Below are positions 1 to 40,929 of a stretch of 40,929 bases of DNA, one piece after another. The DNA is from a virus: the IMG/VR virus record IMGVR_UViG_3300037070_007389, positions 1 to 40,929 of that record. One strand, given 5' to 3'. How positions within the stretch are numbered: position 1 is the first letter of the stretch; each line of letters begins with the position of its first letter. Below the pieces are notes generated by a model. That model saw only the letters and a program-made list of their open reading frames with translations, searched no databases and was not told the DNA's origin. The position numbers were made by a program, and so were the translations under genes.

Positions 1-550
1 AAGCCGAGGTCGGGGAGGCGACGGTACCGATGTCGATGACGGCGCCTTCCTTGAGGGTGCGCCAGGCGGCGTCGGTCGTGCCCGCCTGGAGGACCACCGT
101 GGTGCTGGCCGCGGTGTCGTCGGCGGTGGCGATGACGCCATTGCCGGCACCGAACAGCGCACGGGACCAGTCGCGCTTGAGGTCGTTCACGACGCCCTTC
201 ATCTCCGACTCGACCGCGCGGACGAAGGAGCCCTTGTTGGACTTCATCGTCTTGATGGTCGGGCCGGTGACCTCGATACGGCCGTAGCTGTATCGCATCC
301 CGACGTAGGAGGTCGTGCGCGCCTGCTTGCCGGCGGTCGGGAGGTCCGCGCCGTCAGCGCGGAAGCCGATGCCGGTGTTGCGGCCGACGTGCAGGGACAG
401 GACGGCGCGGTTGCCCTCGAAGTCCTCGGTGTTCTTCTCGATCTGGCTCAGGAGCCAGTTCGAGCGGTTGAGCTGGTCGCGCACCACGGGGAGGTACACG
501 TCCTTGAGCGCGGCGCTTGCGGCGCTCAGATTCAGGCCGGTGATTGCCAT
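1..550 (-). CDS. Major capsid protein (partial, C-terminus outside window)
   Basis: Forms the icosahedral head shell. The frame opens with ATG at 550 (MAITGLNLSAAS) behind a GAAAGGG ribosome-binding site and stays open to base 1 without a stop, giving 183 residues of an N-terminal part. The segment includes SNWLLSQIEKN, NRAVLSLHVGRNTGIG and KSNKGSFVRAVESEMKGVVNDL, typical of actinophage HK97-fold major capsid proteins. It directly follows the portal and scaffold genes, the usual head-gene order. The identification rests on order and sequence style; the fold cannot be proved here. The gene is cut by the window edge, not visibly broken. Confidence 0.8.
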   Translation of the reverse strand, partial: MAITGLNLSAASAALKDVYLPVVRDQLNRSNWLLSQIEKNTEDFEGNRAVLSLHVGRNTGIGFRADGADLPTAGKQARTTSYVGMRYSYGRIEVTGPTIKTMKSNKGSFVRAVESEMKGVVNDLKRDWSRALFGAGNGVIATADDTAASTTVVLQAGTTDAAWRTLKEGAVIDIGTVASPTSA

Positions 551-623
551 GAGCTTGCTTGCCCTTTCAGGAGCGGAGGGAGCGCGGCGGGATTGCCGTG
601 CTCGTGGGTGACTTGCGGTTCTG

Positions 624-731
624 CTACTGCCGCTTGAGCTTGGTCACCCGGACCTCTGCTCGAAGGGCTCCTGGCCCTTCTTCTGGCTTCGCGTTCTCCA
701 TCATGCCCACCCGCGCGAGAAGTTGCAACAT
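624..731 (-). CDS. Possible small 35-aa protein between scaffold and capsid
   Basis: An ATG at 731 opens a 35-codon frame (MLQLLARVGMMENAKP..., ending VTKLKRQ) in the gap between the scaffold terminator and the capsid gene. It has no clear ribosome-binding site and no recognisable motif. An internal ATGATG pair could be the real start. It may be chance; the gap could equally be a leader for the capsid mRNA. Confidence 0.3.
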   Translation of the reverse strand: MLQLLARVGMMENAKPEEGPGALRAEVRVTKLKRQ

Positions 732-740
732 CCTGGAATA

Positions 741-772
741 GAAAGAGCCCGGCCGCTGTTGCGGCCGGGCTC
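741..772 (-). terminator. Intrinsic terminator after the scaffold gene
   Basis: On the minus strand a perfect 12-bp stem GAGCCCGGCCGC/GCGGCCGGGCTC with a 4-base loop is followed by TTTCTATT. It lies 24 bases after the scaffold stop and before the capsid gene, so it could set different scaffold and capsid mRNA levels or separate two transcripts. Confidence 0.8.
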
Positions 773-795
773 CGGTCCTCCGGTAGCGAGGAGGT

Positions 796-1611
796 CTACG
801 CCTGGTCCTTGAACATCTGGTTCATGCGCTCGCGCGCACCCTCGAAGGTGGTGGGGTCCTCGGCCGGCGCCTCGGCCGGGGCGAGCCCGACCTGCGGGGC
901 GGTGTCGAGGTGGCGGTCCTGCTTCTCCTGGAAGTGCTTAGCCCACTCGGTGATGATGCCCTTCTTCCACGCCTCGACGGCCTTGTGGGCCTCCTGGATG
1001 GAGCCGTCCTCACGGGCCCACGCCATGCGCATGAGCGCGAAGTGGTCGGGGGTGCCGGTCTCGTAGCCGAGGGACTTGATTTCGGCGTCGAGGATTCTCG
1101 TCTGCTCGGCCAGGTCGCGCTCCTCGCGCTCCTGCTGGAGGCGGTCTTCAAGCTGCTTGGGGGTCAGCGGCCGGTTCGGGTCGGGGACCATCTCGGGGGT
1201 CTCGATGCCGTAGTGGTCGAAGACCCGCTTGGCGACGTCGTAGAACTTCTGCGCGACCTCGACGTGGCGGTCGGGGTCGTTGAGCCCGCGGGCCATGTCG
1301 AGGAATTCCGCGCGGGTGGGCTCATCGAACCCCTCGAACGCCTCGTTGGCCTCCTTGGCCCGGACCCGGTGCTCGGCAGCCTCGCTGCGGAGCTTCTCGA
1401 CGTACTCGCGATCGAAGGTCTCGACGGGGGGCGCGGCCTCCTCGGCCGGCTCCTCGGTGGTCTCCTCGGCGGGAGCCTCCTCGCTGGTCTCCTCGGCGGG
1501 CTCGGTGGTCTCCTCGAACACCTCGTCGCCGATGTCACTGGCGTCGGGCCAGTCGAGCACGTTGCTGCTCTCGGTGGCGCCGGCATCGCCTGCCGGCTCG
1601 GTCATGGTCAC
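796..1611 (-). CDS. Capsid scaffolding protein
   Basis: Temporary internal scaffold for procapsid assembly. The 271-residue product begins with an extremely acidic, low-complexity segment (about residues 28-62, repeats of EETTEEPAEE type), followed by a charged, probably helical middle and a C-terminal part ending ERMNQMFKDQA. Acidic, coiled, low-complexity proteins between portal and major capsid genes are typically scaffolds. GTG at 1611 follows AAGGAG; an ATG two codons later is an alternative start. A strong terminator follows. The role is inferred from position and composition. Confidence 0.75.
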   Translation of the reverse strand: MTMTEPAGDAGATESSNVLDWPDASDIGDEVFEETTEPAEETSEEAPAEETTEEPAEEAAPPVETFDREYVEKLRSEAAEHRVRAKEANEAFEGFDEPTRAEFLDMARGLNDPDRHVEVAQKFYDVAKRVFDHYGIETPEMVPDPNRPLTPKQLEDRLQQEREERDLAEQTRILDAEIKSLGYETGTPDHFALMRMAWAREDGSIQEAHKAVEAWKKGIITEWAKHFQEKQDRHLDTAPQVGLAPAEAPAEDPTTFEGARERMNQMFKDQA

Positions 1612-1650
1612 GCTGGACTCCTTGGGTAGGGGCGGTTGGTTCTCGACATG

Positions 1651-3771
1651 CTACTGCTCAGCGGCCGCGATTGCCTCGGGCGGGAGCTGGCTGTTGTCCA
1701 TGCCCATGCCTTCGAGCGGAGCGGGGGCGCCAGGCGGGACGGCGGCGTCCATCGACGTCGGCTCCTGCGCGTTCATCGGGAGGCTGGCCTGCGGGCCGGC
1801 GTCCACGAGGGACCCGTCGGGCAGGGCCTCGGCGGGGATGGTCGGGGTGCCGGACAGGGCCGGCGCGGTGGCGAGCACCGGTGAGACCTGCGCGCGGGCC
1901 TGCGCCTTGCCGGCCTTCTCGGCAGCCATCGTGAGGTGCTGCTGGACGTGCTCCAGGAACATCGCCTTGATTTCCTCGGGAGCGTCGTCCCACTCCATGT
2001 TCTTCATCTCGGACTCGTGGGCCCGGATGTGAACCTCGTCGTTGTCGAACGGCGCGACCAGCGCCGGCCGGCCCTGGCTCATCTTGAAGTTCTCGTTGCG
2101 CGCGCGGTTCAGGTCGGGGTTGACGGCCGCGATCAGGTCCTTCTGGCCCGGCAGCTCGGCCATCATGGCCGCGGTCTCGATGTCCTGCACGAGCCCCATC
2201 TGCACGAACTTCTCGGCCACGGCCATCTGCGCCGCGCGGCTGCGCGGCATGATCGCGTCGAGGGGGATCGACACGTCGGTCTGGCCGGCGAAGCTGTCGC
2301 CCGACCAGGCGACGGTCTTCGGGCCGTACTTGTCGGCCTTCACCGTCGTGGTGCGCTGGTGCTCGGTGTTGTCCTCGTAGAGCTTGAGGACCATGCTCGC
2401 GACCTTCGACCAGAGGTTGGCCGAGTCCTTGACCATGCGGCCCACGGGGCTGTTGTCCTGCTCGGCGAGGATCGAGAGCCCGTAGCCCGACTCGATGTTG
2501 ACGGGGGCGGTGCCGCGGCTCACGTCGTGGATGCCGAGCTGGTCGTCAATCTCCATCCGCAGCTCCTCCAGGAGCCGGATCAGGGCGTCGGCGATGGGCG
2601 CCGGCTGGAGCCACTCGGGCCGCTCGATCCCCGTGGGCACGGGGATGATTTCGCCGGGGAGGTCGGTGAGCGCGTCGATCAGGTCGAGGCTCGCGGCGTC
2701 GATCATCAGGCGCGCGTTGCCGGCGTTCTTGAGGTGCTCCAGGTAGTTCGACCACGCGCTGTTGAGCGCGACCTGGGAGTACCGGGCCTGGCTCAGGATC
2801 GTGGTGCCGAGCGCGCTGGTCTCGCTCGGGGTCTCGCGGTGCAGCACGAGGTTGAGGCGGTCGGTCCAGGGGAAGGGCCACGCCTTGGGGCCGTCCACGA
2901 ACTTGTTGTCGACCACGATGGCGACCCGCCCCTCCTTGTTCGCGGGGTTCGGGCGCTCGTAGTACGTGAGCACGAGCGTGAGGTCGGGCCGCTCCTCGTT
3001 GCCCTCGGCGCTGTGGGAGGCGAGGAGCTTCGAGGCGAACGGGGTGAGCCCGGCCGAGGCGTCGGCGGGCGGGAGCTTGTCGAGGCTGAACATGCCCTTG
3101 ACGTCCTCGGGCGGGAGGGCCACGGCCTTGATCCAGTAGGTGCCGGTCTCGCCGTCCTTCACGCCCGGCTGGAGCGCAATCTCGGCGATCGAGAGCACGG
3201 TCTCCACGCTGTCGCCCTCGTAGACCACGGCGGCGCGCTGGTTCGGGTCGTCGGCGGTGAGCCCGCCGTCGAACAGCGGGGCGCCGGCGTTCTTGTCCCA
3301 ATCGACGCAGATACCGGCGGTGCCGGCCTTCCATGCGGCGCGGCCGACGATTTCGCGCTTGACCTCCCAATCGTGGGACTTCCGCACGCCCTCGATGACG
3401 GCCTCGGCGATCTTGGCGCCGGTCATGGCGGCGTCGGTGCCGGCGTCGGGGAGCACCTCGAACCCAAGTTCGCGCTGGGTGTATTTGCTGATGATCGAGC
3501 GGGTGCTGTGGGCGAGCCGGTTCATGGTGGCCTGCACCCGGTCCTCGTCGCGAGGAAGCTCGGCGATCGAGCGCGAGTGGGTGTCCCACCAGAGCCACTG
3601 GTGGCCTTCGAGGAAGGCGCTGTTCATCCAGTATTCCTGGTTCGCCTTTCGCTGGTAGCGGAGGGCCTGGTCGTACAGGGCTCGGACCTTGGCGGCGTCG
3701 AACGGACGATCCGGGTTGGCATCATGCGCGGTCTGCTCGTCTTGCGGGCCCTGCCGCTGGTCTGTCGCCAC
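1651..3771 (-). CDS. Portal protein (P22-type, long form)
   Basis: Dodecameric head vertex through which DNA is packaged and ejected. The 706-residue length is close to the P22 portal and longer than most siphovirus portals. The N-terminal part (YQRKANQEYWMNSAFLEGHQW, then MNRLAHSTRSIISKYTQRELGFEVLPDAGTD spread over residues 40-110) matches P22-like portals; the C-terminus is Ala/Pro/Gly-rich (about residues 630-706). GTG at 3771 sits 6 bases after TAGCCT on the minus strand and lacks a good ribosome-binding site, so I read it as a leaderless start. The scaffold gene follows. Confidence 0.87.
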   Translation of the reverse strand: MATDQRQGPQDEQTAHDANPDRPFDAAKVRALYDQALRYQRKANQEYWMNSAFLEGHQWLWWDTHSRSIAELPRDEDRVQATMNRLAHSTRSIISKYTQRELGFEVLPDAGTDAAMTGAKIAEAVIEGVRKSHDWEVKREIVGRAAWKAGTAGICVDWDKNAGAPLFDGGLTADDPNQRAAVVYEGDSVETVLSIAEIALQPGVKDGETGTYWIKAVALPPEDVKGMFSLDKLPPADASAGLTPFASKLLASHSAEGNEERPDLTLVLTYYERPNPANKEGRVAIVVDNKFVDGPKAWPFPWTDRLNLVLHRETPSETSALGTTILSQARYSQVALNSAWSNYLEHLKNAGNARLMIDAASLDLIDALTDLPGEIIPVPTGIERPEWLQPAPIADALIRLLEELRMEIDDQLGIHDVSRGTAPVNIESGYGLSILAEQDNSPVGRMVKDSANLWSKVASMVLKLYEDNTEHQRTTTVKADKYGPKTVAWSGDSFAGQTDVSIPLDAIMPRSRAAQMAVAEKFVQMGLVQDIETAAMMAELPGQKDLIAAVNPDLNRARNENFKMSQGRPALVAPFDNDEVHIRAHESEMKNMEWDDAPEEIKAMFLEHVQQHLTMAAEKAGKAQARAQVSPVLATAPALSGTPTIPAEALPDGSLVDAGPQASLPMNAQEPTSMDAAVPPGAPAPLEGMGMDNSQLPPEAIAAAEQ

Positions 3772-3777
3772 GGTATG

Positions 3778-3783
3778 AGGCTA
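3778..3783 (-). promoter_or_regulatory. TAGCCT -10 element, leaderless start of portal
   Basis: TAGCCT (minus strand) ends 6 bases before the GTG at 3771. It is not part of the upstream stop codon (that TGA is at 3789-3791), so here the motif is independent of the neighbouring gene. Confidence 0.55.
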
Positions 3784-3788
3784 GCGGA

Positions 3789-4058
3789 TCACAGACCCAT
3801 GACGCGGGGCCGGGCCTCGCGGGCCTCGACCGGCAGGTCATGGATGGGTGCCGGGCGCGCCGGCTTGCTCGCCTGCTGGCGGGCGAGAAACTCGCTCTGG
3901 CCCTTGCTGACGGCGGCGTTGAGCAGGAGCTTGCGCTCCTCGGCCCACGCCTCGCGCTCCTTCTCGACGGATGCGCGCTCGGCCTGGAGCTGGCGCCACC
4001 AGAGGTCGCGCTCGGCGTTCTGCGCGTCGATGAGCGCCTGCACCTGTGCGGCCCTCAC
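3789..4058 (-). CDS. Small coiled-coil protein of unknown function
   Basis: An 89-residue protein starting with GTG at 4058, which overlaps the upstream gene's TGA (GTGA), so the two are probably translationally coupled. Residues about 5-50 are charged and helical (ALIDAQNAERDLWWRQLQ, SVEKEREAWAEERKLL), consistent with a coiled coil; the tail is Pro/Arg-rich and ends RPRVMGL. It lies just upstream of the portal gene. A head-assembly role is possible; I do not recognise the family. Confidence 0.7.
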   Translation of the reverse strand: MRAAQVQALIDAQNAERDLWWRQLQAERASVEKEREAWAEERKLLLNAAVSKGQSEFLARQQASKPARPAPIHDLPVEAREARPRVMGL

Positions 4059-4480
4059 CCGATCAGCTCCGCACTCTCGGCCTTGGCGTCGGCGAGGGCC
4101 TGCTCGTAGCCGCGGTCGTACGACTTCTTCACCTTCGCGGCCTGCTCCTCGGCCTCGACCGAGAGCGACTGCGCGAGGGTGCGGACCGTCGAGCGCTGGT
4201 CCTCCAGGTCGTGGAGGAGCTTCTCGGCGTGGGTCTCGGCAGCCTCGTGCAGAGCGCGCAGCTCCTCGGCCTCGGCGGTCGGGATCATGCCGACCTTGAC
4301 CGCGGCCTCCACGATGCAGCGCTCGCAAATCTCGATCCAGCCCTCCATGTGGATGTGGGTCGGGGTGCGGAACGTGCGCGCGCGCCGGCCGTCGGGCATG
4401 TCGCGGGCGTGCTGGCCGCAGAACGTGCATGTGGCGCCGCCCTGGTTCTGCGGGGTGAAGTCGGGGATTTCGGTGAACAT
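4055..4480 (-). CDS. Zinc-ribbon plus coiled-coil protein, unknown function
   Basis: The 141-residue product has two Cys pairs, CTFC (about residues 18-21) and CERC (about 52-55), that could hold one zinc ion, followed by a helical region rich in Ala, Glu and Lys (about 70-135). ATG at 4480 has a GAGGAG ribosome-binding site 5 bases upstream. Its stop overlaps the next start by 4 bases. Zinc-ribbon plus coil suggests a protein- or DNA-binding adaptor near the portal, but no function is recognisable. Confidence 0.72.
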   Translation of the reverse strand: MFTEIPDFTPQNQGGATCTFCGQHARDMPDGRRARTFRTPTHIHMEGWIEICERCIVEAAVKVGMIPTAEAEELRALHEAAETHAEKLLHDLEDQRSTVRTLAQSLSVEAEEQAAKVKKSYDRGYEQALADAKAESAELIG

Positions 4481-4507
4481 GACGCTCCTCGGGTAGTTGG
4501 AGGCAGT

Positions 4508-5167
4508 CTAGAACGGAAGGGCGTCGTATTCACGCACCTTGTGGAAGTGGCCCGCCCCGCCGTTGTAGACGCCGATGGCGATGTGGGTGCCGACACGAGC
4601 CGTGCAGCCGGTGAAGGTCTGGCGCAGGACGCGGTTCACGTACAGCTCGACAAGCCCGCCTCCGGGCGAATGGATACCCAGCGCGACTCGCTCGGACGAG
4701 TCCTGCGGAGCGCCCGACAAGTCGCCTGCGCCGATCGAGGCGTCGGCCCCAGCAGACCACGGGATCGCGAGGTCGCCGTTGCCACGCATGAGGGCGCCGT
4801 CGGCGGTGCTGTCGTAGATGGCGCCGCCGTTGGGGTGGTTGATGCGGATGGCGACCCACTCGGTGCCCGTGTGGGTCTGGAAGACGTCGGTCTCGGCGTA
4901 GACCACGCCCGACTGCTGCGCCCGGTGCATGACCGTGTAGCCGGAGCCCGAGCCCGCCGAATACTGGTAGTCGGTGGGCGACTGGCTCCAGGACTCGACC
5001 AGGGTCCAGCCGGTCGTGACTCCACCCGTGAACAGGTACTCGACCAGCATCTCGGGTTCGTCGCCGTACCCATCGACAGGGTTGCTGCCGCCGCCGCCCG
5101 ACTCGCCGGCAGCGGTCGGCAGCCACTCGGCGCCGTCCCACACGTAGGCCGTCCCTGCGAAGCTCAT
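4508..5167 (-). CDS. Putative virion jelly-roll (LamG-like) binding protein
   Basis: A 219-residue protein starting MSFAGTAYVWDGAEWLP, a short repeat common in phage fibre termini, then a Gly-rich hinge (GESGGGGSNP) and a beta-rich domain with alternating hydrophobic strands (WVAIRINHPNG, RVALGIHSPGGGLVELYVNR, HIAIGVYNGG). The strand pattern resembles concanavalin/LamG-type jelly rolls. ATG at 5167 overlaps the stop of the upstream fibre gene (ATGA), so both are probably one structural module involved in receptor or glycan binding. That role is inferred from fold style and context. Confidence 0.68.
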   Translation of the reverse strand: MSFAGTAYVWDGAEWLPTAAGESGGGGSNPVDGYGDEPEMLVEYLFTGGVTTGWTLVESWSQSPTDYQYSAGSGSGYTVMHRAQQSGVVYAETDVFQTHTGTEWVAIRINHPNGGAIYDSTADGALMRGNGDLAIPWSAGADASIGAGDLSGAPQDSSERVALGIHSPGGGLVELYVNRVLRQTFTGCTARVGTHIAIGVYNGGAGHFHKVREYDALPF

Positions 5168-5967
5168 GCCGGGGTGGTGTCCAGCCACACGTCGCCGACC
5201 TCAAGGTCGTACGGGGGGTCGGTGGGCTCGACCGTGCCGATGTAGATGGTGGTGCCGGGGTCCGAGTCGGTGTTGACGATGTTGGCGGCGCCACCGGTGG
5301 GCGGCGCGACGATCCAGCCGTCGGTGTCGATGGTGAGGACGTCGCCGTCCGACTCGCCGACAGGGGTCGGCAGCTCGGGGAGCGCTTCGAGCGCGTCGAG
5401 CCGGGTGTCGTGGGCGGTGGTCGCGGTCTCCTCGGCGTCGAGCCGGGTGTCGAGCGTGCCGAGCGTGGTGTCGTGGGTGTCGACACGGCCGTCGAGCGTG
5501 ACGATCGCGGCCTCGGCCGTGGTGAGGTCGGTGTCGAGCGCCTCGTCGGCGGCGATGCGCGCAGCCTCCTCGGCGTCGAGGGCAGCCTGGGAGGCAGAAC
5601 CAGACGCGACCTCAGCCTCGAAAGCGGTCAGCTCGCCCTTGGTGGCGTAGTAGTCGCCCACCTCGGGCGCGACGTACTGGAAGACGTCGGTCAGGTCGGC
5701 CGCAGCCGTGAGGAACATGGAGCCCACGAGCTGGTCCTGGCCGTCGAGGTCAACGATCACCTCGTAGCTCCAGCCCTGCGGGCTGACGCCCGTCTCGGTG
5801 GTCGCGCGCAAGGACTGGACGAACCCCGGAGGGCTGCCCGCGAGGGTCGCGATCACGTCGGCCGGGGGGATCAGCACGCCGTTGTCGTTGAGCCAGACGT
5901 GCCGGCGGAAGGTCACCGTGCCGGCCGAGCCTGCGCCAAACTCGGCGGTCACGTTGTACGAGGTCAC
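5164..5967 (-). CDS. Fibre protein 2: shared N-terminal domain plus trimeric coiled coil
   Basis: A 267-residue protein. Residues about 1-125 are homologous to the N-terminus of the neighbouring 541-aa fibre: both have WSYxVxxxLxG, then LTAAxxxxDVF, then YYxxK. Residues about 125-205 form heptad-like repeats (LDGRVDTHDTTLGTLDTRLD type), and the C-terminus is a short YIGTVEPTDPPYDLEVGDVW module seen in phage fibres. GTG at 5967 is 6 bases after TAGGAT. Probably a short trimeric spike or fibre; the ATGA overlap with the next gene suggests it acts with the jelly-roll protein. Confidence 0.78.
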   Translation of the reverse strand: MTSYNVTAEFGAGSAGTVTFRRHVWLNDNGVLIPPADVIATLAGSPPGFVQSLRATTETGVSPQGWSYEVIVDLDGQDQLVGSMFLTAAADLTDVFQYVAPEVGDYYATKGELTAFEAEVASGSASQAALDAEEAARIAADEALDTDLTTAEAAIVTLDGRVDTHDTTLGTLDTRLDAEETATTAHDTRLDALEALPELPTPVGESDGDVLTIDTDGWIVAPPTGGAANIVNTDSDPGTTIYIGTVEPTDPPYDLEVGDVWLDTTPA

Positions 5968-5973
5968 CGGCCC

Positions 5974-5979
5974 ATCCTA
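5974..5979 (-). promoter_or_regulatory. TAGGAT -10 element, leaderless start of fibre 2
   Basis: TAGGAT on the minus strand ends 6 bases before the GTG at 5967. Its TAG doubles as the stop codon of the upstream 541-aa gene, so coincidence is harder to exclude here than at the portal. Confidence 0.45.
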
Positions 5980-7602
5980 GGGGATGCGGATGATCGTGAA
6001 GCCGGACATGGTGAAGTTGAGAGCGCCGCCCGAGTCCTGGAAGACCTGCACCTCCAGGTAGTCCCCTGCCACCAGGCCGACCGCCATAGCTGTCACCGAC
6101 TCGATGGCAGGGATGGCGGCCGGGGCGTCCGGCGAGGTCAGGGTCGCCAGGGTCGACCCGTTCTTGAGGAGCCGGGCGCGCCGGGAGCCGCCGGAGTCGG
6201 TGCCGCCCAGGTTGGCGGCGACGATGCAGAGGTAGTCGCCGTCGAGCCCGGAGGGGATCGTCATGCGGGAGCGGTTGGTGCTGTCCGAGTGGAAGGCGTG
6301 GGTCTGGCTCACCGTGACGCCGGGGTTCGTGTCGGCGGTGAGACCCATGATCGTGTCGGTGCCGGTCGAGACGACCTTCGTGCCGACCGACATCGTGCCC
6401 TTCGGGAAGGCGGGGATGTCCGTATAGGCGAGCACCCGGTTCTCTAGCCCGTCGGAGTTGGCGGTGTTGCCGACGATGAACTGCCCGGTCGAGGGCGCGG
6501 CGTGCGCGGCTGGGGTGTCGGCGGCGGTGGCGGCAAGGATCACTCCCTTGCCCGTGTAGAGCGACTTGGGCACGAGCAGCCCGCTCGCGGTCTGGACGAA
6601 CGCGGTGGTGGCGAGCTGGGTCGTGTTCGTGCCGACCGTGGCCGTCGGCGCATCCGGCGTGCCCGTGAAGGTCGGGTCGGCGAGCGGGGCCTTGGCGGCG
6701 ATGTCGGTGTCGTGGGTGTCGAGGCGCGAGTCGAAGGTGACCGACAGGGCCTCCTCCGCATCGAGGCGAGTGTCGAGTGCGGCGTCAGCGGCCTCCAGGA
6801 TGTTGATGTCCGACTCGGCGGTGTCCAGCCGTCCGTCGAGCGCGACGTCCGCCGCTTCGAGGGCGGTGATGTCGGTCTCAGCCGTGTCGAGCCGGCCGTC
6901 GAGGGCGATGTCCTCCAGCTCCAGGTCGTCAATCCGGGTCTCGTGGTCGATGACCGCGGGCTCGACCACATCGAGCCGGCCGTCGAGCGCGGTGTCGGCC
7001 GACGCTCGGGTGCCGGCCTCGGTGTTGACCGCCGAGGTGGCGAACGCCCGGTCCCCGTGGGGGTCGACCGCACCGGAGTGGGTGGATATAGCGGATGTGA
7101 TATCAGCCGCGTCGGCGTAGAGCGCGTCGGCCTCGGCCTGGGTCAGGTACACGGCGTGGGGGTTCGCCTCGGCCTCGTGCGCCACCTCGGAGGCGTCGAT
7201 GAGGTCTTGCACCTCCTCCTCGGTCAGCCCGCCGCCGGGCCCGCCAACCTCGTCCACGTGCGCGAGGTAGTCGCTCTTGAGGACGTAATACTCCGGCGTC
7301 GAGGGCTGGGTCGGGTTGAACACGTCCATGAAATCCGCGGCGGTGAGCGGCATTTCGACGTAGGCGATGAATTCGTTGGCGCCATTCAGGTTGATCTTGA
7401 CCGTGTAGGACCAGGGGTTGGGCACCACATCGGGGTCGACGCCCGACAGGAGCGTGACCGTTTCCTCGGTCGAGTTGACCGTCACCAGCTCCGAGAAGGG
7501 GGCCTGAATCTCGTTGCCGTCGCTGTCGAACAGGTAGAACGGACAAATGAATTCGATCGTCCCCGTGGTGCCCACGGGGAAGTTCATCGTCAGGACGGGC
7601 AC
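5977..7602 (-). CDS. Tail fibre 1: anchor domain, coiled-coil repeats, C1q-like tip
   Basis: The 541-residue product has three parts: an N-terminal domain shared with the next gene (about 1-125); a long repeat region (about 165-300) of units such as LDGRLDTAETDITALEAAD, typical of trimeric coiled-coil fibre shafts; and a TPDAPTA...TQLATTAFV linker, known from lambda-type side-tail fibres, leading to a beta-rich C-terminal domain (about 345-541, ending GDYLEVQVFQDSG...) with C1q/TNF-like strand spacing. GTG at 7602 follows TAGCCT by 6 bases. Likely the receptor-recognising fibre. It lies directly after the terminase gene. Confidence 0.83.
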   Translation of the reverse strand: MPVLTMNFPVGTTGTIEFICPFYLFDSDGNEIQAPFSELVTVNSTEETVTLLSGVDPDVVPNPWSYTVKINLNGANEFIAYVEMPLTAADFMDVFNPTQPSTPEYYVLKSDYLAHVDEVGGPGGGLTEEEVQDLIDASEVAHEAEANPHAVYLTQAEADALYADAADITSAISTHSGAVDPHGDRAFATSAVNTEAGTRASADTALDGRLDVVEPAVIDHETRIDDLELEDIALDGRLDTAETDITALEAADVALDGRLDTAESDINILEAADAALDTRLDAEEALSVTFDSRLDTHDTDIAAKAPLADPTFTGTPDAPTATVGTNTTQLATTAFVQTASGLLVPKSLYTGKGVILAATAADTPAAHAAPSTGQFIVGNTANSDGLENRVLAYTDIPAFPKGTMSVGTKVVSTGTDTIMGLTADTNPGVTVSQTHAFHSDSTNRSRMTIPSGLDGDYLCIVAANLGGTDSGGSRRARLLKNGSTLATLTSPDAPAAIPAIESVTAMAVGLVAGDYLEVQVFQDSGGALNFTMSGFTIIRIP

Positions 7603-7608
7603 CCTCGT

Positions 7609-7614
7609 AGGCTA
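7609..7614 (-). promoter_or_regulatory. TAGCCT -10 element, leaderless start of fibre 1
   Basis: TAGCCT on the minus strand ends 6 bases before GTG 7602. It overlaps the terminase stop codon (TAG). The hexamer and spacing are identical to those before the portal and the amidase. Confidence 0.5.
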
Positions 7615-9396
7615 CATGCGGCCGAGGATGGGATGACGGCCGCGCCCTTTGCCCTGCTTGCGCAGGCGCTTCTGGAGGTCGCGCTGGACCTTGGCCTTCA
7701 TCGACGTGTCGTGGTCCTGCTCGGGGGCCTGGCGCATGGCGAGGGTGAGCCACGCCTGCACGGCGTAGGCCAGCGTGTCCACGATGTCGTCGTGGACGCC
7801 GGGCGTAGGGAACGCCTCCATCTCGGCCTCCATGTGGCGCGCCCACTCGGCCTTGCTCGGGGCCGGCCACCAGACCCGGTGGTTCTTGATGGCCTGGCCG
7901 GCGGGGATCGCGCGCGTCAGCTTGTCGATGTCGGCCTTCATCGGGCGCGGGATGAACTTGGCCTTGCGGTTCACCTGCTGAATCAGCATCGTGCCGAAGG
8001 TCTTGTCCTCGATGCAGACGAACATGGGCTTGGCCCGCTGGCCGAGCCACTCGTAGAGGCGCGGCTCGTGGTCGGGGCCTTCGAGCCGAAATCGGAACAC
8101 GTCGACCACCACGAGGCGCCCGTCGGGACACTGGCCCAATTCCATGAACACGGTCCAGTCGGCGCGGGTCTTGGTGGAAATCGCGAGGTCGGTCGAGGCG
8201 AAATGCCGCATGTCCTCGTAGTAGCACTCGTAGCCGTCGGCAAATGTGAAACGGTTGTTCCGTCGGGTGAAGTAGTCGTAGGGCGGGGAGAAGATGCCCG
8301 AGCCCTCGACCGTCGGATATCCCTGATACATTGCCTCGAACCAGAAGGCGCCGCCCGAGCCGGGGTCGTCGGGGTCGCCGGCCTCGCGGGTCCGCTCCAG
8401 CACGGCCTTCGAGTGGAGCATGGGCGCGAGCGCCATCCCCTTCTCGCGGCCGAGCGGGTCGACCTTGTGGCCCTCGGGCAAGTCGTCGGGGTCGATGCCC
8501 TCGCTGATCGCGGGCAGGTTGAGGAAGAACCACTCGTCGGCCTCGGTGCGCGCGACGAACCCCGCGAGGTCGGCCTTCGACCAGCGGGTCATCATCACCA
8601 CGCGCACGCCCGCCTCGGCGTCCTTGCCCGGCCATTTGCGGGGGGACTGATTACGGGTCTTCGCGGTCGAGGTCCACCAGTCCTGCGTGCCCTTGGTCTT
8701 GGTCTCGGAGAGCGCCTCCTCGGCGTTCTTGATGGGGTCGTCCACCACCGTGAGGTGGAGCGAGCGGCCGGTCAGGGGACCGCCGACGCCGGCGGCGAGG
8801 AGCCCGCCGCCGAACACGGTCAGCCACTCGCCCTTCGACCGCGTGCTGGCGTCCAGCTCGACGCCGTACTCGTTGTGGTCCTCGATCAGCTTCTTCACCT
8901 TGTAGGCCCACGAGGTGGCGAAGTCGTGCTCGTAGCTGATGATCGCGGCGTGGCGGGTCGGGTAGCGGAGCAGGTACCAGGCGAGGAGGTGCTGGCTCAC
9001 CATGAAGCTCTTGCCGTGCTGGGGCGGGCACGAGAGGCCGAGGTTGTAGACCGGCTGCTCGCCGGTCTCGGGGTGCTCGAAGTGGCCGGCGCCGATGTCC
9101 TCGTCGTCCCACACCCACACCGCGGGCACGTCGATGCCTAGAGGCGTCGCGTCGTCCCTCCGCGCCGCCTCGCTGGTCTCGTGGTAGAGGCTGTGCTCGA
9201 CCAGCGCGACGAGGTACTTGTCGATCAGGACCGTGTGCGGGAAGGGCTGCGTGTTGGGGGTGACGCGCAGCGCGAGCGCGAGGGGGCTGTCGAGGGAGAG
9301 GTGAAGTTCGAGCAGGTGCTCCAGCTCCTTCGCCTCCTCGGGGGTGGCGATGGTGAGCAGGCGCTCGATTTCGGCGACGCTGGGCAGGGTAGGCAC
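7612..9396 (-). CDS. terL: Terminase large subunit
   Basis: ATP-driven DNA packaging motor and headful nuclease, docked on the portal. The 594-residue length is normal. Walker A-like CPPQHGKS lies near residues 121-128 and a Walker B-type hydrophobic strand ending in VVDD near 217. The RNase H-like nuclease has acidic residues in STDLAIS (about 402), VVDVFRF (about 430) and HDDIVDTLA (about 532). GTG at 9396 lies 9 bases after TAGCCT. Upstream is a structured, gene-free stretch instead of an adjacent small-terminase gene; the 15578-16090 protein is the best candidate for that partner. Confidence 0.94.
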   Translation of the reverse strand: MPTLPSVAEIERLLTIATPEEAKELEHLLELHLSLDSPLALALRVTPNTQPFPHTVLIDKYLVALVEHSLYHETSEAARRDDATPLGIDVPAVWVWDDEDIGAGHFEHPETGEQPVYNLGLSCPPQHGKSFMVSQHLLAWYLLRYPTRHAAIISYEHDFATSWAYKVKKLIEDHNEYGVELDASTRSKGEWLTVFGGGLLAAGVGGPLTGRSLHLTVVDDPIKNAEEALSETKTKGTQDWWTSTAKTRNQSPRKWPGKDAEAGVRVVMMTRWSKADLAGFVARTEADEWFFLNLPAISEGIDPDDLPEGHKVDPLGREKGMALAPMLHSKAVLERTREAGDPDDPGSGGAFWFEAMYQGYPTVEGSGIFSPPYDYFTRRNNRFTFADGYECYYEDMRHFASTDLAISTKTRADWTVFMELGQCPDGRLVVVDVFRFRLEGPDHEPRLYEWLGQRAKPMFVCIEDKTFGTMLIQQVNRKAKFIPRPMKADIDKLTRAIPAGQAIKNHRVWWPAPSKAEWARHMEAEMEAFPTPGVHDDIVDTLAYAVQAWLTLAMRQAPEQDHDTSMKAKVQRDLQKRLRKQGKGRGRHPILGRM

Positions 9397-9405
9397 GGCA
9401 CTCGC

Positions 9406-9411
9406 AGGCTA
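9406..9411 (-). promoter_or_regulatory. TAGCCT element upstream of terminase
   Basis: TAGCCT on the minus strand, 9 bases before the terminase GTG, right after the T-rich end of a large stem-loop. The gap is slightly longer than at other sites, so transcription would give either a leader of a few bases or an alternative start. Confidence 0.4.
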
Positions 9412-9420
9412 CAACGAGAA

Positions 9421-9489
9421 AGCCCCCAACCGCTGTCCCCTATTCGCGACTCCCGGAGGAGAGGCTTTCGACGGACTTGGTTGGGGGCT
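9421..9489 (-). terminator. Large stem-loop upstream of terminase (terminator-like)
   Basis: A perfect 11-bp stem, AGCCCCCAACC (9421-9431) with GGTTGGGGGCT (9479-9489), encloses 47 bases containing a second short hairpin and a GTCC/GGAC pair. On the minus strand the outer stem is followed by TTCTCGTTGT, a weak T-rich tail. It may end transcription from upstream before the terminase promoter, or be part of a structured RNA. Confidence 0.5.
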
Positions 9490-9658
9490 AGGACTCGGCT
9501 CGCCAACACCGCGGGCTCTCGATGCTCGGGGAGAAACTCCCGTTGCCCCCGGCAATTTCAGACTGCCGGGTCCTAAAGCTCAGGATGTGGGTCGCGTTGT
9601 CGGGTACCTGTCCGGTGCGAGCACCATGAGATTCCCGAGGCTGGTCAGCGTAGCAGGG
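9490..9658. other. Gene-free stretch with further hairpins
   Basis: No convincing reading frame on either strand between the large stem-loop and the 36-aa gene. It holds a 7-bp hairpin CCCGGCA/TGCCGGG (9548-9570, 9-base loop) and a GGGAG/CTCCC-type stem at about 9526-9539. With 9421-9489 this makes about 240 bases of structured non-coding sequence in an otherwise tightly packed genome. I found no tRNA signature. Confidence 0.5.
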
Positions 9659-9769
9659 CTAGAGGCTGATGGCGCCGAACAGCGCCAGGAGGACGATCAC
9701 CACGAGGATGATGACCACGATTTCGAGGGCGGTGAGACCCGCCTGGGCGTTCTTGCCGTGGAACTTCAT
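9659..9769 (-). CDS. 36-aa membrane peptide with prepilin-like N-terminus
   Basis: ATG at 9769, 6 bases after TACACT, opens a 36-residue frame: a short basic/polar start (MKFHGKNAQAG), then LTALE and about 20 hydrophobic residues. The order G-L-T-A-L-E followed by a hydrophobic helix matches the class III (type IV prepilin) processing pattern G|[FLM]T..E. It could equally be a one-helix lysis or virion membrane peptide. There is no other homology I can recognise. Confidence 0.55.
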   Translation of the reverse strand: MKFHGKNAQAGLTALEIVVIILVVIVLLALFGAISL

Positions 9770-9775
9770 GGCTGG

Positions 9776-9781
9776 AGTGTA
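9776..9781 (-). promoter_or_regulatory. TACACT -10 element, leaderless start of 36-aa gene
   Basis: TACACT (minus strand) ends 6 bases before ATG 9769. The same hexamer occurs before the genes starting at 10259, 10597 and 12179. Confidence 0.5.
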
Positions 9782-9786
9782 CCCGG

Positions 9787-10068
9787 CTACGCGTTCACGT
9801 AGTCGGCGCTGTCCACGAAGGTGTAGACGGCCGCGCCGTCGGTCACGGTGGCGAGCAGCAGGTACGTGCCGTCGTCCTCCGCAGCCGCGCTCGGGGTGTC
9901 GACCGGCACGACCGGCGCCTCGGTGCCATCACCAACCGCGATGCCTGCGGCGCTGATGCTGACACGGGCGAATGCCTCGTCGCCGACGAAGATGGCGATG
10001 CCGTCCTCGGTGTCGTCGGCACCGACGGTGAGCCGGTACTGGTTCGGAGCGAACTGGTCGAGCGCCAT
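9787..10068 (-). CDS. Small beta-rich virion-type protein (93 aa)
   Basis: Starts with ATG at 10068 (MALDQFAPNQYRLTVGADD), 2 bases after the preceding stop, so translation is probably coupled. The sequence is beta-rich and acidic with a C-terminus (TYLLLATVTDGAAVYTFVD) resembling that of the upstream 62-aa protein (TYVLSLTVTG...AVYTWVN), suggesting duplication. Likely a small decoration or fibre-associated protein; function not known. Confidence 0.68.
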   Translation of the reverse strand: MALDQFAPNQYRLTVGADDTEDGIAIFVGDEAFARVSISAAGIAVGDGTEAPVVPVDTPSAAAEDDGTYLLLATVTDGAAVYTFVDSADYVNA

Positions 10069-10070
10069 CG

Positions 10071-10259
10071 TCAGGGGGTGAGGTCGGCGGTGTAGTTCAC
10101 CCAGGTGTAGACGGCGGTCGAGCCACCGGCCGTGTCCGCACCGGTGACGGTGAGGCTGAGCACGTAGGTGAGGTCGGCAGTCGCGTCCGCTGCGGGCGGA
10201 TCGGGAAGCTCCTTGCCGGGGGCCGAGGGGCTGGGACGGAGGGTCTTGGTTGCAGGCAT
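10071..10259 (-). CDS. Small protein (62 aa), paralogous C-terminus to its neighbour
   Basis: ATG at 10259, 7 bases after TACACT. The 62-residue product has a Pro-rich N-terminus (KTLRPSPSAPGKELPDPP) and a beta-rich C-terminus (LTYVLSLTVTGAD...AVYTWVNYT) that resembles the end of the 93-aa protein encoded just downstream. It is probably a virion surface or accessory protein; no recognised family. Confidence 0.66.
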   Translation of the reverse strand: MPATKTLRPSPSAPGKELPDPPAADATADLTYVLSLTVTGADTAGGSTAVYTWVNYTADLTP

Positions 10260-10266
10260 GGTCGCG

Positions 10267-10272
10267 AGTGTA
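10267..10272 (-). promoter_or_regulatory. TACACT -10 element before 62-aa gene
   Basis: TACACT on the minus strand, 7 bases before ATG 10259; part of the recurring start module of the late block. Confidence 0.5.
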
Positions 10273-10276
10273 CCGC

Positions 10277-10597
10277 TCAGACGACGAGCACGTACAGCGT
10301 GCCCGCTTCGGTGGCGTGGACCCACAGCGCATCGTTGGGGGTCAGGTTGATTTCGTCGTCGCCCTGGAACACCGTGTCGACCGCGGGGTCGGTGCTCTGG
10401 AGCGGGAAGCCGGTGCTCGCCTTGGCCGAGGTCTCGGCGATCTGCACGACGGCCGCGGTCGAGGTCGGGATGAAGTTCAGCTTGATCGTGTGGCTCACGC
10501 CCTTGGTGTTGACCTTGGCGGTCGTGGACACGTCGCGACCGGCCACCTCGACGGGGGTGTCGGCGGCGACGGCGATCGTGCGGACGGAGAACGGCAT
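10277..10597 (-). CDS. Small beta-sheet protein, possible head decoration protein (106 aa)
   Basis: 106 residues from ATG 10597, 7 bases after TACACT. The composition is Thr/Ala/Val-rich with regularly spaced strands (MPFSVRTIAVAADTPVEVAG, SHTIKLNFIPTS, DALWVHATEAGTLYVLVV). The ending, in which a residue pattern W.HA...GTLYVLV closes the chain, is like small jelly-roll decoration or host-binding proteins of phages. Function is inferred only from size, fold style and location. Confidence 0.68.
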   Translation of the reverse strand: MPFSVRTIAVAADTPVEVAGRDVSTTAKVNTKGVSHTIKLNFIPTSTAAVVQIAETSAKASTGFPLQSTDPAVDTVFQGDDEINLTPNDALWVHATEAGTLYVLVV

Positions 10598-10604
10598 GGC
10601 GACG

Positions 10605-10610
10605 AGTGTA
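10605..10610 (-). promoter_or_regulatory. TACACT -10 element before 106-aa gene
   Basis: TACACT on the minus strand, 7 bases before ATG 10597, just downstream of the previous gene's stop at 10613. Confidence 0.5.
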
Positions 10611-10612
10611 GC

Positions 10613-10747
10613 TCAGTCCCCGACGATCGCGTCGAACACGACGGCGACCACCCACAGGAGGGCGAAGCCGACGGCCAACCACTGGAACGCGGCGGCGCCG
10701 GTGAGCCAGTAGCAGAAGCCGAACACGAGCGCGAGCAGGAGAGCCAT
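10613..10747 (-). CDS. 44-aa membrane protein
   Basis: ATG at 10747 overlaps the TGA of the glycoside hydrolase gene (ATGA), implying translational coupling. Nearly the whole protein is hydrophobic (MALLLALVFGFCYWL..., AVGFALLWVVAVVFDAIVGD), giving two closely spaced membrane helices. It could be a small holin or membrane anchor acting with the upstream enzyme; the lysis genes proper lie at 33.7-35.3 kb. Confidence 0.65.
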   Translation of the reverse strand: MALLLALVFGFCYWLTGAAAFQWLAVGFALLWVVAVVFDAIVGD

Positions 10748-11856
10748 CAGCCGACCAGCAGGTTCTTGACGGCGAAGTAGCTGGGGCGCAGGGTGCCGTC
10801 GAGGCGCGCGAGCCCCTGGCTGTTGTCGCGGTCGGCGCCGGTGCCCCAATCCCGCCAGTTGAAGATGTAGAACACGCCGGCCTCGTGGGCGGACCAGTCG
10901 GTGATGGCCTGCGTGAGGCGGCTCGCCTGCACCTGCTCGGTGACGCCCTTGCCGGGGGCGGTGGCCCACCCGCACTCGGTGGCCGACATCGGGATGTTGG
11001 CCGGCATGAGGGCTCGGGTCGGGCCGTAGTGCTTCTTCCACATCGGGCCGTCGAGGAAGGTGGTGGTGCCGGCGTAGGGGTGCAGCGACCACTCGTCCAC
11101 GAAGGAGAAGAAGTCGGGCTCGTGCTGCAACACTTGTTCGAGGAACTTGGTGCCGCCGAGCGCGTTGGGGAGCTTGTCGGGGGCGGGGCTGATCGCGCCG
11201 GCGACAAGGCGGATGCGCCGGTCGAAGTCGCAGCTCGCCTTGTGCGCGATCATGCACATATCGGAGTAGAGGCCGGGGCTGACGGGCCACATGCCCGGAG
11301 GGCCCTTGTGGTTCGGCTCGTTCCAAATCTCGTAGCGCCAGGCGCCGAGCGGGCAGAGCGCCACGAACAGGGCGCGCAGGTAGCCCTCCCACCGGGCCTC
11401 GTAGGCGGGGGAGCGCGGGGCGCTGAACATATCGCCGCCCGCGGGGCGAAGGTCGGTCGGCGTGTAGCCCGTGACGATGATCGGCACCAGCTCGGCGTAG
11501 ACCACCTCGCGCACCAGGGTCTTGTAGAAATCGAGGGCGTAGACGCCGGGGCGCCGCTCGACGGAGGACCACGGGACGCCGAGCCGGAAGTGGGTGATGC
11601 CGGCCTGGCGCATCAGGTGGAGCGCGTCCTGGCGCTGGATGGCGGGGAGCTGGTTCCAGGAGGAGGCGCCCACCACGCCCACCGGCGACAGCGCAGGTTT
11701 CGCCGGGGGCGGTGGTGGGGCGGGGACCGCGAGGCGGTCCCGGACCAGGGTCAGGCGGGCGGCGTCCTCGGTGAGGTGGCCGATGGTCTCGTGCAGGTAG
11801 TCCGCCGTGTTCTGGATGGCCGCGAGGTCATCGTCGGTGGGAGGCGTGTAGGTCAC
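10747..11856 (-). CDS. Glycoside hydrolase (clan A TIM barrel), virion-associated
   Basis: The 369-residue protein has an N-terminal helical segment (about 1-40), a Pro-rich linker (PAPPPPPAK) and a TIM-barrel domain. YEIWNEPN (near residue 180) has the Asn-Glu-Pro of clan A acid/base glutamates, and SATECGW (near 292) supplies a candidate nucleophile Glu on a later strand. This arrangement fits GH39/GH5-like retaining enzymes. It probably cleaves a host surface or cell-wall polysaccharide during adsorption. GTG at 11856 overlaps the preceding TGA. The substrate cannot be read from sequence. Confidence 0.8.
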   Translation of the reverse strand: MTYTPPTDDDLAAIQNTADYLHETIGHLTEDAARLTLVRDRLAVPAPPPPPAKPALSPVGVVGASSWNQLPAIQRQDALHLMRQAGITHFRLGVPWSSVERRPGVYALDFYKTLVREVVYAELVPIIVTGYTPTDLRPAGGDMFSAPRSPAYEARWEGYLRALFVALCPLGAWRYEIWNEPNHKGPPGMWPVSPGLYSDMCMIAHKASCDFDRRIRLVAGAISPAPDKLPNALGGTKFLEQVLQHEPDFFSFVDEWSLHPYAGTTTFLDGPMWKKHYGPTRALMPANIPMSATECGWATAPGKGVTEQVQASRLTQAITDWSAHEAGVFYIFNWRDWGTGADRDNSQGLARLDGTLRPSYFAVKNLLVG

Positions 11857-11960
11857 GAGCGCCGCTCGCGCTCGACCTCCGCGCGCGCCTTGGCGTCACG
11901 CTCGGCGGCGCGCCGCTGGTAGTCGCGGATTTCCTCGGTGGTCAGGGCTGGTCCTCGCAT
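11853..11960 (-). CDS. Small basic helical protein (35 aa)
   Basis: ATG at 11960, 6 bases after TAGGCT; its TGA overlaps the GTG of the hydrolase gene. The sequence is charged and helical (TTEEIRDYQRRAAERDAKAR). Too short for the usual gene finders, but the exact overlap downstream and the start motif upstream support it. Function unknown. Confidence 0.55.
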   Translation of the reverse strand: MRGPALTTEEIRDYQRRAAERDAKARAEVERERRS

Positions 11961-11966
11961 GGGGGG

Positions 11967-11972
11967 AGCCTA
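11967..11972 (-). promoter_or_regulatory. TAGGCT -10 element before 35-aa gene
   Basis: TAGGCT on the minus strand, 6 bases before ATG 11960. The TAG is also the stop of the 69-aa gene. Confidence 0.42.
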
Positions 11973-12179
11973 CAGCAGCGCTGCGCCGTCGAGGTGCGGG
12001 ACGTAGAACCCCTGGATCGGGCCGGCGGTGCCGTGGGTCGAGTAGGCGTGCCCGCCGCTGTTCAGGTAGATCGCGCCGGCGGGGACGGGGACGCACTCGT
12101 GGACGGGGAACACCCGGTCGAGGACCGGGTGCGGGGGGTCGTCGTGGGCGTCGTAGGCGGGCGGGTAGTGGGTGGGCAT
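11970..12179 (-). CDS. Small protein (69 aa), first gene of leftward late block
   Basis: ATG at 12179 (MPTHYPPAYDAHDDPPHP), 6 bases after TACACT. Rich in His, Pro and Gly, with a beta-like C-terminal half (FPVHECVPVPAGAIYLNSGG). It resembles small virion surface modules but I do not recognise the family. It is the promoter-proximal gene of the minus-strand structural region. Confidence 0.62.
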   Translation of the reverse strand: MPTHYPPAYDAHDDPPHPVLDRVFPVHECVPVPAGAIYLNSGGHAYSTHGTAGPIQGFYVPHLDGAALL

Positions 12180-12185
12180 GGGGCC

Positions 12186-12191
12186 AGTGTA
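12186..12191 (-). promoter_or_regulatory. TACACT -10 element at the head of the late block
   Basis: TACACT on the minus strand, 6 bases before ATG 12179. No convincing -35 box is visible 16-18 bases upstream, although a GAAATTTC palindrome lies there. This is the most upstream leftward promoter candidate. Confidence 0.5.
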
Positions 12192-12300
12192 CGCGGGTTA
12201 CAGCTCGAAATTTCGTAGCACCGGTGGACGCCAACTTAGGGCGCGCGGGCCCGCCACGAAGGGGGTGTGCCCCCCGCCCCGCCCCCCGCCTCGAAAGTTG
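12192..12300. other. Gene-free divergent region with G/C tract
   Basis: Contains GGGCCC (near 12248) and a C-rich run at about 12270-12290. On the minus strand this run is three long G-tracts separated by single C residues, a possible G-quadruplex or block to polymerase. No reading frame is supported. Confidence 0.4.
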
Positions 12301-12373
12301 TCCCCAATTGTGAACAACCATTGATTCAATGACATCGAACTGTAACCGTTTCATATGACGTGCTGTAACACGT
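12301..12373. promoter_or_regulatory. A/T-rich palindromic control region (possible origin)
   Basis: The most A/T-rich stretch seen in the window. It holds a 13-base palindrome CATTGATTCAATG (12319-12331) and a spaced dyad ACGTG-N6-CACGT (12358-12373). It lies between the leftward late block and the rightward island, so it could be an operator/promoter region or a DNA-unwinding element. Which of these is not decidable from sequence. Confidence 0.45.
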
Positions 12374-12380
12374 GACCAGC

Positions 12381-12446
12381 GAGGGAGGGAGGCGAGGCGA
12401 GCGCATACCTATGCATCACGTTGCATAGCTCCCGCCTCCCTCCCTC
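12381..12446. repeat. Inverted repeat 1 of the island's left end
   Basis: GAGGGAGGGAGGCG (12381-12394) pairs perfectly with CGCCTCCCTCCCTC (12433-12446), 14 bp with 38 bases between. No T-tract follows, so a terminator is unlikely; recognition or structural use is possible. Confidence 0.7.
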
Positions 12447-12485
12447 CCGTCGCACGTGCGAGGCGGTCGCCTCCCGTCCCGATAT

Positions 12486-12588
12486 GCGAGCTGCGGTAGC
12501 GAGCACGAGGGAGGCGGGAGGCGAGGCGGGAGCGCGATACCGCTGCGGGAGGGAGGGAGGCGAGGCGGTCGCGCCTACCGCAGCTCGC
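12486..12588. repeat. Inverted repeat 2 of the island's left end
   Basis: GCGAGCTGCGGTAG (12486-12499) and CTACCGCAGCTCGC (12575-12588) form a 14-bp perfect stem flanking purine-rich GGGAGGC repeats. With inverted repeat 1 it fills the roughly 380-base gene-free start of the island. Confidence 0.7.
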
Positions 12589-12683
12589 GACCACCTAGGG
12601 GATTTCGGCAGCGAGTGTCGCGAAATCCGCCGAACTACAGCGCTGTATTTCCGCTGGTCACAGCGTTATTTGAGATTTCCCTC

Positions 12684-12689
12684 TTGACA
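12684..12689 (+). promoter_or_regulatory. Consensus -35 box (TTGACA) before first island gene
   Basis: TTGACA, 65 bases before ATG 12755, preceded by GAGATTTCCCTC, a partial copy of the island's 15-base palindrome. No good -10 hexamer is visible 16-18 bases downstream, so the promoter is tentative. Confidence 0.35.
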
Positions 12690-12754
12690 GAATTTCGGTC
12701 CGATGAGCACGTGTCACCCGACAGGAAACCGACGCACGAGGAACGAGAGCGAAC

Positions 12755-13285
12755 ATGGATGCGACCCACGAGACCAGCGAACGAGGAACGAGCGAGCTAC
12801 TCACTCGCACGCTCTGGACAGCACGCAGCACGGGAACGAACGAGGCGGGAGTCTGGGTGATCGGTCCCGTGCTGGTCGAAATCGTGACCACGCAGCTCAC
12901 CCGTCCCGACGGGACGGAATGCACGCCTAGCTATTACGTGAGCATCGACGGTAGGCACGCTTTCGGCGGTTTCGCCTCGCACCTATCCGCCGACGGTCTC
13001 CCTCCCGTCGGCTCGCTGCGGGATTTCTCGCCTCGCACGTGCGAGCACGAGAACGAGAGCGAGCGAGGCGAGCGAGGCGAGCGCACGTGCGAGAGCTGCG
13101 GGATCGTTCTAGAGAGCTTCCTCGTTCCGCCGGCGGTATGGGTCCCGTCTACGGGTGAGGTATTCCTCGCTCGTGAGCTTCCTCACTACGTGCGAGAGCT
13201 GCGGGAGTCGCACACCTACAGCGAGAGCTACTCAAGCGTTCCGATGGCGGTAGCGGTCGCGACGGAATGGTACGCAGACAACTAG
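12755..13285 (+). CDS. Island gene 1: unknown protein (176 aa)
   Basis: ATG at 12755 (MDATHETSERGTSELL), 176 residues. The part from about residue 28 to 85 reads like an ordinary folded domain (GVWVIGPVLVEIVTTQL, SYYVSIDGRHAFGGFASH). A low-complexity ENESERGERGER stretch, written in the island's repeated words, separates CEH from CESCG (about residues 95-120); these Cys/His residues could bind zinc. The C-terminus is ordinary again (PSTGEVFLARELPHYVREL). I do not recognise the family; the coding-like ends suggest a real gene. Confidence 0.6.
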   Translation: MDATHETSERGTSELLTRTLWTARSTGTNEAGVWVIGPVLVEIVTTQLTRPDGTECTPSYYVSIDGRHAFGGFASHLSADGLPPVGSLRDFSPRTCEHENESERGERGERTCESCGIVLESFLVPPAVWVPSTGEVFLARELPHYVRELRESHTYSESYSSVPMAVAVATEWYADN

Positions 13286-13364
13286 GCGACCGCCGGCGGG
13301 AGGCGAGCGCACGTGCTCGCCTCCCTCGCTCGCTTTCCTCCCTGCCCACGGGAGGCGAGCGAGC

Positions 13365-13379
13365 GAGGGAAATTCCCTC
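13365..13379. repeat. 15-base palindrome, copy A
   Basis: GAGGGAAATTCCCTC, a palindrome around a central A, ending 25 bases before ATG 13405. An identical copy precedes the gene at 13838, suggesting an operator or activator site. Confidence 0.65.
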
Positions 13380-13404
13380 GCACGAGAGCACGGGAGCGAG
13401 AGCT

Positions 13405-13548
13405 ATGCGATTTGACACTCTGCGGGATGCGCAGCGAGGCGACCGCCTACGGGAGCACGAGGCGAGCGCACGAGCTGCGTGGCAACGTAGGCAGGATTTC
13501 GCTCGCTGGTCGATGATTGAGGCGAGCACGAGGGAGGCGGGAAAGTGA
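13405..13548 (+). CDS. Island gene 2: small charged protein (47 aa)
   Basis: ATG at 13405 (MRFDTLRDAQRGDRLREH...), ending STREAGK, with purine-rich sequence (GGGAGCGAGAGCT) just upstream. The product is rich in Arg, Glu and Ala and probably helical. Its TGA overlaps the GTG of the next frame (GTGA), an operon-like arrangement, but the island's repeated words give long open frames easily. Function unknown. Confidence 0.42.
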   Translation: MRFDTLRDAQRGDRLREHEASARAAWQRRQDFARWSMIEASTREAGK

Positions 13549-13727
13549 CCAGCACGAGCGAGAGCGAGCGCACGCAGCTCGCTCGCACGTACCTAACCGA
13601 CCGTAGGCGAGGCTACGTAGCCTCCCGCAGAGCTAGCGACGGGAGGCGAGCGAGCGCACGTAGCGAGAGCATCGACCGTCGATGGTCGCTAGGGAGGCGA
13701 GCGGGAGACCAGCGAGGCGAGAGCTAG
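13545..13727 (+). CDS. Island gene 3: Arg/Ser-rich small frame (60 aa)
   Basis: GTG at 13545 overlaps the previous stop by 4 bases. The 60-residue product is strongly Arg/Ser-rich (MTSTSESERTQLARTYL..., RRASDGRRASARSES). It is largely the translation of the CGAGC/GGCGA word mix, so it may be a by-product of sequence bias; the coupling to gene 2 is its only support. Confidence 0.33.
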   Translation: MTSTSESERTQLARTYLTDRRRGYVASRRASDGRRASARSESIDRRWSLGRRAGDQRGES

Positions 13728-13731
13728 CGAC

Positions 13732-13762
13732 GGGAGGCGACCAGCACGAGCGGTCGCCTCCC
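13732..13762. repeat. Stem-loop with 9-base loop AGCACGAGC (copy 1)
   Basis: GGGAGGCGACC (13732-13742), loop AGCACGAGC, then GGTCGCCTCCC (13752-13762): an 11-bp perfect stem just after the stop of island gene 3. The same loop and inner stem recur at 15542-15572. No T-tract follows here. Confidence 0.7.
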
Positions 13763-13800
13763 TCGCTCGTGAGCTGCGCACGAGAGCGCAGAGCACGAGC

Positions 13801-13815
13801 GAGGGAAATTCCCTC
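13801..13815. repeat. 15-base palindrome, copy B
   Basis: GAGGGAAATTCCCTC, identical to 13365-13379, ending 22 bases before ATG 13838. The two copies sit at nearly the same distance from a start codon. Confidence 0.65.
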
Positions 13816-13837
13816 ACACCTACGAAAGAGGCGAGCA

Positions 13838-14365
13838 ATGCCTACGAATCCGATTTCCGACCGTCCCGCCCACAAGGGATATCCGGGCGAAATCTGCCGA
13901 CCGTCCGCAGCGTTCCGTTTCTCGCACGAGCTAGGCGGATTCGTTCCCGCCGGCGGGAGCACGAGCGAGACCAGCGAGACCAGCGAGCACGAGACCAGCA
14001 CGAGCGAGGCGGGATGGGTGATCGTTTCGATCGGTCGCAATATCGAGAGCACGAGCGGTCGCGACCTTCCGCTTTCGGAATGGGAGGAATTCAAGCGGGA
14101 TACGGTCGACTTGTTCGCCTCGCTTGATTTCCGGGTGGATGGCGGGATTTCGACCAGCGAGGAACACGGGAGCGAGGAAACCTTTACCGCCGGCGGTACG
14201 TGCTCGCTCACGAGGCGGGAGCTTGAGCGCACGCTCGCCATTCTCGCTCGCTGGTATTTCCAGGATGCGATTTCCCTCACCTACGGTGGAGGCGAGCGCA
14301 TAGAGGCGACCGCCGGCGGTATCTACGCTCGCTCGCTTGAGAACGTGCTCGCTAGTGCCTACTGA
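13838..14365 (+). CDS. Island gene 4: unknown phage protein (175 aa)
   Basis: ATG at 13838 has the best ribosome-binding site in the island (GAAAGAGG, 6 bases upstream). Two ordinary-looking blocks (PTNPISDRPAHKGYPGEICRP and, from about residue 62, WVIVSIGRNIES...LSEWEEFKRDTVDLFASLDF) flank an insert STSETSETSEHETSTSE made of tandem ACCAGCGAG/ACCAGCACGAG units. The second block and the SxxExxxER-type C-terminal part (RRELERTLAILARWYFQDAI) look like a genuine small actinophage protein. Function unknown. Confidence 0.62.
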   Translation: MPTNPISDRPAHKGYPGEICRPSAAFRFSHELGGFVPAGGSTSETSETSEHETSTSEAGWVIVSIGRNIESTSGRDLPLSEWEEFKRDTVDLFASLDFRVDGGISTSEEHGSEETFTAGGTCSLTRRELERTLAILARWYFQDAISLTYGGGERIEATAGGIYARSLENVLASAY

Positions 14366-15161
14366 CCAGCGAGCACGAGAGCTGCGCTCGCTTCCTCCCG
14401 CCGGCGGTTTCCTCCCGCCGGCGGTAGGTAGCGGGAGGCGAGCTAGGCAAACCGCCATACGTGCGAGCATCGCACGAGAGCTGCGCACGTATCCCGTGAG
14501 CGTGCTGCGTGAGAACGTGCGCACGTGCTACCGCCTCGCTCACGAGAGCGAGCGCACGAGCGGGATGGGTTGGTATCCCGTAGCGCACGAGCTAGCGAGC
14601 GAGCTAGGCGAGGGAGTGAGTACGGGAGCTGCGGTAATCGCTGCGCTCTCGCCTCAAATCGGATGGCTAGCGAACATTTCCGCAGCTCGCTCGCTGGTCG
14701 CCTCCCGCTCGCACGAGGAAGCGCAGAGCATAGGTGCGCTAGGTGACGGGATTTCTAAAGCTCTCGCCATTCTTGAGGGTTCGCCTCCCTCGCTCGTGCT
14801 AGGCGGTCGAAAGGTGCGCTCGTTCTATCGAAACATCCTCTATCCCTCACGAGCGGGAGCGGTAACGGTCGACCGCCATGCTGTAGCCATAGCTCTCCAC
14901 GGGATAGGCGGTCGCTCGCCATCCGATAAATGGCTAGAGCGAGCGGGAACCTATGCGCTGGTCGCCTCTATCTACCGCAGCGAGGCGAGGCGAGCGGGAA
15001 TCCTCCCGCAGCAATTGCAAGCGATTTGTTGGTTAGCGCATAGGCGGGAGCTTGACGGTAAAGCGAGCGGGAACCTACGTGCTGCGCACATAGCGCAGCG
15101 AGCTAACACTCCCGCTCCCGCTCCCGCTGCGCACCTATCCGACGGAACGGAGGATTTCTAG
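14337..15161 (+). CDS. Island gene 5: HhH/DNA-glycosylase-like phage protein (DUF7178-type)
   Basis: The frame opens at TTG 14337; GTG at 14496 (221 aa) is a likelier start because the first 50 residues are Arg/Pro-rich word translation. The core carries GMGWYPVAHELA, AAVIAALSPQIGWLANISAARSL and a later AVTVDRHAVAIA. I associate this spacing (AALSP..xW..N, then VDRHA) with a widespread actinophage family of probable helix-hairpin-helix, DNA-glycosylase-like fold. It is the best evidence that the island encodes conserved protein despite its odd DNA. The role is unknown; DNA binding or base processing is inference. A strong terminator follows. Confidence 0.66.
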   Translation: MRTCSLVPTDQRARELRSLPPAGGFLPPAVGSGRRARQTAIRASIARELRTYPVSVLRENVRTCYRLAHESERTSGMGWYPVAHELASELGEGVSTGAAVIAALSPQIGWLANISAARSLVASRSHEEAQSIGALGDGISKALAILEGSPPSLVLGGRKVRSFYRNILYPSRAGAVTVDRHAVAIALHGIGGRSPSDKWLERAGTYALVASIYRSEARRAGILPQQLQAICWLAHRRELDGKASGNLRAAHIAQRANTPAPAPAAHLSDGTEDF

Positions 15162-15203
15162 CGACCAGCGAGAGCGCACGAGCTGCGCACGAGAGCGAGC
15201 ACG

Positions 15204-15231
15204 AGAGGCGACCGCCTAGGCGGTCGCCTCT
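15204..15231 (+). terminator. Terminator closing the island operon
   Basis: A perfect 28-base palindrome centred on CCTAGG (15215-15220), with 5'-arm AGAGGCGACCGCCT, followed by TTTCGTTTCC. It begins 43 bases after the stop of island gene 5 and is the strongest terminator in the island. The inner GAGGCGACC/GGTCGCCTC is shared with the stem-loops at 13732 and 15542. Confidence 0.8.
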
Positions 15232-15541
15232 TTCGTTTCCCGCTCAAGCTCGCGCACATTTCCGCCGGCGGTCGCGACGGGAGCGAGGCGAGAAATCGAC
15301 CGCTGCGCTCGCCTCCCATCCTCCCGCACCTACCTACCGCCTCCCTCCCTCGCACGAGCTTAGGCGTCGATTTAGCACGCTCTCACGAGGCGACCGCTCA
15401 CGAGCGGGAGCACGAGCGGTCGAATTCCACTAGTGTGATTTCGTGACCAGCGAGCGAGGCGACCAGCACGAGCTAGCGCACGAGCTGCGCAGCTCCCGCC
15501 GGCGGTATCGACCAGCGAGCACGAGGCGAGCGCACGAGCGC
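15232..15541. other. Gene-free part of the island
   Basis: No supported gene. It includes two CCGCCGGCGG copies (15262, 15496), an inverted repeat CGACCGCTC/GAGCGGTCG (15391-15399, 15414-15422) and a TAGTGT-N6-GTG element (15431-15445). That GTG opens a frame made of the repeated words, which runs into the convergent gene and is probably not real. Confidence 0.5.
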
Positions 15542-15572
15542 ACGAGGCGACCAGCACGAGCGGTCGCCTCGT
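15542..15572 (-). terminator. Stem-loop with loop AGCACGAGC (copy 2), between convergent ends
   Basis: ACGAGGCGACC (15542-15552), loop AGCACGAGC, GGTCGCCTCGT (15562-15572): 11-bp perfect stem, followed on the plus strand by TTGCGTT. It lies 5 bases beyond the stop of the minus-strand gene 15578-16090, a natural terminator position for that gene, though the T-rich side faces the plus strand. Confidence 0.55.
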
Positions 15573-15577
15573 TTGCG

Positions 15578-16090
15578 TTATGCGCTCTCGTGCTCGCTCC
15601 CGTCGCCTCCTGCTATCGCACGCTCCCGCTCCCGCAATCGGTCGAGAATCCCGTGGAGCGCGCCGGCGACCCCCGCCTCGCCGCCCACGACGACGGCGCC
15701 AATGTTCACGGTGGTCGACCCTGCGGGGCCCTCACCGCCGGACGCACCGCCACTAGCGGCGCGACCGTCGCCGATTTCCGCACGCACCGCCCACGGCTCG
15801 CCCTCTAGGGCAGCAGCCCGACGCACCGCCCTGATCGGGTCGAGGCCCTCCTCGACCGCATACCGGACGGTGTTCTTCCATTGCTGGCCGATCGCAGCCG
15901 AGTAGCGATCATGCGTGCTAGGCGAGATGTCGGCCCGCCGTAGCGCGGTGAGGTGCGGCGTCCCCTGCCGGCGCTCCTCCAGGTAGATCGCGCGGCGCTT
16001 CTCGTTGAACTTCCCGCCGGGGCTGATCGCGCTCGCCTTCGCCTGTTCCCAGGTGCGCTCGACGGGCACGATCGAGTTGGTGGAATCCAT
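15578..16090 (-). CDS. Putative DNA-binding protein, possible small terminase
   Basis: 170 residues from ATG 16090, 7 bases after TACTAT. Residues about 35-100 are helical and look like a helix-turn-helix region (LTALRRADISPSTHDRYSAA, VRYAVEEGLDPIRAVRRA), as in small terminase subunits that bind the packaging site. The middle is Gly/Ala-rich and the C-terminus (RERERAIAGGDGSEHESA) is written in the vocabulary of the adjoining island. The gene is the only minus-strand one right of the late block, which would suit a terminase partner or a regulator. Neither role is proved. Confidence 0.6.
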   Translation of the reverse strand: MDSTNSIVPVERTWEQAKASAISPGGKFNEKRRAIYLEERRQGTPHLTALRRADISPSTHDRYSAAIGQQWKNTVRYAVEEGLDPIRAVRRAAALEGEPWAVRAEIGDGRAASGGASGGEGPAGSTTVNIGAVVVGGEAGVAGALHGILDRLRERERAIAGGDGSEHESA

Positions 16091-16097
16091 GCCATAG

Positions 16098-16103
16098 ATA
16101 GTA
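16098..16103 (-). promoter_or_regulatory. TACTAT -10 element of the minus-strand gene
   Basis: TACTAT on the minus strand, 7 bases before ATG 16090; a good -10 match in leaderless position, in a divergent region with the 16275 start. Confidence 0.55.
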
Positions 16104-16263
16104 CCGGGGGGAAGAACGGGAAGTTTGGCCTGCCATTTACCGCCACAGGCGCAGGTGCGCGTGGTACTAACTACCTCCCAGACTTCCTCTTATACCCCCC
16201 GAAAGTGACAGACGTCACAAGCGCTGGGGGGAACAGGGGGAACATGCGGAATTTAGCCCCGGT

Positions 16264-16269
16264 TAGACT
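16264..16269 (+). promoter_or_regulatory. TAGACT -10 element of the helicase gene
   Basis: TAGACT ends 5 bases before GTG 16275, and no ribosome-binding site is present. Upstream, the gene-free 16104-16263 contains a GTGACAGACGTCAC dyad (16204-16217) that could be an operator. Confidence 0.55.
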
Positions 16270-16274
16270 GAATC

Positions 16275-17687
16275 GTGACCACCGATACCGCCGGCCCCGA
16301 CTACACCGCCATCGCCCAGGAGGCCCTCGATACGGGCTCCTTCGCACTCGGCCACGACGACGAGCTGTGGGTCTACGACCCCAGCGTCGAGCGGTGGCGC
16401 CTCGACGCCTCGCCCCCGTCCCTCCTCGACCTCGTGGTCAATACGGCGTTCGGCCGGAACGCTCGGGTCAAGCATCGCCGCGAGGTGCGCCCGCTGCTCC
16501 TCCACGACCCGCGCCTCCCTCGGATGGGGCGCCCGAACCCCCGCCTGATCCCCTTCGATGACGGGACCTACGACCCGCTCGCCGCCACCTTCACCCCGCA
16601 CCGCCCCGCCGACTGGACGACCGCCAAGCTCCCGTGGGACTTCCCGGCCGACCCCGACCATCAGCACCGGCACCCCCGCTTCGACGCCTTCCTCGCCGAG
16701 GTCTTCAAGGGCTACGAGGCCCAAATCCCCGCCGTCTGGCAGATCATCGGCTACGCCATGCTCCCCTCCAACCCGCTCCAGAAAGCGGTATGGATGTACG
16801 GCCCGACCGGCCGTAACGGCAAGGGCACCCTCCTCGAATTGATCCGTCGCATCGTGGGCCGCGGCAACACCTCGAACGTGTCCCTGCGCGAAATGAACAC
16901 CTCGGTCAATCAATTCAAGCTCGCCGAGCTGCACAACAAGATCATCAATATCGACTTCGACGCCTCGGGCGCTTTCATCAGCGACACCACCGGGTTCCTC
17001 CAGGTCACCGCCGGTGAGCCCGTGCTCGTGGAGCGCAAGCGCGCGCACCCGTTCCCCCTCAACCCTCCCGGCCTGTTCCTCGCCGCCTCCAACACCATCC
17101 CCAGCGTGCGCGATGCCGGCCCTGGCTATTTCGAGCGGTGGTACACCCTCTATTTCCCCAATACCTTCGCCGGCCACACCGACCCGCACCTCGTGGACAA
17201 GCTCAGCACCGAAATCCCGGCCATCATCGAAACGGCCCTCGACGCCCTGGTGTGGGTGCTCGGGACCGGCGGTTTCGTCCAGACCCGCACCTCGATCGCG
17301 GTGCGCGACGTCTTCGCCACCCGCTCCGACAACGTGCGCGCCTGGCTGGATGACCGGTGCGTCGTCAACCCGTCGGCGACCACCGGTATCCGGCGCCTGT
17401 ATTTCGACTACGAGATGTGGTGCCGGGCCAACAACAACAACCACAAGCTGGAGCGCCTCGCCTTCAAGGACCGCCTCGAATCGGCCACGGTGCTCGGGCT
17501 CCGCTACCACAAGGTCAACGGGAACGAGGGCTACACCCTCGACGTCCTGCCCCCCGAGGCCGAGGCGCCGCACCCCGCCCTCGACGCACTCCGCAACCTC
17601 GACGGGCCCCCGACGCCGCCCTCCCTCACCGAGCTGCGCGCCGCCGTCCCCGCCCTTCCCAAGCTGACCGAAGGAGGTGAAATATGA
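16275..17687 (+). CDS. SF3 helicase, phage/plasmid primase P4-family C-terminal type
   Basis: Replicative ATP-dependent helicase. The 470-residue protein carries Walker A GPTGRNGKGT (about residues 175-184), a Walker B-like hydrophobic strand IINIDFD (about 222) and the SF3 motif C region PGLFLAASNTIPSV (about 263), all typical of D5/P4-type proteins. The N-terminal 170 residues contain no recognisable catalytic primase motifs, so this looks like the helicase half; a separate DnaG-type primase is encoded at 32767. First gene of the rightward block; GTG in leaderless position. Confidence 0.88.
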   Translation: MTTDTAGPDYTAIAQEALDTGSFALGHDDELWVYDPSVERWRLDASPPSLLDLVVNTAFGRNARVKHRREVRPLLLHDPRLPRMGRPNPRLIPFDDGTYDPLAATFTPHRPADWTTAKLPWDFPADPDHQHRHPRFDAFLAEVFKGYEAQIPAVWQIIGYAMLPSNPLQKAVWMYGPTGRNGKGTLLELIRRIVGRGNTSNVSLREMNTSVNQFKLAELHNKIINIDFDASGAFISDTTGFLQVTAGEPVLVERKRAHPFPLNPPGLFLAASNTIPSVRDAGPGYFERWYTLYFPNTFAGHTDPHLVDKLSTEIPAIIETALDALVWVLGTGGFVQTRTSIAVRDVFATRSDNVRAWLDDRCVVNPSATTGIRRLYFDYEMWCRANNNNHKLERLAFKDRLESATVLGLRYHKVNGNEGYTLDVLPPEAEAPHPALDALRNLDGPPTPPSLTELRAAVPALPKLTEGGEI

Positions 17688-17905
17688 CCATCACCACCGA
17701 TTACGTCGAGGCGATGCACGAGACCCACGACCTCATGGGTGGCGCCGACCACCTCGCCGAGGCCGGCCGCTACGCCGCCCTCGCCGACGACGACCCGCAC
17801 CGCGATAGCGTCGCGCAGCGGCAGGTGTGGGCCACCCTGTCGGTAGCTCACGCCACCATCGCCGGCGTGATGTACGGCGTCTACGCCGCCGCCCCACCCG
17901 ACTGA
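17684..17905 (+). CDS. Small protein (73 aa), unknown
   Basis: ATG at 17684 overlaps the helicase stop (ATGA) and has GGAGGTG 6 bases upstream, so it belongs to the helicase operon. Acidic, Ala-rich and probably helical (MTITTDYVEAMHETHDLMGG..., SVAHATIAGVMYGVYAAAP). No known family. Confidence 0.7.
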   Translation: MTITTDYVEAMHETHDLMGGADHLAEAGRYAALADDDPHRDSVAQRQVWATLSVAHATIAGVMYGVYAAAPPD

Positions 17906-17907
17906 AT

Positions 17908-17950
17908 TTGCATTTCCGGGTGTCCAGGGGCTACCGTCCCCTGGACACCC
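17908..17950 (+). promoter_or_regulatory. Promoter with -10 inside a 13-bp inverted repeat
   Basis: TTGCAT (17908-17913), an 18-base spacer and TACCGT (17932-17937). A perfect inverted repeat GGGTGTCCAGGGG/CCCCTGGACACCC (17918-17930, 17938-17950) places the -10 exactly in its 7-base loop. This reads as a promoter with an overlapping operator; without a T-tract a terminator is less likely. Confidence 0.55.
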
Positions 17951-17973
17951 ACCAACGGCCACGGGAGGCCACC

Positions 17974-18537
17974 ATGTCAGACACCCTCTACCACCTCACC
18001 CCGGACGGCGACGCCTTCCGCATCACGCCGGCCGAGGGCGCCCTCCAGCTCGGAGCGTACGAGCGCCGCATACTGGCGGGGCTCCTGCTCCGGCAGCTCG
18101 CTGAGTACCACGAGAAGGTCACCGGCCCTCGGGACCGCATCGGCTCGGACCTCACCCATAACACCGTGGGCGCCGCCTCCTGCACGTGGCAGACGCTCGC
18201 CTCGATCGACCGCGACGCCGCCGAGAAGTTCCAGGCCACCTACGGCCTGCCCTCCCGCTGGGTGCTCGGGCCCGTGGTCGATCCCCGAGGGTTCCTGACC
18301 CAGGGCATCTACCACGAGCTGGTCGACCCGCCCGTCAGCCCGCCGGCCTACGTCACGCCCTCGCTGCGCAACAGCACCGCCGAGTGGGTCCACGTGACCG
18401 AGCGCCAGAAGCGCCTCCGGGACGCCGAGCAGCTCCGGCGCCGCATCGCCCTCCTCGACCCCGAGGAGGCCACCCTCGCCCCGTGCCCCGACTGCGGCGG
18501 CGACCCCCTCACGGCGCCGCCCTGCGTCAAGCTCTAG
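17974..18537 (+). CDS. Unknown protein with C-terminal zinc knuckle (187 aa)
   Basis: ATG at 17974 lies 3 bases after the ribosome-binding cassette GGCCACGGGAGGCC. The protein has an N-terminal acidic/helical part (LGAYERRILAGLLLRQLAEYHEKV), a middle Gly/Pro-rich section and a charged helix (ERQKRLRDAEQLRRRIALL) before CPDCGG...PPC, a probable zinc site. Perhaps a nucleic-acid or protein adaptor; function unknown. Confidence 0.74.
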   Translation: MSDTLYHLTPDGDAFRITPAEGALQLGAYERRILAGLLLRQLAEYHEKVTGPRDRIGSDLTHNTVGAASCTWQTLASIDRDAAEKFQATYGLPSRWVLGPVVDPRGFLTQGIYHELVDPPVSPPAYVTPSLRNSTAEWVHVTERQKRLRDAEQLRRRIALLDPEEATLAPCPDCGGDPLTAPPCVKL

Positions 18538-18579
18538 GACAACCCGGCCGGCCGGCCGGCGCCTAGTACCCCAACCAGA

Positions 18580-18607
18580 AGCGCCCCCGGCTCCGGCCGG
18601 GGGCGCT
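18580..18607 (+). terminator. Terminator after the 187-aa gene
   Basis: AGCGCCCCCGGC (18580-18591), loop TCCG, GCCGGGGGCGCT (18596-18607), then TTCCGTTTG. Strong 12-bp stem. Just before it is a short CCGG tandem repeat (18543-18559). Confidence 0.82.
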
Positions 18608-18613
18608 TTCCGT

Positions 18614-18642
18614 TTGCGTCGGCGAAATCCACGTGCTAATTT
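18614..18642 (+). promoter_or_regulatory. Promoter TTGCGT-N17-TAATTT
   Basis: TTGCGT (18614-18619) and TAATTT (18637-18642) with 17 bases between, directly after the terminator and before the next ribosome-binding cassette. Confidence 0.5.
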
Positions 18643-18679
18643 CCCTCCACCTACTCACCACCGGCCACGGGAGGCCATC

Positions 18680-19192
18680 GTGAATATCGACACCCGCATC
18701 TACGGCTACGTCGGGGACGGCTTCGTCGCCTGCAACGCCTGCGCCGAGGAAATCGCCCTCGACTACGCCCGCACCCAGCGGGACGACGAGCCCGACGAGG
18801 CCGAGCTGTCCGACTACGAGGGCGCCGAGCTTCGCCCGCTGCACTCCCACGACGACCAGACGGCCTGCGGCGAGCGCTGCGACTGCGGCGCCGAGGTCTT
18901 CGAGGAGGCCGACGAGCACGGGCTCGATGAGGCGTGCCGCGACTGCGGCTACGAGGTCCCGGCCCTGTGGGCCGTCGTGACCGACGACGCCCGCCGGATC
19001 GTGCTCGCCCGCTTCAAGTCCGAGAACCTCGCCGAGGACGACGTGTGGGAGCGGGCCAACGACCGCGAGCTGCACCCCGAGCCCCACGAGGCGCGGGTGG
19101 TCGAGACCGAGGACGAGCTGTACCCCGGCGTGGGCGGGCGCATCCCGCTCCCCGGCGAGGTCGCGCTCCCCGGTCTCAGCCCGTACGCATAA
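18680..19192 (+). CDS. Cysteine-rich acidic protein, unknown (170 aa)
   Basis: GTG at 18680 follows the cassette GGCCACGGGAGGCC by 3 bases. Cys pairs CNAC (about residues 17-20), CGERCDCG (about 62-69) and CRDCGYEVP (about 87-90) suggest one or two zinc sites; the rest is very acidic (DDEPDEAELSDYEGAELRP). The C-terminus contains ELYPGVGGRIPLPGE. It may mimic nucleic acid or bind a host factor, but this is speculation. Confidence 0.72.
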   Translation: MNIDTRIYGYVGDGFVACNACAEEIALDYARTQRDDEPDEAELSDYEGAELRPLHSHDDQTACGERCDCGAEVFEEADEHGLDEACRDCGYEVPALWAVVTDDARRIVLARFKSENLAEDDVWERANDRELHPEPHEARVVETEDELYPGVGGRIPLPGEVALPGLSPYA

Positions 19193-19303
19193 TCTCCGGC
19201 GACCGTCGGCCATCCGGGCCGGCGGCGCCACTCACCAGAGAGGAGGCTCCCTCAAGGAAGGAAGGAACGGGAAGTACCACAACCAACGCAAGATGTAGAG
19301 CGA
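19193..19303. other. Leader or spacer without a clear gene
   Basis: About 110 bases after the 170-aa gene with a GAGAGGAGG-type purine run (19239-19248) and a second AAGGAAGGAAGG run, but no frame longer than a few codons before TAG at 19296. It may be a decayed small gene or an mRNA 3' region. Confidence 0.35.
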
Positions 19304-19328
19304 GGGCCCCGGCGAAAGCCGGGGCCCT
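19303..19328 (+). terminator. GAAA-loop terminator
   Basis: AGGGCCCCGGC, loop GAAA, GCCGGGGCCCT followed by TTGCTATTT. A GNRA tetraloop on an 11-bp stem is a textbook intrinsic terminator. Confidence 0.87.
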
Positions 19329-19335
19329 TTGCTAT

Positions 19336-19364
19336 TTGCAATTTCCTCCAGCTCCGTCTAAATT
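19336..19364 (+). promoter_or_regulatory. Promoter TTGCAA-N17-TAAATT
   Basis: TTGCAA (19336-19341) and TAAATT (19359-19364), 17 bases apart, immediately after the GAAA terminator. It drives the 19410 gene, which has its own AGAAAGGAA ribosome-binding site. Confidence 0.6.
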
Positions 19365-19409
19365 CACCGGTGCCGGCGCCGCACCCTGCGGCCCGGCAGA
19401 AAGGAAATC

Positions 19410-19670
19410 ATGGCTGACGCCGTGGAAACCGCCATCGAGGTGCTCAAGAGCGCCGGGTGGCAGCACGTGGAGACCGACGGGGCCGCGGCCCTGTGGGCCC
19501 CCGAGCCCGAGCCGGCCCCCGAGGTGTGGGGCTTCACCGTCCAGGTGGAGGGCCGCGACGAGGCCGACTGCACGAGGGCCCTCTTGCGGCGCCTCGTGGA
19601 CCGTGCCGCCGACCGTGACCGGTTCACCGTCATCGTGTCGGGCGTGACCATTTGGCCGGTGCCCGAGTGA
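19410..19670 (+). CDS. Small protein (86 aa), unknown
   Basis: ATG at 19410 with AAAGGAA 7 bases upstream. Alpha/beta-looking: helix ETAIEVLKSAGWQHVE, strands ALWAPEPEPAPEVWGFTVQVEG, then helix ADCTRALLRRLVDRA and strand RFTVIVSGVTIWPVPE. No known family. Confidence 0.7.
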   Translation: MADAVETAIEVLKSAGWQHVETDGAAALWAPEPEPAPEVWGFTVQVEGRDEADCTRALLRRLVDRAADRDRFTVIVSGVTIWPVPE

Positions 19671-19888
19671 TCGCCCACCGCATCGCCGTGTTCACCCTCG
19701 CCTACTTCGTGGGCGTCGCCCTGCTCGTGCTCGCCGTCACCCTCGCCCCCACGAGGGCGCCGGCGCCGCGCCCGAGCTGCGACCTCGTGGACTACCACGA
19801 CGGCGCATGGCACAACCACGTCGGCGTCATCGTCGCGACCGGCGCCGAGGAGGACAGCCCGCCCGAGCCCGCCGGCGACTGCCGGTGA
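19667..19888 (+). CDS. Small membrane protein (73 aa)
   Basis: GTG at 19667 overlaps the previous TGA (GTGA). One N-terminal membrane helix (FTLAYFVGVALLVLAVTLAP) followed by a Pro-rich hydrophilic part with two Cys. Either an inner-membrane protein or a secreted one with a signal anchor. Function unknown. Confidence 0.66.
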   Translation: MIAHRIAVFTLAYFVGVALLVLAVTLAPTRAPAPRPSCDLVDYHDGAWHNHVGVIVATGAEEDSPPEPAGDCR

Positions 19889-19977
19889 TCGAGCTGCTGA
19901 TCGCTGCGCTGATCTTCCTCGTGGGCATCCTCTGGATTCTGTGGGGAATCGCGACCGAGGAGGCGGGCCCGAGGTAG
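19885..19977 (+). CDS. 30-aa membrane peptide
   Basis: GTG at 19885 overlaps the preceding TGA; 30 codons ending in TAG. Residues 2-23 (IELLIAALIFLVGILWILWG) form one membrane helix. The double GTGA overlap makes a three-gene coupled chain, which supports it despite its size. Confidence 0.55.
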   Translation: MIELLIAALIFLVGILWILWGIATEEAGPR

Positions 19978-19995
19978 CTCGCCGAGAAATTCAAT

Positions 19996-20033
19996 TTGAC
20001 AGGACGAGGACCGGCAGACTAAATTGCCGGTCC
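19996..20033 (+). promoter_or_regulatory. Promoter TTGACA-N18-TAAATT with overlapping dyad
   Basis: TTGACA (19996-20001) and TAAATT (20020-20025), 18 bases apart. A 9-bp inverted repeat GGACCGGCA/TGCCGGTCC (20008-20016, 20025-20033) surrounds the -10, as at 17918-17950. Best -35 match in the window. Confidence 0.65.
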
Positions 20034-20062
20034 TCATCCATTTCCTGCCACGGGAGGCAGAC

Positions 20063-20254
20063 ATGACACGCAAGGATTACGTCCTGATCGCCGAGCACCT
20101 CGCCGGCGATTGGCCCGACCTCACCGAGGTCCAGGGCTCCGGCGCTCGCCGGGGCTTCGAGCAGGCCATCCAGCGGGTGGCCGACGCCTTCGGGCGGGAC
20201 AACCCCCGGTTCGACCGGGCCCGGTTCCTGGCCGCTGCGGGGGTGCCGGCATGA
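20063..20254 (+). CDS. Small protein (63 aa), unknown
   Basis: ATG at 20063, 4 bases after GCCACGGGAGGC. The sequence MTRKDYVLIAEHLAGDWP...FEQAIQRVADAFGRDNPRFDRARFLAAAGV matches a common small actinophage protein pattern (YVLIAxxL, VAxxFxxxNPxFDxxRFxxAxG), of unknown function. Confidence 0.8.
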   Translation: MTRKDYVLIAEHLAGDWPDLTEVQGSGARRGFEQAIQRVADAFGRDNPRFDRARFLAAAGVPA

Positions 20255-20493
20255 GCTGGGACCCCAACAACCACGTGACCGAGACCGGCAACGTCCGGTG
20301 GGAGCCCGTCGCCTGGGAGGACATCAAGGCCGGCGACCGCATCGCCCCCCTCGCCTCGTGGACGCTCGATATCGTCCACGTGGCGGACGGCGTGGTCTAC
20401 GCCAAGAACCTCGACAACGGCTCGATCATCACGCTCCGTACGCCGCTCAAGGGCTGCCACCGGCTCGTGATCCTCGACCACCGGGTCGACTGA
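20251..20493 (+). CDS. Small protein (80 aa), unknown
   Basis: ATG at 20251 overlaps the previous stop (ATGA). Beta-rich: WEPVAWEDIKAGDRIAPLA, DIVHVADGVVYAKNLDNGSIITL, RLVILDHRVD, like a small SH3-type barrel. Function unknown. Confidence 0.7.
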   Translation: MSWDPNNHVTETGNVRWEPVAWEDIKAGDRIAPLASWTLDIVHVADGVVYAKNLDNGSIITLRTPLKGCHRLVILDHRVD

Positions 20494-20939
20494 TGGCCGT
20501 CCTCACGAAGCAGGACATCGAGGAGCTGGCGCAAGCCGCCCTCGATGAGTACGGGCTGACCGCCGCCGGCTGGACGTTCCGCTGGGATCGTGCCCGCCGG
20601 CGGGCCGGTCAGTGTCGATACGGGCCCCGTGAAATCGGCCTCTCGTGGCCGGTGTTCGAGCTTGAGTCCAACCGGGACCGGGCTCTCGACACCATCCTCC
20701 ACGAGGTGGCCCACGTGCTCGCCGGCCCCGGCGCCGGCCACGGGCACCGGTGGAAGGTCGCCGCCATCACGGTCGGCGCCGACCCCCGGAGCTGCGACAG
20801 TCAGCTCCAGGCGGCGCCGGGCCCGTGGGTCGCCGACTGCTCGTGCGAGCACGAGCACACCCGGTACAAGGCCCCGCCCGCCGGCGCCACGTACCGCTGC
20901 AACAAGACGGGCCAGCCCGTCGTCTGGCGCCGGCGGTGA
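20493..20939 (+). CDS. SprT-like zinc metalloprotease
   Basis: 148 residues from ATG 20493 (TGATG overlap). HEVAH (about residues 70-74) followed by GHGHRWK ten residues later gives the SprT-type zinc site (HExxH plus a downstream His). A C-terminal Cys/His set (DCSCEHEH, YRCNKTGQPV) forms a zinc-ribbon-like end, as in SprT/Spartan proteins, which digest DNA-protein crosslinks. The phage target is unknown. Confidence 0.78.
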   Translation: MAVLTKQDIEELAQAALDEYGLTAAGWTFRWDRARRRAGQCRYGPREIGLSWPVFELESNRDRALDTILHEVAHVLAGPGAGHGHRWKVAAITVGADPRSCDSQLQAAPGPWVADCSCEHEHTRYKAPPAGATYRCNKTGQPVVWRRR

Positions 20940-21397
20940 AGACCCGCCGCGACCTCGGGGTCACCCGCCTCTACGTGGCTGAGACCACGTGGAGGCGCGC
21001 CCTCCGGGAGCCCGGACTCTGGACGGTCGCCGACGTCGAGCGCTACCTCGACGCCGTGCTCCCGCCCTCCCTCGCCAGCCGCGCCACCGTGCGCCCCATG
21101 AGGCGCGACGCCACCGTCACCCTCGCCGACTTCGAGCGCTGCGACATCACCTGCTACCGCCGGCGCCCCTACCGCCACCGGGTCGAGCTGCGGCTACGCT
21201 TCGCGCTCCCCACCACCGCCTCGATCGTCCTGCACGAGGCCGCGCACCTCTACCGCTCGCTCGTGGACCCCCAGCACGCGCACCTCCACGACGCCGAATT
21301 CCGCTGGAACATGCTGCACCTCGTGCGCACGTTCCACCCGCACCCCCTCGCCCACGGTCTACTCACCCACCAATACGCCCAGGAGGGCATCCAATGA
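20936..21397 (+). CDS. Second HExxH metalloprotease-like protein
   Basis: GTG at 20936 overlaps the previous TGA. The 153-residue product contains SIVLHEAAHLYRSLV (HEAAH near 99-103) and, about 20 residues on, HDAEFRWNMLHL, which could supply a third zinc ligand. It differs from the SprT-like neighbour outside the active site, so this is a paired or diverged protease, not a recent duplicate. Confidence 0.68.
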   Translation: MKTRRDLGVTRLYVAETTWRRALREPGLWTVADVERYLDAVLPPSLASRATVRPMRRDATVTLADFERCDITCYRRRPYRHRVELRLRFALPTTASIVLHEAAHLYRSLVDPQHAHLHDAEFRWNMLHLVRTFHPHPLAHGLLTHQYAQEGIQ

Positions 21398-21546
21398 AGA
21401 CCCACACCCCGACCCCGGCCAAGTACCTCAAGACCTACGGCCAGACCGTCGCCTCGTGCTCGTGCGGCTTCGAGGTCACCGTCCCCGGCAACAAGGTCGC
21501 CCAAGCTCAGGGGCACCTCTCGTTCCACCTGGACCGGCACCGGTGA
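21394..21546 (+). CDS. Small zinc-finger-like protein (50 aa)
   Basis: ATG at 21394 overlaps the previous TGA. CSCGF (about residues 27-31) and, 17 residues later, HLSFHLDRH make a compact C-x-C...H...H pattern like phage one-finger proteins. Possible nucleic-acid binding. Confidence 0.65.
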   Translation: MKTHTPTPAKYLKTYGQTVASCSCGFEVTVPGNKVAQAQGHLSFHLDRHR

Positions 21547-22079
21547 GCTTCGACCCCGCCCTTGTGAGCTGGAGGTGGCACGGCGACCCCGCCGGGCCCC
21601 TCGGGCTCGCGCTCGCGCTCCACTACGGGGACCGCGACCCGATCTTCCACCACGGGGCCCTCGGCGGCTGCCGGCGGAAGTTTCCGCTGCGCGACCTCGG
21701 CGTCATCGTGAAGGCGCAGGTTCACGAGCGCCACCTCGTCCACGCCGCGCAATGCTGGGACGAGGCCGCGCTCTGGACCGACGAGCGCCTCGACCCCATC
21801 CGGCACCGGTTCTCGCCGCTCCTCGCCGCCGCCAGCTCGACCACCCACGTGCCCCAGCCGGGCGACCGCCCGGCGGCATGGCGCGGCGTCTCGTGGGTCG
21901 CGCAGGCGTGGGAGACCGGCCGAGTCGGCTGCGACACCTTCACCTACGCCGAGCTGCTGCGCGAGGTCCGCACCGTGGGCATCGAGCCCTCGGACGTCGC
22001 GCCCGACCAAATCCTCGTGCGGGAGACCGGCGAGCCCGTATGGCTGGACTTTGGACTGTGGGAGTTTCTCCCGGTATGA
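21543..22079 (+). CDS. Unknown protein (178 aa)
   Basis: GTG at 21543 overlaps the previous TGA. The Trp- and His-rich product (LVSWRWHGDPAGPLGLALALHYG, WRGVSWVAQAWETGR, VWLDFGLWEFLPV) looks like a compact domain, but I recognise no motif. Its last codons overlap the -10 element of the HNH gene. Confidence 0.66.
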   Translation: MSFDPALVSWRWHGDPAGPLGLALALHYGDRDPIFHHGALGGCRRKFPLRDLGVIVKAQVHERHLVHAAQCWDEAALWTDERLDPIRHRFSPLLAAASSTTHVPQPGDRPAAWRGVSWVAQAWETGRVGCDTFTYAELLREVRTVGIEPSDVAPDQILVRETGEPVWLDFGLWEFLPV

Positions 22080-22080
22080 T
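22051..22080 (+). promoter_or_regulatory. Promoter TTGGAC-N18-TATGAT, leaderless HNH start
   Basis: TTGGAC (22051-22056), 18-base spacer, TATGAT (22075-22080), then 6 bases to ATG 22087. It lies inside the 3' end of the upstream gene. Near-consensus -10 and no ribosome-binding site. Confidence 0.6.
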
Positions 22081-22086
22081 TCCCGA

Positions 22087-22395
22087 ATGCCTAACAAGGA
22101 ATGGCGGGACGCCAACCGCGAGGTCTACCGCCAGCAAGGGCGCGAATACAACGCGCGCCTGCGCCGGCGCGCCCTCGACGCCCTCGGGGCGACGTGCGCC
22201 GACTGCGGCATCGCCGACCACCGGTGCCTGCAAATCCACCACACGCACGGCGGCGGCGACGCCGATCGCCGCGCAAGCGGCGGGAACCAGGCCACCTACC
22301 GCAGGATCGTCAAGGGCGACCACAAGGGCTTCGAGGTGCTCTGCGCGAATTGTCACATGATTCGGCATTCGCCTGCGGAATTCTCCAAGCTCTGA
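22087..22395 (+). CDS. HNH endonuclease-like protein
   Basis: 102 residues. CADCG (about residues 37-41), QIHHTHGGG (the H-H of the beta-beta-alpha metal fold, about 50-58) and LCANCHMIRH (about 84-93) give the zinc-stabilised HNH arrangement CxxC...HH...CxxCH. Small stand-alone HNH proteins are common in actinophages, as homing enzymes or packaging nicking factors. It stands alone under its own promoter, which fits a mobile gene. Confidence 0.8.
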   Translation: MPNKEWRDANREVYRQQGREYNARLRRRALDALGATCADCGIADHRCLQIHHTHGGGDADRRASGGNQATYRRIVKGDHKGFEVLCANCHMIRHSPAEFSKL

Positions 22396-22436
22396 TATCG
22401 TTTACCCACCTACCACCACCGAAAGAGGTTCTACCC

Positions 22437-22913
22437 GTGCCAACCCCGCAGTCCGTCCGCCTGGTCTCACCGCCCGACGACGACGAGAAGCCCGAGCCCG
22501 CCGCCCGTGCGGTGCTCGCCCTCGTGTCCATCGTGCAGGACTCCATCCTGTTCAACAGCGCCGACGTCTTCCCCGCCCTCGTGACCCACGAGGACGGCAC
22601 CGAGAGCATCGCGCTGACGGTCGCCGTCGACCACCCCGACCACCCCGGCCAGACCGGCTACGGGGTCCTCGGCATCCTGTTCTCCAACGAGGTCAGCTCG
22701 CCGGCCGAGGCGGCGTACGCCATCGAGGTCTCGAAGCTCGTGGTCGCCGCCATCGACGTCGAGAACGCCGAATTCGCGGCCCGCAACGAGGACGAGAACC
22801 TCGCCAACGCCGTCGAGGCCGCGCTCGCCGAGGACCCCGAGGACGCCGCCCTCGCCGTCGAGGAGGCCGTCAACCGCGCCACCGACGAGCGCTACGCCGC
22901 CGAGAGCGACTGA
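22437..22913 (+). CDS. Acidic alpha-helical protein, unknown (158 aa)
   Basis: GTG at 22437 with GAAAGAGG 7 bases upstream. The N-terminal half contains ALVSIVQDSILFNSADVFPALV; the C-terminal half is highly acidic and Ala/Glu-rich (ALAEDPEDAALAVEEAV), probably helical. It could be a DNA mimic or chaperone-type protein; there is no motif to decide. Confidence 0.68.
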   Translation: MPTPQSVRLVSPPDDDEKPEPAARAVLALVSIVQDSILFNSADVFPALVTHEDGTESIALTVAVDHPDHPGQTGYGVLGILFSNEVSSPAEAAYAIEVSKLVVAAIDVENAEFAARNEDENLANAVEAALAEDPEDAALAVEEAVNRATDERYAAESD

Positions 22914-23173
22914 TGCGCGCCGGCAAGTACCCGTGGCCGGAGGGCGAGCCCTTCGTGCCGCCCGCCGGCGGGCAGGTTGCCTCGCCCGTCACCAAGCCGA
23001 ACGCACCGCCCCTGGGGCCCAACCACTCGCTCGTGCGGGTGCGCCGGCACCACCAGGCCATCGTGCTCGACGTGTCCGAGTGCTCCGTCCACCTCTCACC
23101 CTCGGAGGCGCTGCGCCTCATCGCCGACCTCGAAGCGCTCTGCGTTCCGATGGGCTGGCTGGAGCCCCGATGA
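22913..23173 (+). CDS. Small protein (86 aa), unknown
   Basis: ATG at 22913 overlaps the previous TGA by 1 base. Pro-rich N-terminus (GKYPWPEGEPFVPPAGG), then HSLVRVRRHHQAIVLDV and SEALRLIADLEALCV, an ordinary alpha/beta pattern. The following gene overlaps its stop (ATGA). Confidence 0.66.
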   Translation: MRAGKYPWPEGEPFVPPAGGQVASPVTKPNAPPLGPNHSLVRVRRHHQAIVLDVSECSVHLSPSEALRLIADLEALCVPMGWLEPR

Positions 23174-23649
23174 ACCCCGAGCTGCCCGAGCTGCCCGAGG
23201 ACGTCGTGGACGAGCTGATCGCGCTCGACCCCACCGAATTCCTCAACCGGCCCACGACGGACGAGGGCGCGCTCTCGTGCGAGTCCCTCGAAATCGTGCG
23301 GAGCTGGCTGGCCTACATCATGGCGCAGGACGGGCGCGGGCCCGTGCGCCTGCTCCCGCTCAACGACCCCGACATCGACCAGGCCGTCGAGTCCCTCGCC
23401 GCCGACTACCGGAAGCAGGGGCTCGACCTCTGGAGCGAGCGCGACCTCCTCTCGGCCTACTGGACGCACCAGGCGTGCGTCATCAGCCTCCTCGGCGACC
23501 TCGCCGAGTGTGGCGGGACGCCGGGCGACGTGCTCCACACCTACATCCACATCCTTCGACCGATGGCGAACCTCGCCCTCACGTTCGAGCTGCTGCTCCT
23601 CGCCGTCCTCGGCGAGGCCGCGGCCTTCTTCCCCGAGGAGGTGAACTAA
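23170..23649 (+). CDS. Helical acidic protein, unknown (159 aa)
   Basis: ATG at 23170 in an ATGA overlap. Helical throughout: PELPELPEDVVDELIALDP, CESLEIVRSWLAYIMAQ, RDLLSAYWTHQACVISLLGDLA and a hydrophobic end LALTFELLLLAVLGEAAAFF that could be amphipathic or membrane-active. No recognised family. Confidence 0.67.
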   Translation: MNPELPELPEDVVDELIALDPTEFLNRPTTDEGALSCESLEIVRSWLAYIMAQDGRGPVRLLPLNDPDIDQAVESLAADYRKQGLDLWSERDLLSAYWTHQACVISLLGDLAECGGTPGDVLHTYIHILRPMANLALTFELLLLAVLGEAAAFFPEEVN

Positions 23650-23813
23650 TGGCCGATTCCAAGACCGCCAGCGCCGCCGACGTGCGCGCCTGGGCCCGTG
23701 AGAACGGCGTCGAGGTCGGCACCCGCGGGCAATTCTCCCGCGAGGTGATCGCCTCCTTCAACGCCGGCAAGCGGGGCAACGCCCGCTACGTGAAGCCGTC
23801 CGAGCGCAAGTAG
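23649..23813 (+). CDS. Lsr2 C-terminal-domain-like DNA-binding protein
   Basis: 54 residues; ATG 23649 overlaps the previous TAA, with GAGGTGA upstream. DVRAWARENGVEVGTRGQFSREVIASF matches the Lsr2 DNA-binding domain (xRxWAxxNGxxVxxRGxI). The N-terminal dimerisation domain of bacterial Lsr2 is missing, so it may compete with host Lsr2 at A/T-rich DNA or silence phage genes. Confidence 0.83.
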   Translation: MADSKTASAADVRAWARENGVEVGTRGQFSREVIASFNAGKRGNARYVKPSERK

Positions 23814-23995
23814 CTCGGCCCCTACCGCTGCGCCCGCCAGCGATAACAACGGGCACCACGCCGGCCACGGCAGGCGCACCGGCCGACGTCGACCGAAGGA
23901 GGGCTGATCCCCTTCCTGGGCCGGCTGGTGCGAGGGAGGTTCGAGCCCTCCCTCCGGCTCTCATGCTCACCTTCCACCAACCCAAGGAGAACACC
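23814..23995. other. Gene-free stretch with a hairpin
   Basis: About 180 bases with no supported gene. An 8-bp stem GAGGGAGG/CCTCCCTC with a 7-base TTCGAGC loop (23933-23955) resembles a tRNA T-arm, but no matching acceptor or anticodon stem is present. GGCCACGGCAGGC near 23866 is a degenerate copy of the small-gene ribosome-binding cassette. Confidence 0.45.
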
Positions 23996-25015
23996 GTGGG
24001 CCACATCGCCCTCACCCTGTACGTCGCCGGGCCCATGCGCGGGTACCGGCGCTTCAACTTCGACGCCTTCGAGGAGGCGTCGACCCGCCTCCGCTCGCAC
24101 GGCTACACCATCGTGTCGCCGGCCGAGATGGACCTGGCCCTCGGGTTCGACCCCGACGGCTCCCTGGAGGAGCAGGGCTTCGACGTCCACGAGGCGTTGA
24201 CGCGCGACTTCGACGCCATCGCCAAGGCGGACGGCATCGCCCTCCTGCCCGGCTGGGAGGAGTCCGACGGCGCGATGGCCGAGCGGTTCGTGGCCGAGAA
24301 GCTCGGCAAGCGGGTCTACTTCTACCGGGGCGCCAACAGCGGCGCCTACCCCCTCGTCCACGCCACCGACGAGCCCCTCGTGCTGCTGCGCGAGGAGCCC
24401 ACGCCCCGCCAGGAGGCCATGCTCCGGCACCCCTCCTCGCAGAGCGGCCCGCCGATCCCCTTCGATGACCGCTACGAGGCCACGATCCTCGGCTACACCA
24501 ACATCACGCCCGAAGGGATCGCCCGCACCGGCTCGCACGCCGACCAGCACGACCGGTTCATGGCGCGCTACCACGAGGAGCTGCGCAAGGAGGCCGAGAA
24601 GCTCGTGCTCGATGACCCACCGCGGGTTACCACGCCCGAGCCGGCGGCGGCGGAAGCCGACACCACCAACCCGAAGGATTTGCTCGGGGTCAAGAAACCG
24701 CAGCTCTGGCTCGTGCCCCGCTCGTTCATCATCCGCACCGCGCAGGCGATGGCCGACGGGGCCCGGAAGTACGGGCCCTACAACTGGCGCGAGAAGGCCG
24801 TGCGCGCCACCGTCTACCAGTCCGCCGCCGACCGGCACCTGTCCGCCTGGCTCGACGGCGAGGACCACGCGACCGACTCGGGGTACCACCACCTCGCCCA
24901 CGCCGGCGCCTGCATCGCCATCCTCATCGACGCGATCGAGACCGGCAACCTCGTGGACGACCGGCCCACGCCGGGCGCCGCAGGGCGACTCATCGCCGAG
25001 CTGACGGAGCAGTAG
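23996..25015 (+). CDS. DUF4406 - dGTP/dATP diphosphohydrolase (DUF5664) fusion
   Basis: GTG at 23996 has AAGGAG 6 bases upstream, better than the in-frame ATG at 23963. The N-terminal half (LYVAGPMRGYRRFNFDAF at about 8-25, then SPAEMDLALG) is a DUF4406/nucleoside deoxyribosyltransferase-like fold. The C-terminal part (from about 223: NPKDLLGVKKPQLWLVP, ARKYGPYNWR, HLSAWLDGEDHATDSGYHHL) is the DUF5664 family, MazG-like dNTP diphosphohydrolases. The fusion suggests nucleotide-pool control or preparation of a non-standard nucleotide. No PurZ-like partner is seen. Confidence 0.8.
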   Translation: MGHIALTLYVAGPMRGYRRFNFDAFEEASTRLRSHGYTIVSPAEMDLALGFDPDGSLEEQGFDVHEALTRDFDAIAKADGIALLPGWEESDGAMAERFVAEKLGKRVYFYRGANSGAYPLVHATDEPLVLLREEPTPRQEAMLRHPSSQSGPPIPFDDRYEATILGYTNITPEGIARTGSHADQHDRFMARYHEELRKEAEKLVLDDPPRVTTPEPAAAEADTTNPKDLLGVKKPQLWLVPRSFIIRTAQAMADGARKYGPYNWREKAVRATVYQSAADRHLSAWLDGEDHATDSGYHHLAHAGACIAILIDAIETGNLVDDRPTPGAAGRLIAELTEQ

Positions 25016-25018
25016 GGT
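25013..25018 (+). promoter_or_regulatory. TAGGGT -10 element, leaderless start
   Basis: TAGGGT ends 7 bases before GTG 25026; its TAG is the stop of the upstream fusion gene. Confidence 0.4.
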
Positions 25019-25025
25019 GCCTCGT

Positions 25026-25196
25026 GTGAAGTCGCATCTGACCATCATCCAGCACGCCGAGAAGGCGGTCCGCTACGAGCGCACCGCCGCCGCTCTCCAG
25101 GTGCGGGGCATCACCGAGCCCACGCCGCCCGAGACCTTCTGGCAGATGGCCGCGATCCACCGTGCGTGGGTCGCCAAGCTGCGGACCTCGGTGTGA
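25026..25196 (+). CDS. Small helical protein (56 aa)
   Basis: GTG at 25026, 56 residues: HLTIIQHAEKAVRYERTAAAL, then EPTPPETFWQMAAIHRAWVAKLRTSV. It lacks an ATG, but the GTGA overlap with the next gene and its ordinary composition support it. Function unknown. Confidence 0.6.
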   Translation: MKSHLTIIQHAEKAVRYERTAAALQVRGITEPTPPETFWQMAAIHRAWVAKLRTSV

Positions 25197-25543
25197 GGCC
25201 GGCCACGGGCTGGCCCGTCAGCGAGGCGCCGCGCCCCTGCTACCCGGACCGGGTGGAGTGGGACGGGTCCAGCCCGTGGGAGGTCATCGACGTGGACGTG
25301 CTGGGCCGCTGGCTCATCGTGTCCGACGGCGACGAGCACTACGAGGAGCGCTACGTCGACCCCGCCGAGCTGTACCTGCTTGAGGTCTACGACGCGCGCC
25401 CGCTGGTCGGGTGCGAGGACATCACGAGCATGGCCTACGCCTTCCGGCGCGCGATGGAGACCGCCCTCGCCACCTACAAGGACGCGCTCGTGCAGCAATT
25501 GGAACAGCCGAGCGTGCTGATGCGTTACCTACAGCGTGACTGA
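25193..25543 (+). CDS. Unknown protein (116 aa)
   Basis: GTG at 25193 overlaps the previous TGA. Beta-rich N-terminal part (WEVIDVDVLGRWLIVSDGDEHYEERYVD) and helical C-terminal part (MAYAFRRAMETALATYKDALVQQLEQ). It overlaps the polymerase start by 8 bases, so translation may be coupled. No recognised family. Confidence 0.68.
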   Translation: MRPATGWPVSEAPRPCYPDRVEWDGSSPWEVIDVDVLGRWLIVSDGDEHYEERYVDPAELYLLEVYDARPLVGCEDITSMAYAFRRAMETALATYKDALVQQLEQPSVLMRYLQRD

Positions 25544-27305
25544 GGCCCTCGGCAATCCAGACCTGCACCTCGTGGACAGCGTGGAGGACGCGCAGGCGTT
25601 CCTCCGCTGGCTCGGGGAGCGCCGGCCGATCCTCGCCATCGACACCGAGACCACCGGTCTCGACTGGTGGGAGCCCGGCTTCCTGCGCCTCGTGCAGTTC
25701 GGCGACGGCGCCACCGGCTGGGCCCTCGGGTACCGAGACTGGCGCGGCGTGATCGAGCAGGCCCTCACCCACGTGCGGGACGACAACCACGCCACGGGCT
25801 GGTGGAACCTCAAGTTCGACGCGCACGCCCTGGAGGTGAGCGACCTGCCTCTGCCCTCGAAGGCACGCAGCCACGACGGTGTGGTGATGCACCACCTCCT
25901 CGAATCCGATGCGCGGCACGGGCTCAAGCCCGTGAGCGAGCGCCGCTACGGCGAGGAGGCCGTCATCGGGGACCGGATGCTCAAGCACCGCAAGGCCGAG
26001 ATGGGCTGGGGCTGGCACGACATCCCGATCAATGAGCCGAGCTATTGGGCCTACGGTGCCCTCGATGCGGTGCTCACCGCCCGCAACCTGGAGTGGATGT
26101 GGCCGCAGGTGCAGCCGATGAGGGCTGCATACGAGCGGGAGATGGCCGCGCTTTGGATCATGTTCGGCGCCGAAACTCGTGGTATCAAAGTTGATACCAC
26201 GTACGCCGAGCTGCTCCGGGACAAGTGGATGAGCCGCGCCGCCGACATGGCCGACGTGCTCAAGGAGGAGGGGATCAAGAACCCCAACTCGAACAAGCAG
26301 ATCAGCGATTGCTTGGAGGCTGCCGGCTGGGAGCCCGACGAATTCACCCCGAGCGGCGGCGTCAAGCTCGACAAGGCTGTCTTGCTCGAACTACAGCGCA
26401 CCTTCCCCGGTGATATGGCGGAACGCATCCTCGAATTCCGGCGCCTTCTCAAGTGGAGCAAGGCGTACCTGACCCCATTCATCGAAAGCGGTGGCCTCAT
26501 CCACCCCTCCATCAACGTTCTCGGGGCCCGTACGGGCCGCATGTCGATCAGTAAGCCGCCCCTCCAGCAGCTCCCCGCTCGGGGCGAGGGCGGCAAGCTC
26601 ATCCGCAGCGCGATCCTCCCGACCAACGAGGGCGACGTGCTGTACGCCACCGACTACGACGGGCAGGAGCTTCGTCTACACGCGCACTACAGCGGGTCTA
26701 CCAACATGATCGAGGCGTTCCGCCAGGGCGTCGACCCCCACTCGTTCACCGCCTCGCTCGCCTACGGCGTGCCCATCGAGGAGGTGACGAAGGAGCAGCG
26801 GAGCCCGGCCAAGAACACCCGGTACTCTGCGCTCTACGGCGCCGGCCCGGCGAAGATCGCGGCCACCGCCGGCGTCTCCGTCGAGGTGATCGAGGGCCTC
26901 GTGAACGCCATCAAGGAGCGGTTCCCCGAGGAGGCTGCGTTCGCCTCGGCCATCGAGGAGAAGGCAAAGCAGCGGTGGGCCGACGAGGGCAAGCCCTACG
27001 TCACCACCTGGGGCGGGCGCAAGGTGATCGGCGACGGCGACAAGCTCTACGCCCTCATCAACTACCTGATCCAGGGGAGCGCGGCCGACGTGCTCAAGGA
27101 CCGGCTGATCGCGCTCAACGCCGCCGGCCTCGACCACCACATCGTCGTGCCGATCCACGACGAAATCCTGTGGAGCTTCCCCGAGGAGGACGCCGCCGAG
27201 CTGGCCGCGACCGCCGTCGAGGTGATGACCATGAGCGACCAGTTCCGGGTGCCCCTCACCGTCGGGTGCGACGGCCCCCTCCAGACGTGGGGCGACAAAT
27301 ACTGA
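25536..27305 (+). CDS. polA: DNA polymerase I (family A) with 3'-5' exonuclease domain
   Basis: Phage replicative polymerase. An exonuclease domain (residues about 30-190) starts with IDTETTGL, whose Asp/Glu bind metal, and includes FDAHALE; the polymerase domain has motif A DYDGQELR (about 371), motif B RSPAKNTRYSALYG (about 425) and motif C HDE (about 540). There is no 5'-3' exonuclease domain; the 589-residue length is typical for phages. In motif B the position of E. coli Phe762 is Tyr, as in T7 polymerase. Active-site residues all appear intact. Confidence 0.95.
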   Translation: MTEALGNPDLHLVDSVEDAQAFLRWLGERRPILAIDTETTGLDWWEPGFLRLVQFGDGATGWALGYRDWRGVIEQALTHVRDDNHATGWWNLKFDAHALEVSDLPLPSKARSHDGVVMHHLLESDARHGLKPVSERRYGEEAVIGDRMLKHRKAEMGWGWHDIPINEPSYWAYGALDAVLTARNLEWMWPQVQPMRAAYEREMAALWIMFGAETRGIKVDTTYAELLRDKWMSRAADMADVLKEEGIKNPNSNKQISDCLEAAGWEPDEFTPSGGVKLDKAVLLELQRTFPGDMAERILEFRRLLKWSKAYLTPFIESGGLIHPSINVLGARTGRMSISKPPLQQLPARGEGGKLIRSAILPTNEGDVLYATDYDGQELRLHAHYSGSTNMIEAFRQGVDPHSFTASLAYGVPIEEVTKEQRSPAKNTRYSALYGAGPAKIAATAGVSVEVIEGLVNAIKERFPEEAAFASAIEEKAKQRWADEGKPYVTTWGGRKVIGDGDKLYALINYLIQGSAADVLKDRLIALNAAGLDHHIVVPIHDEILWSFPEEDAAELAATAVEVMTMSDQFRVPLTVGCDGPLQTWGDKY

Positions 27306-27493
27306 TGGGCCCGTCGCTCGCCGCCTGCTGGTGGTTCCTCGCGCACGTCCTCCAGAACGAGCACGTCTACCCGTGGGCCGGCACCCTGGCCTACCTCGTC
27401 GCCGCGCTCACGGTCGCCTTCCCGATCGCGAACCCGATGCCCGACGACTACTACCGCTGGTGCATGGAGAAGCCGAGCGAGCGGTGCCGCTGA
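27305..27493 (+). CDS. Small membrane protein (62 aa)
   Basis: ATG at 27305 shares one base with the polymerase stop. One or two membrane helices (SLAACWWFLAHVLQ and GTLAYLVAALTVAFPIA) and a basic C-terminus (WCMEKPSERCR). Function unknown. Confidence 0.66.
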   Translation: MGPSLAACWWFLAHVLQNEHVYPWAGTLAYLVAALTVAFPIANPMPDDYYRWCMEKPSERCR

Positions 27494-27978
27494 TGCCCAC
27501 CTCCGTCCCCGACGAGCAGACGTTCTTCTTCCTCGCCATCGACCCCGGCAAGGCCACCGGCTTCGCCTGGTTCAACGGCGAGCAGTTCGGCTTCGGCGAA
27601 ATCGTCGGGCGCTTCGACTTCTACGAGGCGTTCCGCATGTGGTCGAGCGCCGGCGCGATCCCCGAGGTGGTGATCGAGGACTACGTGCTCGACCAGAACA
27701 CCCACAAGAAATCGCGGCAGGTCGACGCGCTCCGCATCATCGGCTATATCGAGGGGCTGTGCGAGCAGCACGGCTGGCCCTTTGAAATTCAGGACAGAAG
27801 CAAGCGAGCGTTCGCCGACGACGGTAAGCTGCGTGCCCTCGGGTGGGAGGCAACGACCCCCGACGGGCACGCACGGGAAGCCGCCCGCCACCTACTCACC
27901 TACCTCGTGCGCAAGTACGGGAAGCCCGGCCAGGTCGGCCACGACCTGCTCAACAAGATCATGGAGTCCACCGAATGA
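27493..27978 (+). CDS. RuvC-like Holliday-junction resolvase/nuclease
   Basis: 161 residues; ATG 27493 overlaps the previous TGA by one base. RNase H-fold motifs: LAIDPGKATGFAWF (catalytic Asp near 17), VVIEDYVL (Glu near 61) and TPDGHAREAARHLL (acidic and His residues near 126-133), as in phage RuvC-like resolvases. Likely resolves replication branches before packaging; adjacent to polymerase and helicase genes. Confidence 0.82.
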   Translation: MPTSVPDEQTFFFLAIDPGKATGFAWFNGEQFGFGEIVGRFDFYEAFRMWSSAGAIPEVVIEDYVLDQNTHKKSRQVDALRIIGYIEGLCEQHGWPFEIQDRSKRAFADDGKLRALGWEATTPDGHAREAARHLLTYLVRKYGKPGQVGHDLLNKIMESTE

Positions 27979-29708
27979 GCGCCACCCTCGACCTGCACGA
28001 CGACCGCCTCTGGCTGGAGGTCGGCCCGCTCGACCACGACCTGGCCCGCCTCGTGCCCGGCCTCACGTTCAACCACAAGACCAACGTCTGGTCGGGGCTC
28101 CCCTCGTGGGGCACCGCCCTCGCCTGCCGCGGGGTCTTCGGCCACGAGCTGGCGATGACGCCGGCGGTGCGCGCCTGGGCCGAGGAGCGCGTCCGCTGGG
28201 AGCGCTGGGTCGAGGCGCTCAAGGTCTGGCAGCCGGGCGCCTCGCCCGCCTGGACCGAGGGGCTCTACCCCCCGCAGGTATCCGGCGCGGGTTACCTCGC
28301 CGCTATGGCGCGCGGCGCGATCACCGACGAGGCCGGCAGCGGCAAGGGCGTGATGGTGGCGGTCGCGCTCGGGCTGCTCAAGCCCGACGCCTTCCCCGCC
28401 CTGATCGTGTGCCCCCGCACCGTGAAGTGGACCCACGCCCGACACCTGGAGGAGTGGGCCCCGCACCTGCACCCCGTCGTCGTGTCGGGCAGCGCGGCCA
28501 AGCGCCGCAAGCTGATCGAGGAGGGGCTCACCTCCGAGGGCGGCGTGCTGATTATGAATTGGGAGAGCCTGCGCTACCACTCGAAGCTCGCGCCCTACGG
28601 CTCGACCGCCCGCTCCGAGAAGGAGAAGGAGCCGGGCGAGCTGAACGTCCACATCCCCACCGTCATCGCCGACGAGGCGCACCGGGCCAAGGACCCTCGG
28701 TCCAAGCAGACACGCGCCCTGTGGGCGGTGTCGCACGAGGCCGACCGGGTGTGGGTCACGACCGCCACCCCGATCCCCGACCCGATCGGCTTCTGGTCGA
28801 TCATGCACACCGTCGCGCCCCTCGACTTCCAGAGCCGGGTGAAATTCCAGGACCGGTACTGCCTCACCGAGGCGATCTTCGCCGGCGGTGGCCGCAAGGT
28901 CGAGAAGGTGCGCGCCTTCAACCCCCGCACCGAGGCCGAGCTGCGCCGCATCGCCGAGCCCTACATGCTGCGCCGCACCCTCGATCAGATCGTCGGCGCC
29001 GGCGGGCTCCCGCCCGTCGTGCCCTCGACGCTGTGGGTCGAGATGGAGGGCAAGCAGGAGACCGCCTACAAGGCGATGAAGAAAGACATGCTGGCGAAGG
29101 TGCCCTCGGGGATCATCGCCGCGACCGACCCGATGCAGCAGAGCCTCCGGCTCTTGCAGATGGCGAGCGCCCTGCCCACCTTCGACCAGGAGAACCGGCT
29201 GGTCTCCTTCGAGGAGCCCTCCTCGAAGCTCAACGCCCTCGTGGACTGGCTCGAAGACCACGACCCCGCGCTCTCCCTCGTGGTGTTCGCCGTGTCGCGC
29301 CGGCTGATCGAGCTGTGCGCCCGCAAGCTGGAGCACCTCGGCATCCCGTACGGGCTCATCACCGGCGCGCAGAACGAGGGCGCCCGGCGCATGGCCGAGG
29401 ACGGGTTCCAGCGCAAGGACTTGCGCGTCCTGCTCGGGACCTACGGCGCCATGTCGGAGGGCATCACGCTCACCGCTGCGCACCACCAGCTCATGCTCCA
29501 GCGGAGCTTCAAGCTGATCGAGAACGTGCAGGCCGACGGTCGGTGCCGGCGCATCGGGCAGGATGCTGACTACGTGAACATCATCGACGTCGTGAGCGTG
29601 AACAGCTACGACGAGAGCGTCTTCCGCTCGGGTGCCTACAAGGAGGAGACCGCGCAGGCCATCCTCCAGGACCCCGATTGGATCAAGCGGGAATTGCAGC
29701 GGTACTGA
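27975..29708 (+). CDS. SNF2/SF2-type DNA helicase
   Basis: 577 residues from ATG 27975 (ATGA overlap). Motif I ITDEAGSGKG (about 116-125), motif Ia/Ib LIVCPRTVKW, motif II IADEAHRAKD (about 230), motif III VTTATPIPD (about 258), motif V region MSEGITLTAA and motif VI ENVQADGRCRRIGQ (about 521-528) are all present. It translocates on double-stranded DNA and, next to the RuvC-like protein, probably remodels forks or recombination intermediates. Confidence 0.9.
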   Translation: MSATLDLHDDRLWLEVGPLDHDLARLVPGLTFNHKTNVWSGLPSWGTALACRGVFGHELAMTPAVRAWAEERVRWERWVEALKVWQPGASPAWTEGLYPPQVSGAGYLAAMARGAITDEAGSGKGVMVAVALGLLKPDAFPALIVCPRTVKWTHARHLEEWAPHLHPVVVSGSAAKRRKLIEEGLTSEGGVLIMNWESLRYHSKLAPYGSTARSEKEKEPGELNVHIPTVIADEAHRAKDPRSKQTRALWAVSHEADRVWVTTATPIPDPIGFWSIMHTVAPLDFQSRVKFQDRYCLTEAIFAGGGRKVEKVRAFNPRTEAELRRIAEPYMLRRTLDQIVGAGGLPPVVPSTLWVEMEGKQETAYKAMKKDMLAKVPSGIIAATDPMQQSLRLLQMASALPTFDQENRLVSFEEPSSKLNALVDWLEDHDPALSLVVFAVSRRLIELCARKLEHLGIPYGLITGAQNEGARRMAEDGFQRKDLRVLLGTYGAMSEGITLTAAHHQLMLQRSFKLIENVQADGRCRRIGQDADYVNIIDVVSVNSYDESVFRSGAYKEETAQAILQDPDWIKRELQRY

Positions 29709-29986
29709 TGCTGTTCAATACCAACGTGCAGCAATCATCCGTTCCGACCCCGCCCAAGTACCCGGAGGGTGCGCCGATCACCGACGACGCCCTGCTGTTC
29801 GTGCTCAAGCCCAAGGACTACGTGTTCTTCCACGACCGTATCCGGGGCGTGGCGTTCAGCCGGGGCGACGCCAAGCAGCCGCTCCCCCACCGCTACATGG
29901 TGGGCGTGAGCCGCGCCGTCGGCGCGATGAAGGGCCCGCGCCGCGCGCTCGCTGCGCGCCACCTGCCCGAGCGGTACCGGCCGTGA
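29708..29986 (+). CDS. Unknown protein (92 aa)
   Basis: ATG at 29708 shares a base with the helicase stop. MLFNTNVQQSSVPTPPKYP, then strands ALLFVLKPKDYVFFHDRIRGVAF and a basic C-terminus (AMKGPRRALAARHL). A compact nucleic-acid-binding fold is possible. No family recognised. Confidence 0.67.
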   Translation: MLFNTNVQQSSVPTPPKYPEGAPITDDALLFVLKPKDYVFFHDRIRGVAFSRGDAKQPLPHRYMVGVSRAVGAMKGPRRALAARHLPERYRP

Positions 29987-30129
29987 GCGAGTGCCCCCTG
30001 TTCAAGCCGGAGACCCCGGCCGCGGGTTACCGAGCGCACCAGCGGCGCGGCGAGAAGGCGTGCCGCCGCTGCAAGGTGGCGTGGAACAAATACATCGCCG
30101 AGTACCGCCAACGAAAGGGCCGGAAGTGA
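29983..30129 (+). CDS. Small basic zinc-binding-like protein (48 aa)
   Basis: GTG at 29983 overlaps the previous TGA. AGYRAHQRRGEKACRRCKVAW followed by YIAEYRQRKGRK matches a recurrent small phage protein (GxxAHxRRGExxCxxCxxA...Y) of unknown, probably nucleic-acid-related, function. Confidence 0.72.
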   Translation: MSECPLFKPETPAAGYRAHQRRGEKACRRCKVAWNKYIAEYRQRKGRK

Positions 30130-30311
30130 AGCTCACCACCTCGCAGCTCGACGCGCTGCACAACCTCGCCAACCACGTCGCCAACCACGAGGAGGGAGAC
30201 CTCACCGTGAAGTCGATCGCGGTCGAGGTCGACCGGTTCCCGGTCGAGGTCGACCTCCGCTGGGACAGCGGCGCGGGCGAGTACGTGCTCGACCTCGGGC
30301 AGTTCCAGTGA
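30126..30311 (+). CDS. Small protein (61 aa), unknown
   Basis: GTG at 30126 overlaps the preceding TGA. Helix LTTSQLDALHNLANHVANHE then a beta hairpin FPVEVDLRWDSGAGEYVLDLG. No known family. Confidence 0.65.
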   Translation: MKLTTSQLDALHNLANHVANHEEGDLTVKSIAVEVDRFPVEVDLRWDSGAGEYVLDLGQFQ

Positions 30312-30511
30312 TGGCGACGTACACCGTCGAGGTCTCCGACGCCTACCGCCCGCACGACGACGGCACGAGGGAGCGCCTGCTCACCATCGCCGGCATCAGC
30401 CACGACGATTGGGACATGGGCGGGCCGTATCTCACCGCCGACGAGGCGATCGCGCTCGCGCACGAGCTGCTCGGTGCGGCCGGCGCGCTCAAGGCGGTGG
30501 CACACCTGTGA
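30308..30511 (+). CDS. Small protein (67 aa), unknown
   Basis: GTG at 30308 overlaps the previous TGA and is followed directly by ATG 30311; either may be used. MATYTVEVSDAYRPHD, then acidic DDWDMGGPYLTADEAIALAHELL. Alpha/beta, function unknown. It belongs to the coupled chain leading to the exonuclease gene. Confidence 0.66.
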   Translation: MMATYTVEVSDAYRPHDDGTRERLLTIAGISHDDWDMGGPYLTADEAIALAHELLGAAGALKAVAHL

Positions 30512-31413
30512 CCGTCCGCACCTGGCGCATGTCCGCCGTCAAGAAATTCAAGCGATGCCCGCGCTCCTTCTGGCTCAGCTACGGGACCGGCACCGGCGAT
30601 GGTGTCGAGCCCGAGCGTGACCCGGAGAAGCCACTCACCGGCCAACGGGACGTGGGCACCCTCGCACACCTCGGTGTCGCCTCGATCTATCGGGGCGAAG
30701 ACTGGCGCGCCACGTTGGCCGACGAGAAGCGCCGGCACGAGGGCGAGGGTGTCTTGTCCCCCGAGTGGGAGAAGGTCTACTTCCTGGTCGACCGCATGGT
30801 CGAGGGCTTCGAGGAGTGGCGCGACGAGACCGGCGCCGACGCGCAGGAGGAGGTGCTGCACGTCGAGGAGCGGTACAAGCGCCTCGCCGGCACCTTCCAC
30901 GGCGACGAGGTGTGGATCACCGCCGGTCCCGACCTGATCGTGCGCAACCGGGTGTCCGGGCTCATCACCGTGGACGACTGGAAGACCGTCGCGTCGCTCG
31001 ACCCGCCGGCGACCCTGGCCTTCGATGACCAGAAGCTCACCTACGGGTGGGTGCTCGACCACGTGCTCGGCGAGAAGGTCCACACCTTCCGCCACACGCA
31101 GCTCAAGAAAGTCCAGCGCACGGCCAAGGCCAAGCCGCCGTTCTACGCCCGACACGAGGTAACATATTCGGAGGATCAGCGGGCCCTCCACGAGCGCCAC
31201 CTGTACGGCACGATCAGCCGCATGGTGGCCTCGGTGCAGGCGGTCGAGGCTGACCCCGACGCTCACCATGACTGGCTCTACCCAACCCCGAACCGAGATT
31301 GCTCTTGGGACTGCGATTTCATCCACCTGTGTCCGATGATGGATCAGGGTGATGACTGGCAGGCTGCCAAGGCGGTATGGTTCACGACCCGAGAGGACCC
31401 CACTACCCCATGA
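30508..31413 (+). CDS. Cas4/RecB-like PD-(D/E)XK exonuclease with Fe-S cluster
   Basis: 301 residues; GTG 30508 in a GTGA overlap. Cys17 in KFKRCPRSFWLSYG and a C-terminal set CSWDCDFIHLC (about 264-274) resemble the four-Cys iron-sulfur frame of Cas4/AddB nucleases. The core GPDLIV (about 139) and TVDDWKT (about 152-158) gives the D...DxK-type catalytic motif. With the next two genes it forms a phage exonuclease, recombinase and ssDNA-binding cassette; no CRISPR array is present. Confidence 0.83.
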   Translation: MTVRTWRMSAVKKFKRCPRSFWLSYGTGTGDGVEPERDPEKPLTGQRDVGTLAHLGVASIYRGEDWRATLADEKRRHEGEGVLSPEWEKVYFLVDRMVEGFEEWRDETGADAQEEVLHVEERYKRLAGTFHGDEVWITAGPDLIVRNRVSGLITVDDWKTVASLDPPATLAFDDQKLTYGWVLDHVLGEKVHTFRHTQLKKVQRTAKAKPPFYARHEVTYSEDQRALHERHLYGTISRMVASVQAVEADPDAHHDWLYPTPNRDCSWDCDFIHLCPMMDQGDDWQAAKAVWFTTREDPTTP

Positions 31414-32162
31414 CCGACTCCACCCGCAGGCTCACGATCCTCTGCCACGGCCCCGCCGGCGCAGGCAAATCGTGGCTGTTCTACAGCGCCCCCGGCCCGA
31501 GGCTCCACCTCGACGCCGAGGGCCGCGCCGAGCATTGCCCCGGCCACAAGGTCTGGTGGAACCCGGCCGAGCCGCCGCCCGATGTCGAGGCCAACGCCAT
31601 CACCACCGACACGACCGTCGTCGTGGACGTGCAGTCGATGCGCGACCTCACCAACGCCAAGCTCTGGATCGACAGCGGCCAGCACTACTTCAAGGCGGTG
31701 GGGCTCGACTCCATCACCGACGGCCAGGACCGCCTGGTCGAGGATGTGCGCGGCACCGGCCAGGCTGACCTCCAGGATTGGGGCGTCATCTACGACCGGA
31801 TGAACGACTACATCCTCGCCATGAAGGACTGGCGCCGGCACGCGACCAACCCCATCGACGTGATTTACGTCGGCGCGGGAACAGAGAACAAGGACGGCGT
31901 GTTGCAGCCGTACGTGAGAGGCCAGCTCGGGAAGAAACTCCCCTACCGATTCGACATCGTGGGCTACCTCTCCCGTCAGATCGAACCGTCGAGCCAGGCG
32001 CGCTACCGCGACATGGTGATCGACGCAGCGGGCACCCCGTACGTCGCCAAGTCCAACATCCACGAGGTGTCGGAACACTGGCCCTCGGGGCGCATCACCA
32101 ACCCATCCCTGACGGACATCCTGTCCGTCATCAACAGCAGCCAGGAGGCCGCAACCGTATGA
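31410..32162 (+). CDS. Sak4-like RecA-fold ATPase (recombinase)
   Basis: 250 residues, ATGA overlap. Walker A CHGPAGAGKSWL (about 12-23), Walker B-like FKAVGLDSITD (about 95) and a C-terminal IDVIYVGAGTENKDG strand-loop match the Sak4/RecA-like NTPases that anneal single strands in phage recombination. Located between the Cas4-like nuclease and the DUF669-type protein, as in many actinophages. Confidence 0.8.
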   Translation: MTDSTRRLTILCHGPAGAGKSWLFYSAPGPRLHLDAEGRAEHCPGHKVWWNPAEPPPDVEANAITTDTTVVVDVQSMRDLTNAKLWIDSGQHYFKAVGLDSITDGQDRLVEDVRGTGQADLQDWGVIYDRMNDYILAMKDWRRHATNPIDVIYVGAGTENKDGVLQPYVRGQLGKKLPYRFDIVGYLSRQIEPSSQARYRDMVIDAAGTPYVAKSNIHEVSEHWPSGRITNPSLTDILSVINSSQEAATV

Positions 32163-32761
32163 CCAGCACAAGCATGGCGGACCTGCTCAAGCAGGCCAAG
32201 GAATCGGGACAGAGCTTCGGCTCGCTCCCGGAGGGCAACCACGCCCTCGTCATCGAGAAGTGGAACCTGCGCGACAACCAGGGGAAGCAGACCACCACCC
32301 TCGGGCTGATGCTCCGCATCACCGCGGGCCCCGAGGCCGGCACCACCGGCTGGGTCAACCAGAACTTCGGCGTCGGCAACCCCGCCGGCACGGGGTTCCT
32401 GTTCCGCATGTTCGACAGCCTCGGCATCCCCGAGACCTACTACTCGGACCCGGCGGTCACGCTGGAGCAGGTCGCCGAGCAGCTCGTCGGTCGCGCGTTC
32501 CAGGCCGACGTCACCCTGACGGCGGCGAAGAAGGAGGGCGGCAAGCCCTTCGTCAACCTCAAGAACATCAGCCTCTCGACCGGCGCGCCGGTCGCGGCGG
32601 CTCCCGCCCCCGCTCCGGCGCCGGCCCCGCAGGTTCCCGTCCCTGCGCCGGCCCCGCCGGTTCCGGCGCCTGCACCGGCGGCTGCTCCGGTGCCCGCACC
32701 GGCGGCGCCGGCACCCGCAGTCCCGGTCGACCCGTCGACCGGTGTCCCCGAGCCCTTCTAG
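32159..32761 (+). CDS. DUF669-type single-strand DNA-binding protein with Pro-Ala tail
   Basis: 200 residues, ATGA overlap. The OB-like N-terminal domain (about 20-135: LPEGNHALVIEKW, TTTLGLMLRITAG, FVNLKNISL) is DUF669-like. The C-terminal 65 residues are a Pro/Ala/Val repeat ending in EPF, recalling the protein-binding hydrophobic tip of bacterial SSB tails. Works with the Sak4-like ATPase. Confidence 0.76.
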   Translation: MTSTSMADLLKQAKESGQSFGSLPEGNHALVIEKWNLRDNQGKQTTTLGLMLRITAGPEAGTTGWVNQNFGVGNPAGTGFLFRMFDSLGIPETYYSDPAVTLEQVAEQLVGRAFQADVTLTAAKKEGGKPFVNLKNISLSTGAPVAAAPAPAPAPAPQVPVPAPAPPVPAPAPAAAPVPAPAAPAPAVPVDPSTGVPEPF

Positions 32762-32766
32762 GGCTC

Positions 32767-33723
32767 GTGGACCTGCGGGCGCTCGACGCCGGCGGCATCA
32801 AGGCCCGCCTGCCCATCGTCTACGTGCTCGACCGGTACCGCATACCGGTCGAGGACGGGGGCGATGGCAGGTGGGCCGCTGTCTGCCCCTTCCACCCCGA
32901 CCGTGAGCCATCTCTCGACGTCTACGGCGAGCGGCTCGAACGGTGGGGGTGCTTCCCGTGCGGCGCACGGGGCGACGTCTTCGACCTGATCGGCCGGCTC
33001 GCCTGGCCCGAGGCGTCCCCCTCGTTCTCCGACGTGCGGCGCTACGCGCTCGTGCTCCTCGATGAGCTGGAGGCGTCCGACTGGACCGGCCCCACCGAGG
33101 GGGTCGCGCGCACGTTCGACAGCACGGCGGCGCGCGCGCTCGTCGCGCAGTCCTCGCTCAACGACCGCAAGGCCATCGACCGGTTCCTCGCCCACAAGCA
33201 CGCCGAGGGCGCGCTGCGCGAGCTGACCGCCGGCGACCTCGTGGGGCGCTGGTCGGTCGGCTCACGCCTCGATGAAATCATCATCCCGTACTTCAACCGG
33301 GACGGCGACCTCGTGAGCTACAAGCACCGGACCGCGCTCACGAAAGCGCTCTCGCCTCCGGGCAAGGGCCAGTTCTCGGGCGTGCTCTACGGCGAATGGT
33401 GGGACTGCCACACCGACCGCACCGTCGTCCTCTGCGAGGGCGAGACCGACACGTGGGCCGCGAACCAGGCGCTCCTCTGGTCCGACTACACCCCGCTCGG
33501 GGTGCCGACGGGGGTCGGGTCCCACCCGCTCCAGGCCGTGACCCTCGCGGGCCGCGACGTCCGCATTGCCTTCGACGGAGACGAGGCCGGCCGCGCCGGC
33601 GCGCTCCGCTGGGCCGAGGCGCTCGCCAGCTACGGCGCGAGCGTCCGCATCCTCGACGTGCCCGAGAAGACCGACCTCGCCATGCTCCCGCTCGCCGAGC
33701 TTTCCTACCTGCTCACGAGGTAG
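32767..33723 (+). CDS. DnaG-type DNA primase (zinc finger plus Toprim)
   Basis: 318 residues from GTG 32767. CPFHPDREPS (about 40-49) and CFPCGARGDVFDLIG (about 60-74) form the CHC2 zinc finger; Toprim residues follow in VVLCEGETD (Glu near 222) and IAFDGDEAGR (DxD near 269). The length is that of short phage primases without the helicase-binding domain. It complements the SF3 helicase at 16275, which lacks a visible primase domain. Confidence 0.9.
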   Translation: MDLRALDAGGIKARLPIVYVLDRYRIPVEDGGDGRWAAVCPFHPDREPSLDVYGERLERWGCFPCGARGDVFDLIGRLAWPEASPSFSDVRRYALVLLDELEASDWTGPTEGVARTFDSTAARALVAQSSLNDRKAIDRFLAHKHAEGALRELTAGDLVGRWSVGSRLDEIIIPYFNRDGDLVSYKHRTALTKALSPPGKGQFSGVLYGEWWDCHTDRTVVLCEGETDTWAANQALLWSDYTPLGVPTGVGSHPLQAVTLAGRDVRIAFDGDEAGRAGALRWAEALASYGASVRILDVPEKTDLAMLPLAELSYLLTR

Positions 33724-33726
33724 CCT
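33721..33726 (+). promoter_or_regulatory. TAGCCT -10 element before the endolysin
   Basis: TAGCCT ends 6 bases before GTG 33733; hexamer and spacing match the portal and fibre 1 starts. The TAG is also the primase stop. Confidence 0.45.
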
Positions 33727-33732
33727 GGGCCC

Positions 33733-34482
33733 GTGCCCGAGACCCGCTACCCCGACGCCGTGTGGCTCCCGCTCCCCGAGAACCAGAGCCAGCCGACCAT
33801 CGTCCCCCGCATCGGCATCCTGCACTCGCAGGCCGGCGTGGGCTCGCTGCGTGGGTTCTTCGGCCGGTCCTCCTCGCTGGAGTCCACCTTCTGGATCGGC
33901 ACCGACGGCACCGTCGAGCAGTACGGCGACATGAACCGACGGATGGACGCCAACTACAAGGCCAATCCCTTCGCCTTCTCCGTCGAGACCGAGAACCACA
34001 TCGAGTACGTGCGGCGCGGCGCCTGGGACGACGACCCCTGGTCCGCCGATCAGGTCGCGGCCATCACCCGGCTCTGCGCCTGGGCCCACAAGGAGTGGGG
34101 CATCCCGAACCGGCTGACCCCCACGTGGGACGGCGCCGGCTTCGGCTGGCACATCCAGTTCGGCACGCCCGGCTACTGGACGCCCGTCGCCAAGGCGTGC
34201 CCCGGCCGGCGCCGGATCGAGCAGCTACAGCGAGTGGTGCTGCCGGCTCTCTCCGGTGACTACAATGACGGCGTGCCCTTCACCGATGCCGACAGCCTCA
34301 AGATCATCGCCGGAGTCGAGAAGATTCAGGCCGACGACCACAAGGCCACCCTCGCCGCCATCGAGGCCCTCGGCGTGAAGCTCAACGCCGACATCACGAA
34401 CGCGACCAACCGGGCGATCAACACGCTCGGCAAGGGGTTCGACCCTGCCATCGTGTCGGACCGCCCGAACAAGTCGGTCTGA
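33733..34482 (+). CDS. Endolysin: N-acetylmuramoyl-L-alanine amidase (amidase_2-like)
   Basis: Cuts the amide between MurNAc and the peptide stem to lyse the host. Zinc-ligand candidates are His in IGILHSQ (about 30), His in FGWHIQFG (about 139) and Cys in AKACPGRR (about 155), the T7-lysozyme/PGRP pattern. After the catalytic domain (about 1-175) the tail is a helical region (ADSLKIIAGVEKIQADDHKA..., NATNRAINTLGKG). No signal peptide; export would need the nearby membrane proteins. Confidence 0.86.
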   Translation: MPETRYPDAVWLPLPENQSQPTIVPRIGILHSQAGVGSLRGFFGRSSSLESTFWIGTDGTVEQYGDMNRRMDANYKANPFAFSVETENHIEYVRRGAWDDDPWSADQVAAITRLCAWAHKEWGIPNRLTPTWDGAGFGWHIQFGTPGYWTPVAKACPGRRRIEQLQRVVLPALSGDYNDGVPFTDADSLKIIAGVEKIQADDHKATLAAIEALGVKLNADITNATNRAINTLGKGFDPAIVSDRPNKSV

Positions 34483-34485
34483 TGA

Positions 34486-34704
34486 GTGGCCCCTCAACGC
34501 TCCCGCTGGGCGCAGCGGTTGACCCGCGACACCTTCCTGGGTGCCTTGGGCACCGTGATCCTGCTCAACGAGACATTCCTCCAGCGGGGTGCCGAACGTC
34601 ATACACTGATGCTTGTGGCAGCAGGCTTGCTTGGCCTACCGGTATGGCTCCGGGTGGACGAGAAGCGCCAGCGCACGTCCTCGGACGACTCGGACGACTC
34701 GTGA
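34486..34704 (+). CDS. Holin-like membrane protein (72 aa)
   Basis: GTG at 34486, immediately after the amidase stop. Basic N-terminus (MAPQRSRWAQRLTRD), two hydrophobic segments (TFLGALGTVILLNETF and HTLMLVAAGLLGLPVWL) and a charged, Asp/Ser-rich C-terminus (SSDDSDDS). Size, topology and position next to the endolysin fit a holin; the function is inferred. Confidence 0.7.
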   Translation: MAPQRSRWAQRLTRDTFLGALGTVILLNETFLQRGAERHTLMLVAAGLLGLPVWLRVDEKRQRTSSDDSDDS

Positions 34705-34829
34705 GCACGGCGGCTGAGCGCGCTGCGTTCACCTGGAAGTGGAAGGCGACCATCGTCTGGATCGCGTTCTGCGTGACGGTCCTGTTCGTCCGCGTCATGC
34801 TCATTTGGGCCGGGGTGTGGGAGCTGTGA
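34701..34829 (+). CDS. Small membrane protein (42 aa), lysis cassette
   Basis: GTG at 34701 overlaps the previous TGA. After a basic start (FTWKWKA) one long membrane helix (TIVWIAFCVTVLFVRVMLIWAGV) reaches nearly to the end. Could be a second holin or antiholin. Confidence 0.66.
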   Translation: MSTAAERAAFTWKWKATIVWIAFCVTVLFVRVMLIWAGVWEL

Positions 34830-35290
34830 CCACCTTCTGGTACCGCTGGCGCACGACCATCAGCATCGTGTTCGCCGTGCTCGTGTTCCTCGCCACGGTC
34901 GGGGTCTCGGTCGACCGGACGAACACCGTGGCCGAGAAGAACGCCGCCGTCGTGACCGCCCTCGTGGAGGAGCGGGTCGAGTCGCGCGTCGCCGAGTGCC
35001 GCGGCCAGGCGGAATTCCGCACGGTCTTCCCGGCCACCCTCCGCAAGATCGCGGTGGCGTCGAGCGCGCAGCGGGGCATCGACCTGACGAGCTTCCCCGA
35101 GTACGTGCAGCTCACCGACCCGAGGACCGCCGAGTACCTGCGGGCCCTGGAGGAGCGGCTGAACCAGGCCCCCGAGGACGAGGGCCCGAGCATCGTTGAG
35201 CAGGCCGCGATCGACTACGAGAAGGAGAACCCCGTGCCCGACTGCAAGCAGGTCGAGCGCCAGGTTCGGGAAGACCTCACGGGCTCGTGA
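34826..35290 (+). CDS. Membrane-anchored periplasmic/external protein (154 aa), possible lysis factor
   Basis: GTG at 34826 overlaps the previous TGA. An N-terminal signal-anchor helix (TTISIVFAVLVFLATVGV) precedes a helical soluble domain with two Cys (AECRGQAEFR and PVPDCKQVER) that could pair outside the membrane. Position in the lysis cassette suggests a spanin- or LysB-accessory-like role; no motif confirms it. Confidence 0.65.
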   Translation: MTTFWYRWRTTISIVFAVLVFLATVGVSVDRTNTVAEKNAAVVTALVEERVESRVAECRGQAEFRTVFPATLRKIAVASSAQRGIDLTSFPEYVQLTDPRTAEYLRALEERLNQAPEDEGPSIVEQAAIDYEKENPVPDCKQVERQVREDLTGS

Positions 35291-36141
35291 CGTTGGGCCA
35301 GGGTGTGAAGCACCTCATCATCCCGGACACGCAGGTGCGCCCCGGCGTGCCGACCGACCACCTCAAGTGGATCGGCCAGTACGCCCTGGAGAAGCGGCCC
35401 GAGAAGATCATCCACATCGGCGACCACTACGACATGCCGTCGCTCTCGCACTACGACAAGGGCAAGCTCCAGGCCGAGGGCCGGCGCTACAAGGACGACA
35501 TCGTGGCCGGCAACAAGGGGTTCACCGCGCTCGACCAGAGCACCACGTGGCACAACCAGCGGGTGCGCAAGACCGACAACGGGTACTTCCCCGAGAAGCA
35601 CTACCTCATGGGCAACCACGAGAACCGCATCATGCGCGCGATCGAGAGCGACCCCAAGCTGGAGGGCGCGCTCGGGTTCGAGGACTTCGACACCCGCGAC
35701 TGGATCGTTCACCCGTTCCTCGACGTGCTCGTGCTCGACGGCATCGCGTACTCCCACTACTTCTACAACCCGATGACGGGCCGGGCCTACGGCGGCGTCG
35801 TCGCGACCCGCCTCAAGACCCTCGGCCACAGCTTCGTGATGGGCCACCAGCAGGTCTTCGACTACGCCGAGCGCACCACCGGTGCCGGCCGGCAGATGGG
35901 GCTCGTGTGCGGCACCGGGTACCTGCACGACGAGGCGTACCTCGGCCCGCAGGGGAACGGGTACTGGCGCGGCATCGTCATGCTGCACGAGGTCGAGAAC
36001 GGCTACGGCGACCTGATGAAGGTGAGCTTCGACTACCTCTGCAAGAAATACGAGGGGCTCCCGCTCGCCGACTTCCTCGCCGAGAAGTACGTGAAGCCGA
36101 GCAACCCCTTCGATGATTGGGTCGAGCGCGTTGCCTCGTAG
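35287..36141 (+). CDS. Calcineurin-like metallophosphoesterase
   Basis: 284 residues; GTG 35287 overlaps the preceding TGA. Five metallophosphoesterase blocks are visible: LIIPDTQ (about 10), HIGDHYD (about 44), MGNHENR (about 107), YSHYFY (His near 158) and MGHQQ (about 184). Two-metal site intact. Phage members act on DNA ends, cyclic nucleotides or RNA 2',3'-phosphates; the substrate here is unknown. Confidence 0.85.
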   Translation: MTLGQGVKHLIIPDTQVRPGVPTDHLKWIGQYALEKRPEKIIHIGDHYDMPSLSHYDKGKLQAEGRRYKDDIVAGNKGFTALDQSTTWHNQRVRKTDNGYFPEKHYLMGNHENRIMRAIESDPKLEGALGFEDFDTRDWIVHPFLDVLVLDGIAYSHYFYNPMTGRAYGGVVATRLKTLGHSFVMGHQQVFDYAERTTGAGRQMGLVCGTGYLHDEAYLGPQGNGYWRGIVMLHEVENGYGDLMKVSFDYLCKKYEGLPLADFLAEKYVKPSNPFDDWVERVAS

Positions 36142-36171
36142 CTCGGGAATGTTCGAGCGCCCGGTAGCGTT

Positions 36172-36738
36172 ATGAAATCTATGGCACGCAAACCCAAGCC
36201 CGAACCCACCCCCGAGCCTCGCAACGCGGTCCACATGGGCCGCACGCAGACGATCCTCCAGAACCTTCTGGACGCCTGCGGGGAGCGGTACCTCACCCCC
36301 AACGACCTCTCGGTCCGGGACGCGCAGGAGACCTACCCGCTCTACGTGAAGGACAAGGACATCGCCCGCGCCCGCTGCGGTGACGGCGGCGACTGCGTTG
36401 CTGCGCAGGCGTGCAAGCGCGGCACCGACGCCGACGCCGTGTGGGTCACCCACAAATACACGTGGGTCCTGTTCGAGCGCACGTCGCGCACGGTGTACCG
36501 CTACAAGAACAGCCCGGCCATGCTCTCCAAGGTCGTGATCCCGCTCGACACCAACGACTACGACAACATCGAGGCCGGCATGTACCTGCTGACCCCGCCC
36601 AAGGGCAGCGAGCGTCTCGGCGAGGGCGCCCGGCGCAAGCAGAAGTCGCGGGCCAGCGGTGAGCGCAAGGTCGCCAAGCGGCGGAACCGGTCGGTCTCCC
36701 CGACCAGCACCATGCGCGTCACGCGCAAACCGCGCTAG
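36172..36738 (+). CDS. Unknown basic protein (188 aa)
   Basis: ATG at 36172; ATG 36181 (MARKPKPEP) is an alternative. A Pro/Lys-rich N-terminus, a central domain (QTILQNLLDACGERYLTPNDLSV..., ADAVWVTHKYTWVLFERTSRTVYRYKNS) with several Cys (CGDGGDC...CKRG), and a very basic tail (RRKQKSRASGERKVAKRRNR). The Cys and the basic tail suggest nucleic-acid binding. No family recognised. Confidence 0.68.
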   Translation: MKSMARKPKPEPTPEPRNAVHMGRTQTILQNLLDACGERYLTPNDLSVRDAQETYPLYVKDKDIARARCGDGGDCVAAQACKRGTDADAVWVTHKYTWVLFERTSRTVYRYKNSPAMLSKVVIPLDTNDYDNIEAGMYLLTPPKGSERLGEGARRKQKSRASGERKVAKRRNRSVSPTSTMRVTRKPR

Positions 36739-36741
36739 GCT
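36736..36741 (+). promoter_or_regulatory. TAGGCT -10 element before the last plus-strand gene
   Basis: TAGGCT ends 6 bases before ATG 36748; same hexamer and spacing as at 11967-11972. The TAG is also the stop of the previous gene. Confidence 0.4.
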
Positions 36742-36747
36742 CAGGCC

Positions 36748-37035
36748 ATGCCCGAGTCCACCGTCCCGTTCACGCAGAAGGCCCTCGACGCGATCCGTCG
36801 CGAGCTGGTCGTCCTGCTCCCCATCGCGCTCGCGATCTACTCCGTCTGGCCGCAGGACGTCCCGCTCTCCAGCTACAAGGTGTGGGCGCCCATCGTGATC
36901 GGCGCGCTGCTCCGGCAGTTCGTCACCACGCCGGCGAAGGAAGCCGCCGAGGTCGCCGACGAGCAGTTCAAGGCCGGCGTCACGCTGGGCAAGGTTCTCG
37001 CCGAGCCCGACGACGGCTTCCCGCCCGCCGTCTAG
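36748..37035 (+). CDS. Membrane protein, possible holin (95 aa)
   Basis: ATG at 36748. Two hydrophobic stretches (ELVVLLPIALAIYSVW and YKVWAPIVIGALLRQFV) and an acidic amphipathic C-terminus (EVADEQFKAGVTLGKVLAEPDDG). Resembles phage class II holins, but is 2 kb from the lysis cassette. It overlaps the end of the convergent virion gene by 4 bases. Confidence 0.68.
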   Translation: MPESTVPFTQKALDAIRRELVVLLPIALAIYSVWPQDVPLSSYKVWAPIVIGALLRQFVTTPAKEAAEVADEQFKAGVTLGKVLAEPDDGFPPAV

Positions 37036-40000
37036 CCCCCGTAGGCCGAGCCGTACCCGCCGCCGCCCTTGCTCTTGCTGGGCAGCTCGGGGATGATCCC
37101 CTCCTCGCGCAGCTCCTCGATCGTGGGGATGTAGCCCTTCTCGCCCGGCTCCAGGAACTTGTTGCGCACGTCGAGGTAGTCCTTCAACTCGTAGAACCGG
37201 CGGGTGACCTCGGCCTCGGTGGCCTCGGGCCCGACGGCGTTGGTGTTGAGGCCGAACAGGGCGTTGATGACCGCGGCCTGGCGCCGGCGGGTGCGCTCGT
37301 CGCCCTGCACGGGGTCCTTGTGGGTGCCGAGCACGTCGCCCTGGCTCACCTTGTCGCCGAGGCGCGCGACCTTCGAGGGGGACGGCGCGAAGATGTCGGT
37401 GAGGCGCAGGGTCTCACCGAGGGGGTTCATCGTCTTGACCGGCGCGCCGGTGAAGGTGTCCTTCCCGAGGGCACGCTCGGCGGTGTATTTGAGCGCCTCG
37501 GCCACGGGACCGCCGGGGATGTTGAGCAGCTTGAGCGCGGTCTCCTCGGGGCCCTTGCCCTTGAATTCACCGGGCACGAACCGGTTGAGCACGGGGGTCA
37601 TGCCGGCAATCTCGCCGGCGGGCGCGAGCACCTCCGACGCGGCTGACCACGGCGACTCGATCGAGGTGGTGAGCCCGCCGAAGCCGGGCGCCTTGGTCGG
37701 GCCCTGGCCCATCTCGCTCACGTAGTTGGGGATGAGGTTCCCCTTGAGGAAGTCGGGCCCGCCCTGCGTGTTGTCCTGGAGCTGCTCCTGCGCCATCGCG
37801 AACCGGCTCATCTTGCCGGGGTTCTCGGCGGTGCTCTTGAGCATGAGCGCGGTGTTCTTCCGCATGAAGGTGTAGAAGGGGATCGTCCGCTTCATCACGC
37901 GGCGCTCGAACGGGGTCAGGTCGGCGTAGTTGAACAGGTACTTCTTCACCGACTGCGCGGCCATTTCGGCGTCGCCGTACTTGTCCATCGCCCACATGAA
38001 GTGGGCGAGGCGGGCGTTGTTCTCCAGCCCGCCCGAGACCATGCGGCCCGAGGTGGTGCCGACGAAGGTCTCGGGGTTGAGGAAGTTGAGCTTGCCGGGG
38101 GCCCGCTTGGCGCGGCCCTTGAGCCCCGGCTCGGCGGCGCGCGTGCCGAGCTGGGCGGCGTAGCTCGACCCGCCCTGGTCGGCGAGGTCGATGGCGGTCT
38201 GGCTGGTGGCGAGCACGTTGTGCTTCTGCGCGAGCTTGACGTAGTTCTGCTCCTTGGCGGTGAGCCCGCCCTTGGCGAGGAGGGTCTCGATGTCGGTCTC
38301 GGGACCGAGCTGCTTCATCGCCTTCTCCAGCTTGAGCTGGAGCTTGGCCGAGCGTGCGTACCACACGGGGTTCTCGACGCCGGCGATCCAGTTGAGCATC
38401 ATGTTGGTCTGCGCGTTGCGGGCGTGGAAGGCGAAGCCGACGAGGGGCACGGTGGCGTGCGCCTTCCAAATCCGCATCGTCTTGTCCATCACGGCGCCGA
38501 ACGCCTTGATGGTCTCGTCGTTGTAGACGACATCCTGGAACCGGTTGACCTCATCGGCGATTGCCGGCGGCGCCCACAGGTCGCCCTCGGGGGTCGAGAC
38601 CTTCACGTAGCCGTGGGTGCGCGCCAGGTCGGCGTCCTTGGTCACGAGCGGTAGGCCGGCGTCGTCGGTCAGCTCTTGGGCGCCCTCGAAGAATTCGCGC
38701 GCGGCGCGCTTGTGCTCCAGGTCGACACGGTGCTGGCCGATGGAGGCGGCGGGGTTGTCGTCAATGACCTTGGTCCCCTCGGGCAGCCCGCGCTCCGCAG
38801 CGAAGCTCGCCTGGAGGTCGTCGCTCAGCACCTCGCCGACGTGCGAGGTCCGGGCGTGGAGCGCGCCCATGTCCTGGTCGGCCTTGTTCATGGAGGCGGG
38901 CCGGGCGGGCGAGCCGCGGCGCGTGCCGCGCTCGGTCTCCTCCCGGAGCTTCCGGGCCTCCTTGGTCTCCAGGCGGTGCATGTAGCCGCCGCCCTCCTTG
39001 CCGCCGGCGCGCGACAGCCAGTCCTCGGGGAGGAACCCCTCGTCCACGACCGCCTTGGTGTCCTCGGCGTTCATGTTGCGGAAGGTGCGGATGGCCTCGG
39101 CGGCGCGGGGCCGACCGGCCTCGGCCATCTGCATCGCCAGCTCGTCGGCGTTGCCCATCTCCAGCGCCCGGTAGATGTCGGGCAGCTCGTCCAGGAAGGC
39201 GCGGTCCTCGCCGGCGGCGCTGTGGAGCACGTTGCGCAGGGTGCGCACGGCCTGGTTCGAGCGGGACTCAGCGGTGCCGAGCGCCAGCTCGCGCAGGTTC
39301 TTGAGAGCCTGGGCGGTGCGGGCCCCGTGCTGGTCGGCCACCCGCGCGCCGGTGACGAAGGCGTTGCGGAGGACGTTCTGCGTCTTGGTCGCGCCGGGGA
39401 TGCGGGACGGGATGAAGTCCTCGACCTGCGCGGGCATCTTGGGGATGCGCTCATCGAGCGCAGCCTGGCGCTCGACCAGGCGAGCGCGCCGCTCGGCGAG
39501 GCGCTCCAGCTTGCGCTCGGCGCGGGCGACCTGCTTCTCGGCGGTGACCCCGACCTTCTTCTCCAGCCGGTCGACCACCCGCTGGGCCCGGTTGTATTCG
39601 CGCTCGGCCTCCTGGGCCTGGGCCGCGAGGCTCTTGCGGGTCTCGGGGGCGGCGGGCTTGGGGGCGGCGGCGGGCGCCTCGGGCTTAGGCCCGCCGAGGT
39701 CGATCGTGAAATCGCCCTCCTTGATCTGACCGGGCACGCCCTCGCCGTATTCGGCGTCGAAAGCAGCCTGGCGCTCAGCCTTCTTCGCGGCGGCGTAGTC
39801 CTGGTTCTTGGCGAACAGGCTGGCCTGCTCCTCGCCGCCGACGTCGCGCACCTTGCTCAGGTCGATCGGCTGCTTCGTGGCGGCGTAGCCCTCGGCCGAG
39901 GCGGACCAGGCATCGGTGGGGTCGTACCGAATCTCGACAACGTGCCCGCCCTCCTGCACCCACCGCTGGTCGGGGAGCGCAGAGGCGCGGGTGTAGCCGC

Positions 40001-40856
40001 TCCCCTCACCGCCGGCGAGCTTACCGGTGCGCTGGGCCTCGGCCCACTCCTCGTTGCTGACGACCCGGTAGAGCTTCTCGGCCGGCTCGCCGTCGATGGT
40101 CAGAGTGCCCTCGGGGGTCTGGCTGATGTACCCGCCGTACGCCTCGTGCGCGGGCGGCAGGTCGATCTTGCGCTGGGCCTCGTCCATCGCCGCGGCCTTG
40201 GGGTCACGAGGGGCGGCGATCATGTCGCCGATTTCGTTGAGCAGCTCGTCCTCGCTCTTGGTGCCGAGCGCGCCGGCGGCGTCCATCTTGGGCTCGATGA
40301 ACTGGCGGGTGTCGGGGTCGGTGTCCTTCCCGGTGACGGACTTCCAGAACCCCTCGGAGCCCTCCTCGACGCCATCGCCGGCGCCGAAGCTGGAGGCGGG
40401 CTGGCCGGTCTCCTCCTCGACCTTGGCGATGAGCTTCTTCCCGTGGCCCTCGCCCCGCTTGACGGTGGTGATGTTGTCGATCTGCACGACGCCGTTCTCG
40501 TCCACGTAGTAATCGACCGTGCCGAGACCCTTGCCGTCGGGGCTCTTGGCGGTGATCGACTTGGTGCCGGGGCTGATGCCCTCGCCGCTCTCGTACACGT
40601 TGGTGTCCTCGACCGGGAACCGCTTGCGCACGTCCAGCTCGGGGTTCGGGTCGAGCCGGCCCTCGGCGTAGACCTCCTTGGGGGTGGTCGCGTACTGGTC
40701 CTGCTCCAGCGCGACCCGCTCGTACTCCTCGTTGAGGTCGGCGAGCCGGTCGCCGATGTCGTCGTTGTCGTCCAGCTCATCGAGCCGGCGCTGGAGGTCG
40801 TCCTCCATCTGCTGCCAGCCGGCAGCCTCGTCGGTGGCCTTGACCTGTCGGGCCAC
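37032..40856 (-). CDS. Large polyvalent virion protein (1274 aa), GNAT-like domain
   Basis: N-terminal coil (about 8-55), a GNAT-acetyltransferase-like segment (about 100-170: GLGTVDYYVDENGVVQI, RGEGHGKKLIAKVEEETG), a beta-rich domain (about 250-330, LYRVVSNEEW...) that could be ADP-ribosyltransferase-like, coiled coil (about 405-475) and a long helical C-terminal region including VPLVGFAFHARNAQTNMMLNWI (about 803-824), typical of large polyvalent protein-associated domains. Probably an internal protein ejected with the DNA. GTG 40856 is the annotated start; the frame stays open upstream to TAG at 40926-40928 (LREKRFEASVLIADQTS), so the true start is uncertain. Confidence 0.76.
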   Translation of the reverse strand: MARQVKATDEAAGWQQMEDDLQRRLDELDDNDDIGDRLADLNEEYERVALEQDQYATTPKEVYAEGRLDPNPELDVRKRFPVEDTNVYESGEGISPGTKSITAKSPDGKGLGTVDYYVDENGVVQIDNITTVKRGEGHGKKLIAKVEEETGQPASSFGAGDGVEEGSEGFWKSVTGKDTDPDTRQFIEPKMDAAGALGTKSEDELLNEIGDMIAAPRDPKAAAMDEAQRKIDLPPAHEAYGGYISQTPEGTLTIDGEPAEKLYRVVSNEEWAEAQRTGKLAGGEGSGYTRASALPDQRWVQEGGHVVEIRYDPTDAWSASAEGYAATKQPIDLSKVRDVGGEEQASLFAKNQDYAAAKKAERQAAFDAEYGEGVPGQIKEGDFTIDLGGPKPEAPAAAPKPAAPETRKSLAAQAQEAEREYNRAQRVVDRLEKKVGVTAEKQVARAERKLERLAERRARLVERQAALDERIPKMPAQVEDFIPSRIPGATKTQNVLRNAFVTGARVADQHGARTAQALKNLRELALGTAESRSNQAVRTLRNVLHSAAGEDRAFLDELPDIYRALEMGNADELAMQMAEAGRPRAAEAIRTFRNMNAEDTKAVVDEGFLPEDWLSRAGGKEGGGYMHRLETKEARKLREETERGTRRGSPARPASMNKADQDMGALHARTSHVGEVLSDDLQASFAAERGLPEGTKVIDDNPAASIGQHRVDLEHKRAAREFFEGAQELTDDAGLPLVTKDADLARTHGYVKVSTPEGDLWAPPAIADEVNRFQDVVYNDETIKAFGAVMDKTMRIWKAHATVPLVGFAFHARNAQTNMMLNWIAGVENPVWYARSAKLQLKLEKAMKQLGPETDIETLLAKGGLTAKEQNYVKLAQKHNVLATSQTAIDLADQGGSSYAAQLGTRAAEPGLKGRAKRAPGKLNFLNPETFVGTTSGRMVSGGLENNARLAHFMWAMDKYGDAEMAAQSVKKYLFNYADLTPFERRVMKRTIPFYTFMRKNTALMLKSTAENPGKMSRFAMAQEQLQDNTQGGPDFLKGNLIPNYVSEMGQGPTKAPGFGGLTTSIESPWSAASEVLAPAGEIAGMTPVLNRFVPGEFKGKGPEETALKLLNIPGGPVAEALKYTAERALGKDTFTGAPVKTMNPLGETLRLTDIFAPSPSKVARLGDKVSQGDVLGTHKDPVQGDERTRRRQAAVINALFGLNTNAVGPEATEAEVTRRFYELKDYLDVRNKFLEPGEKGYIPTIEELREEGIIPELPSKSKGGGGYGSAYGG

Positions 40857-40929
40857 GTCGCGGCCCGAGGCGCTGGTCTGGTCGGCGATGAGGACCGACG
40901 CCTCAAAGCGCTTCTCGCGCAGCGTCTAT

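What the first reader, a model, noticed from the sequence alone, without database searches (positions are those of the whole stretch)
12374..15660. A 3.3-kb island written in a different DNA vocabulary
By eye, GGCC is absent from about 12250 to 15726, GGGG/CCCC almost absent, and CTAG occurs about 20 times between 12595 and 15476, while the flanks show the opposite. The words CGAGC, GGCGA, CACGAG, GGGAGGC and CCGCCGGCGG recur on both strands, in genes and between them, so the bias acts on DNA and not on protein. Codons shift to CTA, ATA, GTA, GGA and GGG. Explanations to separate: import from a replicon with another word economy, escape from a GGCC-directed restriction or modification system, or a structural or recognition role of the repeated words. 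I know no described phage feature that matches.
Basis: partly seen in the sequence, partly recalled or inferred. Interest (0 to 1): 0.88.

Follow-up and report, generated by a model that had tools for sequence, protein, structure and literature searches.

The report
Phage gene block with private dialect
One block of genes in this phage is written in its own set of short DNA words, and a sister phage has recognisably the same genes in the same place written in a quite different set, so some force seems to act on the DNA of this block apart from its proteins.

Summary
In window 12361-15655 GGCC is absent (27-57 in 62 overlapping windows elsewhere) and CTAG occurs 20 times (0-4 elsewhere). It is not an import or a GGCC escape. 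A separate contig of the same phage carries the island. A sister phage has the same genes at the same locus (DUF7178 56%, P1 52% identical) in another vocabulary, with CGGCCG 166 times against 10.9 expected. Cultured sisters Shagrat and Jflix2, from one Rhodococcus strain, also differ, less sharply (6-mer correlation 0.33). Two more phages have such zones. The words act on DNA: island genes beat all 300 shuffles that keep protein and codon counts, and repeated words share codon phase in 42-47% of pairs against 78% in flank genes. In this island over-use of words, not forbidden words, makes the dialect. Best reading: word-level concerted evolution of a locus holding a putative DNA glycosylase (DUF7178), filtered by selection on protein; the mechanism is inferred. 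Closest precedent: unexplained self-similar regions at mycobacteriophage genome ends (PMC4841201, passages read).

The parts
12361..15655 (.). dialect island: whole stretch written in the phage-specific word set
   Evidence: maximum-scoring segment; word counts
12361..12754 (.). 5' non-coding part of the island (GGGAGG, GAGGCG, CACGTG words)
   Evidence: sequence, word matches to other blocks
12755..13285 (+). P1, 176 aa; orthologue in the sister phage 52% identical; residues 80-103 (24 aa) are aligned to gaps in the sister
   Evidence: synonymous shuffle z 6.8-9.5
13286..13837 (.). non-coding dialect DNA between P1 and P2 (mechanical ORFs lie in it; none was tested for a family match)
13838..14365 (+). 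P2, 175 aa; probable sister orthologue 31% identical; its N-terminal part, with the word array TSETSEHETSTSE, is aligned to gaps in the sister (start codon uncertain)
   Evidence: shuffle z 8.1-8.9
14337..15161 (+). DUF7178 protein (PF23802), putative HhH-GPD-type DNA glycosylase; true start uncertain, the shuffle tests used 14367-15161
   Evidence: (E 8.3e-45); shuffle z 12.3-14.7
15162..15577 (.). 3' non-coding part of the island
15578..16090 (-). small-terminase-like gene (weak match, E 0.02) whose last codons, 15578-15655, lie inside the island
12611..12640 (.). variant cluster 1 (3 differences, non-coding) between the window and the second contig
14744..14765 (+). variant cluster 2 (5 differences, all synonymous)
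15023..15059 (+). variant cluster 3 (7 differences, all synonymous)

Best explanation
The island is a resident gene block that undergoes concerted evolution at the level of short words. Within one phage lineage a set of about 4-14-nt words spreads through the block, in coding and non-coding DNA and in all reading frames, by repeated short-patch copying (slippage, template switching or micro-conversion between imperfect word copies), while selection keeps the proteins. Each lineage therefore drifts to its own dialect, and sister phages end up with the same genes spelled differently. Shown: confinement to the block, DNA-level action, different dialects at an orthologous locus, further zones around DUF7178 in other phages, and two spellings of one phage that keep both protein and dialect. 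Inferred: that copying, and not selection for words as binding sites, is the driver, and that an early or first-entering position of the locus exposes it to that process.
For: Orthologous genes in different vocabularies: z-score correlation of the two islands 0.18 for 4-mers, 0.06 for 6-mers; proteins 56%, 52% and 31% identical. At identical amino acids the same codon is used in 0.42 of DUF7178 positions (0.31 expected from usage) against 0.76 in TerL (0.64); Shagrat/Jflix2 DUF7178 0.27 (0.31) against 0.58-0.59 in two flank genes. DNA level: 3 of 3 window genes and 4 of 4 sister genes exceed all 300 shuffles, 6 flank genes have z -0.0 to 1.6; repeated 8-mers share codon phase in 42% (window), 47% (L013) and 46% (L168) of pairs, 78% in flank genes (33% would be phase-blind). 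Copying: 0.225 of 12-mer positions recur against 0.124 +/- 0.017 under the island's own fourth-order model; tandem coverage above the rest of the same locus in 6 of 6 islands (0.111 vs 0.037 here); word-rich stretches in P1 and P2 that the sister lacks; non-coding flanks of the Shagrat and Jflix2 islands match mainly as reverse complements (565 inverted vs 89 direct; 680 vs 73), with words that partly differ between the two. Activity: the window and the second contig differ at 15 sites in the aligned parts, all in the island, none in about 33 kb outside; 12 of 12 coding changes are synonymous, and both spellings lie at the 99.7-100th percentile of dialect conformity at k=4.
Against: All 28 consecutive 9-codon tracts of the DUF7178 gene lie at the 97.3-100th percentile of conformity, more than undirected copying filtered by protein selection obviously gives. 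Word copies are only mildly clustered here (direct 8-mer pairs within 50 nt 1.3 times expectation; L013 1.7), and both edges of this island are sharp. The variant clusters need not be a product of the process: a second same-phage pair (L168/L170) has 10 of 30 differences in its dialect zone, 2 amino acids changed among them, but 16 in one cluster outside it, so short-tract exchange between strains can explain them. Most DUF7178 loci show no strong dialect (0 of 53 above 0.1). No donor copy could be named for the respelled tracts. Shagrat and Jflix2 dialects are partly alike (4-mer correlation 0.68).
Confidence: 0.47

Rival explanations
1. Selection for words: a phage-encoded factor with a lineage-specific DNA preference (early regulator, nucleoid-like or replication protein) binds the words, and the locus is kept dense in its sites, also inside genes.
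For: Conformity of all 28 tracts; sharp edges; strand bias of CACGAG 38 vs 4, seen in coding and non-coding DNA; both spellings keep the dialect.
Against: Each dialect holds several unrelated words and simple repeats instead of one motif; no DNA-binding gene is identified in the island.
Confidence: 0.25
2. Plain low-complexity drift: a weakly constrained locus accumulates slippage repeats, with nothing specific about it.
For: Tandem repeats and microsatellites in the islands; divergent P1 and P2.
Against: DUF7178 is a conserved protein family, yet its synonymous sites follow the dialect; 1614 control windows from 79 phage loci exceed 0.1 in 0.25% only.
Confidence: 0.1
3. Self-exemption: an early DNA-attacking enzyme of the phage (DUF7178 glycosylase or a partner) spares words that the first-entering locus uses, as T5 first-step-transfer DNA survives destruction of host DNA (T5 recalled, not looked up).
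For: Putative glycosylase fold; DUF7178 within 5.1 kb of a record end in 15 of 17 isolates fetched; complete absence of GGCC, CCGAG, GCCGC here; L019 zone 1 lacks more 5-mers than flank segments (85 vs 19-34).
Against: In this island no more 5-mers are absent than in flank segments of equal length (117 vs 94-122), and in Jflix2 fewer (54 vs 97-118), so avoidance is not the common signature.
Confidence: 0.08
4. Import of a foreign gene block.
For: Sharp compositional edges; DUF7178 is widespread in phages.
Against: Orthologous block at the same place in the sister with another vocabulary; no blastn match of the region in 50,697 phage records.
Confidence: 0.04
5. Avoidance of host restriction or CRISPR, or host codon pressure.
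For: GGCC is absent; Shagrat and Jflix2, from one host strain, share part of their 4-mer profile (0.68).
Against: Flanks keep GGCC; the sister island is rich in it; Shagrat and Jflix2 still differ at 6-mers (0.33) and in codons at identical amino acids.
Confidence: 0.05

Closest known systems
[quoted passage not shown] passages read)
   Same: Terminal regions of phage genomes with their own tetranucleotide usage; in cluster L1 due to repetitive GC-rich k-mers; repetitive ones also in F1, H and O
   Different: The passages suspect horizontal transfer for cluster E and show no comparison of orthologous genes between sisters, no codon-phase and no synonymous test; here orthologous genes carry different vocabularies
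Cryptic simplicity (scrambled short-motif repeats from slippage-like turnover; recalled)
   Same: Over-use of short motifs above a Markov expectation, in coding and non-coding DNA
   Different: Confined to one locus, strong at synonymous sites of a conserved gene, with different dialects in sister phages
Concerted evolution of satellite or repeat families (recalled)
   Same: Alike within a lineage, different between lineages
   Different: Units are short words spread through protein-coding genes in all frames, not copies of one long unit
HIP1-type iterated palindromes of cyanobacteria (recalled)
   Same: A short palindrome at very high density, also in genes (compare CGGCCG in L013, CTCGAG in L168)
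   Different: HIP1 is genome-wide and shared by a host clade; here the words are local and differ between phages

Membership tests
DUF7178 (PF23802) | Match above the curated cut-off | tested here: met
   153.5 bits, cut-off 27, residues 57-237
HhH-GPD DNA glycosylase superfamily | Glycosylase fold | tested here: inconclusive
   Foldseek gives no hit at E<=0.001 and unrelated helical proteins rank first; in the second look 49 of the 50 rows shown are DNA glycosylases (MutY, EndoIII, OGG1, AGOG and others), best Z 6.6 over 164 residues, a level the tool calls possibly only a common arrangement; profile hit to 8-oxoguanine glycosylase at E 0.18
HhH-GPD DNA glycosylase superfamily | Conserved catalytic-type aspartate (motif recalled) | tested here: met
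   T177 and D179 invariant in 5 of 5 aligned DUF7178 proteins; the histidine after it is not kept in L019
HhH-GPD DNA glycosylase superfamily | Base excision activity | not testable with these tools
   needs purified protein
Horizontally acquired island | Absent from the orthologous position of close relatives, or matched to a donor | tested here: not met
   Orthologous genes at the same position in L013; no donor found
Restriction-site avoidance | Avoidance across the genome | tested here: not met
   453 GGCC in the window, none in the island; sister island rich in GGCC
Cryptic simplicity / concerted evolution | Over-use of short words above a Markov expectation | tested here: met
Cryptic simplicity / concerted evolution | Alike within a lineage, different between lineages | tested here: met
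   Window vs L013, in part Shagrat vs Jflix2; second contig of the same phage 99.92% identical
Cryptic simplicity / concerted evolution | Turnover by copying observed directly | tested here: inconclusive
   Synonymous variant clusters inside the island, but no donor copies identified and strain recombination possible

The most novel reading that the evidence does not exclude
The block rewrites itself: its own DUF7178 protein, a mismatch-type DNA glycosylase, attacks mispaired bases where imperfect word copies anneal in the locus, and short-patch repair spreads one word over the other, so a phage gene drives the private DNA dialect of its own neighbourhood. CTAG, enriched in both islands of this lineage (40 vs 2.3 and 40 vs 5.1 expected on two strands), would be a product of that repair bias.
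Probability: 0.1. Interest if true: 0.95.

Novelty: new variant of a known kind. Interest (0 to 1): 0.8.

Why it matters
Orthologous genes in sister phages that are written in nearly unrelated DNA vocabularies, with two spellings seen between near-identical genomes, make a local force on DNA words separable from codon usage and protein. Because cultured sister phages on one host strain show a version of it, the cause can be tested directly. It also warns that compositional islands in phages are not by themselves evidence of transfer, and that DNA-based comparison will miss such orthologues.

Tried and rejected
Import, GGCC escape and host codon pressure were set aside as told under rivals. A forbidden-word language was tested: not supported in this island, L013, Shagrat or Jflix2, but L019 zone 1 does lack more 5-mers than its flanks (L168 had no control segments). 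RNA structure: not supported (15 simulations per 300-nt piece, one control region). Inverted flanks as a general rule: true for Shagrat and Jflix2 and weakly for L019 (38 vs 16), not for this phage or L013. DUF7178 as sole determinant: not supported, since 0 of 53 loci exceed 0.1 at the gene, although 12 of 53 exceed the control 99th percentile of 0.06 and the excess falls off beyond 3 kb. For one search I chose, by eye, 53 of the 76 loci found, leaving out near-duplicates and short or partial matches; several isolates are also among the 24 loci. That statistic corrects for a second-order model and undercounts strong dialects such as L168 (0.095 there; 0.337 with a plain shuffle, where control windows reach 0.093 at the 99th percentile and 0.283 at most). 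My first phase and shuffle tests on L168 used overlapping mechanical ORFs; one search replaces them with 11 consecutive genes. P1 was not found in genome contigs or phage records. No DNA methyltransferase appeared in Pfam scans of 30 window proteins; other window ORFs and about 8.5 kb outside the window were not scanned. REQ1, the third member of the Shagrat cluster: the annotation of the last 15 kb of its record names no such gene, which settles nothing. Foldseek gave no significant match for the DUF7178 model. Literature: 'DUF7178' 0 papers; five other searches, seen as listings, gave PMC4841201 as the one close match I opened; comparative papers on mycobacteriophage clusters O and K listed were not read; a search on concerted evolution of short motifs listed 6 of 18 papers, none on phage genomes of this kind by title. 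Of PMC13313380, PMC10868187 and PMC4841201 I read passages only.
Full report
What is there. The window is a virus record of 40,929 bases with a terminase large subunit (7612-9396 -), a P22-like portal (1651-3771 -), a D5-like primase (16275-17687 +), DNA polymerase A, a SNF2 helicase and a PD-(D/E)XK nuclease. Within it 12361-15655 is written in its own words. Three genes lie in it: P1, P2 and a DUF7178 protein; the right edge runs into the last codons of a small-terminase-like gene.

It is real. IMGVR_UViG_3300037119_006958, a separate contig, carries the same island at 99.92% over 18,449 nt with no gap. The aligned parts of the two records differ by 15 substitutions, every one inside the island, in three clusters; the other roughly 33 kb that align have none, apart from one gap. 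Two further mismatches in the last bases of the fetched piece, beyond 22785 and outside the alignment, were left out. Taken as three events, the chance of all lying in 9% of the length is about one in a thousand (my estimate). All 12 coding changes are synonymous, including an arginine codon changed at two positions. Among random synonymous respellings weighted by island codon usage, both versions of both coding tracts lie at the 95.9-96.6th (k=3), 99.7-100th (k=4) and 98.8-100th (k=5) percentile of conformity to the rest of the island.

A sister has another dialect. IMGVR_UViG_3300037119_006827, by its name from the same metagenome as that contig, has TerL 72% identical and is syntenic. At the homologous place it has P1, P2 and DUF7178 orthologues (P2 only 31% identical) in a vocabulary of CGGCCG, GCCGGC, CACCAC and CTAG. 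The word z-scores of the two islands correlate at 0.18 for 4-mers and 0.06 for 6-mers. So the genes are resident and the vocabulary is what changed.

The pressure is on DNA. A model trained only on the non-coding DNA of each island scores its genes above all 300 shuffles that keep the protein and the codon counts (3 of 3 and 4 of 4 genes, z 4.7 to 14.7), while six flank genes give z -0.0 to 1.6. Repeated 8-mers share the codon phase in 78% of pairs in flank genes but in 42% (window), 47% (L013) and 46% (L168) in islands; at 10-mers 84% against 45, 42 and 50%. A phase-blind process would give 33%, so the freedom is large but not complete. Identical amino acids use the same codon in 42% of positions in island DUF7178 and 76% in TerL.

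It recurs, in part. Searching around DUF7178 found further zones: L019 (IMGVR_UViG_3300037150_000044), with two neighbouring dialects; Rhodococcus phages Shagrat and Jflix2, sisters on one host strain, whose profiles correlate at 0.68 for 4-mers and 0.33 for 6-mers, so they differ less than the window pair; and L168 and L170, one phage written in CTCGAG words over about 5 kb, with CTCGAG rising from 1 to 26 per kb towards an edge. Zone limits in these loci were set by eye. Shuffle tests: Shagrat 3 of 3 genes beyond all 200 shuffles, Jflix2 1 of 4 (the others z 1.6-1.7, reached by 8 or 9 of 200), L019 2 of 2, L168 10 of 11 genes and one reached by 1 of 200; the training DNA included neighbouring genes. 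In 1614 control windows from 79 terminase loci the excess of recurring 8-mers passes 0.1 in 0.25%; at DUF7178 genes it passes 0.1 in 5 of the 24 loci, this phage and its sister among them, and in 0 of 53, and passes 0.06 in 10 of 24 and 12 of 53. These sets were found through DUF7178, so they do not show how common such zones are without it.

How it may work. Here over-use and not avoidance makes the dialect (L019 zone 1 is an exception). Longer repeats than a fourth-order model gives, tandem arrays, word-rich stretches absent from the sister and inverted word arrays on both sides of the Shagrat and Jflix2 cassettes point to copying between word copies, that is concerted evolution at word level. 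Selection for words as binding sites explains the very even conformity better and remains the main rival. In 15 of 17 cultured isolates fetched DUF7178 lies within 5.1 kb of a record end; Tunturi_3 and Pumpernickel are the exceptions. That this end enters the cell first is inferred. The predicted DUF7178 model is all-helical with modest confidence (pLDDT 67.8), and 49 of the 50 second-look matches shown are DNA glycosylases at Z 3.9-6.6, so a glycosylase is likely but not shown.

Novelty. The passages read of PMC4841201 describe self-similar, genome-different terminal regions in mycobacteriophages. The sister contrast, the phase and synonymous tests and the two spellings are, as far as the searches named under Tried and rejected reach, not in print; those searches saw listings and passages only.

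Noticed in passing
L019 9030-9820: A second zone with CAGCGG words (by eye) directly follows a zone in which CAGC is nearly absent (1 vs 25.7 expected from the rest).
   Followed up: partly
L021 5307-9056: DUF7178 occurs in the C-terminal part of a 1249-aa protein that reads like a modular phage head or toxin protein, which suggests an effector role for the domain (domain reading by eye).
   Followed up: no
window 13040-13129: The weak zinc-ribbon match of P1 (residues 96-125, E 0.00078, below the curated cut-off) begins in the stretch that the sister lacks, and the sister has no cysteines there, so dialect growth may have made the motif.
   Followed up: no
window 1-40929: TTAA does not occur once in the whole window.
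   Followed up: no
window 23963-25015: One protein with DUF4406 and a dATP/dGTP diphosphohydrolase N-terminal domain, a nucleotide-pool gene.
   Followed up: no
L113, L119, L124, L125, L128 at 1-1000: Ends of Mycobacterium and Gordonia phage records hold word-repeat zones (excess 0.137-0.171), largely without annotated genes except in L124.
   Followed up: partly
L168/L170 contigs (G004 3181-3729): 16 of 30 differences between two near-identical phage contigs fall in one 0.5-kb cluster outside the dialect zone, as if a short tract had been exchanged.
   Followed up: no
L022 5900-7300, L023 8900-10800: Repeat built on GACCCCGACTGCGACC-like units near a DUF7178 gene, a different kind of repetition that looks like a protein tandem repeat.
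   Followed up: no
G001 22804-31320: About 8.5 kb of the second contig of this phage do not match the window, so the whole genome is probably near 49 kb.
   Followed up: no
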